Assembly (NCBI GenBank): GCA_002005505.1
Contig: KV908483.1
Location: 110,001 to 174,000, forward strand
Origin: Botryococcus braunii
Taxonomy: Eukaryota > Chlorophyta > Trebouxiophyceae
Direction: 5' to 3'
Length of the DNA stretch: 64,000 bases
The translations under genes and the position numbers were made by a program. The notes beneath the pieces were generated by a model. It searched no databases and had not been told where the DNA came from. It saw nothing but the letters and a program-made list of their open reading frames with translations. Positions 1-64,000 of the stretch are shown in pieces. The number at the start of each line of letters is the position of its first letter. Position 1 is the stretch's first letter.

Positions 1-1
1 A

Positions 2-80
2 CGTGGACGATTGGGTCACAGAGAACGACAGTGAGGACGAGGACGGAGACTCCAGACTGTCAGAGAGGAGCGACGACTGA
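2..80 (+). pseudogene. ORF1 C-terminal tail of CopA1 (truncated by window edge)
   Basis: Only the last codons of the CopA upstream ORF are visible, up to the TGA at 78-80. They encode the acidic tail (VDDWVTENDSEDEDGDS type) that ends every CopA ORF1. The stop lies 15 nt before the gag ATG at 96, the same spacing as in CopA2. The protein's function is unknown; see the intact copies at 6148, 24895, 27836 and 40510. Confidence 0.8.
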
Positions 81-95
81 CCAGCACCAAACAGC

Positions 96-2337
96 ATGAA
101 GAAGAAGGGTGTCAGCACCAGCTCTGAATCAAAATCAGCAGAAGAGGAGTCAACATCAACCCCTACCAAGGAACCATGCACTCCAAGTACTTCAAAGGGG
201 GAAGGAGACACCCTTCCCAAGGTCATTGCGACACTAGTCAAAGTCCATATAAAACTGCAGCGTAAAGGTCAGAACTTTGTGGTGTGGGACAATGCATTTA
301 CTGCAGCCAATGATGCAAAGGGTTCTTTACCTGCCATTCAAGAAGCTATGCCTGGGACTACCCATAATGCTGCAGCATTGTTGTTACTGTATGAATCAGT
401 TCCTGAAGACTGGTTGGGTGAGCTGTCAAGTAACCCATCAGCATATGATGCGTATGTGCATATTTGTAAAAAGTTTGTGGGAGGCTACAACCCTCAGGCT
501 AATGCTGACTGGTTGAAAGAGATGTCACGTGGCATGAAACAAGGTGAAACAATTTCCCAGTACGTCAATAGGATGATCAATCTGAAAGGTTGCCTGAAAC
601 GAAATGGACATGATCTCCTGGATGGGCACGTGGCCACACAGATTGTGCAGGGCCTGCCTGCAGCTGCCAACTCCCCAGGACTACTGCTTACAGCCGTGGC
701 TTATCCCCTGAACCAGCTGGCAGACCTCATCTCCACCACAGCAGAAGCAATGGGCTATAACGATGACCCAGATCAGCCTGCAGTGGTCATGACAGCACAG
801 CCAAACCCAGCTGCTGCAGTCCATGCTCCTGCTGCATGTGCTGCGACTCAGACCAGACAGCCTGCAGACACAGAGGCCAAGGTGGAGGTACGTGGTACGT
901 GCAACTACTGTCACAAAAAGGGGCACTTCTGGAGAGACTGCCGCAAGAGGCAGAGGGACGCAGAAACCCAGAGGAATGTGGTAGCAGCGGTGCAGCAACT
1001 GGCTGGCATGTGGCCCCAAGGACAGCTTCCCGGAGGACTCCAGCCCCCTCCAGCAGTCCAGCATGCCTTCCCTGCAGCTGGAGTTTTTCCACTACTGCAC
1101 CCACCACCTGGTCCACCCTCTCCTCCACCAGAAGGTATGCCACACGTGGTATCCTATAATGTCCTCAAACCATGCAAGGGGAGAATATCCAAACAGTCCT
1201 GGTTGGTAGACAGTGGAGCGTCAGTTCATCTTGTAAATAACCTGTCACTGCTGCATGCTCCCACATTACATGCTGCTCCCATCCCTCTGCAGCTGGCCAC
1301 GTCTGATGCAACAGGAGGAATTATTGCCACTGGATCAGTCTGCCTATTGAACCAGCAATGTATCCCACTGTGGCAGCATCATGTTCAGTGTGTTCCCTCT
1401 GCAACGACGAACATCCTGTCTGTTTCTGCTGCCCTTCGTGATGGAGCCTGTTTTGCCACAGACAGCATGGGTGCATTTACCACAGTCTCTGGCTCGAATG
1501 GCTGGAAAATGCCCATCAGAGCAGAAAATGGTCTTTATTATGTACATGACTGCCTACCTCTTGCCCCAGTGCAAAACTCATTACCAGTGGCAGCTGCAGT
1601 GAAGAACAAATCCAAGAAAAATCTGCAGCATGACTGTGCGAAACGATTTCTGTGGCATAGCAGAATGGGATATCCGGGTGAACCATGGATGCAACGCTTG
1701 AGCAACGAACAGCTGGTCACAGGCATTGACACTTCCCCGTCACCGTGTGAGAACTGTCCAAAGTATTGGAAGCATGTATTGAGGGGAAGCACACCCGTCC
1801 TCCATTTGGTGAAAGTTCCAGGCCTGCAATAAATCCTCTTGACAGAATCCATATTGATACAGTGGGCCCCATCTCCCCAGCTGCCATTACAGGAGAACGG
1901 TTTTGGGTGACAGTGGCAGATGAGGCGTCTGGATGGAAGGCTGTTCTGCCAGTGAGAACTAAGGATGTCATTTGGTCTGTTGTCAAAGACTTTATTATGT
2001 TCTGGCAGACAGAAAAAGGAGTCACAGTGAAGTGTATCCGGTGCGACAGAGGTACTGAATTTATTAATGCCAGTTTCAAGGAGTTCTGTGCTTCTCAGGG
2101 CACTAAATTGGAGATGTCGGCTCCCTACACCCCACAGCAGAATGGGATAGCAGAGCGAGCCAACAGGACCTTGAAGGAGCGAACCAGAACCCTACTTAAT
2201 TTTGCTGCAGCGAGCCCTGTCATGTGGAAAGAAGCCTTGGAAACAGCATGCACTCTCCTGAATATGGGACCCAGCACAGGCAGGCCTCTCACTCCCTTTG
2301 AAATGTTTATGGGATACAAACCAGATGTTTCCCTCTT
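96..2337 (+). pseudogene. CopA1 gag-protease-integrase, left part, frameshifted
   Basis: Copia polyprotein starting at the ATG at 96. Seen in order: a gag capsid-like region, a CCHC zinc knuckle (CNYCHKKGHFWRDC, near 900), the aspartic protease motif WLVDSGAS (near 1200), the integrase zinc region (WHSRMGYPG, then CENC) and the integrase core up to the glutamate in TPQQNGIAERANRTLKER. A one-base deletion near 1769 (relative to CopA2) shifts the frame, so the integrase core reads in another frame from about 1770. The coding sequence is cut at 2337 by Gyp1. The enzyme would process the polyprotein and insert cDNA, but this copy cannot make an intact product. Confidence 0.9.
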
Positions 2338-3630
2338 GTGTAGTGAGGTGCCGCGTCAGCGCGACGCGTCTCACGTAGGATGTGCGCGTAAGCATAATGT
2401 TCGTAATGGTGTGCGCGTAGTTCATGTTTCTTCGTGCCCTTTGGGATACGAGTAGATCTCGTTGTCCTTGTGTGTAGGAAAATGACTGTAATATCCTAGT
2501 GGGTCTCCTCTCGTCATCCATATCGTTATGCTCGCGAGCAGGGTAGTTTACCCCGTACGGGGACCGTACGGGGTTTGAAAAATCGTCCGGGGCCCCTAAA
2601 AATTCTAAGGCCACGTCCGGGGCCCCCGTGCTACATTGCTCGATTGTCATGACGAAAATATGGGGCTGCCCCGCGCCAGTTTTGCCTGACTTACGGGAAT
2701 CCCCTACGATTTAAGTGTCCGTCGAGGCAAATTTACGTGGCCCCTCGTGTGACACGAGGAGCACGAGGAATGAAAGTTGCCCAAAAGAGAGGACGAAACC
2801 CTAAATGACGCCCATGAAAATCCGGTCATCCCTGCGGATCGGTCAATTGGTGTAATTTATAAGATGTGTTAATAAAGTATTAGCCACAAAGTAACACTAG
2901 AGGATAGCCACAATTGCATTATTACCCTAAAGTAGCATCTAATGAGTGACATCGGACCACATTTGGTCCATACCCGTCACGTCACTTCACAAATGCACAT
3001 CATAAATGGAGCCCTCCATCCATAAAGGTGAATGGGGTACCCAGGATCCACGACACGGTTCGTTTTACTCTCCGAAGTTTTAAGCGTTTATCATGTTATG
3101 TTTGTGTGCTTGACGTCGTGTCCGTAACCTCCCAGATCATGTCTCCATCCGTCAATTAATATTACAGTGCCGAAATTGCCTTGTTGCAGTCATTTTGGAG
3201 CCCCTTACGGTATTACACTTGCTGTACGGGGTTCCCCTAGAATTTCGGAGGATTCCCAAACTGATACCCGGGGCAACCCCGAACCGGTAGGGTTTGGGTT
3301 TACGGGGCTCCCGTACAAATTTCCGAAGGCCTGAACTACACTGCTCGCGAGAGCATCTCGTAGAGGGACGACGTAGCCGGATCCGGGCATAGGTGGACTA
3401 GGAACTCGGGTGGCGATCATTGTCTTTGGGTTTGCTGCTACGAGTGAGACATCTAGCATTCTCTACATTGTTCATTATATATTGTTCTTTGGAGACTCGG
3501 ACGACCTGCGTGAGGAGGGCTGCGAACTTGTAACGGATTGGAACTTCGATTTCTACCTTCGGTGTCACCCTTGCCTGAAACCCTTGCTTAGCTTGTTATA
3601 AATCTTAGTTACACGTCTCACTTCGTTAAA
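2338..3630 (+). repeat. Gyp1 5' LTR (interrupted by hAT-like element)
   Basis: Starts TGTAGTGAGG and matches 23684-24098 plus 51182-51245 once the 805-bp insertion and one 8-bp duplication are removed. The right edge (about 3630) is placed where the similarity with the 3' LTR ends, just before the TGGTATC primer-binding site. It lacks a canonical CA end, so the edge is good to one or two bases. Confidence 0.88.
2539..3343. mobile_element. Non-autonomous hAT-type DNA transposon (MITE-like, 805 bp)
   Basis: An 805-bp segment present in the 5' LTR of Gyp1 and absent from its 3' LTR. It is flanked by an exact 8-bp duplication CTCGCGAG (2531-2538 and 3344-3351); the empty site with one copy is at 23876-23883. 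The ends are imperfect inverted repeats, CAGGGTAGTTTACC on the left and CAGTGTAGTTCAGG on the right read inward. An 8-bp duplication with CAG-type ends is the hAT signature. No transposase-like ORF is inside. The subterminal regions are rich in GTACGGGG/CCGGGG motifs on both strands, which may be transposase-binding repeats. It inserted after Gyp1 did. Confidence 0.87.
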
Positions 3631-3631
3631 T

Positions 3632-3645
3632 TGGTATCGGCGAGG
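3632..3645 (+). promoter_or_regulatory. Gyp1 primer-binding site
   Basis: TGGTATCGGCGAGG directly follows the 5' LTR. The TGG start matches the CCA end of a mature tRNA. Gyp2 has the same first 12 bases (TGGTATCGGCGA) after its own LTR, so both gypsy elements probably use the same tRNA 3' end. I cannot say which tRNA. Confidence 0.75.
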
Positions 3646-3772
3646 CGGTTAGAGCCTCGAACCGAAGGGAGACGTAGGGAAGGTTGTAATTGCATTGTTC
3701 CATTGCAATATGATGGCGGTTAAACGGTAAGGAAGCAAGTACTCCGGTCTCCCTCTTAAAGAAAAAGAAGTT

Positions 3773-4552
3773 TTGGAAGGTTTGGAAAAGGAAGGTATTG
3801 AAGTCGATGATCTTTTGGAAGACGAGTCCGAAACGGAATTGCAATTGGCCCCATCGCCCAAACCGACCACACCCAAAACGAAACCCAAACCCACTCCTTT
3901 GAAGACACCCTTGAAGAAAAATAAGACTAAATCCCTAATTCTACGGTTATTGAAGCGGATTGAGGCCTTGGAGGGAGAACGAGCATCCAAGCGGACGTCA
4001 TCCACCACTAACGTCGTGCGTGTGCCTACACCAGCCATGTTTACAGGAAAAAGAGGAAGCTTCCAATTCTTTGCTAGTAAGGTGGAATCATATGTGAACA
4101 TTTCAAATGTGTCAAGGGACAAGTGGGTGGCAGTCGCGCTGCAATGTATGGAGGAGCGACCTACAAAGGTGTGGGGGACATACCTCAAAAGGAAGGAAAG
4201 GGAAGGAGGTCAAACAGAGCCAACATGGGAAGACTTTAAAACTTTTATGGGAAATCGATACGACTCTACAGATTTGGTTATGGCTGCCCGGCAAAAATTA
4301 GACCATGTTTATCAAGGGCAAGAAAGCGTTGAAAGATACATAGAAAGGTTTATCACCTTGTTGAGTGATGTAGAAACCGAATATGACATCTGCGAAAATG
4401 ATAAAATGTATATGTTCCTCAAAGGCCTGAATGCTCCTAGTAGAGCTGCTTGCACAGTTAACCCTCAAACTGGTGTCATGTTCACAAGCCTCGACTCATT
4501 GTGCACTTATGTGGTGCAATATGAAAGCAACTTAAAGTCAGGGGGATGCTGA
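3773..4552 (+). pseudogene. Gyp1 gag, capsid region
   Basis: Frame of about 259 codons encoding a gypsy Gag capsid region. The N-terminus is acidic and then proline/lysine-rich (PKPTTPKTKPKPT). It is followed by a retrotransposon-gag-like helical region with W-G-T-Y-L, W-E-D-F and S-V-E-R-Y-I-E-R-F motifs, roughly residues 85-250. The annotated start is not an obvious ATG, so the true start is uncertain. It ends at a TGA overlapping an ATG at 4546, and the zinc-knuckle part continues in another frame. That is either a frameshift mutation or a translational coupling point. Confidence 0.8.
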
Positions 4553-4920
4553 GGGGACAGGAAGGAAGGAAGGTTCTCAACGTTGTGAAGAGGACTCCAA
4601 CAAGCACGCCGGCATACTTTCCGGGATTCACCCAGGGGCCTGTGCTTGGAGCCGTCGGACACAACGTTGGTGGGAAGTTAGATTCTCGGACAAGCGTCCC
4701 CTCCGAGCGCCAGTGTTACTTCTGCAAAAACTTTGGTCACGAGCAATGGCAATGTCAGGCCAAGCTGGACTACTTGCAAAGGAAGAGCAGGCGCGACAGT
4801 CAATTGCCCCCACCTCCTCCTTTCCCCTCTAATCAAGCTCGAGGTGGGCAGTGGCAGGGCCGTGGTGGCCGGGGAGCACATTGGAAGGGAAAAGGGCCGG
4901 GGCATAATCCTCAAAAGTAA
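4546..4920 (+). CDS. Gyp1 gag, nucleocapsid zinc-knuckle part
   Basis: A 124-codon frame overlapping the end of the capsid frame by a few bases. It has one CX2CX4HX4C zinc knuckle (CYFCKNFGHEQWQC, about residues 57-70), followed by a basic, Gly/Arg-rich tail (GGQWQGRGGRGAHWKGKG), a usual RNA-binding nucleocapsid design. Whether it is made separately or was one protein with the upstream frame cannot be decided from one copy. The stop at 4918-4920 lies 11 bp before the next ATG at 4932. Confidence 0.75.
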   Translation: MLRGQEGRKVLNVVKRTPTSTPAYFPGFTQGPVLGAVGHNVGGKLDSRTSVPSERQCYFCKNFGHEQWQCQAKLDYLQRKSRRDSQLPPPPPFPSNQARGGQWQGRGGRGAHWKGKGPGHNPQK

Positions 4921-4931
4921 ATTCTGAAGCC

Positions 4932-5350
4932 ATGGATGCCACTTGCTTGCATGTTTTGCACTCTCTTGTGGCCTCCAATTTGGGAAAGGAAGGGGTGAAC
5001 CTTGTGGTGCCAAATGTTAGGAAGGCTGAATCTGAGATTTCCAAGTTTTTATGGGAACAAAGGTGCAACCCGTCCCTCACTTGTTGTTTCATTGTGGGAA
5101 GGAAAACTTGGAAAAGTAAGAGTCTCTATGCTCACCGTATGCAAGGAAGGATTGTGGAAGTGTGTTCAGGAAGGAAGGGACAGGCGGTGGACATGAATGG
5201 TCAACCTTGTGTATACCCATTCTCTTTTGTATGTTGTGTGGTTCCCCCAAGACCCACACTCACCATGGGAAGTGTTACTACTGACTCTCCGCTAGCTATG
5301 ACCTTTCCTGCGAATGCTAAGGGGAAAAACCTTTCAGTGTTGTTTGATAG
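4932..5350 (+). pseudogene. Gyp1 pol N-terminal (pre-protease) region, cut by CopA2
   Basis: Pol begins at the ATG at 4932 with about 135 residues before the protease motif. The region has no domain I recognise, but the pol of Gyp2 starts with a similar stretch: both contain a G-(R/S)-K...KSK segment and a PYSYV/YPFSFV-like strand before the protease, so it is a conserved part of this gypsy group. The frame is cut at the aspartic-protease codons FDS by CopA2. The next codons, GASHSFI, begin at 19374. Confidence 0.75.
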
Positions 5351-6081
5351 TGTTATAATAGTGAAAGATCATTTTGGTGCCTTTCCCTCAGAAGAGTAAT
5401 AGTGGCCAGATCAGCTCCAATTACCAGTGAGAACATTCATTAGAATGAGTAATAGGTGGCAGAACCTAGGAGTTCTGCCAGAACCAATCTAGACCAATTT
5501 TACGTTGATGAGGGAGGATGAGGTAATCAGACACGGTTTGCTCGAAAGGTTATATGCTCCTGGCTCGAAGGAATGAGGCACTTGATTGGGACATCAAAAG
5601 CACTTCGGGTGTTTGTCGTTTAACTGTTGCCAGTCAAGTCACCTCACTCACAGTCGCCACTGCTTGTTAACCGACATACAACAAGAGTGTCACCCGGGCT
5701 AAACACCCTCGTGCCGGGTCATACAGGTAAACTGTTGTCAGGACATTACGTGCACAAGAACAATGGATTAGGAAAGGGTCTAGATAATGTGTATTAGAAA
5801 GGTGCTAATGTTTTAGCTCATCGGACATCGGTAATGCAGACTATCAGTAACTTCGTAGATAGAGTAGTTTGAATTGCTGAGTGATGAGAGAGAGCAACAA
5901 GCATTGTAAGACTTGATTGGGACATCAAAAGCATTTCGGGTGTTTGTCGTTTAACTGTTGCCAGTCAAGTCACCTCACTCACAGTCGCCACTGCTTGTTA
6001 ACCGACATACAACAAGAGTGTCGCCGGGCTAAACACCCTCGTGCCGGGTCATACAGGAAACGCCGAACTCAGAAGTTTACA
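5351..6081 (+). repeat. CopA2 5' LTR
   Basis: TGTTATAATAG...GTTTACA, 731 bp, matching 18642-19370. It contains a conserved hairpin GGCAGAAC/GTTCTGCC, a TATAT box at 5551-5555 and two copies of a 147-bp module (5579-5726 and 5909-6056). The first module is followed by GTAAAC, the second by GAAACG; both end in CATACAG. Confidence 0.93.
5727..6056 (+). other. Putative LTR intron: GT-spacer-module-CAG unit of CopA2
   Basis: A 330-bp unit that begins with GTAAAC right after the first module's CATACAG and ends with the second module's CATACAG. Removing it gives exactly the short LTR form seen in CopA3. It may be a spliced 5' UTR intron or simply one period of a tandem duplication. Equivalent units: 19016-19345, 24474-24803, 27415-27744, 46694-47021, and 54241-54573 in CopB1. 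Confidence 0.5.
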
Positions 6082-6097
6082 GGTTATGGGCCCACCA
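6082..6097 (+). promoter_or_regulatory. CopA2 half-tRNA-iMet primer-binding site
   Basis: GGTTATGGGCCCACCA follows the LTR directly. It is complementary to the anticodon stem-loop region of initiator tRNA-Met (GGGCCCATAACC includes the CAU anticodon) and not to a tRNA 3' end. This is the priming mode known from Drosophila copia. All CopA copies share it. Confidence 0.85.
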
Positions 6098-6147
6098 CTC
6101 TTCTGCGGGGGCATGTAAAATGTATGACTCGGGCAAAGTATTCTGCT

Positions 6148-6672
6148 ATGGCGCGAAAGAGACCAACCGGACGCATGAGCACGGGCCGACATAGACCTCC
6201 TCCGCCTCCACCTCCTCCTCCAACATACAACGAGCGAAGAAAGGCAGGAGGAGAGAAAGGACCACGAACGATCGAAGAACGAGCATTCCTGGTAAAGGAC
6301 TTTGTCAACGAAGCTCACGGACGGGGAGCACTCACGCCTCCTCGGTGGTTCCAAGAACGCTTCCCGATATATCCAGCCTATAAATTCACTCTGTGGGAAG
6401 TCTCATTCATCAACGGAGAGCCTGGATATCTAACACGTGCAATCTTTGAGAGGTGCCTACAGCAAACGGGAGGACCGTCACACGAATCTTATTGGACAGA
6501 GAAGGCAGCCTACGCAGCCATTGAGCTAGCTTTGAGCAGTCTGGGAGACGACTTCATTGACAGACTAATTCTCTACGGCAAGGGCGAGTTCCACGTGGAC
6601 GAGTGGGTCACAGAGGACGACAGTGAGGACGAGGACGGAGACTCCAGACTATCAGACAAGAGCAACGACTGA
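6148..6672 (+). CDS. CopA2 ORF1, 174-aa protein of unknown function upstream of gag
   Basis: Intact 174-codon ORF, 50 nt after the primer-binding site and 15 nt before the gag ATG. The N-terminus is basic with a poly-proline run (about residues 22-32), followed by TYNERRKAGGEKGPRT. A middle block is conserved in all copies (ERAFLVKDFV, YPAYKFT, SFINGEPGY, YWTEKAAYAAIE), and the tail is strongly acidic (EDDSEDEDGDS). No signal peptide, membrane segment, zinc finger or catalytic motif is visible. The start is the first ATG of the conserved block, the same as in the other copies. It is not part of gag: the frame relation to gag differs between copies. A structural, nucleic-acid-binding or regulatory role is possible, but nothing in the sequence decides it. 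Confidence 0.82.
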   Translation: MARKRPTGRMSTGRHRPPPPPPPPPTYNERRKAGGEKGPRTIEERAFLVKDFVNEAHGRGALTPPRWFQERFPIYPAYKFTLWEVSFINGEPGYLTRAIFERCLQQTGGPSHESYWTEKAAYAAIELALSSLGDDFIDRLILYGKGEFHVDEWVTEDDSEDEDGDSRLSDKSND

Positions 6673-7046
6673 CCAGGACCAAACAGCATGAAGAAGAAGG
6701 GTACCAGCACCAGCTCCAAATCCAAGTCAGCTGGTGAGGAGTCTACATCAACTCTTACCAGGGAACCATGCACTCCCAGTACCTCAAAGGGGGAAGGAGA
6801 CACCCTTCCCAAGGTCATTGCCACACAGGTCAAAGTCCATATAAAACTGCAGCGTAAAGGCCAGAACTTTGTGGGGTGGGACAACGCGTTCACAGCAGCC
6901 AATGATGCAAAGGGTTCTTTGCCTGCCATCCAAGAAGCTATGCCTGGGACTACTCATAATGCTGCAGCATTGTTGTTACTGTATGAATCAGTTCCTGAAG
7001 ACTGGTTGGGGGAGCTGTCAAGTAAACCATCGGCATATGATGCATA

Positions 7047-7099
7047 TGTGCATATGCACATATGCATATGGATATGCATATGCATATGCATATGCATAT
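7047..7099 (+). repeat. ATGCAT-type hexanucleotide microsatellite in gag
   Basis: A run of ATATGC/ATGCAT units replaces the codons for CKKF in the otherwise conserved YVHICKKFVGGY segment. It encodes an alternating Ile-Cys stretch. The expansion keeps the frame open. It is unique to this copy. Confidence 0.85.
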
Positions 7100-7988
7100 T
7101 TGTGGGAGGCTACAATCCTCAGGCTAATGCTGACTGGCTAAAGGAGATGTCCCGTGGCATGAAACAAGGTGAAACAATTTCCCAGTACGTCAATAGAATG
7201 ATCAATCTGAAAGGTTGCTTGAAGAGAAATGGTCATGATCTCCTGGATGGGCACGTGGCCACACAGATTGTGCAGGGCCTGCCTGCAGCTGCCAACTCCC
7301 CTGGACTACTGCCTACAGCCGTGGCTTATCCCCTGAACCAGCTGGCAGACCTCATCTCCACCACAGCAGAAGCAACGGGCTATAATGATGACCCAGATCT
7401 GCCTGCAGCGGTCATGACAGCGCTGGCTGCAGCAGTCCCTGCCCCTACTGCATGTGCTGTGACTCAGACCAGACAGCCTGCAGACACAGAGGCCAAGGTG
7501 GAGGTACGTGGTACGTGCAACTACTGCCACAAAAAGGGTCACTTCTGGAGAGACTGCCGCAAGAGACAGAGGGACGCAGAAACACAGAGAAATGTGGTAG
7601 CACCAGTGCAGCAACTGGCAGGCATGTGGCCCCAAGGTCAGTTCCCTGGAGGACCCCAGCCCCCACCAACAGTCCAGCATGTCTTCCCTGCAGCGGGAGC
7701 GTTCCCACTGCTGCATCCACCACCTGGTCCACCTTCTCCCCCGCCAGAAGGTATGCCACACGTGGTATCCTATAATGTTCTCAAACCATGCAAGGGGAGA
7801 ATATCCAAACAGTCCTGGTTGGTAGACGGTGGAGCGTCAGTCCATCTTGTCAATGATCTGTCACTACTGCATGCTCCCACAGTACATGCTGCTCCCATCC
7901 CTCTGCAGCTGGCCACGTCTGATGCAACAAGAGGAATTACTGCCACTGGATCAATCTGTCTATTGAATCAGCAATCTATCCCGCTGTG

Positions 7989-8026
7989 TGTAACAGGGGT
8001 TCAACGATCGGTGAACCCCTGTTACA
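7989..8026. mobile_element. 38-bp near-perfect palindromic insertion with 5-bp target duplication
   Basis: The insert begins TGTAACAGGGGTTCA and ends with its reverse complement TGAACCCCTGTTACA, with only eight bases between the arms. It is flanked by CTGTG at 7984-7988 and 8027-8031. The equivalent site in CopA3 (13959-13963, opposite strand) has a single CTGTG and no insert. The TG...CA ends and the 5-bp duplication look like integrase-mediated insertion. The first nine bases, TGTAACAGG, equal the first nine bases of the Gyp2 LTR. It encodes nothing and shifts the reading frame of CopA2. Confidence 0.8.
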
Positions 8027-9573
8027 CTGTGGCTGCATCATGTTCAGTGTGTTCCCTCTGCAACGATGAACATCTCGTCTGTTTCTGCTGCCCTTCGTGA
8101 TGGAGCCTGCTTTGCCACAGACAACATGGGTGCATTTACCACAGTCTCTGGCCCGAATGGCTGGAAGATGCCCATCAGAGCAGAAAAAGGCTTTTATTAT
8201 GTACATGACTGCCTATCTGTTCCCCCAGTGCAACGTTTGTAACCAGTGGCAGCTGCAATGAAGAACAAATTCAAGAAAAACCTGCAGCATGACTGTGCGA
8301 AACGATTTCTGTGGCACAGCAGAATGGGTCATCCGGGTGAACCATGGATGCAGCGCCTGAGCAACGAACAGCTGGTCACAGGCATTGATACTTCCCTGTC
8401 AACATGTGAGAACTGTCCAAAGTATTGTGAAGCGTGTATTGAGGGGAAGCACACCCGTCCTCCCTTTGGTGAAAGTTCCAGGCCTGCAATAAATCCCCTT
8501 GACAGAATCCATATTGACACTGTGGGCCCCATTTCACCAGCAGCAATCTCTGGGGAACGCTTTTGGGTGACTGTAGCTGATGAGGCGTCTGGATGGAAAG
8601 CTGTCCTACCAGTAAAGTCAAAGGATGTAATTGCCTCAGTTGTCCGGGACCTGATTCTATTTTGGCAGACAGAAAGAGGGACCACTGTCAAGTGCATTCG
8701 GTGTGACAGAGGCACAGAATTTATTAATTCCAGATTCAAGGAGTTCTGTGCGTCTCAGGGCACTAAGCTGGAGATGTCTGCACCCTACACTCCCCAGCAG
8801 AACGGGATAGCAGAGCGAGCCAACAGGACCTTGAAGGAGCGAACCAGAACCCTCCTCAATTTTGCAGGTGCCAGTCCAGTTATGTGGAAAGAGGCCCTAG
8901 AAACAGCCTTCATCCTCCTGAACATGGGACCCAGTACAGGCAGGCCTCTCACTCCTTGTGAATTATTCATGGGATACAAACCAGATGTATCACTTCTTCG
9001 TACTTGGGGATGCCTGGCATTTGTGCATGTGCCTGATCAGCAGAGGGGGGTATTTGCACCAAAGGCTGTGCCTGGCATGTTCACTGGTTATTCCCCAGTG
9101 TCCAAGGCATATCGTATTTATGTGGGAGGGGGAGTCTGGAGAGAGAGCAGAGATGTCCAATTTGTGGAACACATCCGAGGAGCCTCACGGGTGGGAATGT
9201 CCACTCTCCTGGACCAGCCACTGCAGTTCTCATATCCGGAAGGTTTGCCAGCCCAACAGCACCTCAGCAACCCGGCAGCTTCCTTACCTCAGTGCAGCAC
9301 TCGGAATCAGGCTGTCAGCGCTCCCTGCCCAAGCAGCAGACCTGACAGCACCCTCCCAGGACCCCCTGATCAGGCGGCAACCGAGCCTGCTTGTCAGGGG
9401 AAGCCTTCCCAAGAGGAGGACACCCCAGAAATTGTTCCTTGACCAAGTGAGGAACCACTCCAGCTGGATCTGGACCAGTCCGGGGTACTGGATACACTTC
9501 AGCAACTTGCGCGAGGAAGCTCTGACAGTGGGCAGCATCAACGGACCTTGGAGCGAGCACAGCAGTCACTCCG

Positions 9574-9973
9574 TGTAAACTTCTGAGTTTGGCGTTCCCT
9601 GTATGACCCGGCACGAGGGTGTTTAGCCCGGCGACACTCTTGTTGTGTGTCGAGTAACAAGCAGTGTCGACTGTGAATAAGATAACTTGACTGGCAACAG
9701 TGAAGTAGCAAACACCCGAAGTGCTTTTGATGTCCCAATCAAGTGCCTCATTCCTTCGAGCCAGGAGCATATAGCCTTTCGAGCAAACCGTGTCCGATTA
9801 CCTCATCTTCCCTTATTAACGTACAATTGGTCTAGATTGGTTCTGGCAGAACTCCTAGGTTCTGCCACCTATTACTCATTCTAATAAATGTTCTCACTGG
9901 TCATTGGAGCTGATCTGGCCACTATTACTCTTCTGAGGGAAAGGCACCAAAATGTTCTATCACTATTATAACA
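9574..9973 (-). repeat. CopA3 3' LTR (short, single-module form)
   Basis: Reverse complement of TGTTATAATAG...GTTTACA, 400 bp. Compared with the LTRs of CopA2 it lacks exactly the 330-bp spacer-plus-module unit; the single module is joined directly to GGAACGCC. Confidence 0.93.
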
Positions 9974-9991
9974 CTTCCCCTTGCCTTTTCC

Positions 9992-12900
9992 TCACAAAAA
10001 CTTGGCCAAACCCAGAGCCTCACGATGTCCTTGAAATACCTGCCTTGTTAAAGGCTTTGTGAATATATCTGCCACATTCCTTGCAGAAGGAACGTATTTC
10101 ACATCAACTTGACCCAATGCAATAGCTTCCCGCGCAAAGTGGAAGCTGATAGCGATATGCTTAGTATGCTTAGAGAACACTGGATTTCTGAGATGATTGA
10201 TGCATCCCTGATTATCACAGTGAATCTTGACAATCCATGGAGAAATCCCAATTTCCTCAAGGAATCCCTTCATCCAATTGGCCTCTTTGACAGCTGCACT
10301 TGCTGCCATGAACTCAGCTTCTACAGTGGATGTGGCAACTGCAGACTGCTTCTTGCTCCCCCAAACTACAGCTCCACCAAACACTCTGATGACATACCCT
10401 ATAGTGGAAAATCGATGATCTTGATCCCCACCATAATCTGCATCAACAAAACCCTCTAGCTCTGTGTCCTTCCCTCCAAGGACCAAAACGAGATCTCTGG
10501 TTGCCTTCAGATATTTCAACACTCTGATGGCTTCATTCCAGTGAGCAGTAGTAGGGGTAATCCTATACCTGGAAAGCACTCCCACAGCCTGTGAAATATC
10601 AGGCCTAGTGGTATTTGCAATGTACAACAGTGACCCAACCAGTTCACAGTACCTGTGTCCTGGTGGAAGTGGGCTCCCAGCACCAATGCTGTCACTGTTG
10701 TCCTTGGACATAAGTCGCTGTGTGGCTACAAAATCTTTGGTCATAGGGGTGTCGGGCCCCACAGACTCCAGATCCAGCCCAAATTTCTCAACCAGTGCAT
10801 CAATCTTAGGAATGCAGCTTAATAAAATTAGCCCTTTATCCCTATCTCTCATCACTTGACAGCCCAGGAAATCTTTCACCTCTCCTAAATCATGAATGGT
10901 AAACTCTTGCTTGAGTAACCCCTTTACTCTCTCAATCTCTCCCATTCCCTTGGAAACTATCAGTAGATCATCTACATAAATCAACACAAATGACTTTCCT
11001 CCATCTACTGAACACTTCACATAGACACCAGCATCACTCTTGCACACTTCATAGCCCATGGTATGCAGCTTCTCATTAAGGGTCTTATGCCATGCCCTTG
11101 GAGCTTGCTTCAGGCCATACAATGCCTTCTTCAAGCGACACACTGTGTTCCCATCCCCATTTTCAAACCCAGGAGGTTGTGTGACATACACCTCCTCCTC
11201 TAATTCCCCATTCAGGAAAGCAGTCTTGACATCCACCTGGTGAATTTCAAGACCCTCTTGTGCAGCCACTGACAGTAAGGCTCTCTTGGATCCATAACTG
11301 CTAGTTGGGGCAAAGACTTCCATGACATCTACTCCAGGAATTTGCCTGCATCCTTGAGCTACCAGCCTAGCCTTGAACCTCAGCACATTGCCATGGGCAT
11401 CCATTTTCACGGAAAAGTACCAATGAACTGGAATTACTTTATGGCCACGAGGTCTAGGGACATACTCCATGACCTCGTGGGCATCCAAAGAATTCTGCTC
11501 TTCTTACATAGCAGCCTTCCAATATTCCCACTGAGGGGACTTCTGTGCCTCCCTCAAGCTGGAAGGCACACTGATCTTCCCAAACCGTACCCCTGTGTGC
11601 TTCCCCTGATCTGGCTTGCTCTCACTCTCTTTTTCACCCACTACTCTTTCGCTGAATGTCGCCCGCACTGCACCTGGGTGCAGTTTGTGAGGATTCTGAC
11701 TTTCCTCGCTGCTCTCTCTCTCTTTTCGACTCACAGTTTGCCCTTTCGAGCTTACTGCTTCGCACTCTCACATCATCCTCCCAGACACAGGTATCTCTCG
11801 GAAAGCTCTTGTAATTGGGCAAATTCTCACACTGTCCAAGCTTCCGATTCACCTCCTCATCCACACTCTTACATGTCTGACGTGCTTCAGCCTCGTCAGA
11901 GCTCTCGCAGGCAATTGAACCACTCTGCACAGTTTGGACACTTGGTCTGTCTTGGTGTTGTGCCCATGCCTCTCTCTCTCTCTGTCTGCTCCCCACCAAA
12001 CATGAGCGCTGGGGCGCAGGCCCAGCAGCACACTCACAAGCATAGCCCACACTTGTGTGGCTGGCACCACATTGTCTTTGGGCATTACAGACGGAACTCA
12101 CATCTCTAACAATTCCCTCAGGCACTGAACAGGTCCCGCCCATGCATCTCAACTCGCTTGGACCATTTTCAGTCTGATCAGAGGCTGTCCCCCTCTTTTC
12201 ACTCACAGTTGAAACAGGTCTCTCTTGCACCTGACTCAAATCCTGCACTTCCCCTGGTCCCTGTGACGTTGTGTCACCATCAGTCAACCCCTCTTTCTCA
12301 CAACTCTCTCCCTTATCCTGTGCCAGCAGGATTTCTCGAGCAGCAGTTCGTTGCTCATAGCGTTGGGCCCGAGAGGGTCCATTCAAAGGTGGAGTTGCAG
12401 TAGCAGGAGGAGTATTCCGGAGGGACTGCTGTGCTCGCTCCAAGGTCCGTTGATGCTGCCCACTGTCAGAGCCTCCTCGCGCAAGTCACTGAAGTGTATC
12501 TAGTACCCCGGACTGGTCCAGATCCAGCTGAGGTGGTTTCTCACTTGGTCCATGAACAATTTCTGGAGTGCCCTCCTCTTGGGAAGGCTTCCCCTGACAT
12601 GCAGGCTCGGTTGCAGCTTGGTTAGGGGGTCCTGGGAGGGCGCTGTCAGGTCTGTTGCTGGGGCAGGGAGCACTGATAGCCTGATTCTGAGTGCTGCACT
12701 GAGGTGAGGAGACTGTCGGGTTGCTGAGGTGCTGCTGAGCTGGCAAACCTTCCGGATACGAGAACTGCAGTGGCTGGTCAAGGAGGGTGGACATACCCAC
12801 CCGAGAGGCTCCTCGGATGTGTTCCACAAATTGGACATCTCTGCTCTCTCTCCAGACCCCCCCTCCCAGATAAATACGATATGCCTTGGACACCGGGGAA

Positions 12901-15234
12901 TAACCAGTGAACATGCCAGGCACAGCCTTTGGTGCAAATACCCCCCTCAGCGGATCGGGCACATGCACAAATGCCAGGCATCCCCACGTACGAAGAAGTG
13001 ATGCATCTGGCTTGTATCCCATGAATAATTCACAAGGAGTGAGAGGCCTGCCTGTACTGGGTCCCATATTCAGGAGGATGCAGGCTGTTTCTAGGGCCTC
13101 TTTCCACATGACTGGACTGGCACCTGCAAAATTGAGGAGGGTTCTGGTTCGCTCCTTCAAGGTCCAGTTGGCTCGCTCTGCTATCCCGTTCTGCTGGGGA
13201 GTGTAGGGTGCAGACATCTCCAGCTTAGTGCCCTGAGACGCACAGAACTCCTTGAATCTGGAATTAATAAATTCTGTGCCTCTGTCACACCGACCGCATT
13301 TGACAGTGGTCCCTCTTTCTGTCTGCCAAAATAGAATCAGGTCCCGGACAACTGAGGCAATTACATCCTTTGACTTTACTGGTAGGACAGCTTTCCATCC
13401 AGACGCCTCATCAGCTACAGTCACCCAAAAGCGTTCCCCAGAGATTGCTGCTGGTGAAATGGGGCCCACAGTGTCAATATGGATTCTGTCAAGGGGATTT
13501 ATTGCAGGCCTGGAACTTTCACCAAAGGGAGGACGGGTGTGCTTCCCCTCAATACACGCTTCACAATACTTTGGACAGTTCTCACATGTTGACAGGGAAG
13601 TATCAATGCCTGTGACCAGCTGTTCGTTGCTCAGGCGCTGCATCCATGGTTCACCCGGATGACCCATTCTGCTGTGCCACAGAAATCGTTTCGCACAGTC
13701 ATGCTGCAGGTTTTCTTGAATTTGTTCTTCATTGCAGCTGCCACTGGTTACAAACGTTGCACTGGGGGAACAGATAGGCAGTCATGTACATAATAAAAGC
13801 CTTTTTCTGCTCTGATGGGCATCTTCCAGCCATTCGGGCCAGAGACTGTGGTAAATGCACCCATGCTGTCTGTGGCAAAGCAGGCTCCATCACGAAGGGC
13901 AGCAGAAACAGACGAGATGTTCATCGTTGCAGAGGGAACACACTGAACATGATGCAGCCACAGCGGGATAGATTGCTGATTCAATAGGCAGATTGATCCT
14001 GTGGCAGTAATTCCTCCAGTTGCATCAGACGTGGCCAGCTGCAGAGGGATGGCAGCAGCATGTACTGTGGGAGCATGCAGCAGTGACAGATCATTGACAA
14101 GATGGACTGACGCTCCACTGTCTACCAACCAGGACTGTTTGGATATTCTCCCCTTGCATGGTTTGAGGACATTATAGGACACCACGTGTGGCATACCTGC
14201 AGGTGGGGAGAAGGTGGACCAGGTGGTGGATGCAGTAGGGGGAACGCTCCCACTGCAGGGAAGACATGCTGGACTGCTGGTGGGGGCTGGGGTCCTCCAG
14301 GAAACTGGCCTTGGGGCCACATGCCTGCCAGTTGCTGCACTGCTGCTACCACATTCCTCTGGGTTTCTGCGTCCCTCTGTCTCTTGCGGCAGTCTCTCCA
14401 GAAGTGTCCCCTTTTGTGGCAGTAGTTACACGTACCACGTACTTCCACCTTGGTCTCTGTGTCTGCAGGCTGTCTGGTCTGAGTCAAAGCACATGCAGTA
14501 GGGGCAGGGGCTGCTGCAGCCAGCAGTGGTTGTGCAGTCATGACCACTGCAGGCAGATCTGGGTCATCATCGTAGCCCGTTGCTTCTACTGTGGTGGAGA
14601 TGAGGTCTGCTAGTTGGTCCAAGGGATAAGCAACGGCTGTAGGCAGTAGTCCAGGGGGGTTGGCAGCTGCTGGCAGGCCCTGCACAATCTGTGTGGCCAC
14701 GTGCCCATCCAGGAGATCATGACCATTTCTTTTCAAGCAACCTTTCAGATTGATCATCCTATGGACGTACTGGGAAATGGTTTCACCTTGTTTCATGCCA
14801 CGGGACATCTCCTTTAACCAGTCAGCATTGGCCTGAGGATTGTAGCCTCCCACAAACTTCCTACAAATATACACATATGCATCATATGCCGATGGCTTAC
14901 TTGACAGCTCCCCCAACCAGTCTTCTGGTACTGATTCATACAGCAACAACAATGCTGCGGCATTATGGGTAGTCCCAGGCATAGCTTGTTGAATGGCTGG
15001 CAAAGAACCCTTGGCATCGTTTGCTGCAGTGAAAGCATTGTCCCACACCACAAAGTTCTGGCCTTTACGTTGCAGTTTTATATGTACCTTGACCTGAGTG
15101 GCAATGACCATGGGAAGGGTGTCTCCTTCCCCTCTGGAGGTACTGGGAGTGCAAGGTTCCCTGGTAGGAGTTGATGTGGACTCCTCTCCTGCTGACTTAG
15201 ATTCTGAGCTGGTGCTGGTACCCTTCTTCTTCAT
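9992..15234 (-). pseudogene. CopA3 gag-pol, multiply disrupted
   Basis: Read on the minus strand from the ATG at 15234: gag and CCHC knuckle (15234 to about 14400), protease DSGAS near 14120, integrase (13667 to about 12800), a long variable integrase-RT linker (12443-11634) and RT-RNase H (11488-9992, with YVDDLLIV and FVDADYGGD). Lesions include a frameshift near 14200, a TAA near 13748 shared with CopA2, a TGA near 12486, a frameshift near 11660 and a TAA near 11502. The RT-RNase H frame of 498 codons is still open to the normal LAKFL terminus. Confidence 0.9.
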
Positions 15235-15249
15235 GCTGTTTGGAACAGG

Positions 15250-15773
15250 TCAGTCGTCGCTCCTTTCTGACAGTCTGGAGTCTCCGTCCTCGTCCTCACT
15301 GTCGTCCTCTGTGACCCACTCGTCCACGTGAAATTCGCCCTCGCCGCAGAGAATTAGACCATCAATGAAGTCGTCTCCCAGGCTGCTCAAAGCTAGCTCA
15401 ATCGCTGCGTAGGCTGCTTTCTCTGTCCAATAAGTTTCGTGCGATGGACCGCCCGTTTGCTGTAAGCACCTCTCAAAAATTGCTCGTGTTAGATATCCTG
15501 GTTCTCCGTTGATGAATGAGATTTCCCAAACAGTGAATTTATAAGCTGGATATATCGGAAAACGCTCTCGGAACCACCGAGGGGGCGTGAGTGCTCCCCG
15601 TCCGTGAGCTTCGTAGACGAAGTCCTTCACCAGGAAGCTCGTTCTTCTATCGTCCGTGGTCCTTTCTCTCCTCCTGCCTTTCTTCGCTCGTTATATGTTG
15701 GAGGAGGAGGTGGAGGTGGAGGAGGTCTACGTCCGCCCGTGCTCATGCGTCCGGTTGGTCTCTTTCGCGCCAT
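15250..15773 (-). pseudogene. CopA3 ORF1, one-base deletion
   Basis: Copy of the 174-aa upstream ORF, 524 bp instead of 525. The ATG is at 15773-15771. A single base is missing in the codons for ERAF near 15640, so the poly-proline N-terminus and the conserved C-terminal block are in different frames. The stop is 15 nt before the gag start, as in CopA1 and CopA2. Confidence 0.82.
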
Positions 15774-15824
15774 AGCAGACTACTTTGCCCAAGTCATACA
15801 TTTTACATGCCCCAGCAGAAAGGG

Positions 15825-15839
15825 GGTGGGCCCATAACC
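15825..15839 (-). promoter_or_regulatory. CopA3 half-tRNA-iMet primer-binding site
   Basis: On the minus strand GGTTATGGGCCCACC abuts the inner edge of the 5' LTR, as in the other CopA copies. Confidence 0.83.
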
Positions 15840-16239
15840 TGTAAACTTCTGAGTTTGGCGTTCCCTGTATGACCCGGCACGAGGGTGTTTAGCCCGGCGA
15901 CACTCTTGTTGTGTGTCGAGTAACAAGCAGTGTCGACTGTGAATAAGATGACTTGACTGGCAACAGTGAAGTAGCAAACACCCGAAGCGCTTTTGATGTC
16001 CCAATCAAGTGCCTCATTCCTTCGAGCCAGGAGCATATAGCCTTTCGAGCAAACCGTGTCCGATTACCTCATCTTCCCTTATTAACGTACAATTGGTCTA
16101 GATTGGTTCTGGCAGAACTCCTAGGTTCTGCCACCTATTACTCATTCTAATAAATGTTCTCACTGGTAATTGGAGCTGATCTGGCCACTATTACTCTTCT
16201 GAGGGAAAGGCAGCAAAATGTTCTATCACTATTATAACA
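15840..16239 (-). repeat. CopA3 5' LTR (short, single-module form)
   Basis: 400 bp, near-identical to 9574-9973, with one module and no spacer. The module hairpin (CGACACTCTTGTT, 15898-15910, pairing with 15922-15935) is complete here apart from one bulged base. Confidence 0.93.
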
Positions 16240-18623
16240 CTCCGGAATACTCCTCCCGCTACTGCAAATCCTCCTCTGGATGGACTGTCTCGAGCTCAAC
16301 GCTGTGAGCAACGAGCTGCTGCTCGGGAAATCCTGCTGGCACAGGATAGGGGAGAGAGTTGTGAGAGAGAGGGGCTGCCTGATGGTGACACTAAGTCACA
16401 GGGACCAGGGGAAGTGCAGGATTTGAGTCAGGTGCAAGAGAGACCTGTTTCAATTGTGAGTGAAGAGAGGGGGACAGTCTCTGATCAGACTGAAAATGGT
16501 CCAAGTGAGCTGAGATGCATGGGTGGGACCTGTTCAGTGCCTGAGGGAACTGTTAAAGATGTGAGTTCTATCTGTGATGCCCAAAGACAATGTGGTGCCA
16601 GCCACACAAGTGTGGGCTATGCTTGTGAGCGTGCTGCTGGGCCTGCGCCCCAGCGCTCATGTTTGGTGGGGAGCAGACAGAGAGAGAGAGAGACATGGGC
16701 ACAACACCAAGACAGACCAAGTGTCCAAGCTGTGCATAGTGGGTCAATTGCTTGTGAGAGCTCTGTCGAGGCTGAAGCACGTCAGTCATGTAAGAGTGTG
16801 GATGAGGAGGTGAATCGGAAGCTTGGACAGTGTGAGAATTTGCCCAATTACAAGAGCTTTCCGAGAGATACCTGTGTCTGGGAGGATGATGTGAGAGTGC
16901 GAAGCAGTAAGCTCGAAAGGGCAAACTGTGAGTCTCAGAGAGAGAGAGAGCAGCGAGGAAAGTCAGAATCCTCGCAAACTGCACCCATGTGCAGTGCGGC
17001 GACATTCAGCGAAGAGTAGTGGGTGAAAGAGAGAGTGAGAGCAAGCCAGATCAGGGGAAGCACACAGGGGTGCGGTTTGGGAAAATTAGTGTGCCTTCCA
17101 GTTTGAAGGAGGCACAGAAGTCCCCTCAGTGGGAATATTGGAAGGCTGCTATGCAAGAGGAGCAGAATTCTTTGGATGCCCACGAGGTCATGGAGTATGT
17201 CCCTAGACCTCGTGGCCATAAAGTAATTCCAGTTCATTGGATCTTTTCAGTGAAAATGGATGCCCATGGTAATGTGCTGAGGTTCAAGGCTAGGCTGGTA
17301 GCTCAAGGATGCAGGCAAATTCCTGGAGTAGATGTCATGGAAGTCTTTGCTCCAACTAGCAGTTATGGATCCAGGAGAGCCTTACTGTCAGTGGCTGCAC
17401 AAGAGGGTCTTGAAATCCATCAGGTGGATGTCACACAACCTCCTGGGTTTGAAAATGGGGATGGTAACACAGTGTGTCGCTTGAAGAAGGCATTGTATGG
17501 CCTGAAGCAAGCTCCAAGGGCATGGCATAAGACCCTTAATGAGAAGCTGCATACCATGGGCTATGAAGTGTGCAAGAGTGATGCTGGTGTCTATGTGAAG
17601 TGTTCAGTAGATGGAGGAAAGTCATTTGTGTTGATTTATGTAGATGATCTGCTGATAGTTTCCAAAGGCATGGGAGAGATTGAGAGAGTGAAGGGTTTAC
17701 TCAAGCAAGAGTTCACCATTCATGATTTAGGAGAGGTAAAAGATTTTCTGGGCTGTCAAGTGATGAGAGATAGGGATAAAGGGCTAATTTTATTAAGCTG
17801 CATTCCTAAGATTGATGCACTGGTTGAGAAATTTGGGCTGGATCTGGAGTCTGTGGGGCCCGACACCCCTATGACCAAAGATTTTGTAGCCACACAGAGG
17901 CCTATGTCCAAGGACAACAGTGACAGCATTGGTGCTGGGAGCCCTCTGCCACCAGGACACAGGTACTGTGAATTGGTTGGGTCACTGTTGAACATTGCAA
18001 ATACCACTAGGCCTGATATTTCACAGGCTGTGGGAGTGCTTTCCAGGTACAGGATTACCCCTACTACTGCTCACTGGAATGAAGCCATCAGACACTTGAA
18101 ATATCTTAAGGCAACCAGAGATCTCGTTTTGGTCCTTGGAGGGAAGGACACGGAGCTTGAGGGTTTTGTTGATGCAGATTTCGGTGGGGACCAAGATCAT
18201 CGGTTTTCCACTACAGGGTATGTCATCCGAGTGTTTGGTGGAGCTGTAGTTTGGGGGAGCAAGAAGCAGTCTGCAGTTGCCACATCCACTGTAGAAGCTG
18301 AGTTCATGGCGGCAAGTGCAGCTGTCAAAGAGGCCAATTGGATGAAGGGATTCCTTGAAGAAACTGGGATTTCCCCATGGATTGTCAAGATTCACTGTGA
18401 TAATCAGGGATGCATCAATCATCTCAGAAATCCAGTGTTCTCTAAGCACACTAAGCATATTGCTATCAGCTTCCACTTTGCGCGGGAGGCTATTGCACTG
18501 GGTCAAGTTGATGTGAAATACGTTCCTTCTGCAAGGACTGTGGCGGATATATTCACGAAGCCTTTAACAAGGCAAGTATTTCAAGGACATCGTGAGGCTC
18601 TGGGTTTGGCCAAGTTTTTGTGA
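16240..18623 (+). pseudogene. CopA2 integrase-RT linker, RT and RNase H
   Basis: Right part of the CopA2 polyprotein, in frame with the sequence before CopA3. The variable linker (16240 to about 17010) includes the cysteine-containing segment QCGASHTSVGYACE. It is followed by RT with YVDDLLI near 17637, RNase H with FVDADFGGD near 18166, and the terminal LAKFL at 18623. One base is missing near 17010, causing a frameshift. A 45-bp in-frame deletion between GTCA repeats at 17430 removes [14 protein letters not shown] immediately after the first RT catalytic aspartate, which should destroy activity. Confidence 0.88.
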
Positions 18624-18641
18624 GGAAAAGGCAAGGGGAAG

Positions 18642-19370
18642 TGTTATAATAGTGAAAGAACATTTTGGTGCCTTTCCCCCAGAAGAGTAATAGTGGCCAG
18701 ATCAGCTCCAATTACCAGTGAGAACATTCATTAGAATGAGTAATAGGTGGCAGAACCTAGGAGTTCTGCCAGAACCAATCTAGACCATTTTACGTTGATG
18801 AGGGAGGATGAGGTAATCAGACACGGTTTGCTCGAAAGGTTATATGCTCCTGGCTCGAAGGAATGAGGCACTTGATTGGGACATCAAAAGCACTTCGGGT
18901 GTTTGTCGTTTAACTGTTGCCAGTCCAGTCACCTCACTCACAGTCGCCACTGCTTGTTAACCGACATACAACAAGAGTGTCGCCGGGCTAAACACCCTCG
19001 TGCCGGGTCATACAGGTAAACTGTTGTCAGGACATTACGTGCACAAGAACAATGGATTAGGAAAGGGTCTAGATAATGTGTATTAGAAAGGTGCTAATGT
19101 TTTAGCTCATCGGACATCGGTAATGCAGACTATCAGTAACTTCGTAGATAGAGTAGTTTGAATTGCTAAGTGATGAGAGAGAGCAACAAGCATTGTAAGA
19201 CTTGATTGGGACATCAAAAGCACTTCGGGTGTTGGTCGTTTAACTGTTGCCAGTCAAGTCACCTCACTCACAGTCGCCACTGCTTGTTAACCGACATACA
19301 ACAAGAGTGTCGCCGGGCTAAACACCCTCGTGCCGGGTCATACAGGAAACGCCGAACTCAGAAGTTTACA
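18642..19370 (+). repeat. CopA2 3' LTR
   Basis: 729 bp, two-module form, preceded by the purine-rich tract AGGCAAGGGGAAG (polypurine tract, about 18629-18641). Followed by the target duplication GATAG. Confidence 0.93.
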
Positions 19371-20173
19371 GATAGTGGGGCATCTCATTCGTTTATTAAA
19401 AGTGATACTTTGCAAGGGCTAGGGGTGCGATACAAACCCGCATGCATATCCGTGACTCTTGCTGATGGAAGTGTGTCCGATACGAAAGGAACGGTAGATG
19501 TGTCGTTTACACTCAAGCCTGGTATAACCTCCCGTCACAACTTCATTGTAAGCCCTGCCATGATTGATGGGGTAGACATGATTTTGGGGCAGGACTGGAT
19601 GGAAGAAAGAGGAGTCTCAATTGATTTTTGTGTGAAGGCTGCTCAATTTAGACATAATGGGAAGTGGGTCACCCTAAAACACGCAAATTCATCGTTGCCA
19701 GTGGGGCCAAAACTTGTTTGGGGTTTACAAGCACAAGAGAGGAAGGAAGGAAGGAAGGATAGGAATGGAAAAGGATGGAAGGGTCAAGATGTTTGGAAGG
19801 TTTGTTTGTATACTGTGCTTGTGAATGAGCAGGCTGAACTGGTGGACATCACCGGGGAGGACGCCTCAAGTGAGGCCGACATGGCGGACACCGACCAATC
19901 TATGGACGACACCCCCGTCGTCACAAAACCCCCCAGTAGTACCGGTATGACTTTCACTCATCAAATAAATGACATGTTGGAAGGCAAGCCACAGGCCCTG
20001 AAAGACTTGTTACTTGCAAATGAGGACTTGTTTGCAAAACAACTCCCGGGGTTACCCCCGGAGCGGGCAGTGTTTCACACAATAAACTTGGAAGAAGGAC
20101 ATCAGCCCCCAATAGGCCCGCGTACCGTCTTGCTCCAAGTGAACTTGCGGAATGCGAAAAAACGGTTGACGAG
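19371..20173 (+). pseudogene. Gyp1 protease and RT N-terminus
   Basis: Continuation of Gyp1 pol after CopA2. It starts at the protease active-site codons (DSGASHSF split by the insertion), then has a typical retropepsin flap region and the ILGQDWM motif near 19580. An acidic linker leads to the RT N-terminal segment ([13 protein letters not shown]). About four bases are missing near 20135, where [11 protein letters not shown] is expected, shifting the frame. The rest of pol is in another frame. Confidence 0.83.
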
Positions 20174-23125
20174 TTGTTAAAGCTAGGATTGATCAGGCCA
20201 AGTTGCTCACCATTTGCATCACCTGTTTTGTTTGTTAGAAAGAAGGATGGCAGTTTGCGTATGGTAATAGACTACCGTCCCCTGAATAAAATTACCATCT
20301 CGGATAGGTACCCTCTCCCCAGAATTGACGATCTATTGGATAGGCTTAAGGGAGCCAAGGTGTTTTCGAGCTTGGACTTGTTGTCTGGGTACCATCAAGT
20401 GCGACTTCGCAAGGAGGATGTGCCTAAAACTGCCTTCAGGACCCCTTTTGGCTTGTACGAATTTCTTGTACTTCCCTTTGGTTTGACCAACGCGCCCGCG
20501 ACATTTCAACGGCTTATGAATGAGGTTTTTCACGACTTTATAAGGGAAGGCTTTGTGGTTGTATACTTGGATGATGTGCTCATTTATAGCAAAACGGAAG
20601 AGGAACACCTTCTGCAGTTGGACAGAGTTTTCACCCGTCTACGCGAACACCAACTCCTGGCAAAACTTGTCAAATGCTCTTTCTTTGAGAAACAATTGAA
20701 ATACTTGGGACACATCATTGGGGAAAATGGGTTGGAAGTGGATATGGATAAAGTCAAGGTGGTGCAGGAGTGGCCTACGCCCACAAACGTAACGGAAGTT
20801 AGGAGGTTTCTTGGGTTGTCTAATTACTTTCGAAAGTTTATTCAGAACTACAGTATCCTAGCAACCCCATTGACAGCTCTCTCTGGGGCAAAAGCACCTT
20901 GGAAGTGGGGACAGGAACAACAGGAAGCATTTGACAACATAAAGGAAGCTTTGGTAAGTGCCCCTATCTTAACACTCCCGGACGTACGTCGGCCACTGAA
21001 GGTAGTGTGCGATGCATGCGATTACGGCGTGGGAGCTGTGCTGTTTCAAGATGGGAAGGTTTGTGCGTATTTCAGTAAAAAGTTGGGAGCAAGCGAGAGG
21101 AACTACAGTGCCACGGAACGGGAGTTATTGGCTGTAGTGTATGCTCTTACGGAATGGAGATGGTATTTGTTAGGTAAGCCAGTAACGGTGGTGACGGATC
21201 ACAAGTGCAACACCTTCTTGGGTCAACAGGTGGGGCTTAGTCCTTGGAGGGCTCGGTGGGCCGAGCGCCTGCAGGAGTTTGAGATTGAATGGGTATGGGA
21301 ACCGGGCAAGACCAACATTGCGGATCCGCTCTCCAGGTGTCACTTCACTCAACACCCTGGACCTGGGGGGAGGGACAATGGGGCTGCTGTGGCCGGGGCT
21401 GCCCTCCGGCGCAAGCGTCGGCGCACCAGTCCGGACTCCCTCACCCCCTCCAGCCGGGATGTCGAGGGTACCCTCACAGCTCGGGTCCGCAAGGTCCCCA
21501 AGGTCACGCTCCCGGGGCCCGCTCACGAGACCCCAAGCTCCCTCGGCACGATGGAGCAAATCGGGTTGGCCAGCCCGAGTGAGCTTACCCGCGAGACCGA
21601 TGGGTACGAATCCCTACTTGGAAAACTTGAGAAGGCTTACACATACGATCCGTGGTTGGCAGCGCGTGCGAATAGAAGGAAGGTTAGTCTAAAGGGAGGC
21701 TTTTGGGAGAGGAATGGACGGAAATATGTTCCTGCATTGTTTGAGGAAAGGAAAGATGGGGAACTTGTCGTGGAGAACCTACGACGTGGAATTTTGGAAG
21801 CTTTACATGATCCACCTCATGTTGGTCACCCTGGAGTAACTCGCATGTACGAGCTTGTCACAAGGGAATGGTATTGGCCGGGAATGTATGAGGATGTCAA
21901 AGCCTATGTTGCTCATTGTGACTCTTGTCAACGAGTCAAGGCTCGGAATACTTTGCCTGCTGGTCTTCTTCACCCCTTACAAATACCAGCAAGGAAGTGG
22001 CAAAGTGTGTCTATGGACTTTATTACTAACCTCCCAAAGACCCCAAGTGGACATGATGCGATTTGGGTTGTTGTGGATAGGCTTAGCAAGTGTGCTCATT
22101 TTGCTGCTACAACAATGAATGCTGATGCTTATACTGTAGCACAATTGCTAAGGACACGGGTGTGGATGTATCATGGGTATCCGGAGGAAATTGTTTCTGA
22201 TCGGGAACCCCGCTTTGTGAGTAAGTTTATGAAGGCATTACATGAACTTACGGGATGTCGACCTGCCCTTTCAACTGCCTTCCATCCTCAAACGGATGGT
22301 CAAACCGAAAGGACAAACCGCATCTTGGGAGATTATCTGAAACACTATGTGGCGGATCATGGGAAGGACTGGGATAGTTACTTGCCTGAAGCAGAATTCG
22401 CATATAACAACGCATGGCAAACCTCAATAAACACCACACCCTTTCGGCTCACGTATGGCCAAGATCCAAACGTGCCGTTTGCGAATGGCCACTTGGGCAA
22501 AACTGGAATTGGGAGTGCGGATGACTTTGTGCGGAAGATGGGCTCAGACATCCGACGGGCAAACAAGTTTTTGGCTGCAGCCCAAGACCGTCAGGCTGCC
22601 TATGCGAATAGGCGCCGTAGCAATGTCACCTTCGCCACCGGTGACTTCGTGCTGGTGGACCGCAAACTTCCACACAAGTTTGCGCCTCGCCGCGTGGGAC
22701 CCTTCAAGGTCCTTGACTCGCCCGGTCCCAATGCTTACCGTTTGGACTTCCCCGACGGCTACGACCACTACCACCCCGTAGTCAATGTGAATTTCCTCAC
22801 CCTCTACCGCACTGCAGAGGGAGCCCGCGTGCGCACGCCGCCGCCGCCGCCCCCGCACCTCGTCAACAATCACATTGAGTATGAGGTTGAGACCATTCTG
22901 GATCACAAGCCGCGCACCGATGACCGCGGCCGTGCTCTGTACGACCCGGACGGGTCCCCTCATCTGCAGTATCTCGTCCGCTGGAAGGGCCACGATCCCA
23001 GCGAGGACAGTTGGGAGCCACTCAACCATTTCACGCGTTGCCACAAGAAAGTGGAAGAATACAGAGAGAGTCACGGGCTCCCGCCATTGCCTCCCAAGGG
23101 CACGACTCCCAGGGTCCACCCTTAG
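20174..23125 (+). CDS. Gyp1 pol: RT, RNase H, integrase, chromodomain
   Basis: Open frame of 983 codons; the annotated start is only the first start-like codon after a frameshift, because the frame is open slightly further upstream. [18 protein letters not shown], then the catalytic YLDD at about residue 130. RNase H: from [14 protein letters not shown] at about 277. Integrase: HHCC zinc region at about 548-590 ([14 protein letters not shown]), then catalytic D (MDFITN), D (VSDREPRF) and E ([10 protein letters not shown]) at about 614, 675 and 713. The C-terminal chromodomain (about 902-965) has [17 protein letters not shown]. Chromodomains in chromovirus integrases steer integration to marked heterochromatin. 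The frame itself has no stops, so the lesions upstream may be recent. Confidence 0.93.
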
Positions 23126-23683
23126 GGTCACGTCGACCGGTTGGCCCTCCTTGGAGGGGTCTCTCTGTATGGCCATATGGACTTTGGATAGGCTAGGGTA
23201 AGGCTGCCTTACCCGGTAGGGTTGACCATGGGTCCCTTACCTGGATAGATTTTTGTGCACATTAGGTGTATGGCCTTTTCACTTCACTACCACACCTGAT
23301 CAATATGGTGCAATACTGGCGTAATACTGGACTATATGTGGCACTTGGACTCCCCTTGGACTCTGGACTTTTGGACATCTGGACTTTTAGCTCTGCCCTT
23401 GTGTCTCATTTTGGCTATTCGTCATGTGGACTTTCGTTTTTCTTTCAGTGTTTTGTCTTTTGTTCTGTTAATCATGCTTGATCCTTGTTCTTATCGCATT
23501 ATGGTGGGGACCCCGATACGCAGCATTCGGCTGGGGTCTGGCAACACGGGAGGCGGGTTGCCAGTAGGTCTAAATCTGAGTCTCCGCATGTTGGAAGGTC
23601 TTTCTGTTCCTTTGTTTGCCTTGTCTGTTTGTTGTTGCGCTCTGCCTTCTGCGCGGGGACGCACAGGAATAAGGGGGGGAGTA
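23126..23683 (+). other. Gyp1 3' untranslated region with polypurine tract
   Basis: Non-coding stretch between the pol stop and the 3' LTR. It is rich in TTGGACT/CTGGACTTTTGGAC near-repeats around 23340-23400. The polypurine tract AAGGGGGGGA is at 23671-23680, three bases before the LTR. I see no ORF with support. Confidence 0.75.
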
Positions 23684-24098
23684 TGTAGTGAGGTGCCGCG
23701 TCAGCGCGACGCGTCTCACGTAGGATGTGCGCGTAAGCATAATGTTCGTAATGGTGTGCGCGTAGTTCATGTTTCTTCGTGCCCTTTGCGATACGAGTAG
23801 ATCTCGTTGTCCTTGTGTGTAGGAAAATGACTGTAATATCCTAGTGGGTCTCCTCTCGTCATCCATATCGTTATGCTCGCGAGAGCATCTCGTAGAGGGA
23901 CGACGTAGCCGGATCCGGGCATAGGTGGACTAGGAACTCGGGTGGCGATCATTGTCTTTGGGTTTGCTGCTACGAGTGAGACATCTAGCATTCTCTACAT
24001 TGTTCATTATATATTGTTCTTTGGAGACTCGGACGACCTGCGTGAGGAGGGCTGCGAACTTGTAATGGATTGGAACTTCGATTTCTACCTTCGGTGTC
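23684..24098 (+). repeat. Gyp1 3' LTR, left part
   Basis: Starts TGTAGTGAGGTGCC and matches the 5' LTR without the hAT-like insertion. It is interrupted at 24098 by CopA4; GTGTC at 24094-24098 is the target duplication. Confidence 0.92.
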
Positions 24099-24828
24099 TG
24101 TTATAATAGTGAAAGAACATTTTGGTGCCTTTCCCTCAGAAGAGTAATAGTGGCCAGATCAGCTCCAATTACCAGTGAGAACATTTATTAGAATGAGTAA
24201 TAGGTGGCAGAACCTAGGAGTTCTGCCAGAACCAATCTAGACCAATTGTACGTTGATAAGGGAGGATGAGGTAATCAGACACGGTTTGCTCGAAAGGCTA
24301 TATGCTCCTGGCTCGAAGGAATGAGGCACTTGATTGGGACATCAAAAGCACTTCGGGTGTTTGTCACTTAACTGTTGCCAGTCAAGTCATCTCATTCACA
24401 GTCGCCACTGCTTGTTACTCGACATACAACAAGAGTGTCGCCGGGCTAAACACCCTCGTGCCGGGTCATACAGGTAAACTGTTGTCAGGACATCACATAC
24501 ACAAGAACAATAGATTAGGAAAGGGTCTAGATAATGTGTAATAGAAAGGTGCTAATGTTTTAGCTCATCGGACATCGGTAATGCAGACTATCAGTAACTT
24601 TGTAGATAGAGTAGTTTGAATTGCTGAGTGATGAGAGAGAGCAATAAGCATTGTAACACTTGATTGGGACATCAAAAGCACTTCGGGTGTTTGTCACTTA
24701 ACTGTTGCCAGTCAAGTCATCTCATTCACAGTCGCCACTGCTTGTTACTCGACATACAACAAGAGTGTCGCCGGGCTAAACACCCTCGTGCCGGGTCATA
24801 CAGGAAACGCCACGCTCAGAATTGTACA
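24099..24828 (+). repeat. CopA4 5' LTR
   Basis: 730 bp, TGTTATAATAG...ATTGTACA. Hairpin arms GGCAGAAC/GTTCTGCC lie at 24206-24227 and a TATA-like box TATAT at 24299-24303. Two 147-bp modules at 24327-24473 and 24657-24803 appear identical to each other, 330 bp apart. Confidence 0.93.
24299..24303 (+). promoter_or_regulatory. TATA-like box of CopA4 5' LTR
   Basis: TATAT sits 28 bp upstream of the first module. The same 27-28 bp distance holds in CopA2 (5551), CopA5 (TTTATG near 27239) and CopA6 (46521), and a TATTAA box lies about 31 bp upstream of the module in CopB1 (54074). This puts the predicted transcript start at the beginning of module 1 in every family. Confidence 0.55.
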
Positions 24829-24844
24829 GGTTATGGGCCCACCA
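24829..24844 (+). promoter_or_regulatory. CopA4 half-tRNA-iMet primer-binding site
   Basis: GGTTATGGGCCCACCA immediately after the LTR, complementary to the anticodon arm region of initiator tRNA-Met. Confidence 0.85.
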
Positions 24845-24894
24845 ACTCGTACGCTGAGCACTTGAGATGTGTGACCCGAAAGAAAGGATCTGCG

Positions 24895-25419
24895 ATGGGA
24901 CGAACGAGACAGAGCGGGAGAATGGCCTCGGGCTCGTCAAGACCTGTGAGGTTTTCCCCACCTCGACCACCAACGTATGACAGTTTGAGAAGAGCTGGTG
25001 GAGAGACAGGACCACGAACACCTGAGGAACGAGCAATCATCGTCAAGGACTTCGTCAGCCGAGCTTACGGACAGGGGAGACTCGACCCTCCACAGTGGTT
25101 TAAACTGAGATTTCCAGTTTACCCTGCCTACAAAGTCACAGCCTGGGAGTGTTCCTTCATCAACGGCGACCCAGGATTCGTAACTCGAGCACTATTTGAA
25201 CGACACCTGCGGCAAGTCGGACGTCCGGACCAGGAAGAGTTCTGGGCAGAAAAGGCAGCGTACACAGCTGTGGAGACTGCTCTCGCCTCATTCGACGAGG
25301 ACTTCCTTCTTTCTCTATTGGGGAGTGTAAAGGGATACAGTCCAGAGGAGTGGTGCACAGAACCAGACAGCCAGGACGAGGACGGAGACTCGAAAATTTC
25401 AGAACGCGACGACGACTGA
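24895..25419 (+). CDS. CopA4 ORF1, 174-aa protein of unknown function
   Basis: Intact 174-codon ORF, the most divergent pair with CopA6. It has a shorter proline stretch (SPPRPPTYDSLRRAGG) but the same middle block (RTPEERAIIVKDFV, YPAYKVTAWECSFING, FVTRALFERHL) and acidic end (DSQDEDGDSKISE). Many differences from CopA2 are conservative (I/L/V, D/E), and the length is identical, which suggests selection on the protein. The stop lies 16 nt before the gag ATG and in a different frame. Function unknown. Confidence 0.82.
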   Translation: MGRTRQSGRMASGSSRPVRFSPPRPPTYDSLRRAGGETGPRTPEERAIIVKDFVSRAYGQGRLDPPQWFKLRFPVYPAYKVTAWECSFINGDPGFVTRALFERHLRQVGRPDQEEFWAEKAAYTAVETALASFDEDFLLSLLGSVKGYSPEEWCTEPDSQDEDGDSKISERDDD

Positions 25420-25435
25420 TCAGATCTTCAACAAA

Positions 25436-27063
25436 ATGGCAAAGAAGGGCTCAAGCACCAGTGAAGCATCAAAGTCAGCGGACGAGGAATCAACATCAAC
25501 CCCCACACGAGAGCCATGTACACCCAGTACCTCCAAGGGTGAGGGAGATAGTCTTCCCAAGGTTATTGCCACGCAAGTAAAGGTCCATATTAAGCTATTG
25601 CGTCATGGTCAGAACTTTACAGTCTGGGACAATGCGTTCACTGCTGCTAATAGTGCAAAGGGTTCCCTGCCTGCGATTCAAGAAGCCATGCCTGGTACTG
25701 TCCACAATGCTGCTGCTATGCTACTGATGTATGAATCAGTACCAGAAGAATGGTTGGGGGAGCTGTCTAGCAAGCCCTCTGCTTATGAGGCCTATGTATT
25801 TATCTGCAAGACATTTGTTGGTGGATACAACACCCAAGCCAATGCAGACTGGCTGAAGGAGATGGCAAGGGGCATGAAGAGAGGCGGCACTATGTCTCAG
25901 TATGTATCCAGGATGATCAATCTGAAGAGCTGCCTGAAACGTAATGGACATGATCTCCTGGATGGTCATGTGGCAACCCAGATAGTGCAGGGACTTCCAG
26001 CAGCACCCAACCCACCAGGATTGCTACCCACTGCAGTTGCTCAACCTTTGGATCAGCTGGCAGACCTGATCTCCACCACAGCAGAGGCCTCAGGGTATAA
26101 TGATGATGGGGAGCAACAGGCGGTGGTCATGATGGCTCAGCCTACCCCACCTGCTCATGTACCTGCACCAACAGCATGTGCGCTGAACCAACCCAAGCAG
26201 CCAGCAGAGGGCGACGCAAAGGGAGAGGTAAAGGGGACCTGCAACTACTGCCACAAAAGGGGACACTTCTGGAGAGACTGCCGCAAGAGGCAGAGGGATG
26301 CAGAGACCCAGAGGAACGTAGTTGCAGCTGTACAGCAGCTAGCTGGCATGTGGCCTCACGGGCAATTTCCTGGAGCACCTCAGCCACCGCCAACTGTGCA
26401 GCATGCGTTCCCTGGAGCTGGAGCATTCCCACTGTTGCATCCACCTCATGGTCCTCCCTCTCCCCCTTCAGAAGGTATGCCATACGTAGTGTCCTACAAT
26501 GTGCTGGACTCTCACTGCAATAAACAGTCCAAATAGTCCTGGCTTGTGGATAGTGGAGCGTCAGTGCACCTTGTGAACAGCCTGTCCCTGCTGCATGCCC
26601 CCACTGTACATACCAAGCCTATTCCCCTACAACTTGCCACTTCAGATGCAACAGGAGGAATCATTGCCACTGGCTCAGTTTGTCTATTGTCCCCACAGCA
26701 TGTACCACTGTGGCTGCATCATGTGCAGTGTGTTCCTTCAGCTACGACCAATATCCTTTCAGTATCTGCTGCCCTATGGTGCCTGCCTTGCCACAGAAGG
26801 TGTGGGAAGCTTTACAGCAGTGACAGGCCCAAATGGGTGGAGGATGCCAGTGAGTGCAGAAAATGGTCTGTACTATGTACACGACTTTTTGCCTGTGACA
26901 GCAAGTAAAACCCCAGGCCCAGTGACAGCTGCCTTGAAGAGAAAATGTAAGAAAAGCCTGAAGCACGACTGCACTAGACGGTTCCTGTGGCACAGCAGAT
27001 TGGGACACCCTGGAGAACCATGGATGCAACGTTTGAGCAGCGAGCAGTTAGTCACTCGCCTAG
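25436..27063 (+). pseudogene. CopA4 gag-protease, left part
   Basis: Copia gag from the ATG at 25436, CCHC knuckle (CNYCHKRGHFWRDC) near 26240, protease DSGAS near 26550 and the start of integrase (WHSRLGHPGEPW). An in-frame TAG at 26534-26536, just before the protease active site, replaces a CAG-type codon seen in other copies. About five bases are missing near 26777. The frame is cut at 27063 by CopA5. Confidence 0.9.
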
Positions 27064-27769
27064 TGTTATAATAGTGACAGAACATTTTGGTGCCTTTCCC
27101 TCAGAAGAGTAATAGTGGCCAGATCAGCTTCAATGAATAATCGGTGGCAGAACCTGGGAGTTTTGCCAGAACTCATCTAGACCAGTTATACGTTGATTAG
27201 GAAGGATGAGGTAATCAGACACGGTTTGCTAGAAAGGATTTATGACACCGGCGTGCAAGGACGAGGCACTTGATTGGGACATTAAAGGCACTTCGGGTGC
27301 TTATCTCTTGACTGTTGCCTATCAAGTCCTCATTCACATTCGGTCACTGCTTGTTCTCCTACACACAACAAGAGTACCGACGAGCTAATCACCCTTCGTG
27401 CCCGGGTCATACAGGTAACCTGACGTTACAAGCCTGAAGCCTCATTGACAATGGGTTAGGAAAGGTCTAGGTAATATTATTAAGTTGGTGCTAATGTTTT
27501 CCTCATTGATACACTGATAATGCAGACAATCGGTAGTTACGTAGATTACGTAGTTTGAATTACGGAGCGATGAGAGAAAGCTAGTAGCATTGTAATGACT
27601 TGATTGGGACATTAAAGGCACTTCGGGTGCTTATCTCTTGACTGTTGCCTATCAAGTCCTCATTCACATTCGGTCACTGCTTGTTCTCCTACACACAACA
27701 AGAGTACCGACGAGCTAATCACCCTTCGTGCCCGGGTCATACAGGGAACGCTGAACTCAGAAGTTTACA
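27064..27769 (+). repeat. CopA5 5' LTR
   Basis: 706 bp, TGTTATAATAGTGACAG...GTTTACA. Two-module form with modules ending at 27414 (followed by GTAACC) and 27744 (followed by GGAACG), 330 bp apart. Hairpin arms GGCAGAAC/GTTTTGCC lie at 27146-27167. Confidence 0.94.
27340..27380 (+). other. Conserved RNA hairpin in LTR module (CopA5)
   Basis: A 14-bp stem with two single-base bulges (G27349, C27345) and an 11-nt loop CTCCTACACAC: 27340-27355 pairs with 27367-27380. The equivalent hairpins in CopA6 and CopA3 keep the pairing through compensating base changes. Confidence 0.7.
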
Positions 27770-27785
27770 GGTTATGGGCCCACCA
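27770..27785 (+). promoter_or_regulatory. CopA5 half-tRNA-iMet primer-binding site
   Basis: GGTTATGGGCCCACCA directly after the 5' LTR. Confidence 0.85.
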
Positions 27786-27835
27786 CTTTTCTGCTGAGGC
27801 ATGAAAAATGTATGACTTGGGCAAAGTAGTCTGCG

Positions 27836-28360
27836 ATGGCGCGAACGAGACAAACCGGACGTATGGGCACGGGTGGAAGTAGACGTCCTCCACCTCCACC
27901 TCCTCCTCCAACATATAACGAGCGAAGAAAGGCAGGAGGAGAGAAAGGTCCACGGACGATAGAAGAACGAGCATTCCTGGTGAAGGACTTCGTCCACGAA
28001 GCTCACGGAAGGGGAGCACTCACACCCCCTCGGTGGTTCCGAGAGCGTTTTCCGATATACCCAGCTTATAAATTCACTGTTTGGGAAATCTCATTCATCA
28101 ACGGAGAGCCAGGATATCTGACACGAGCAATTTTTGAGAGGTGCTTACAGCAAACGGGAGGTCCATCGAACGAAGCTTATTGGACAGAGAAAGCTGCCTA
28201 TGCAGCGATTGAGCTATCTTTGAGCAGCCTGGGAGACGACTTCATTGATCATCTAATCCTCTACGGTGAGGGAGAATTTCACGTAGACGAGTGGGTCACA
28301 GAGGACGACAGTGAGGACGAGGACGGAGACTCCAGATTGTCAGAAAGGAGCGAAGACTGA
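27836..28360 (+). CDS. CopA5 ORF1, 174-aa protein of unknown function
   Basis: Intact 174-codon ORF close to that of CopA2: basic start MARTRQTGR, a poly-proline run, TYNERRKAGGEKGPRTIEE, the conserved FPIYPAYKFTVWE and SFINGEPGYLTRAIFE blocks, and an acidic end EDDSEDEDGDS. The stop TGA is 13 nt before the gag ATG at 28374, and gag is in another frame. Because this element has identical LTRs and otherwise intact genes, the ORF was present in a recently mobile copy. Confidence 0.85.
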   Translation: MARTRQTGRMGTGGSRRPPPPPPPPTYNERRKAGGEKGPRTIEERAFLVKDFVHEAHGRGALTPPRWFRERFPIYPAYKFTVWEISFINGEPGYLTRAIFERCLQQTGGPSNEAYWTEKAAYAAIELSLSSLGDDFIDHLILYGEGEFHVDEWVTEDDSEDEDGDSRLSERSED

Positions 28361-28373
28361 CAAGCTCTGCAGC

Positions 28374-29666
28374 ATGGCTAAGAAAGGCGCCCGCACCGGT
28401 GAAGAATCGCAGTCAGCTGAGGAAGAGTCTACCTCGTCTCCCACGCGAAGTCCGGGCACGCCAAGCACATCAAGGGGTGAGGGAGATGTACTTCCCAAGG
28501 TCATAGCCACCCAAGTCAAGGTGCATATTAAGCTGGATCGTCATGGCACAAATTTTGTGGTATGGGACAATGCTTTTACTGCGGCCAATAGTGCTAAGGG
28601 TTCCTTTCCTGCCATTCAGTCTGCCATGCCTGGGACTATCCATAATGCGGCTGCAATGCTCCTACTGTACGAGTCAGTTCCAGAGGAATGGTTGGGGGAG
28701 TTGTCAAGTAAACCGTCAGCATATGATGCATATCTGTTCATTTGCAAGAAATTTGTGGGTGGTTACAACACTCAAGCCAATGCAGACTGGCTGAAGGAAA
28801 TGTCTAGAGGGATGAGACGTGGAGAAACGATCTCTCAGTACGTGTCCAGAATGATCAATCTCAAGAGCTGCTTGAAACGCAATGGACATGACCTCTTGGA
28901 TGGTCATGTGGCCACTCAGATAGTGCAGGGACTACCAGCTGCAGCCAATCCTCCCGGGCTGCTACCCACTGCAGTAGCTTATCCCCTTGATCAGCTGGCA
29001 GCTCTCATTTCCACCACAGCCGAGGCCTCTGGCTACAAGGATGATGGAGAACAGCCTGCCATGGTGATGAAAGCAATGCCTGCTCAACTGGAGGCAGCCC
29101 CAGTCCCCTCTACTAGCGGGGCAATTCCCTCCAGACAGCCAGCAGACACAGAATCAAGGGGAGAAGTGAGAGGCACGTGCAACTACTGCCACAAGAAAGG
29201 CCATTTTTGGAGAGACTGCCGTAAACGCCAAAGGGATGCAGAGACACAACGCAATGTGGTGGCAGCTGTACAACAACTGGCAGCCATGTGGCCCCACGGG
29301 CAGTTTCCTGGAGCAGCTCAGCCACCTCCCAGCGTGCAGCATGCATTCCCTGGCACTGGAGCGTTCCCACTGCTGCACCCTCCTCCAGGCTCACCTTCTC
29401 CTCCATCGGAAGGTATGCCATACGTGGTATCATATAATGTGCTGGAAGGCAGTAGACACCAACAGTCCAAACAGTCTTGGCTTGTGGACAGTGGAGCGTC
29501 TGTACATCTTGTGAACAATCTGTCCCTGCTGCATGCCCCTACAGTCCATGACCACCCTATTCCACTGCTGCTCGCTACATCTGATGCCACTGGGGGTATT
29601 GTTGCTACTGGGTCAGTGTGTCTCATGTCCTCTCAGCATGTTCCAGTGTGGCTGCATCATGTTCAG
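28374..29666 (+). CDS. CopA5 gag-pol, first part (gag, protease)
   Basis: First 431 codons of an uninterrupted Copia polyprotein. The N-terminus is Ser/Thr/Glu-rich. The Gag body includes a W-L-G-E-L-S-S segment typical of UBN2-type Copia gag. A CCHC zinc knuckle (CNYCHKKGHFWRDC) begins at about residue 269, then a proline-rich stretch, then the protease catalytic site WLVDSGAS with the aspartate at about 372. The frame stops at 29666, where Gyp2 inserted, and continues exactly at 35140. The ATG at 28374 is chosen because all CopA gags start at the equivalent M-(A/K)-K-K-G. Confidence 0.92.
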
Positions 29667-29965
29667 TGATACAGTAGAAACGGCCAAAGGATGCGAAAAC
29701 AATGGTTACAAGTTGTTTGGGCTCCACCTCAGTACCCGTCCAGTCCGGCCCGGTCCTTCCTCTGCCAAAGCCTTATTCTATCCTGTTCTAAGTGTGTCCC
29801 TGTCTCCATCGCCAATGCGCCTTGTCAAGTAAGGGGTCACTCCCTTGGCGCGTGAAGTAGCCACTTCTTGGCGTGGAGGAACATAACTCACGAAGGGACC
29901 TTTATGGAGGTCCAAATCCTCGTGGTCCGGTCATTTTCCTATAACACGCGACTATTCCTGTTACA
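29667..29965 (-). repeat. Gyp2 3' LTR
   Basis: 299 bp; on the minus strand TGTAACAGGAATAG...CTGTATCA. The polypurine tract AAGGGGGGGAGGG (minus strand) abuts it at 29966-29978. Confidence 0.93.
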
Positions 29966-30554
29966 CCCTCCCCCCCTTAGCTTGGACGTCACGGCCAAGA
30001 GGGAGACTCACTCTAAACAACTACACTACGCACCTAACACACTTGGCAGAGGTACGGTCCTGTCACGTCCTGTCCGCGGGTACTAGTCTGGCGTCCCCAG
30101 CCCAAGCCAGACCCCTGTCCTGTCCTGTCTTGTCCAGCCCTGTCCGTATAACAATGTAAAATCTGTCTTGTCCATACATAAATTCGCCCGTCCTGTCCAA
30201 TAGGAATTCTACCCAACGGCAGTGGGGCCACCCATCTGCGTCGGGCGTTACGCTACAGCACGAGCTAGCACGGATGTCGCGACATTACATGATTGACGTC
30301 CGAAACCTGACAAGGGTGAGCAGTCAACACCGCACGCACCCGAGGTAGACGACACCCTACCTCGACGAGTCCTGTCCAGGGTGAGCGGTCATCACCGCAC
30401 GCACCCGAGGTAGACATTCTACCCCGCTTACGTCCTATTCATCCGAGTGCGCTCTAGTACTGGGATACCCCCAGGGTACACTCTAAGGGCCAAGCTTAGA
30501 GCTTCCAAGGTGGCCCAAGGACGCACCGAGGGGCCGACCCGACCTGCCAGAGCA
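29966..30554 (-). other. Gyp2 3' untranslated region
   Basis: 589 bp between the pol stop and the 3' LTR. It contains scattered CCTGTCC repeats (30057-30195) and two copies of an imperfect block of about 40 bp built around CACCGCACGCACCCGAGGTA (about 30315-30356 and 30378-30420). No coding sequence is supported. Confidence 0.7.
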
Positions 30555-33011
30555 CTAAGCGCGTCTAGCGCGCTTCCGCTGCTTCTCAGCATTTTTACCA
30601 CGTCCTTTACGTTTCTTGTCCACCTTTTCTTTTTGTTCCGGCCTGTGCTCCGTGGTTAAATCCCAGTACCGCTGTAACGCCTCCCTGGCGTGTTCTAAGT
30701 TATCCTCTGGCTCCCAAGTATTATGAATATCCTGATACCCGGTCCACTTTACAAGATATTCTCGCGCAGTTTTTCGACCTCGTAACTTTCGTTCCCTATG
30801 AGCTAGCACAGCCTCGACCTCATACTCCTCTTCTCCATCAATAATCTCAGGTAGAGGAGGAGGTTGTACCGTCCCACCTTCCTTATAAGGCTTAAGCATA
30901 GAAACATGGAAGACATCATGAACCCTCAGAGTTTTTGGAAGCCTAATTCTGAAAGCTACCGATGATACCTCCTGGACGATGGGAAAAGGCCCAATAAACC
31001 GAGGTAAGAGTTTTCTTGTCCGAGTATGCTTGAATTTCAGATTCTTTGTTGAGAGGAGGACAGGTTGGCCTATTTTTAAAATAGGAGCATCTTTTCTCCT
31101 CGCGTCCCCATATGCCTTCATGCGGTCCTGCGCAGCTTTGAGACATGTCCGCGCTCTTTCTAGATCCCATCTCATCCTTCGTACAAACTCTGCTGCTGCT
31201 GGTACATACTCACGTACAGAAGATGTCACACCTTCATAGACTTCCTGGAAGGGAATCGTGGGATCCTGACCGAACGTCAATCTAAAGGGAGTAGTGTTGA
31301 TTGATTGCTGAAAAGTGTTGTTGTAAGAAAATTCAGCTTCACACAAATGTTTATCCCAGTCGTTGTGTCTTCCAGTGACGTAATGACGCAAATAATCCTC
31401 CAAGATCCTATTAATTCGTTCCGTTTGACCGTCGGTCTGCGGATGAAACGCTGTAGATAGCGCAGAGCGACAACCGGTCAACCGAAAGAGCTCTTGACAG
31501 AAGCGACCCACCCACCTAGGATCTCTGTCTGATACAATGTGAGTGGGAAACCCATGCAAGGTGAAAACCCGGGTCCGTAACAGTTGAGCTATCACTTCTG
31601 CACTTGCGTCAGTGGTCGTCGGAGCGAAGTGCGCATACTTTGACAACCTATCAACAGCAACCCAGATAGCGTCATATCCTTCCTTAGTTCTTGGCAGTCC
31701 AGTGATTAGGTCCATAGACATTGATTGCCACTTTCTGTCAGGTATTTCTAGAGGGTGTAGTAACCCTACAGGTAAGTGTGCTGGGGCTTTGACACGCTGA
31801 CACGAGTCACATTGGGCCACAAAGTCAGCCACATCTGAGGCCATCCCTGGCCACCACCAGGAACGTTGAACTAATTCGAGGGTCCTGTCCCTGCCTGGAT
31901 GACCAACTATAGGTGGTCCATGCAAATTTTCCAGGATTTCTCTACGAAGGTTACGTTCGACACCGTCAGAACTCATATGGTGGGAGGGAACGTAAATGCG
32001 CGCACCGCGCTTCCACAAGCCACTATGGAAGCTTAACTTGCGGCGATTTTGTTTACGATGGAGCCAATCATCTATCTCATATGCCTCACTTAAAACCCTT
32101 CCCCATCCCCTCAACCCGTCCATCGGCGTGGGTAGGGTGGTGGAGTCTGCAGCCTCCCCAACCCCCATCGCTCCTACTCCGACAGGGGGAGAGTGCTCCC
32201 CCAGGGGCCCTGCCCTAGCCTGAACCGACGCCTGAACCCCAGCCTGGGCCCGAGCTAGGGCTCGGACGTGGGCCCCGGCTAAGTGAGGACTCCTAGACAA
32301 TGGGTCAGCAGGGTTAGTGGATCCCGGCGCATATTCCCATTGGATGTCGAATAACTGTAGAAACTCCGCCCAGCGCGCCCGTCTGGGTGAGAGTAGGGTT
32401 TGGGTTTGCAAAAAACTATTCGCGCGATGGTCCGTAACAACTGTGAAAGTTTGCCCTAATAAGTAACACCTCCACTCCTTGAGGGCATACAACACACCTG
32501 CAAGCTCTTTCTCAGTTGTGGAATAATTGCGTTCGGCATTACTAAGCTTTTTACTGATGTATGCTACAGGTCTACCTTCTTGCAATAGTACTGCACCCAC
32601 CCCATAGTCACTGGCATCTGAGATCACTTTGAAAGGCTTGCTACTGTCTGGGAGTGCTAGTACAGGAGCATTGGACAAAGTTTCTTTTAAACTTTGAAAC
32701 GCGTGCTCTTCAGCTTCTCCCCACGTCCAAGGAACTTTGCCAGTGAGCCGGGTTAAGGGGGCCGCGAGCGTACTGTAACCCGGGACGAACTTGCGGAAGT
32801 AGTTGGCTAGTCCCAAGAATTGTCGTACGTGCGTGCTCCCCGTGGGTGTTGGCCACTCCACAATAGTCCGAACTTTGGCAGGGTCAACTTTGATGCCGTC
32901 GCGCCCCACGACATGTCCCAAATACCGCAACTCGTAAGCAAAAAACTCACACTTGGATAATTTTGCATAAAGTTTTTCCTCTCTCAGCCGAGTAAGGATG
33001 CGAGTTAACAC
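30555..33011 (-). pseudogene. Gyp2 pol: RT C-terminus, RNase H, integrase, chromodomain
   Basis: Open frame of 818 codons on the minus strand. The first codons lie inside the inverted duplication, so the start is artificial. Seen in order: the RT thumb (LTRILTRLREEKLYAKLSKC, GLANYFRKFVPGY), RNase H ([14 protein letters not shown]), integrase zinc region ([20 protein letters not shown]), core motifs ([34 protein letters not shown]) and a C-terminal chromodomain (EYLVKWTGYQDIHNTWEP, about residues 730-785). The frame is clean, but RT is separated from its catalytic palm by the rearrangement at 33007-33132. Confidence 0.9.
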
Positions 33012-33132
33012 CCACGGGGAGCACGCACGTACGACAATTCTTGGGACTAGCCAACTACTTCCGCAAGTTTGTCCCGGGTTACAGTACGCTCGCGGCCCCC
33101 TTAACCCGGCTCACTGGCAAAGTTCCTTGGAC
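33007..33132. repeat. 126-bp inverted duplication inside Gyp2 RT
   Basis: 33007-33132 is the reverse complement of 32725-32850 with one mismatch by eye. It sits between the codons for [11 protein letters not shown] and LTRILTRL and replaces a few codons there. It introduces a frame break, so RT palm and thumb are no longer one protein. It looks like a template-switch product. Confidence 0.88.
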
Positions 33133-34799
33133 TTGCTGTATACCAACAAATCATCTAGGTAAACCACAACAAAACCCTCTCGAATAAAATCATGAAACAC
33201 ACTGTTCATCAGTCTCTGAAACGTGGAGGGAGCATTCGTGAGACCAAAAGGAAGCACCAAAAATTCAAATGAACCTAAGGGTGTTCTAAAGGCGGTTTTG
33301 GGAACATCGGATTCATGTAATCGCACTTGATGGTAACCTGACAAGAGATCAAAAGAGGTAAAGAACTTTGAACCCTGCAGCTTGTCCAGAAGATCGTCTA
33401 TCCGTGGCAACGGATATTTGTCCTTCCTTGTTAAGTTATTAACTGCCCTGTAATCTATAACCATTCGGAATGTTCCGTCTTTCTTTCTCACAAACAATAT
33501 GGGGCTACCATATGGTGATGCACTCGGCCTGATGAAACCCTGTGCTAGTAATTCCTCAACCTGCCTCCGACACTCCGCCACTTCTGGTTCAGCCAACCTA
33601 TAAGTGGGGCGACAGGGCGGCGTATGGCCGGGTGTCATAGGTATAGTGTGCAAGATGCCCCTGTCTGGAGGTAAATCTGGCAATTTCTCTGGAAAAACAT
33701 CCAAAAACTCTAACAACAATTGCTTCAAGTCTTGTGGCTTGTCAGTCATACCCTCAATAACACGCCGGGAGTTTTCGTTTAAATCTAGGCCGGTGGCTCC
33801 GCTGTCTTCGTCCCAAGGATTATCCCCCTCTGTAGTTGCCACTGCAACCCTATGGAGATAGTGTGTTGCACAAACTGAGTCCTGTCCACTCCTTGCCTCT
33901 CGCACAACCCCCCAAAACCCTGGACAACCCTTTCGCATAGCCCGCCTAGCTTGACCTTCACTTATAACATTCACTTTTTGCGCCGGTAAGGTACCTCTTT
34001 CACTAGGGGGCAGCGGGTTGAGGAGTGTAATGTAGTGTGAGGAATGAGGCGGTTTAAGATGAACTGCGCCATGATTGTAGTCAATTAAAGCTTTTCTTTC
34101 TTTCAGAAAATCCTCCCCAAGGATTAAGTCCACCCCATCCAACAGAGTTTCGCAGACAATGAAATCCCTCTGTTCCACATATGTTTGAGATAAGTGCACC
34201 CTGAGCTTAGCTGTCCCCGCCGAGCGCATGGTCTGTCCATCTGCCAGCTGGACATCCACACACTTCTTTGACAGCCTCACTCCGAGAGTAGCTAGGAAGT
34301 CTTGTCTGACGAACGAGTGCGTCGCCCCGGTATCAACTAAAGCGACGCCCTTCACACCAGTACAGTTAACATGAAAAAGCATTGCTAAATGCCTATTTGA
34401 AAAAGCTTGAGCAAAAGATACGCTAAATTTGGGTCCGGCATGGTAAACTACATAGGAGTAGGGGACATCAGGTCCCTTGGTACCTTGCAGGATAACTCTC
34501 ATGCCTTTTAGCCATGGGTACACTGCCTTGGATTTCGCCACTTTACTACCCATTAGAAAACAAGCACTTAAATGTTTATTTGCTTGTTGCTCACGAGCGA
34601 AAGTGGATAAGGTGTCCTCCGCTTTACCTATAGGTACTGCAACAAATGTCGGTTTAGACGTTCCATCGGGTAGGGTATTGTCAAAGGGGCCTCTAGAAAA
34701 AGAACAATGCAAAAACTCAGAACAACGTTGCTCGATAGAAGAATGAAAAGATTCCCAAGGAACAAAAGTGTGGAGGTTTCCTTCTCTAACTCCACTCAT
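33111..34799 (-). pseudogene. Gyp2 pol: pre-protease, protease, RT palm
   Basis: Minus-strand frame of 562 codons from the ATG at 34799. A pre-protease region of about 150 residues resembles the start of Gyp1 pol. The protease site is VDTGATHSF at about residue 155, with LILGEDFL further on. RT follows with [26 protein letters not shown] and the catalytic YLDDLL close to its end. The last codons run into the inverted duplication. There is no gag between the primer-binding site and this ATG. Confidence 0.88.
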
Positions 34800-34816
34800 G
34801 GCCTACCGCGTCCCCT

Positions 34817-34834
34817 TGCCTGTCGCCGATACCA
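34817..34834 (-). promoter_or_regulatory. Gyp2 primer-binding site
   Basis: On the minus strand TGGTATCGGCGACAGG starts two bases inside the 5' LTR edge. The first 12 bases equal the Gyp1 site. Confidence 0.75.
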
Positions 34835-34835
34835 G

Positions 34836-35134
34836 TGATACAGTAGAAACGGCCAAAGGATGCGAAAACAATGGTTACAAGTTGTTTGGGCTCCACCTCA
34901 GTACCCGTCCAGTCCGGCCCGGTCCTTCCTCTGCCAAAGCCTTATTCTATCCTGTTCTAAGTGTGTCCCTGTCTCCATCGCCAATGCGCCTTGTCAAGTA
35001 AGGGGTCACTCCCTTGGCGCGTGAAGTAGCCACTTCTTGGCGTGGAGGAACATAACTCACGAAGGGACCTTTATGGAGGTCCAAATCCTCGTGGTCCGGT
35101 CATTTTCCTATAACACGCGACTATTCCTGTTACA
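34836..35134 (-). repeat. Gyp2 5' LTR
   Basis: 299 bp, no difference from 29667-29965 seen by eye, which points to a recent insertion. Confidence 0.93.
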
Positions 35135-35139
35135 TTCAG

Positions 35140-38100
35140 TGTGTTCCCTCAGCTACCACCAATATTTTATCAGTATCTGCTGCTCTGCGTGATGGAATCC
35201 GGTTCAGTACAGATAGACTTGGAGCATTCACTGCTGTCTCAGGACCGAGTGGTTGGCAGATGCCTGTGAAACCAGAGAATGGCCTGTATTATATCCACAA
35301 CTGTCTCCCAGTAGCACCTGTGACGGTTCCTTATTCAGTAACAGCTGCTCTGAAGAAGAAATGCTCCAAAGCTCAAAGCCATGACTGTGCCAAACGTTTC
35401 CTGTGGCACAGCAGATTGGGACACCCAGGAGATCCGTGGATGAAACGCCTGAGCAGTGAGCAACTGGTTACTGGCCTAGACACAGTATTGTCCCCGTGTG
35501 AAAAGTGTCCTAAGTATTGTGAAGCTTGCATTGAGGGGAAGCATGCACGTCCCCCGTTTGGTGAAAGTTCTAGACCTGCTGAGAAACCCCTTGACAGAAT
35601 CCACATTGACACTGTGGGCCCCATAGCACCAGCAGCCATTACTGGGGAACGCTTTTGGGTAACTGTAACTGATGAGGCATCTGGGTGGAAGGCAGTGCTG
35701 CCAGTGAAGTCAAAGGATGTAATTGGAGCTGTTGTCAGAGACCTAATTTTGTACTGGCAAACTGAGAAGGAAACTACAGTGAAGTGCATCCGCAGTGACA
35801 GAGGCACAGAGTTCCTAAATGCCAAGTTCAAGGAATTTTGTGCATCCCAGGGCACTAAGCTGGAGACATCTGCCCCATATACCCCTCAGCAGAACGGAGT
35901 TGCGGAGAGAGCCAACAGGACCCTCAAGGAACGCACCAGAACCCTCCTCAATTTTGCTGCAGCTAGCCCTGTTATGTGGAAGGAAGCCCTGGAGACAGCA
36001 TGCACCCTCCTGAATATGGGACCCAGCACAGGCAGGCCCCTATCTCCCTGCGAAATGTTCATGGGATATAAACCAGACGTATCCTTGCTGCGCACACGGG
36101 GATGCCTAGTCTTTGTGCACGTTCCTGATCAGCAGAGGGGGGCATTTGCACCAAAGGCTGTGGCTGGGATGTTTACTGGTTACTCTCCCTTGTCAAAGGC
36201 ATACCGTGTCTATATGGGAGGGGGAATCTGGAGAGAGAGCAGAGATGTCCAATTTGTAGAACACATTCGAGGAGCTACTCGGGTGGGAAAGGCAGTTCTC
36301 CCTGACCAGCCTCAGCAGTTCTCATACCCTGAAGACTTACCAGGGCAAATGCACAGCAGCAACCCAGTGGTGTCATTACCACAGTGCAGCACGCAGAATC
36401 AGACTGTCAGCAGCCCATGCTCCAGCAGTAGACCTGACAGCTCCTTCCCAGTACCCTCTGACCAGGCTGCAACTGAGCCTGTTAGTCAGGGGAAGCCTTC
36501 CCAAGAGGAGGGCATTCTCAATGTGACTCCTGAATCGAGCACGGGAGAACAGCAGCCGGACTTGGATCAGTCCGGGGCTCTGGACGCTATTCAACGACTG
36601 GCGCGAGGAAGTTCGGACAGCGGGCATCACCAACAGATATTAGAGCGAGCACAGCAGTCACTGCGTAACACTCATCCGACAAAGACCATTCCACCTCCGG
36701 ACGGACTGTCGCGGGCTCAACGCTATGAGCAACGAACTGCGGCTCGAGATATCCTGCTGGCACAGGATAAGGGAGAGAGCTGTGAGCGAGAGGGGATGAC
36801 TGACGGTGACACAGAGTCACAGGGACCAGGGGAAGTGCAGGAATTGGGTCAGGACACCGAGAGACCTCCTTCACTTGTAAGAGATGAGAGGGGGGCAGTC
36901 TCTGATCAGACTGCAGATGGTCCAAGCGAGCTGAGCTGTATGGGTGGGACCTGCTCAGTGCCTGAGAGACATGTTAGAGATGGGACCTCAATCTGTGATG
37001 CCCAAGGACAATGTGGTGCCAGCCACGCAAGTGTGGGCCATGCTTGGGAGTGTGCTGCTGGGCCTGCGCCCCAGCGCTCATGTCTAGTAGGGAGCAGACA
37101 GAGAGAGAGAGAGACATGGGCACAGTCTCAAGACAGACCAAGAGCTCATGCAATGCAGAGTGGTTCAAATGCCTGTGAGAGTCCAGACGGGACTGCAAAC
37201 CGTCAGCCATGTGAGAGTGTGTCTGAGGAGGTGAATCGGAAGCCTGGACAGTGTGAGAATTCCCCCAATTACAAGAGCTTTCCGAGAGGTACATGTGTTT
37301 GGGAGGATGATGTGAGAGTGACTGGCAGCAAACTTGAGAGGGCAAGCTGTGAGTCTAAGAGAGAGAAAGATCAGAGGGGGGGATCTGGATCTTTGCCCAC
37401 AGTCCCCACGTGCAGTGCGGCGACATTCAGCGAAAGAGTAGTGGGTGACAGTGAGAGTAAGAGTAAGCAAGATCAGGGAAAGCACACTGGTGTGCGATTT
37501 GGGAAGATTAGTGTGCCTTCCAGTTTAAAGGAAGCTCAGCAGTCCCCACAGTGGGAATATTGGAAGGCTGCTATGCAGGAGGAGCAAAACTCCTTAGATG
37601 CTCATGAGGTGATGGAGTTTGTTCCAAGACCTCGTGGTCACAAAGTAATCCCAGTTCACTGGATTTTCTCAGTGAAAATGGATGCTCATGGTAATGTGCT
37701 TAGGTTCAAGGCTAGGCTGGTGGCTCAAGGGTGTAGGCAAATTCCAGGAGTGGATGTAATGGAGGTATTTGCTCCCACCAGCAGTTATGGGTCTAGAAGA
37801 GCTTTGCTGTCAGTGGCTGCACAGGAGGGTCTTGAAATTCACCAGGTGGATGTCAAGACTGCATTTTTAAATGGTGAATTAGAGGAGGAGGTCTATGTCA
37901 CACAACCTCCTGGGTTTGAGAATGGGGATGGGAACACTGTGTGTCGCTTGAAGAAGGCACCGTATGGCCTGAAGCAAGCTCCAAGGGCATGGCATAAGAC
38001 CCTGAATGAGAAGCTACTTACCATGGGGTATGAGGTGTGCAAGAGTGATGCTGGGGTCTATGTGAAATGTTCTGTGGATGGAGGGAAATCCTTTGTGCTG

Positions 38101-39090
38101 ATTTATGTTGATGATCTGCTGATAGTTTCCAAGGGCATGAGTGAGATTGAAAGAGTGAAAGGGTTGCTTAAGCAGGAGTTCACCATTCATGATCTAGGAG
38201 AGGTGAAAGATTTCTTGGGCTGCCAAGTGATGAGAGATAGAGAGAAAGGGTTGATTTCTTTGAGCTGCATCCCCAAGATTGATGCCCTAGTTGAGAAATT
38301 TGGGCTGGATCAGGAGTCTGTGGGGCCTGACACCCCTATGACTAAGGATTTTGTGGCCACACAGCAACCTATGTCTAAGGACAACAGTGCCAGCATTGGA
38401 GCTGGGAGTCCCTTACCACCAGGTCACAGATATTGTGAACTGGTTGGGTCACTGTTGTACATTGCCAACACCACAAGGCCTGATATTTCCCAGGCTGTGG
38501 GAGTGCTTTCCAGGTATAGGATTACTCCCACCACTGCTCACTGGAATGAAGCCATCAGAGTGTTGAAATATCTGATGGCTACCAGGGATCTTGTGTTAGT
38601 ACTTGGAGGGAAGGACACAGAGCTGGAGGGCTTTGTGGATGCAGATTATGGTGGTGATCAGGATCACAGGTTTTCCACTACTGGTTACGTAATTCGTGTG
38701 TTTGGAGGAGCAGTAGTTTGGGGAAGCAAAAAGCAGTCTGCAGTGGCCACATCCACTGTAGAGGCTGAGTTTATGGCGGCAAGTGCAGCTGTCAAAGAGG
38801 CCAATTGGATGAAGGGATTCCTGGAAGAAATTGGTATTTCTCCATGGAATGTGAAGATCCACTGTGATAATCAGGGATGCATCAATCATCTCAGAAATCC
38901 AGTGTTCTCTAAGCATACCAAGCACATTGCAATCAGCTTTCATTTTGCTCGGGAAGCTATTGCATTGGGGCAGGTTGATGTGAAATACGTTCCTTCTGCT
39001 AGGAATGTGGCAGATATATTTACCAAGCCTCTGACAAGGCAGGTATTTCAGAGTCATCGTGAGGCTCTGGGATTGACCAAGTTTTTGTGA
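35140..39090 (+). CDS. CopA5 gag-pol, second part (integrase, RT, RNase H)
   Basis: 1316 codons plus stop, in frame with 28374-29666 once Gyp2 and one target copy are removed; the whole polyprotein would be about 1747 residues. Integrase zinc region: WHSRLGHPG (about residue 521 of the whole) and CEKCPKYCEAC. Core: IDTVGP (about 588), RSDRGTEF, TPQQNGVAERANRT. Then a long low-complexity linker with cysteine-containing segments (QCGASHASVGHAWEC, CVWEDDVRV). RT has [12 protein letters not shown] and YVDDLLIV (about 1420). RNase H has FVDADYGGD (about 1596), STVEAEFMA and CDNQGCI. The stop follows LTKFL. Confidence 0.93.
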   Translation, partial: CVPSATTNILSVSAALRDGIRFSTDRLGAFTAVSGPSGWQMPVKPENGLYYIHNCLPVAPVTVPYSVTAALKKKCSKAQSHDCAKRFLWHSRLGHPGDPWMKRLSSEQLVTGLDTVLSPCEKCPKYCEACIEGKHARPPFGESSRPAEKPLDRIHIDTVGPIAPAAITGERFWVTVTDEASGWKAVLPVKSKDVIGAVVRDLILYWQTEKETTVKCIRSDRGTEFLNAKFKEFCASQGTKLETSAPYTPQQNGVAERANRTLKERTRTLLNFAAASPVMWKEALETACTLLNMGPSTGRPLSPCEMFMGYKPDVSLLRTRGCLVFVHVPDQQRGAFAPKAVAGMFTGYSPLSKAYRVYMGGGIWRESRDVQFVEHIRGATRVGKAVLPDQPQQFSYPEDLPGQMHSSNPVVSLPQCSTQNQTVSSPCSSSRPDSSFPVPSDQAATEPVSQGKPSQEEGILNVTPESSTGEQQPDLDQSGALDAIQRLARGSSDSGHHQQILERAQQSLRNTHPTKTIPPPDGLSRAQRYEQRTAARDILLAQDKGESCEREGMTDGDTESQGPGEVQELGQDTERPPSLVRDERGAVSDQTADGPSELSCMGGTCSVPERHVRDGTSICDAQGQCGASHASVGHAWECAAGPAPQRSCLVGSRQRERETWAQSQDRPRAHAMQSGSNACESPDGTANRQPCESVSEEVNRKPGQCENSPNYKSFPRGTCVWEDDVRVTGSKLERASCESKREKDQRGGSGSLPTVPTCSAATFSERVVGDSESKSKQDQGKHTGVRFGKISVPSSLKEAQQSPQWEYWKAAMQEEQNSLDAHEVMEFVPRPRGHKVIPVHWIFSVKMDAHGNVLRFKARLVAQGCRQIPGVDVMEVFAPTSSYGSRRALLSVAAQEGLEIHQVDVKTAFLNGELEEEVYVTQPPGFENGDGNTVCRLKKAPYGLKQAPRAWHKTLNEKLLTMGYEVCKSDAGVYVKCSVDGGKSFVLIYVDDLLIVSKGMSEIERVKGLLKQEFTIHDLGEVKDFLGCQVMRDREKGLISLSCIPKIDALVEKFGLDQESVGPDTPMTKDFVATQQPMSKDNSASIGAGSPLPPGHRYCELVGSLLYIANTTRPDISQAVGVLSRYRITPTTAHWNEAIRVLKYLMATRDLVLVLGGKDTELEGFVDADYGGDQDHRFSTTGYVIRVFGGAVVWGSKKQSAVATSTVEAEFMAASAAVKEANWMKGFLEEIGISPWNVKIHCDNQGCINHLRNPVFSKHTKHIAISFHFAREAIALGQVDVKYVPSARNVADIFTKPLTRQVFQSHREALGLTKFL

Positions 39091-39108
39091 GGAAAAGGCA
39101 AGGGGAAG

Positions 39109-39814
39109 TGTTATAATAGTGACAGAACATTTTGGTGCCTTTCCCTCAGAAGAGTAATAGTGGCCAGATCAGCTTCAATGAATAATCGGTGGCAGAACCT
39201 GGGAGTTTTGCCAGAACTCATCTAGACCAGTTATACGTTGATTAGGAAGGATGAGGTAATCAGACACGGTTTGCTAGAAAGGATTTATGACACCGGCGTG
39301 CAAGGACGAGGCACTTGATTGGGACATTAAAGGCACTTCGGGTGCTTATCTCTTGACTGTTGCCTATCAAGTCCTCATTCACATTCGGTCACTGCTTGTT
39401 CTCCTACACACAACAAGAGTACCGACGAGCTAATCACCCTTCGTGCCCGGGTCATACAGGTAACCTGACGTTACAAGCCTGAAGCCTCATTGACAATGGG
39501 TTAGGAAAGGTCTAGGTAATATTATTAAGTTGGTGCTAATGTTTTCCTCATTGATACACTGATAATGCAGACAATCGGTAGTTACGTAGATTACGTAGTT
39601 TGAATTACGGAGCGATGAGAGAAAGCTAGTAGCATTGTAATGACTTGATTGGGACATTAAAGGCACTTCGGGTGCTTATCTCTTGACTGTTGCCTATCAA
39701 GTCCTCATTCACATTCGGTCACTGCTTGTTCTCCTACACACAACAAGAGTACCGACGAGCTAATCACCCTTCGTGCCCGGGTCATACAGGGAACGCTGAA
39801 CTCAGAAGTTTACA
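39109..39814 (+). repeat. CopA5 3' LTR
   Basis: 706 bp, identical by eye to the 5' LTR, preceded by the purine tract AGGCAAGGGGAAG ending at 39108. Confidence 0.94.
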
Positions 39815-40050
39815 CCTAGACACACATCTCTCCCCTTGTGAAAATGCCCCAAGTACTGTGAAGCCTGTATTGAGGGGAAGCATGCCCGCCCACCCTTTGG
39901 GGAAAGTTCCAGACCTGCAGTGAACCCTCTTGACAGAATTCACATTGACACTGTGGGTCCCATATCTCCAGCTGCAATCACTGGAGAACGGTTTTGGGTG
40001 ACAGTAGTTGATGAAGCATCAGGATGGAAAGCAGCCTTGCCAGTTAAATC
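39815..40050 (+). pseudogene. CopA4 integrase fragment between CopA5 and CopA6
   Basis: 236 bp continuing CopA4 after CopA5: the second zinc-binding pair of integrase (CENC...C), CIEGKHARPPFGESSRP and the first catalytic aspartate (HIDTVGPISPAA), up to PVKS. A one-base deletion near 39845 shifts the frame. It ends at the CopA6 target AAATC. Confidence 0.88.
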
Positions 40051-40452
40051 TGTTATAATAGTGAAAGAACAGATTAGTGACTTTCCCTCAGAAGAGTAAT
40101 AGTGGCCAGGCTTCCCTTAAAGCAATCAATGTGAACAATCTTAGAGGTAGAGTAATGGATGGCAGAACTCTAGAGTTCTGCCATAATTGATCTGGACTGA
40201 TTCCATTTTAGAAAGAGAGAGTAATGCAATTTGACGCGTTCTTGCGAGAAAGGATATAGGCAGCAGGCATGAAGGGCTCGGCACTTGTTTGGGACTGAAA
40301 GAGCACTCCGGGTGCTTATCTCTGATCAGTTGCCTCAAGTGTCAACACACAGTCGGGCTCTGCTTGCTCTCCTACACACAGCAAGAGACCCGACCGAGCT
40401 TAACACCCTTCGTGCCGGGACATACAGGGAACATTACGCCCAGAATTGTACA
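40051..40452 (+). repeat. CopA6 5' LTR (single-module form)
   Basis: 402 bp. It contains a perfect palindrome at 40161-40182 (arms GGCAGAAC and GTTCTGCC around a TCTAGA core) and one module ending GGACATACAG joined to GGAACATT. Confidence 0.93.
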
Positions 40453-40468
40453 GGTTATGGGCCCACCA
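40453..40468 (+). promoter_or_regulatory. CopA6 half-tRNA-iMet primer-binding site
   Basis: GGTTATGGGCCCACCA directly after the LTR. Confidence 0.85.
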
Positions 40469-40509
40469 ACTCTTGAGCTGGGCAACTGAAAGTATGTTCC
40501 GAGCCTACG

Positions 40510-41034
40510 ATGGGACAAACGAAGCAGAGCGGGAGGATGTCGACCGGCAGTAAAAGACCTTTTATTCCCCCAACTCCTTCACCACCTACATATGATAGCC
40601 TGAGGAGAGCTGGAGGAGATACGGGACCGAGAACACCAGAAGAACGAGCATTTCTAGTGAAGGATTTTGTCAGCCGAGCGTACGGACTGGGCAAAGTCGA
40701 ACAGCCTCTGTGGTTCAGACGACGATTCTCTGTTTACCCAGCCTACAAAGTAACTGCGTGGGAGTGTTCATTCATCAACGCGGACCCAGGCTTCGTCACG
40801 CGAGCATTATTTGAACGACACCTACAACAGCTCGGAGGACCCAGCAAACCCGAGTATTGGGAAGAAAGGGCAGCCTACACAGCAGTGGAGTGTGCTCTCG
40901 CCACTCTTGACGAGGACTTCCTACTTTCCTTTCTGGGCAGCAGAAAAGGATTCAGCCCAGAGGAGTGGTGCACGGACACAGACAATGGAGACGAGGACGG
41001 GGACTCGCAGCGGTCAGAACCTAACGCAGACTGA
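40510..41034 (+). CDS. CopA6 ORF1, 174-aa protein of unknown function
   Basis: Intact 174-codon ORF, closest to that of CopA4: MGQTKQSGRMSTG start, a proline-rich stretch (PPTPSPPTYDSLRRAGG), GPRTPEERAFLVKDFV, YPAYKVTAWECSFIN, FVTRALFERHLQQLGG, and an acidic tail (DNGDEDGDS). The stop is 11 nt before the gag ATG, in a different frame. No known domain is visible. Confidence 0.83.
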   Translation: MGQTKQSGRMSTGSKRPFIPPTPSPPTYDSLRRAGGDTGPRTPEERAFLVKDFVSRAYGLGKVEQPLWFRRRFSVYPAYKVTAWECSFINADPGFVTRALFERHLQQLGGPSKPEYWEERAAYTAVECALATLDEDFLLSFLGSRKGFSPEEWCTDTDNGDEDGDSQRSEPNAD

Positions 41035-41045
41035 GTAACATCAGC

Positions 41046-44000
41046 ATGGCGAGAAAGAGATCTAAATCAAGGGAGCCATCTGAGGAGGAGCCCACAACAG
41101 AGGAAGCATCTACATCGTCTCCCACACGACAGCCGTGTACACCCAGCACATCAAAGGGCGAGGGAGATGTACTCCCCAAGGTCATAGCCACTCAAGTCAA
41201 AGTGCATATTAAACTGGATCGTCATGGCACAAATTTTGTGGTATGGGACAATGCTTTCACTGCTGCCAATAGTGCCAAGGGTTCCTTTCCTGCCATTCAG
41301 TCAGCCATGCCTGGAACTATCCACAATGCGGCTGCAATGCTTCTGCTGTATGAGTCAGTTCCAGAGGAATGGTTAGGAGAAGTGTCAAGTAAGCCGTCAG
41401 CTTATGATGCATATCTGTTTATTTGCAAGAAATTTGTGGGTGGCTACAACACTCAAGCAAATGCAGACTAGCTGAAGGAAATGTCCAAAGGGATGAGACG
41501 TGGAGAAACGATCTCTCAGTATGTGTCTAGAATGATAAATCTCAAAAGCTGCTTGAAACGCAATGGACATGACCTCTTGGATGGTCATGTGGCCTCCCAG
41601 ATTGTGCAGGGACTGCCAGCAGCAGCTAATCCTCCAGGGATGTTGCCCACTGCAGTAGCTTACCCCCTGGATGATCTGGCAGCTCTCATTTCCACCACTG
41701 CAGAGGCGTCTGGCTACAACGATGATGGAGAACAGCCTGCCATGGTGATGAAGGCAATGCCTGCTCAACGAGAGACTGATCCAGCCCCTTCCACTAGCGG
41801 GGCCAATCCCTCCAAACAGCCAGCAGACTCAGAATCAAGGGGAGAAGTGAGAGGCACGTGCAACTACTGCCACAGGAAAGGCCATTTTTGGAGAGACTGC
41901 CGCAAACGTCAAAGGGATGCAGAGACACAACGCAATGTGGTGGCAGCGGTACAGCAACTTGCTGCCATGTGGCCCCAAGGGCAGTTTCCTGGTGCACCCC
42001 AGCCACCTCCAAGCGTGCAGCATGCATTCCCAGGCACTGGAGCGTTCCCACTACTGCACCCTCCTCCAGGCCCACCTTCTCCTCCCTCAGAAGGTATGCC
42101 ATACGTGGTATCTTATAATGTGCTGGATGGCAGTAAGCACCAACAGTCCAAACAGTCGTGGCTTGTGGATAGTGGAGCGTCTGTACATCTTGTGAACAAC
42201 CTGTCCCTGCTGCATGCCCCTACAGTACATGACCACCCTATTCCACTGCTGCTTGCTACATCTGATGCCACTGGGGGTATTGTTGCTACTGGGTCAGTGT
42301 GTCTCATGTCCTCTCAGCATATTCCTGTGTGGCTGCATCATGTCCAGTGTGTTCCCTCAGCCACCACCAATATTCTCTCAGTATCTGCTGCTCTGCGCGA
42401 TGGAATCCGGTTCAGTACAGATAGACTGGGAGCATTCACTGCTGTCTCAGGACCGAGTGGTTGGCGGATGCCTGTGAAACCAGAGAATGGTCTCTATTAT
42501 ATCCACAACTGCCTCCCAGTACCGCCAGTGAAGGTTCATTATTCAGTGACTGCTGCCCTGAAGAAGAAATGCTCCAAAGGTCTAAGTCATGACTGTGCCA
42601 AACGTTTCCTGTGGCACAGCAGATTGGGACACCCAGGAGACCCCAGGATGAAACGCCTGAGCAGTGAGCAACTGGTTACTGGCCTAGACCCCTTGATGTC
42701 CCCCTGTGAAAAGTGTCCTAAGTACTGTGAAGCATGCATTGAGGGGAAGCATGCACGTCCCCCATTTGGTGAAAGCTCTAGACCTGCTGAGAAACCCCTT
42801 GACAGAATCCACATTGACACTGTGGGTCCCATATCACCAGCAGCCATTACTGGGGAACGCTTTTGGGTAACCGTAACTGATGAGGCATCTGGGTGGAAGG
42901 CAGTGCTGCCAGTGAAGTCAAAAGATGTAATTGGAGCTGTTGTCAGAGACCTAATTTTGTATTGGCAAACTGAGAAGGAAACTACAGTGAAGTGCATCCG
43001 CAGTGACAGAGGGACAGAGTTCTTAAATGCCAAGTTCAAGGAATTTTGTGCATCCCAGGGCACTAAGCTGGAGACATCTGCCCCATATACCCCTCAGCAG
43101 AATGGAGTTGCTGAGAGAGCCAACAGAACCCTCAAGGAGCGCACCAGGACCCTCCTCAATTTTGCTGCAGCAAGCCCTGTTATGTGGAAGGAAGCCCTGG
43201 AGACAGCCTGCACCCTCCTAAATATGGGACCCAGCACAGGCAGGCCCCTATCTCCCTGCGAAATGTTCATGGGATATAAGCCAGATGTATCCTTGCTGCG
43301 CACTTGGGGATGCCTTGCATTTGTGCACGTTCCTGACCAGCAGAGGGGGGCCTTTGCACCGAAGGCTGTGGCTGGGATGTTCACTGGTTACTCTCCAGTG
43401 TCAAAGGCATATCGTATCTATATGGGGGGGGGGGATCTGGAGAGAGAGCAGAGATGTTCAATTTGTGGAACACATTCGAGGAGCTACTCGGGTGGGAATG
43501 GCTGTTCTCCCTGACCAGCCTCAGCAGTTTTCATACCCTGAAGACTTATCAGGGCAATTGCACAGCAGCAATCCAGTGGTGCCATTGTCACAGCGCAGTA
43601 TGCAGAACCAGACTGTCAGCAGCCCATGCTCCAGCAGTAGACCTGACAGCTCCTTCCCGGTACCCTCTGACCAGGCTGCAACTGAGCCTGATAGTCAGGG
43701 GAAGCCTTCCCAAGAGGAGGGCATTCTCATTGTGTCTCCCGAAGCAAGCACGGGAGAGCAGCAGCCGGACCTGGATCAGTCCGGGGCTCTGGACGCTATT
43801 CAACGACTGGCGCGAGGAAGTGTAGACAGCGGACAACATCATCAGACTTTAGAGCGAATACAGCAGTCACTGCGTAACACGCATCCGGCTACTACCATCC
43901 CGCCTCCGGACGGACTGTCGCGGGCTCAACGCTATGAGCAACGAACTGCGGCTCGAGATATCCTGCTGGCACAGGATAAGGGAGAGAGCTGTGAGCGAGA

Positions 44001-46298
44001 GGGGAGGACTGAAGGTGACACAGAGTCACAGGGACCAGGGGAAGCGCAGGAATTGGGGCAGGACACCGAGAGACCTGCTTCACTTGTAAGAGATGAGAGG
44101 GGGACAGTCTCTGATCAGACTGCAGATGGTCCAAGTGAGCTGAGATGTATGGGTGGGACCTGCTCAGTGCCTGAGAGAAATGTTAGCGATGAGAACTCTA
44201 TCAGTGATGCCCAAGGACAATGTGGTGCCAGCCACGCAAGTGTGGGCCATGCATGGGAGTGTGCTGCTGGGCCTGCGCCCCAGCGCTCATGTCTAGTGGG
44301 CAGCAGACAGAGAGAGAGAGAGACATGGGCACAGCAGCAAGATAGACCAAGTGCTCATGCAATGCAGAGTGGTTCACATGTCTGTGAGAGTCCTGACGGG
44401 ACTGCAAACCGTCAGCCATGTGAGAGTGTGTCTGAGGAGGTGAATCGGAAGCCAAGACAGTGTGAGAACTCCCCCAATTACAAGAGCTTTCCGAGAGGTA
44501 CCTGTGTTTGGGAGGATGATGTGAGAGTGGCTGGCAGCAAGCTTGAGAGGGCAAGCTGTGAGTCTAAGAGAGAGAAAGAGCAGAGGGAGAGATCTGGATC
44601 TTTACCCACAGTCCCCACGTGCAGTGCGGCGACATTCAGCGAAAGAGTAGTGGATGAGAGTGAGAGTAAGAGTAAGCAAGATCAGGGGAAGCACACTGGG
44701 GTGCGTTTTGGGAAGATTAGTGTGCCTTCAAGTCTAAAGGAGGCCCAGCAGTCCCCACAGTGGGAATACTGGAAGGCTGCAATGCAGGAGGAGCAAAACT
44801 CCTTAGATGCTCATGAGGTGATGGAGTTTGTTCCTAGACCTCGTGGGCACAAAGTCATCCCAGTTCACTGGATTTTCTCAGTGAAAATGGATGCACACGG
44901 CAATGTGCTTAGGTTCAAGGCCAGGCTGGTGGCTCAAGGGTGTAGGCAAATTCCAGGAGTGGATGTGATGGAGGTATTTGCTCCCACCAGCAGTTATGGG
45001 TCTAGAAGAGCTTTACTGTCAGTGGCTGCACAGGAGGGTCTTGAAATTCACCAGGTGGATGTCAAGACTGCGTTTTTAAATGGTGAATTAGAGGAGGAGG
45101 TCTATGTCACACAACCTCCTGGGTTTGAGAATGGGGATGGGAACACTGTGTGTCGCTTGAAGAAGGCTCTGTATGGCCTGAAGCAAGCTCCAAGGGCATG
45201 GCATAAGACCCTTAATGAGAAGCTACATACCATGGGGTATGAGGTGTGCAAGAGTGATGCTGGGGTCTATGTAAATGTTCTGTGGAGGGAGGGAAATCCT
45301 TTGTGCTGATTTATGTTGATGATCTATTGATAGTTTCAAAGGGCATGAGTGAGATTGAGAGAGTGAAAGGATTGTTGAAGAAGGAGTTCACCATTCATGA
45401 TTTAGGAGAGGTGAAAGATTTCTTAGGCTGCCAAGTGATGAGAGATAGAGAGAAAGGGTTGATTTCTTTGAGTTGCATCCCAAAGATTGATGCCTTAGTT
45501 GAGAAATTTGGGCTGGATCTGGAGTCTGTGGGGCCTGACACCCCTATGACTAAGGATTTTGTGGCCACACAGCGACCGATGTCCAAGGACAACAGTGCCA
45601 GCATTGGAGCTGGGAGTCCCTTACCACCAGGGCACAGATATTGTGAGCTGGTTGGGTCACTGTTGTACATTGCAAACACCACAAGGCCTGATATTTCCCA
45701 GGCTGTGGGAGTGCTTTCCAGGTACAGGATTACTCCCACCACTGCTCACTGGAATGAAGCCATCAGAGTGTTGAAGTATCTGATGGCTACCAGGGATCTT
45801 GTGTTAGTACTTGGAGGGAAGGACACAGAGCTGGAGGGCTTTGTGGATGCAGATTATGGTGGTGATCAGGATCACAGGTTTTCCACTACGGGTTACGTAA
45901 TTCGTGTGTTTGGAGGAGCTGTAGTTTGGGGAAGCAAGAAGCAGTCTGCAGTGGCCACATCCACTGTAGAGGCTGAGTTCATGGCGGCAAGTGCAGCTGT
46001 CAAGGAGGCAAATTGGATGAAGGGATTCCTTGAAGAAATTGGTATTTCTCCTTGGATTGTGAAGATCCACTGTGATAATCAGGGATGCATCAATCATCTC
46101 AGAAACCCAGTGTTCTCAAAGCATACCAAGCACATTGCAATCAGCTTCCATTTTGCTCGGGAAGCTATTGCATTGGGACAGGTGGATGTGAAGTACGTTC
46201 CATCTGCTAGGAATGTGGCAGATATATTTACCAAGCCGTTGACAAGGCAGGTATTTCAGGGCCATCGTGAGGCTCTAGGACTGGCCAAGTTTTTGTGA
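41046..46298 (+). pseudogene. CopA6 gag-pol with one stop and two frameshifts
   Basis: Copia polyprotein from the ATG at 41046 to the normal LAKFL terminus at 46298. TGG is changed to TAG at 41469-41471 in gag (NADW). The CCHC knuckle (CNYCHRKGHFWRDC) is near 41860, protease DSGAS near 42170, integrase near 42600-43150. A run of 11 G (43424-43434) shifts the frame in MGGGIWRES. The linker and RT are open again from about 43430 to 45270, where one G is missing in VYVKCSV. RT catalytic YVDDLLI is near 45312 and RNase H FVDADYGGD near 45840. All three lesions are small and look recent. Confidence 0.91.
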
Positions 46299-46316
46299 GG
46301 AAAAGTCAAGGGGAAG

Positions 46317-47046
46317 TGTTATAATAGTGAAAGAACAGATTAGTGACTTTCCCTCAGAAGAGTAATAGTGGCCAGGCTTCCCTTAAAGCTATCAATGTGA
46401 ACAATCTTAGAGGTAGAGTAATGGATGGCAGAACTCTAGAGTTCTGCCATAATTGATCTGGACTGATTCCATTTTAGAAAGAGAGAGTAATGCAATTTGA
46501 CGCGTTCTTGCGAGAAAGGATATAGGCAGCAGGCATGAAGGGCTCGGCACTTGTTTGGGACTGAAAGAGCACTCCGGGTGCTTATCTCTGATCAGTTGCC
46601 TCAAGTGTCAACACACAGTCGGGCTCTGCTTGCTCTCCTACACACAGCAAGAGACCCGACCGAGCTTAACACCCTTCGTGCCGGGACATACAGGTGAAGT
46701 GCTGCATCTCAGTGTAACTTGCATGGACAATTGATTAGGAAGAGGTCTAGATAAGTGTATTAGAATGTTGCGAATGCTTGACTCATCGAACAATGGAAAT
46801 GCGAACTATCTGTCGATGCTTAGAAGAGGTAGTTTGAATTCCTTGACGTTGAGAGAGAGCAAGAAGCAATGTAATGACTTGTTTGGGACTGAAAGAGCAC
46901 TCCGGGTGCTTATCTCTGATCAGTTGCCTCAAGTGTCAACACACAGTCGGGCTCTGCTTGCTCTCCTACACACAGCAAGAGACCCGACCGAGCTTAACAC
47001 CCTTCGTGCCGGGACATACAGGGAACATTACGCCCAGAATTGTACA
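46317..47046 (+). repeat. CopA6 3' LTR (two-module form)
   Basis: 730 bp. Modules end at 46693 (followed by GTGAAGT, a good splice-donor-like sequence) and 47021 (followed by GGAAC). The palindrome is at 46427-46448 and a TATA box at 46521. Confidence 0.93.
46618..46660 (+). other. Conserved RNA hairpin in LTR module (CopA6)
   Basis: 46618-46634 pairs with 46646-46660 through 15 base pairs, with bulges at C46624 and G46628 and the loop CTCCTACACAC. Bulge positions and loop match CopA5 while several stem pairs are exchanged as pairs (for example TA against CG near the loop). This supports a functional RNA structure. Confidence 0.72.
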
Positions 47047-50000
47047 AAATCTAAGGATGTTATCGGAGCTGTTGTCAGGGATCTTGTCCTGTTTTGGCAG
47101 ACAGAACGAAGAACCACTGTGAAATGCATTCGATGTGACAGGGGCACTGAATTTATTAATGCCAAATTCAAGGAGTTCTGTGCATCTCAGGGCACTAAGT
47201 TGGAGATGTCAGCACCATATACCCCGCAACAGAATGGGATAGCAGAGCGAGCTAACAGGACCCTCAAGGAGCGAACCAGGACACTTCTCAACTTTGCAGC
47301 AGCCAGTCCTGTGATGTGGAAAGAGGCTCTGGAGACAGCCTGCACCCTTCTGAACATGGGACCCAGCTCAGGCAGGCCTCTTACCCCCTGTGAAATGTTT
47401 ATGGGATATAAACCTGATGTCTCCCTTCTACGTACCTGGGGATGTCTGGCATTTGTGCATATACCAGACAAGCAGAGGGGTGTATTTGCACCCAAGGCAG
47501 TGCCCGGGATGTTCACTGGATATTCACCAGTGTCCAAGGCATTTCGAATCTATCTAGGGGGAGGGCAGGCGGGAGAGCAGAGATGTGGAATTTGTGGAGC
47601 ACATTCGGGGGGCCTCCAGAGTGGGAATACACATTCTGCCTGGACAGCCACAGAAGTTTTCATATCATGAAGGCCTGCACCTCCAGCAGCGGGACAGTGA
47701 ACTTCCTGCTGGTCACATCCAACCCCACACTCAGGATGGCACGATCAGCATACCATGCTCCAGCAACAGACCTGACAGCACCCTCCCAGAAGCCCCTGAC
47801 GAGGCTGCAACCGAGCCTGGCTGTCAGGGGAAGTGCCTCCCGGAGGAAGGTGCCTCTGATCTTGCCACTGGATCACCGGGAGGAACTCATCCGCTGGACC
47901 TGGACCAGTCCGGCATGTTGGAGACACTTCATCGAATGGCAAGAGGGAATCCCGACAGTGGAGGACATCAACGGTGTTTGGAGCGAGCACAGCACACACT
48001 CCGAGATCCACGGCCTGACAACGAAGGCCAGCCGCCGGATGGATTGACAAGATCACAACGCTACGAGCATCGCACTGCTGCTCGCGAGCTCCTGCTGGCA
48101 CAGGAGAAGGGAGAGAGCTGTGAGCGAGTGGGGTTGACTGAATGTGACACCGAGTCACAGGGACCAGGGGAAGTGCAGGAAAGAGGTCAGGATCCTGAGA
48201 GACCTGCATCACATGTGAGCGATGAGAGGGGGACAGTCTCTGATCAGACTGAGGATGGTCCAAGTGAGCTGAGTTGCTTGGGTGGGACCTGTTCAGTACC
48301 TGAGGAAATTGTTAGAGATGAGAGTTCTGTCTGTAATGCCCAAAGACAATGTGGTGCCAGCCACACAAGTGTGGGCTATGCTTGTGAGCGTGCTGCTGGG
48401 CCTGCGCCCCAGCGCTCATGTTTGGCAGGGAGCAGACAGAGAGAGAGAGAGACATGGGCACAACACCAAGACAGACCAAGTGTCCAAGCTGTGCAGAGTG
48501 GTTCAATTGCCTGCGAGAGCTCTGACGAGGCTGAAGCACGTCAGTCATGTAAGAGTGTGGATGAGGAGGTAAATCGGAAGCTTGGACAGTGTGAGAATTT
48601 GCCCAATTACAAGAGCTTTCCGAGAGATACCTGTGTCTGGGAGGATGATGTGAGAGTGCGAAGCAGTAAGCTCGAAAGGGCAAACTGTGAGTCGAAGAGA
48701 GAGAGAGAGCAGCGAGGAAAGTCAGAATCCTCACAAACTGCACCCAGGTGCAGTGCGGCGACATTCAGCGAAAGAGTAGTGGGTGAAAGAGAGAGTGAGA
48801 GCAAGCCAGATCAGGGGAAGCACACAGGGGTACGGTTTGGGAAAACTAGTGTGCCTTCCAGTTTGAGGGAGGCACAGAAGTCCCCTCAGTGGGAATATTG
48901 GAAGGCTGCTATGCAAGAAGAGCAGAATTCTTTGGATGCCCACGAGGTCATGGAGTATGTCCCTAGACCTCGTGGCCATAAAGTAATTCCAGTTCATTGG
49001 ATCTTTTCAGTGAAAATGGATGCCCATGGCAATGTGCTGAGGTTCAAGGCTAGGCTGGTAGCTCAAGGATGCAGGCAAATTCCTGGAGTAGATGTCATGG
49101 AAGTCTTTGCCCCAACTAGCAGTTATGGATCCAGGAGAGCCTTACTGTCAGTGGCTGCACAAGAGGGTCTTGAAATTCACCAGGTGGATATCAAGACTGC
49201 TTTCCTGAATGGGGAATTAGAGGAGGAGGTGTATGTCACACAACCTCCTGGGTTTGAAAATGGGGATGGTAACACAGTGTGTCGCTTGAAGAAGGCATTG
49301 TATGGCCTGAAGCAAGCTCCAAGGGCATGGCATAAGACCCTTATGAGAAGCTGCATACCATGGGCTATGAAGTGTGCAAGAGTGATGCTGGTGTCTATGT
49401 GAAGTGTTCAGTAGATGGAGGAAAGTCATTTGTGTTGATTTATGTAGATGATCTACTGACAGTTTCCATAGGCATGGGAGAGATTGAGAGAGTGAAGGGT
49501 TTACTCAAGCAAGAGTTCACCATTCATGATTTAGGAGAGGTAAAAGATTTCCTGGGCTGTCAAGTGATGAGAGATAGGGATAAAGGGCTAATTTCATTAA
49601 GCTGCATCCCTAAGATTGATGCACTGGTTGAGAAATTTGGGCTGGATCTGGAGTCTGTGGGGCCCGACACCCCTATGACCAAAGATTTTATAGCCACACA
49701 GAGGCCTATGTCTAAGGACAACAGTGACAGCATTGGTGCTGGGAGCCCCCTTCCACCAGGACACAGGTACTGTGAACTGGTTGGGTCACTGTTGTACATT
49801 GCAAATACCACTAGGCCTGATATTTCACAGGCTGTGGGAGTGCTTTCCAGGTACAGGATTACCCCTACTACTGCTCACTGTAATGAAGCCATCAGAGTGT
49901 TGAAATATCTGAAGGCAACCAGAGATCTCGTTTTGGTCCTTGGAGGGAAGGACACAGAGCTTGAGGGTTTTGTTGATGCAGATTATGGTGGGGACCAAGA

Positions 50001-50428
50001 TCACCGATTTTCCACTACAGGGTATGTCATCAGAGTGTTTGGTGGAGCTGTAGTTTGGGGGAGCAAGAAGCAGTCTGCAGTTGCCACATCCACTGTAGAA
50101 GCTGAGTTCATGGCGGCAAGTGCAGCTGTCAAAGAGGCCAATTGGATGAAGGGATTCCTTGAGGAAATTGGGATTTCTCCATGGATTGTCAAGATTCACT
50201 GTGATAATCAGGGATGCATCAATCATCTCAGAAATCCAGTGTTCTCTAAGCATACTAAGCATATTGCTATCAGCTTCCACTTTGCGCGGGAAGCTATTGC
50301 ATTGGGTCAAGTTGATGTGAAATACGTTCCTTCTGCAAGGAATGTGGCGGATGTATTCACAAAGCCTTTAACAAGGCAGGTATTTACAAGGACATCGTGA
50401 GGCTCTGGGTTTGGCCAAGTTTTTGTGA
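47047..50428 (+). pseudogene. CopA4 integrase core, linker, RT and RNase H
   Basis: Continues CopA4 after CopA6 from KSKDVIGAVV. Integrase core RCDRGTEF and TPQQNGIAERANRT are near 47130-47260. Frameshift near 47570 in the YLGGG-WRES region. Linker 47585-48850; RT from about 48850 with a one-base deletion near 49342 (TLNEKL), then YVDDLLT near 49440. RNase H FVDADYGGD near 49970; a one-base insertion near 50387 misreads the last codons. The ancestral stop is at 50426-50428. Confidence 0.9.
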
Positions 50429-50446
50429 GGAAAAGGCAAGGGGAAG

Positions 50447-51176
50447 TGTTATAATAGTGAAAGAACATTTTGGTGCCTTTCCCTCAGAAGAGTAATAGTG
50501 GCCAGATCAGCTCCAATTACCAGTGAGAACATTTATTAGAATGAGTAATAGGTGGCAGAACCTAGGAGTTCTGCCAGAACCAATCTAGACCAATTGTACG
50601 TTGATAAGGGAGGATGAGGTAATCAGACACGGTTTGCTCGAAAGGCTATATGCTCCTGGCTCGAAGGAATGAGGCACTTGATTGGGACATCAAAAGCACT
50701 TCGGGTGTTTGTCACTTAACTGTTGCCAGTCAAGTCATCTCATTCACAGTCGCCACTGCTTGTTAATCGACATACAACAAGAGTGTCGCCGGGCTAAACA
50801 CCCTCGTGCCGGGTCATACAGGTAAACTGTTGTCAGGACATCACATACACAAGAACAATAGATTAGGAAAGGGTCTAGATAATGTGTAATAGAAAGGTGC
50901 TAATGTTTTAGCTCATCGGACATCGGTAATGCAGACTATCAGTAACTTCGTAGATAGAGTAGTTTGAATTGCTGAGTGATGAGAGAGAGCAATAAGCATT
51001 GTAACACTTGATTGGGACATCAAAAGCACTTCGGGTGTTTGTCACTTAACTGTTGCCAGTCAAGTCATCTCATTCACAGTCGCCACTGCTTGTTACTCGA
51101 CATACAACAAGAGTGTCGCCGGGCTAAACACCCTCGTGCCGGGTCATACAGGAAACGCCACGCTCAGAATTGTACA
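50447..51176 (+). repeat. CopA4 3' LTR
   Basis: 730 bp, two-module form, about two differences from 24099-24828 by eye. Followed by GTGTC (51177-51181), which returns to the Gyp1 LTR. Confidence 0.94.
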
Positions 51177-51181
51177 GTGTC

Positions 51182-51245
51182 ACCCTTGCCTAAAACCCTT
51201 GCTTAGCTTGTTATAAATCTTAGTTACACGTCTCACTTCGTTAAA
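51182..51245 (+). repeat. Gyp1 3' LTR, right end
   Basis: ACCCTTGCC...TTCGTTAAA continues the LTR interrupted at 24098 and matches about 3568-3630 of the 5' LTR. After it CTTGCGTACGTGG resumes the CopA1 integrase codons. Confidence 0.9.
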
Positions 51246-52533
51246 CTTGCGTACGTGGGGATGCCTGGCCTTTGTCCATGTACCAGAGCATCAGAGGGGA
51301 GTGTTTGCACCTAAGGCAGTGCCTGGCATGTTTACTGGATATTCCTTAGTGTCCAAGGCGTTCAGAATTTATCTTGGAGGGGGAGTCTGGAGGGAGAGCA
51401 GAGATGTGGAATTTGTGGAGCACATTCGGGGGGCCTCCAGAGTGGGAATACACATTCTGCCTGGACAGCCTCAGCAGTTTTCATACCCTGAAGGCCTGCA
51501 ACTCCAGCAGCAGGACAGTGAACCTCCTGCTGGTCCCAACCAACTCCGTACTCAGAATGGCGCTATCAGCATACCCTGCTCCAGCAACAGACCTGACAGC
51601 ACCCTCCCAGAAGCCCCTGACGAGGCTGCAACCGAGCCTGTCGGTCTGGGGAAGTGCCTCCCGGAAGAAGCTGCCACTGACCAAGTCACGGGATCACCGG
51701 AAGGTCTCATCCACTGGATCTGGACCAGTCCGGCATGGTGGAGACACTCCGTCGAATGGCAAGAGGGAATCCCGACGGTGGAGGACATCATCAGTTTTTG
51801 GAGCGAGCACAGCAGTCCCTCCGAGACCCGCGGCCTGACAACGAAGGCCAGCCCCCGGAGGGAGTGACAAGATCGCAACGCTACGAGCATCGAACTGCTG
51901 CTCGCGAGCTCCTGCTGGCACAGGAGAAGGGTGAGAGCTGTGAGCGAGTGGGGCTGACAGAATGTGACACTGAGTCACAGGGACCAGGGGAAGTGCAGGA
52001 AAGGGGTCAGAATCACGAGAGACCTGCATCACATGTGAGCGATGAGAGGGGGACAGTCTCTGATCAGACTGAGGATGGTCCAAGTGAGCTGAGTTGTTTG
52101 GGTGGGACCTGTACAGTGCCTGAGAGTGATGTTAGAGATGCATCATGTGAGATGAGCTGCACAGTCCAATTCCATGAAGCCCAGATACAATGTGGTGCCA
52201 GCCATACAAATGGGGGCAGTGCCTGTGAGCCCGCAGCTGGGCCAGCGTCCCAGCGCACATGTGTAGTGGGTGGAAGACAGAGAGAGAGAGAGGCACTAGC
52301 TCAGTGCACAGAAGGAGCAGCCACACAAATCCTGCAGGGTGCTCAGACTGCTTGTGAGGGAACTGACGGGACTGCTACTCGCCAGACATGTGAGAGTGCG
52401 AATGAGGAGGTGAATCGGAAGCTTAGACAATGTGTGACAACCCCAGACTACAAGAGCTTTCCGAGAGATACCTGTGTCTGGGAGAATGATGTAAGCGTGC
52501 GGAGCAGTAAGCTTGAAAAGGCAAACTGCGAGT

Positions 52534-52621
<88 letters not shown>

Positions 52622-53898
52622 AGAGAAGGAAATCTGAAACTGCTCAGGCCGTTCCAACGTGCAGTACGGCGACAGTCACTGGAAGAGTAGTGGGTGAGAG
52701 AGAGAATGAGAGCAGCACTGCTGAGAGCTAGGGAGAAAAGGGGAAGCATACTGGAGTGCGTTTCAGCAAGATAAGCGTGCCCTCAAGCTTGAGAGAGGCA
52801 CAGCAGTCTCCCCAGTGGGAATACTGGAAGGCTGCCATGCAGGAAGAGCAGAATTCGTTGGATGCCCACGAGGTGATGGAGTATGTCCCCAGGCCTCGTG
52901 GTCATAAAGTGATTCCAGTTCACTGGATTTTCTCAGTGAAAATGGATGCTCATGGTAATGTGCTAAGGTTCAAGGCAAGGTTGGTAGCTCAGGGATGTAG
53001 GCAAATCCCTGGTGTAGATGTCATGGAGGTATTTGCACCAACTAGCAGTTATGGGTCTAGGAGAGCATTGCTATCAGTGGCTGCACAAGAGGGTCTTGAG
53101 ATCCACCAAGTGGATGTCAAGACAGCATTCTTGAATGGTGAATTGGAAAAGGAGGTTTATGTCACACAACCTCCTGGGTTTGAGAATGGGGATGGTAACA
53201 CTGTGTGTCGCTTGAAGAAGGCTTTGTATGGGCTGAAGCAAGCACCCAGGGCATGGCATAAGACCCTGAATGAGAAGCTGCATACCATGGGATATGAGGT
53301 GTGTAAGAGTGATGCTGGTGTCTATGTGAAGTGCTCAGTAGATGGAGGAAAGTCTTTTGTGCTAATCTATGTTGATGATCTGCTGATAGTTTCCAAGGGC
53401 ATGGGAGAGATTGAGAGAGTGAAGGGGTTGCTCAAGCAAGAATTCACCATTCATGATTTGGGACAGGTGAAGGATTTCTTGGGCTGCCTAGTGATGAGAG
53501 ACAGGGATAAAGGCCTCATTTCATTGAGCTGCATCCCTAAGATTGATGCACTAGTAGAGAAATTTGGGTTGGATCTGGAGTCTTTGGGGCCTGACACTCC
53601 AATGACTAAAGATTTTGTAGCCACCCAGAGGCCTATGTCTAAAGACAACAGTGACAGTATTGGTGCTGGGAGCATTTTGCCTCCAGGACACCGATACTGT
53701 GAGCTGGTTGAATCCCTATTGTATATTGCCAATACCACCAGGCCTGATATAGCTCAAGCTGTGGGGGTACTCTCTCGTTATAGGATTGATCCTACCACAG
53801 CACACTGGAATGAAGCCATCAGGGTGCTGAAATATCTTAAGGGAACGAGAGAGCTCGCTCTGATCCTTGGAGGGAAGGATACAGAATTAGAAGGTTTT
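51246..53898 (+). pseudogene. CopA1 integrase C-terminus, linker, RT and RNase H start
   Basis: Right half of the outermost Copia element, resuming with LRTWGCLAFVHVP. A frameshift lies near 51705 in the linker. A long GA run (about 52533-52621) expands an Arg-Glu repeat and changes the frame; a TAG lies at 52728-52730. RT is then open from about 52731, with FLNGELEKEVYV near 53130 and YVDDLLI near 53368. The sequence ends within RNase H after LEGF, where CopB1 is inserted. The rest of CopA1, including its 3' LTR, is not in the window. Confidence 0.88.
52533..52621 (+). repeat. (GA)n microsatellite in CopA1 linker
   Basis: About 43 GA dinucleotides. The other CopA copies have only a short GAGAGAGAGAGAG at the same place (for example 48700-48712), so this is a lineage-specific expansion of a run coding for Arg-Glu. 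Confidence 0.92.
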
Positions 53899-54601
53899 TG
53901 TTGAGTTGTGAACATACATTATAGAATGCCTTGTGCTTTAGGTGATCTTCAAATGTACATTATTAGGATACGGGTCCACTATCCACATAAGGTACCTCAA
54001 GACACGTTCGGATGAGGTCTATTTCGAACATAAGGTACAATCTGATTTAGGTTACGCGTTAGCGTGAAAGGACTATTAAAGCTGCGATCACCGCATAGTC
54101 GAGCAACTGGTTTGGAAAGATACTGGGCACATAAGGATGCCAGTCTTGTTCATGCAGTTGCATGTGTCTAAAAGAGCAGACAGTCGTCAAGGACTGTAGC
54201 TGGAGAGGCACGAACTTACGACCTGTCTGCTTGCTTACAGGTGCGGTGACGCAGGATGTGTATTGGTAATGTGTTCATGTTTGATTGCTTGTTTGTAAGT
54301 GAACCATCTTAGTGGACAATCAAGTCTCCCAAACAGCTAAGGGACGGAGTCTTGATTGAGTATAGGAAGGTACTTGCTTTCAGCCGTCAGGAGCTTATCC
54401 GTGTGTAGATGCTCATTGACAGATCAACATGTAACGGAACTGGTTTGGAAAGATACTGGGCACATAAGGATGCCAGTCTTGTTCATGCAGTTGCATGTGT
54501 CTAAAAGAGCAGACAGTCGTCAAGGACTGTAGCTGGAGAGGCACGAACTTACGACCTGTCTGCTTGCTTACAGGATACGCCACTGCCCATAACCTTTCAC
54601 A
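53899..54601 (+). repeat. CopB1 5' LTR
   Basis: 703 bp, TGTTGAGTTGTG...TTTCACA. A TATTAA box lies near 54074; 136-bp modules at 54105-54240 and 54438-54573 are 333 bp apart, both ending GCTTACAG, the first followed by GTGCGG and the second by GATACG. The last 20 bases contain GCCCATAACC, the complement of the adjoining primer-binding site. Confidence 0.9.
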
Positions 54602-54616
54602 GGTTATGGGCCCACG
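54602..54616 (+). promoter_or_regulatory. CopB1 half-tRNA-iMet primer-binding site
   Basis: GGTTATGGGCCCACG follows the LTR. Its first ten bases pair perfectly with GCCCATAACC at 54585-54594 in the LTR, giving a hairpin across the LTR/primer-binding-site junction. Confidence 0.8.
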
Positions 54617-54857
54617 CCCTTCCAGCTGAGCCAAGGGCAGACAGGAGTGCATGGCATCATCGGATGCATCTGTACTGGGTTTTCCACGGACTCGCCTGAC
54701 GGCAAGAAGAAGTAAAAAAGGAACAACTGGATATTCACTCAGAAGGCCTACGGACAGAGTCTTCAATATCTTGGGAAGTTTTTTTTTTTTCCGTGAAGTG
54801 ACCTGAGATTATCACCCGTCGTCGTTGTCGTGAGACCGTCAGTAGGTCCGGGTGGTC
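54617..54857 (+). other. CopB1 leader up to deletion junction
   Basis: Untranslated leader matching the CopB2 leader (minus strand, about 63076 down to 62843) up to GGTCCGGGTGGTC, after which CopB1 jumps straight into RT codons. It includes a run of 12 T near 54780. No gag start is present. Confidence 0.75.
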
Positions 54858-56246
54858 AAGCAAGTTAAAGCGAGGTTGGTTGCCCAAGGGTGTAAACAGA
54901 TCCCTGGGATAGATGTTGGGGAGGTATTTGCACCCACCAGCAGCTATGGGGCAGGGAGGGCTGTGCTGGCAGTGGCTGCCACACAGAATCTTGAGATCCA
55001 CCAAGTGGATATCAAGACGGCTTTTCTCAATGGGGAGTTGCCGGAAGAAGTCTATGTGACCCAACCACCAGAATTTGAGAATGGCAACACGAGGGTTGTG
55101 TGCAAGCTCAGGAAGTCACTATACGGTCTAAAACAAGCCCCACGGGCTTGGCACAAGACCTTGAGCGACAAGTTGAGTGTGATGGGGTATAGTGTGTGCA
55201 AGAGCGATGCGGGGGTGTACATTAGGAGGGCCCCTGACGGTAATCTGTCCTTTGTTCTTGCTTATGTCGATGATCTTCTCATAGTTGCCAGAGTGGTTGC
55301 AGAGTTTGAGTGAGGGAAAGAGTTGTTGAAGAAGGACTTCACCATCCATGATTTGGGAGAGGTGAATGATTTCCTGGGGTGTCAGGTCCTACGCAATAGA
55401 GTTCAGGGCACTATTTCCATGAGTTGCACTCCCAAGATCGATGCTCTTGTGGATAAGTTTTGCGTTGCTGATGATGGGCGTGTGGTTGATACCCCCATGT
55501 CCAAGGACTTCGTGGCTAGCAGCAGACCCGAGTCCTCGGATGGCATGTCACATGGGGTAGGTACCCCTCTGCCACCTGGTCATCAATACTGTGAGTTGAT
55601 TGGATCGTTGCTGTACATTGCCAATACGACCCGGCCTGACATTTCTCGGGCTGTTGGAGTGTTGTCAAGGTATAGAATGACACCCACTACCTCACACTGG
55701 AATGAGGCCATTCGAGTGCTGAAGTACTTAAGAGATACCAGAGAAATAGCTCTTACTCTGGGTGGAAAGGGGCCTAAGCTAGAAGGCTATGTTGATGCCG
55801 ACTATGCTGGGGACCTGGACCACATGTATTCCACCACTGGCTATGTTCTATCAGTCTATGGTAGTGCCGTGGTTTGGGGAAGCAAGAAGCAGAGCTCAGT
55901 TGCTACCTCAACTGTGCAAGCCGAGTTTATGGCAGCCGGCCATATTGTGAAGGAAGCCAACTGGCTTAGGGGCTTCTTGGAAGAGATAGGGGCTGCACCT
56001 TGGAGGGTCAAAATTTTCTGTGACAACCAAGGATGCATTTCCAATTCACAGAACCCCCTTTATTCCAAATTCACAAAGCATGTTGCAGTAAGCTTCCACT
56101 ATGCTAGGGAAGCTATGGCTCTTCGGCAGGTAGATATCCTCGGTGTGGAATCTGCTCGCAATGTGGCTGACATTATGACCAAGCCACTTGCCAAGCCCGT
56201 GTTTGTTGGTCATCGTGATTCACTAGGTTTGAGAAGATACACATAA
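54858..56246 (+). pseudogene. CopB1 RT and RNase H remnant
   Basis: Starts inside RT at KARLVAQGCKQIPG and runs to the normal CopB terminus LRRYT. RT motifs are [26 protein letters not shown] and YVDDLLIV near 55264. TGG is changed to TGA at 55311-55313 (E-F-E-stop-G-K-E where CopB2 has W). RNase H: YVDADYAGD near 55788, STVQAEFMAA and CDNQGCI. Without gag, protease and integrase it cannot move by itself. Confidence 0.9.
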
Positions 56247-56266
56247 AGCATGCAGGCAAGGGGAAG

Positions 56267-56856
56267 TGTTGAGTTCTGAACATTATTATTGAATGCCTTG
56301 TGCTTTAAGTGATCTTTAGGTGTGCACTATTAGGATATGGGTCAAGTGAGAACATAAGGTACCTTGAGACACGTTAGGTTGTGGACGCTTTCGAACATAA
56401 GGTACAATCTGATCTAGATTACGCGTTAGTGTGAAAGGACTATTAAAGCTGCGATCACCGCACAGTCGAGCAACTGGTTTAGAAAGATACTGGGCACATA
56501 AGGATGCCAGTCTTGTTCACTCAGTTGCATGTGTTTAAGGAGACAGTCGTCGAGGACTGTAGCTGGAGAAACACAAACTTACGATCTGTCTGCTTGCTTA
56601 CAGGTGCGGTGACGCAGGGCGTGTATTAGTAATGTGTTCATGTTTGATTGCTTGTTTGTAAGTGAACCATCTTAGTGTACAATCAAGCCTCCCAAACAGC
56701 TAAGGGACGGAGTCTGGATTGAGTACACGAAGGTACTTGCTTTCAGCCGTCAGGAGCTTATCCGTGTGTAGATGCTCATTGACAGATCAAACGTGTACTA
56801 GAACTGGTTTGGAAAGATACTGGGCACATAAGGATGCCAGTCTTGTTCACTCAGTT
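56267..56856 (+). repeat. CopB1 3' LTR, left part
   Basis: TGTTGAGTTCTGAAC..., preceded by the purine tract GGCAAGGGGAAG. It is interrupted within its second module by CopB2; CAGTT at 56852-56856 is the target duplication. Confidence 0.9.
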
Positions 56857-57556
56857 TGTAAAAGGTTATGGGCAGTGGCGTATCCTGTAAGCAAGCAGAC
56901 AGGTCGTAAGCTCGTGCCTCTCCAGCTACTGTCCTCGACGACTGTCTGCTTTTTAGACACATGCAACTGCATGAACAAGACTGGCATCCTTATGTGCCCA
57001 GTATCTTTCCAAACCAGTTCCGTTACACGTTGATCTGTCAATGAGCATTTACACACGGATAAGCTCCTGACGGCTGAAAGCAAGTACCTTCCTATACTCA
57101 ATCAAGACTCCGTCCCTTAGCTGTTTGGGAGACTTGTTTGTACACTAAGATGGTTCACTTACAAACAAGCAATCAAACATGAACACATTACTAATACACG
57201 CCCTGCGTCACCGCACCTGTAAGCAAGCAGACATGTCGTAAGCTAGTGCCTCTCCAGCTACAGTCCTCGACGACTGTCTGCTCTTTAGACACATGCAACT
57301 GCATGAATAAGACTGGCATCCTTATGTGCCCAGTATCTTTCCAAACCAGTTGCTCGACTATGCGGTGATCGCAGCTTTAATAGTCCTTTCACACTAACGC
57401 GTAATCTTGATCAGATTGTACCTTATGTTCGAAATCGACCACAACCTAACGTGTCTTAAGGTACCTTATGTTCTCAATGGACCCATATCCTAATAGTGCA
57501 CACCTGAAGATCACTTAAAGCACAAGGCATTCAATAATAATGTTCAGAACTCAACA
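56857..57556 (-). repeat. CopB2 3' LTR
   Basis: 700 bp, on the minus strand TGTTGAGTTCTG...CTTTTACA, two-module form. Adjoined on the inner side by the purine tract GGGGAAG (minus strand). Confidence 0.92.
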
Positions 57557-57576
57557 CTTCCCCTGGCCTGCATGCT

Positions 57577-60500
57577 TTATGTGTATCTTCTCAAATCTAG
57601 TGAATCACGATGACCAACAAACACGGGCTTGGCAAGTGGCTTGGTCATAATGTCAGCCACATTGCGAGCAGATTCCACACCGAGGATATCTACCTGCCGA
57701 AGAGCCATAGCTTCCCTAGCATAGTGGAAGCTTACTGCAACATGCTTTGTGAATTTGGAATAAAGGGGGTTCTGTGAATTGGAAATGCATCCTTGGTTGT
57801 CACAGAAAATTTTGACCCTCCAAGGTGCAGCCCCGATCTCTTCCAAGAAGCCCCTAAGCCAGTTGGCTTCCTTCACAATATGGCCGGCTGCCATAAACTC
57901 GGCTTGCACAGTTGAGGTAGCAACTGAGCTCTGCTTCTTGCTTCCCCAAACCACGGCACTACCATAGACTGATAGAACATAGCCAGTGGTGGAATACCTG
58001 TGGTCCAGGCTCCCAGCATAGTCGGCATCAATATAGCCTTGTAGCTCAGGCCCCTTTCCACCCAGAGTAAGAGTTAATTCTCTGGTATCTCTCAAGTACT
58101 TCAGCACTCGAATGGCCTCATTCCAGTGTGAGATAGTGGGTGTCATTCTATACCTTGACAACACTCCAACAGCCTGAGAAATGTCAGGCCGGGTCGTATT
58201 GGCAATGTACAGCAACGATCCAATCAACTCGCAGTATCGATGACCAGGTGGCAGTGGGGTACCTGCCCCATGTGACATACCATCTGAGGACTCGGGTCTG
58301 CTGCTAGCCACGAAGTCCTTGGACATGGGGGTATCAACCACACGCCCATCATCAGCAACGCCAAACTTATCCACAAGAGCATCAATCTTGGGAGTGCAAC
58401 TCATGGAAATAGTGCCCTGAACTCTATTGCGTAGGACCTGACACCCCAGGAAATCATTCACCTCTCCCAAATCATGGATGGTGAAGTCCTTCTTCAACAA
58501 CTCTTTCCCCCACTCAATCTCTGCAACCACTCTGGCAACTATGAGAAGATCATCGACATAAACAAGAATAAAGGATAGGTTATCATCAGGGGCCCTCCTG
58601 ATGTATACGCCAGCATCGCTCTTGCACACACTATACCCATCACGCTCAACTTGTCGCTCAAGGTCTTGTGCCAAGCCCGTGGGGCTTGTTTTAGACCGTA
58701 TAGTGCCTTCCTGAGCTTGCACACAACCCTCGTGTTGCCATTCTCAAATCCTGGTGGTTGGGTCACATAGATTTCTTCCTCCAACTCCCCATTGAGAAAA
58801 GCCGTCTTGATATCCACTTGGTGGATCTCAAGATTCTATGTGGCAGCCACTGCCAGCACAGCCCTCCTTGCCCCATAGGTGCTGGTGGGTGCAAATACCT
58901 CCCCAACATCTATCCCAGGGATCTGTCTACACCCTTGGTTAACCATCTCTTCCCTCATTGCTTGTTGCCAAAAATCCCACTGAGGGGAGCATTGGGCTTC
59001 CCTCAGGTTAGATGGCACGTGAACCTTTCCCAGCTTGACATAAGGTACATTCTGTACCTAATGCTGAGACTCTGCAGTACTGTCAGCACTAGTGGGACTG
59101 TTGTCTTTTATATCCCTCTGATCCTGGTTTCCAGAATAAGGTACATTTTGTACCTTAGGTTGAGATCCTGCAGTACAGCCACAACTGCCAGAGCCCTCCC
59201 CAACTCTCTCTCTCTCTCTCTCTTGGACTGCCAGACTTATGCGCTCAACCATTACAATCTCTCACCTTTCTCAATGCAGGTGGAAGCAGCAGGTCTCTCT
59301 CTCTCCTGGACTCACACCTAGGTACACTACTCTGACTTTCCTGAGCTGCGCCTATTGTGTCAAGCTGCACCCCATAAGCATGATTGGCTCCCAGCTCAAC
59401 TTGGCTACGTGCTTCCCCTGCTGTTGGCACTTCTAGCCCACTACTCTCCTCGCTAACATCTTCTCCAAGCATAGCCTCCCCTGTCTCAACCTGCCTCTGC
59501 AAATCAGGGAGACCTACCAAGGATGGCTCACTCACAAGTACCTGGCCTGAGCCAAGGTCATGCATGGGGACCCCTCTTGAGTCCCTCCTAGCCTGGCGCT
59601 GTTCATAACGCTGATCCCTTGTGAGGGTGGCTCCTGGGGGAAGTCTATGTTGAGACTTCCCCTGGAACCTGACCCCCTCCTGCATCTTCTGCAGTTTGTC
59701 CAGTTGCGATTGCGCTTCAGCACCCCCCCGAGCTAAATTTTGAAGATGTCCCAGCACTGACCAGGACTGCTGTGAGGTCCCTGAGGTGGCAGGGGAACCA
59801 TCCTGGCTGCTGGGGGCTCCAGCCACAGGTCCGACTGAGCTCCTCAGCCTCCTGTGATCCTCTGGAGAGCTGGCAGTGGTAGCAGGAGATCCAGTGGGCT
59901 TGCACTCCACCACTGGGTCATCCTCTGCTTCCCAAAAATTCACGGGAATGGCTGTTGGTGAGCTGGGGACATTGGAATTGCCTCCCCTGCCATGCGAGGA
60001 CGCTCCTGAGAGCCATTGAGGGGATCCAGGTTGCACCAGAGTCATACCCACTCTCTCGCCCCCTCTCAAATGCTCAAGGAATGTAACGTCCTTGCTCTCT
60101 TTCCATACACCATTGCCTACGTACACTCTATAGGCCTTAGACTGTGGGCAATACCCAGTGAACATGCCTGGAATGGTCTTTGGTCCAAATACAGACCGCT
60201 GACCTGGGGGAATGTGAACATGTGCCACAAAGCCCCATGTGCGCAAGGAAGCAACATCAGGCTTTACCCCATAGAACATCTCAGTAGGGGTCAGAGGCCT
60301 GCCTGTGGTGGGGCCCACGTTGTTAAGCAGGGTGGCAGACTCCAGTGCCTCCTTCCACAAGGAAGGGTCTGCTGCAGCGTGCACCAACAGGGTCCTTGTG
60401 CGCTCCTTCAGAGTCCGATTCATGCGCTCAGCAAGTCAGCATTTTGCTGAGGCGTGGATGGAGCTGAGGTCTCCATTTTAGTGCCCTGCTGAGCACAAAA

Positions 60501-62688
60501 TTCTTTGAAGTGCTGATTCAGAAATTCTGTCCCTCTATCAGATCTCACACACTTCACCACTTTCTCATGAAATGTCTGCCAGTACTTCAAGAGCTCAATG
60601 AGGGCCTTGGGAATGACTTCTTTCGACTTCACTGCCAATGAGGCTATCAGATGGGAATTTTCATCAACCACAGTAACCCAAAAACGCTCTCCCGTGATGG
60701 CAGCTGGTGAAATGGGCCCCACAGTATCCACGTGCCACTCGATCTAACACACTCTCTGCAGGTCTAGATGAAGTTGGAAAGGGGGGGCGAGAATGTTTCC
60801 CTTGTATACATGACTCACACTGGGGAGGACACTCTGAGCATGGAGCAAGGGACACATGGATCCCAGTTACCAGATCTTCGTTGTCCAACCTTGTCATACT
60901 CTTAACCCCAGGATGACCCAACCTTGCATGCGACAGTAGTCTTTCTATACACACGTGTCCTTTCCTAGCATGATACGAGGCAACATGAGGACTGGACTGT
61001 GGCTGCGCAGCATGCTGGCTCTTGACCGGACACACCCATTCCAATAAAACAGCCCTCGCTCTCTGGCTATCTGACCAGACCAGCCTGCTGGGCCTTTCAT
61101 GGTCGTGTACCCACCTGCACTGTGAGTGAGGAATGACGCTCCATCCTGAATGGCTCCTGTGACAGAAATCAGATTAGTGTGTGCAGTGGGCACACACTGC
61201 ACATTATGCAGCCAAAACACCTCTTGTCTGGCATTGACCATACACACAGACCCAGTTGCAACTATCCTTCCTTTGGCGTCAGAAGTGGCCAAGTGAAGAG
61301 GGAGGGGTTGGGCATGCATGATTGGGTTGTGTAGTAACGACAGATCATTTTCAAGGTGCACCGATGCACCACTATCTATCAGCCACGAGGTGTTGCAAGC
61401 CCCATGAGACGTAGGGGGAAGCACATTCAACGAAACGGACATAGGCTCACCAGCACCTGGAGGAGGTGGTGGTGGGAGATGCCAGCCTGGGAAGAAGGGG
61501 AAGATAGTGGACACAGATCCAGGAGCATGTGAGGTTGACACGGGAGGGCCTCCTCTGGATTGGCCAGCATCCCACCAGCTGGCTTGTTGCTGAGGAGCTC
61601 CAGTGCCCCACCACGCAGCTGGGCCCGCACTTGCAGCTTGCATTGTGCCATGTAGAACTTGCAGCCTCTTCAGATCCAGGCACTCCCTCCAGAAACGTCC
61701 CGTCCTGTTGCAGAAGCGACACGCCAGTTCCTCCTTTGGTCTCCAGCCACGTCCAGACCCTCGCCCCCTGCCTCCAGCGTTGTGAGCAGAAAGGCCATAG
61801 GGGGCCTGACCATCAGCAGGTGCTCCAGCTCCCACTCCTGGTGCTGCTCCAGCGCCCGGTGCAGCTCGAGCGCCTTGGGGAGGCCCAGGGATTCCACCCT
61901 GAGCTGGCACGACTGCTGCTGCTGCTGCTGCCATAACTGCTGCAGCTGATGCTGTGACTTGCACTGACTCCGCCAACGGGATATCCTGGTATTCCAAGTT
62001 CTCAATGGCAGTGAGGATCGTCTCCAGCATGTTGTAGGGGTCTGACTTGGCGGAGGTAATTGCTCAAGCGTCGTTCTGCAAGACTGCAGGTAGCCCCTTA
62101 TACATTTACCTGCAGATCTGGCGGTCGCCCAGCTGATGGTTATTGGCCTCCAGGGAGGCGGCAATACTGATGACTCGGTGGCACCATTCTTGCACTGTCT
62201 CTCCCTTCACCATGCCTAGTTTGAGCCCCTTGATCCACTTCTCGTTTATTTCCCTGTCCTTCCCTCCAGTGCAGCGGTCTGTCATCCACTGAATGAAGTC
62301 AAAAGCGCTCCCCCGCTGTTTGACTTCGTCCTGCCACATGGGTGGGACAGACTGCCAAATGAAATGTTTTACTGCTGCGTTCTCGGCAGTCTTAGGCATG
62401 GCTGTCTCCAACGCTCCCATAGCTCCTTTTTGCATTGCGCAGGACTCCAGCTCTTCACGCAAGGCCCTGAAATTAGTGCGATCAGCCTTCAGCTGCGTAG
62501 ACATCTTGGGATTGGAGGAGTTCATCGTATATGCATACGAGCTGGCGTCCAGTGGTCTGTCCTGACTGTCCAGCTCCTGAGGAGGCCGTGCTGCCTCCTG
62601 CTGGTGTTGCCATAGTCTCTGTACTGCTGGGATTACTTTCAGAAACCTTGCTTTGAGAACGAGCTTGAGGTCTGGTCATACACTTCAC
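57577..62688 (-). pseudogene. CopB2 gag-pol, multiply disrupted
   Basis: Minus-strand Copia polyprotein. Gag (about 62688-62106) has frameshifts near 62550 and 62110. The zinc knuckle CRFCNRTGRFWREC (near 61720) has Arg in place of the expected His. Protease DSGAS is near 61380, the integrase zinc region near 60930, the core with D (DTVGPIS) near 60725 and D (RSDRGTEF) near 60535, with frame breaks near 60735 and 60440. The linker is open to 59245. RT has lost about 40 residues near 58950 and is frameshifted near 58635. YVDDLLIV is near 58560, RNase H YIDADYAG near 58025, and the terminus RRYT is at 57577. The start is uncertain (62688 or the ATG at 62613). Confidence 0.88.
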
Positions 62689-63076
62689 TTCCTCTCACAG
62701 CGTTCAGCCTGACACATCTGATTTAAGCATAACCTTCCGGCGTACACCACAGCACTTTCAAGTATTCCACCCTTTCGGGGTCTAGCATGTAACCTTAATA
62801 TGCAAAATATGCAAAATATTCGTCAGCAATTCAATCGCCTGACCACCCGGACCTACTGACGGTCTCACGATAACGATGACGGGTGATAATCTCAGGTCAC
62901 TTCACGATAAAAAACTTCCCAAGAGATTGAAGACTCTATACGTAGGCCTTCTGAGTGAATATCCGGTTGTTCCTTTTTACTTCTTCTTGCCGTCAAGCGA
63001 GTCCGTGAAAAAACCCAGTACAGATGTATCCGATGATGCCATGCACTCCTGTCTGCCCTTGGCTCAGCTGGAAGGG
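62689..63076 (-). other. CopB2 leader (5' untranslated region)
   Basis: 388 bp between primer-binding site and gag. The part near the primer site matches the CopB1 leader; the rest is unique here. A 21-codon frame starting at 63042 (minus strand) ends in a run of lysines, but it is broken in CopB1, so I do not call it a gene. Confidence 0.7.
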
Positions 63077-63091
63077 CGTGGGCCCATAACC
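63077..63091 (-). promoter_or_regulatory. CopB2 half-tRNA-iMet primer-binding site
   Basis: On the minus strand GGTTATGGGCCCACG follows the LTR, and the LTR end again carries GCCCATAACC, as in CopB1. Confidence 0.8.
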
Positions 63092-63792
63092 TGTAAAAAG
63101 GTTATGGGCAGTGGCGTATCCGGTAAGCAAGCAGACAGGTCGTAAGTTCGTGGCTCTCCAGCTACAGTCATCGACGACTGTTTGCTCTTTAGACACATGC
63201 AACTGCATGAACAAGACTGGCATCCTTATGTGCCCAGTATCTTTCCAAACCAGTTCCGTTACACGTTGATTTGTCAATGAGCATCTACACACGGATAAGC
63301 TCCTGACGGCTGAAAGCAAGTACCTTCCTATACTCAATCAAGACTCCGTCCCTTAGCTGTTTGGGAGACTTGATTGTACACTAAGATGGTTCACTTACAA
63401 ACAAGCAATCAAACATGAACACATTACCAATACACACCCTGCGTCACCGCACCTGTAAGCAAGCACACAGGTCGTAAGTTCGTGCCTCTCCAGTTACAGT
63501 CCTCGACGACTGTCTGCTCTTTAGACACATGCAACTGCATGAACAAGACTGGCATCCTTATGTGCCCAGTATCTTTCCAAACCAGTTGCTCGACTATGCG
63601 GTGATCGCAGCTTTAATAGTCCTTTCACACTAACGCATAATCTAGATCAGATTGTACCTTATGTTCGAAATCGACCACAACCTAACGTGTCTCAAGGTAC
63701 CTTATGTTCTCAATGGACCCATATCCTAATAGTGCACACCTGAAGATCACTTAAAGCACAAGGCATTCAATAATAATGTTCAGAACTCAACA
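63092..63792 (-). repeat. CopB2 5' LTR
   Basis: 701 bp, two-module form, close to 56857-57556. Confidence 0.92.
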
Positions 63793-63797
63793 CAGTT

Positions 63798-63905
63798 GCA
63801 TGTGTTTAAAGAGCAGACAGTCGTCAAGGACTGTAGCTGGAGAAACACAAACCTACGACCTGTCTGGTTGCTTACAGGATACGCCAATGCCCATAACCTT
63901 TTACA
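63798..63905 (+). repeat. CopB1 3' LTR, right part
   Basis: Continues the LTR interrupted at 56856 from GCATGTGTTTAAAG to CCTTTTACA. The base after it (63906) begins a different sequence. Confidence 0.88.
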
Positions 63906-64000
63906 GTAACAGAGATTAAGGATGAGCTTAAGGCTAGATTCAAGGTTCACGATTTGGGGGAAGTGAAGAATTTCCTCGGAAGTGAAATCAAGCATGATCG
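63906..64000 (+). pseudogene. Reverse transcriptase fragment of a third Copia family
   Basis: 95 bp to the window edge, open in one frame, reading TEIKDELKARFKVHDLGEV and then KNFLGSEIKHD. This is the region of Copia RT just after the YVDD motif, but it is clearly different from both CopA (QEFTIHDLGEVKDFLGCQV) and CopB (KDFTIHDLGEVNDFLGCQV). It is the target into which the right half of CopB1 is inserted or joined. Confidence 0.75.

Follow-up and report, generated by a model that had tools for sequence, protein, structure and literature searches.

The window analyzed here, a 64,000-nucleotide stretch of the genome of the green alga Botryococcus braunii, contains four intact copies of an open reading frame, hereinafter ORF1, that precedes gag in retrotransposons of the CopA type. 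Each copy consists of 174 codons followed by a stop, and all four are on the plus strand, at positions 6148-6672 (P0001), 24895-25419 (P0002), 27836-28360 (P0003) and 40510-41034 (P0004). These copies had been reported in an earlier sequence-only reading of the window and were reproduced at the same coordinates. The length of exactly 174 codons given in that reading holds for the four window copies but not elsewhere: most of the CopA copies that we fetched comprise 173-176 codons, and the full-length diverged relatives of ORF1 comprise 159-176. The proteins encoded at 24895, 27836 and 40510 are, respectively, 58, 90 and 57% identical to the protein encoded at 6148. Two partial copies accompany the intact ones, namely the C-terminal end of the ORF1 of CopA1, an element truncated by the window start, which was located by ORF1 similarity at 3-77 on the plus strand, as previously described, and a disrupted fragment covering residues 46-174 on the minus strand (15253-15639; one stop is listed for this copy).

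The carrying element belongs to the Copia type, given that in the Pfam annotation of the ORF at 35260-39087 the integrase is located upstream of the RVT_2 reverse transcriptase (rve at residues 108-209, slightly below the cut-off; RVT_2 at residues 783-1027, E = 1.1e-64). A 5′ LTR of the TG...CA form at 5351-6081 and a 3′ LTR at 18642-19370 delimit the element of the 6148 ORF1 on the plus strand; in this element, the one analyzed in this respect, 722 of the 729 aligned LTR bases are identical, and a GATAG target-site duplication is found on the outer flanks, just before the 5′ LTR and just after the 3′ LTR. The sequence on both sides reads as a single, interrupted Gypsy element. Nested between the two LTRs is a minus-strand element of the CopA type (reverse LTR starts at 16229 and 9963). 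The 5′ LTRs of the elements carrying the ORF1 copies at 24895 and 27836 are located at 24099-24828 and 27064-27769, respectively, both on the plus strand.

In the four window copies, ORF1 lies between a probable primer binding site and gag. The probable site, TTATGGGCCCACCA, is found at 6084-6097 (plus strand) and recurs at 24831-24844, 27772-27785 and 40455-40468, in each case shortly upstream of an ORF1. We take this motif to be approximately complementary to the anticodon half of the initiator tRNA-Met, presumably reflecting half-tRNA priming comparable to that of Drosophila copia; the motif itself includes an ATG. Downstream, on the same strand, gag begins 15, 16, 13 and 11 nt past the stop codons of P0001, P0002, P0003 and P0004, respectively (6688-8100; 25436-26536; 28374-29669, with a weak Retrotran_gag_2 match below the cut-off; and 41046-41471, the first part of the ORF). 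Another Copia family, on the minus strand at approximately 55-62 kb, yielded no ORF1 in a tblastn search with the ORF1 proteins. Near the end of a Copia frame, at 51735-52637, the window also contains a long run of Arg-Glu dipeptides (RERERE...), presumably a simple-repeat expansion.

Distribution of ORF1 and selection on its sequence

The proteins nearest to ORF1 are gene models of B. braunii, a trebouxiophyte (jgi/Botrbrau1). Searches of the 176-Mb assembly with ORF1 queries produced at least 150 scored matches each, from 755-798 first-look candidates, and therefore the genome contains at least several hundred copies. Among the best 150 genome matches, 130 contain no internal stop (one of these 130 enters a run of N). 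Profile searches extended the family to P0009-P0019, which include further Botryococcus models, proteins from jgi contigs, and P0016 and P0017. The relatives at approximately 40-50% identity come from the same genome and from jgi contigs, and those at approximately 30% identity, P0016 and P0017, from ENA contigs of about 1 kb; a search of viral contigs with the queries A1, P0017, A2 and P0012 detected no ORF1 relatives. The genome-wide copies and the relatives on other contigs rule out a fragment present only at this locus, a possibility that had been raised in the sequence-only reading. Its description of ORF1 as a family-specific protein stands insofar as the protein is distinct and conserved, but the distribution is wider than one family, and nothing found here speaks for its guess of a role in nucleic-acid binding or RNA fate.

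Several individual loci deserve mention. An open frame of 2655 aa that could pass for an ORF1-gag fusion is a run of N in L074. Positions 1-700 of L043 belong to a more diverged Copia element that has its own ORF1 before gag and is disrupted by a CopA LTR; this ORF1 is 47% identical to P0001 and contains one in-frame TGA. In L081 (150-851, minus strand), a copy from a diverged lineage with many near relatives among the genome matches has an open frame and ATA at the expected ORF1 start, the ATA being a feature seen in the L081 copy.

From the 83 ORF1 places that were kept, 71 distinct intact ORFs (169-179 aa) were used for dN/dS estimates and ATG counts. This sample is non-random, consisting of the top-scoring matches of P0003 and P0002 together with 20 hand-picked places, and for two of its members, L071 and L077, an upstream ATG was taken as the start. 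The dN/dS ratio, proposed as a check in the sequence-only reading and calculated here by pooled pairwise Nei-Gojobori comparison (the pairs share copies and hence are non-independent), is in the range of 0.12-0.18, far from 1, which indicates purifying selection. Specifically, the ratio is 0.182 for 1686 pairs at 60-80% nucleotide identity (dS 1.57, near saturation), 0.118 for 330 pairs at 80-93%, and 0.144 for 385 pairs at 93-98.5%. In a frame control with 715 pairs, dN/dS was 0.13 in frame vs 1.62 and 1.45 in the shifted frames; for gag codons 1-120, the ratio is 0.11. Together, the dN/dS values and the shifted-frame controls rule out a non-functional leader ORF, and it is virtually certain that ORF1 encodes a real protein.

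The constraint is unevenly distributed along the protein. In the 60-80, 80-93 and 93-98.5% bins, respectively, dN/dS is 0.156, 0.070 and 0.100 for the core (residues 25-146), 0.205, 0.286 and 0.532 for the N-terminal tail (1-13), 0.467, 0.529 and 0.492 for the linker (14-24), and 0.180, 0.193 and 0.154 for the C-terminal tail. In the deeper comparisons, the N-terminal tail is thus under constraint, albeit weaker than that on the core; among close pairs, the constraint is not clear.

ORF1 and gag are partly unlinked across the loci L001-L080. Of the 340 pairs in which gag (codons 1-120) is ≥93% identical, 47 show less than 75% identity in ORF1; the reverse pattern was seen in 7 of 367 pairs. 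Over one shared set of 522 pairs, dS is 0.60 for gag vs 0.28 for ORF1. These observations suggest either an exchange of modules through template switching or a difference in mutation or in selection at silent sites.

The ORF1-gag junction and access to gag

A gag ATG was assigned in 65 of the 71 copies (in the other six, the rule used yielded none or an earlier ATG was chosen). The distance between ORF1 and gag is 11-18 nt in 64 of these 65 copies and 62 nt in the remaining one, and, relative to ORF1, gag is read in frame 0 in 22 copies, in frame 1 in 31 and in frame 2 in 12. The presence of gag in all three frame relations bears out the earlier view that ORF1 does not constitute an N-terminal portion of gag and, with gag being a separate downstream ORF, rules out a displaced gag segment; no gag family is found among the Pfam matches of ORF1. 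That gag requires a second route of initiation, as also previously claimed, is likewise supported.

The ORF1 sequences are strongly depleted of ATG triplets. The mean number of out-of-frame ATGs is 0.62 per ORF1 vs 3.12 expected from synonymous-codon shuffles, with a count under the expectation in 69 of the 71 copies, and for all frames combined the observed/expected ratio is 0.36 in ORF1 vs 1.89 in gag (the first 519 nt past the gag ATG in 54 copies). This depletion fits leaky scanning to gag, that is, ribosomes reaching the gag start by scanning through ORF1. Two other features are less easily reconciled with leaky scanning: the leader between the primer binding site and ORF1 contains 1-4 ATGs (53 copies; for L071 and L077, the true start may be among those counted), and the start context of ORF1, judged from positions -3 and +4, does not look weak, with G or A at -3 in 70/71 copies and G at +4 in all 71. 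The gag start has A at -3 in 63 of 65 copies.

In a green alga, leaky scanning on bicistronic mRNAs has been put to the test, and the median ratios reported upstream of ORF2 in two species are 0.49 and 0.43 (PMC11291117). These bicistrons resemble the CopA arrangement in the short ORF1, the small inter-ORF gap and the ATG depletion before ORF2, and differ in that they are cellular genes with a weak Kozak-like ORF1 context, whereas the CopA context is not evidently weak (PMC11291117). The alternative route, termination-reinitiation after ORF1, would be in line with the gaps of 11-18 nt, whatever the frame, in 64 of 65 copies. Nevertheless, we consider reinitiation unlikely, although far from negligible: the ATG depletion (0.36 in ORF1 vs 1.89 in gag) is what is expected for scanning through ORF1, the green-algal precedent involves leaky scanning (PMC11291117), and in the diverged relative L043 the ORF1-gag gap, judged by eye, is approximately 44 nt. 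On these sequence features, bicistronic translation with leaky scanning to gag seems the likelier of the two routes.

The N-terminal region of ORF1 and the histone H3 tail

The ORF1 protein begins with a flexible, H3-like N-terminus, continues with a linker rich in proline and a conserved helical domain, and in CopA ends in an acidic C-terminus. AlphaFold2 predicts a confident helical core flanked by a low-confidence tail and acidic end (pLDDT 79.2 and pTM 0.72 for the whole protein; 84.0 and 0.79 for the core alone). Comparison of the core with the PDB and with viral models revealed no significant fold match, and no histone is among the non-significant matches listed. Our guess is that the core is a tethering or dimerization unit that presents the tail.

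The N-terminus resembles the tail of histone H3, as can be seen by comparing P0003, MARTRQTGRMGTGG, with H3, MARTKQTARKSTGG; in P0001, the H3-tail-like segment corresponds to codons 1-13 (6148-6186, plus strand). When a diverse ten-protein ORF1 profile was searched against all PDB sequences, it produced 13 weak matches (E 0.36-9.5), all of them to H3 or H3-like proteins and all aligned from the N-terminus. An N-terminal profile of 13 lineages, which omitted P0005, P0006, P0008, P0012, P0015 and P0017, reached a best E-value of 4.7e-6, and the best 60 of its 136 matches with E ≤ 10 were all H3 or H3-like; with a 20-row profile, to which P0005, P0012, P0017 and locus rows were added, including lineages unlike H3, the best E-value was 1.7e-5, the best 60 of 132 matches were again all H3 or H3-like, and the match to H3 begins at residue 1. 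Both N-terminal profiles postdate the first H3 matches, and the H3 matches, representing one family, count as one finding. In single-sequence PDB searches with P0018, P0016, P0009 and P0003, H3 was listed in none of the four, and hence the link to H3 depends on the profiles and the permutation tests. A Pfam search (E ≤ 10) with P0001-P0004 and ten members of A2 matched no histone family.

In the permutation tests, the position-specific score for H3 residues 1-16, derived from all 34 rows of alignment A4, was 35.3 bits, a value attained in 0 of 20,000 column permutations, and the same result was obtained for CopA (24 rows) and for the rest (10 rows) separately; in the register scan, one of 24 registers was positive, namely register 0. 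When the N-termini of 16 individual proteins were shuffled, the actual score was reached at most twice in 20,000 shuffles for seven proteins, 24-57 times for four, and 277 and 371 times for P0007 and P0019, respectively. For P0011, P0006 and P0017 it was reached in thousands of the 20,000 shuffles, such that these three are not H3-like by this measure. The status of P0006 as a tail-less exception was rejected, the annotated start being internal: when translated from an ATG further upstream, L071 and L077 give MARTRKTGRMSTG, whereas L073 has ACG at this site. Among the diverged proteins, P0014 and P0018 contain RTKQTARK, and P0016, which is approximately 30% identical to the others, contains RQTARKST. 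The similarity to the H3 tail exceeds a composition effect, and on the sequence comparisons it is very probably not due to chance; overlooked in the sequence-only reading, it points to chromatin.

In CopA, the position equivalent to H3-K9 is occupied by methionine in 70 of the 71 distinct copies and by isoleucine in one; in the window, the respective Met codons are at 6175-6177, 24922-24924, 27863-27865 and 40537-40539. The H3-R8 position is Arg in 70/71 copies, specified by five different codons, and the H3-G12 position is Gly in 69/71. Gly is also found at the H3-A7 position in 69/71 copies, and the H3-S10 position is variable (Ser in 41, Gly in 17, Ala in 8, Arg in 4 and Cys in 1). The 71 ORFs contain 150 in-frame ATGs in total, just 9 of which (by subtraction) are neither the initiator nor the K9-position Met, so that the K9-position ATG is retained where ATGs are avoided; this Met might be retained as an alternative start. 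In diverged lineages, the K9 position is Lys in P0014, P0018, L082 and P0016 and Arg in P0013 and P0019. Given these residues, inhibition cannot be taken as a shared ancestral role without further argument, and the shared function may extend beyond inhibition, as the Lys and Arg forms may be substrate decoys or may bind another partner.

A possible H3K9M-like decoy and its alternatives

In many hosts, transposons are silenced via H3K9 methylation. The residues around the K9 position are among those read by the respective enzymes: SUV39H1 is described as reading K4-G12 and requiring R8, and SUV39H2 as reading R8, S10, T11 and G12 (PMC8303541), and G9a-type enzymes are described as depending critically on the arginine that precedes the target lysine (PMC2797608). 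The H3K9M substitution strengthens binding by Clr4 in a SAM-dependent manner, has also been seen bound to G9a, and blocks H3K9 methylation dominantly and dose-dependently (PMC5030085). A natural K27M-like mimic is known as well, namely EZHIP, a non-histone protein (PMC12713659). In the host genome, searches for the domains of such enzymes detected 11 fragments with SET-domain matches and four SRA matches, one of them above the cut-off; the Pre-SET search yielded no match in the host genome or in any control.

The best explanation that we can offer, by analogy with H3K9M, is that ORF1 encodes an H3-tail mimic, K9M-like in CopA, that traps an H3K9 methyltransferase and counters silencing; we put this forward tentatively, with confidence a little short of even. 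Under this scenario, ORF1, the second protein of a Copia lineage, whose coding sequence lies in the 5′ part of the element RNA, would be made alongside gag and would then enter the nucleus. The CopA tail would occupy the SET-domain pocket of the host H3K9 methyltransferase, with the Met at K9 and the Arg at R8 constituting an unmethylatable decoy that retains the enzyme. As a result, H3K9 methylation would fall during element expression, and element copies would escape silencing. The K9M decoy mechanism, with all its biochemistry, is about as tentative as the overall explanation, and it is likewise inferred that both ORFs are translated and that the ORF1 protein enters the nucleus, binds the methyltransferase and counters silencing. 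A broader version, in which the algal Copia elements possess a dedicated H3-tail mimic, the CopA form is a K9M-like trap, the Lys and Arg branches are, respectively, methylatable and inert decoys, and the variation reflects an arms race over a single residue, is slightly more doubtful still.

Several observations argue against the decoy: dN/dS among close pairs is 0.53 in the tail vs 0.10 in the core; the S10 position is variable although SUV39H2 is described as reading S10 (PMC8303541); and the H3-A7 position is Gly in 69/71 copies. The H3 likeness itself is weakened by the three of the 16 N-termini (P0011, P0006 and P0017) that fail their own shuffles, even if the P0006 start is internal. 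The lineages with Lys, Arg or Met at the K9 position all show H3 likeness, a shared function of which may not need that residue. This pattern is compatible with the tail being a peptide that docks onto H3 readers, importins or histone chaperones and so delivers the element RNA or the integration complex to chromatin, the Met being merely tolerated. Removal of the initiator Met from Met-Ala and Met-Gly starts is a processing rule, and with such starts the ORF1 proteins would expose an H3-like N-terminus. However, Met is near-invariant in CopA (70/71) while its neighbors, such as the S10 position, vary, and it is kept despite the general shortage of ATGs, and we regard docking as unlikely but a serious contender.

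A further possibility, to which we assign a similarly low probability, is that the tail is a basic nuclear-localization or RNA-binding peptide, with a coincidental or no longer functional likeness to H3, and that ORF1 acts in the packaging or regulation of RNA. N-termini of a basic, disordered kind are common, constraint on the tail is weaker than on the core, in which the main activity presumably resides and which has no significant fold match, and single-sequence searches missed H3. Yet the order of residues, and not only their kind, matches H3, as indicated by the 0/20,000 column permutations and by the shuffles of own sequences (≤2/20,000 for 7 of 16 proteins), and the match starts from residue 1. 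Finally, the N-terminus might be a captured first exon of a host H3 gene that is drifting and has no present function of its own. In the host H3 genes, the tail stretch (residues 1-35 or 1-37) agrees with canonical H3 at 95-97% and was matched separately, as if it were an exon of its own, but the dN/dS values of the ORF1 tail in the deeper comparisons (0.205 and 0.286, vs 0.467 and 0.529 in the linker) speak against drift, and this origin appears highly improbable.

We know of no transposon that encodes a histone-tail mimic, and none was found among the best matches of larger sets in the open-licence literature. LTR elements with an additional ORF are a known kind, as are histone mimics and anti-silencing proteins of transposons, whereas a K9M-like tail mimic in a retrotransposon is a combination that we have not met. 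A close parallel to the CopA tail is the H3K9M histone, whose N-terminal tail likewise has Met at K9 preceded by Arg at R8, but which is a laboratory or disease mutant histone, whereas ORF1 is a non-histone protein with a putative effect (PMC5030085). EZHIP/CATACOMB is, similarly, a non-histone protein with a conserved R-M motif that replaces the target lysine of the PRC2 substrate; however, it is a cellular gene of placental mammals, the motif is C-terminal, and the target is H3K27 instead of H3K9 (PMC12713659).

Among anti-silencing factors, VANC of the Arabidopsis VANDAL elements is also encoded by a transposon, although these are DNA transposons, VANC binds DNA sequence-specifically, and histone mimicry is not mentioned in the portions available (PMC10398659, PMC5735166). 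The geminivirus TrAP is a parasite protein that inhibits the plant H3K9 methyltransferase SUVH4/KYP, but it is encoded by a DNA virus and binds the catalytic domain, with no statement of histone mimicry in the part of the source at hand (PMC4606454). With respect to gene organization, Ogre-type elements likewise have an additional ORF after the 5′ LTR and ahead of gag; by their description, they are set apart as Ty3/Gypsy elements with a far longer ORF (1527 bp in Mtr70) (PMC2533021). The AlkB domain of orchid Ty3/Gypsy elements is likewise an extra LTR-element protein proposed to counter host surveillance, differing in being a recognizable enzyme domain that is carried by Gypsy elements and is implicated in RNA demethylation (PMC9289625).

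If the proposed decoy function is true, ORF1 would be a natural counterpart, in a mobile element, of the K-to-M oncohistones, and the Lys, Arg and Met variants in related elements would be comparable with one another and directly testable with peptides. Moreover, a Copia lineage would be added whose second cistron seems suited to green-algal leaky scanning.
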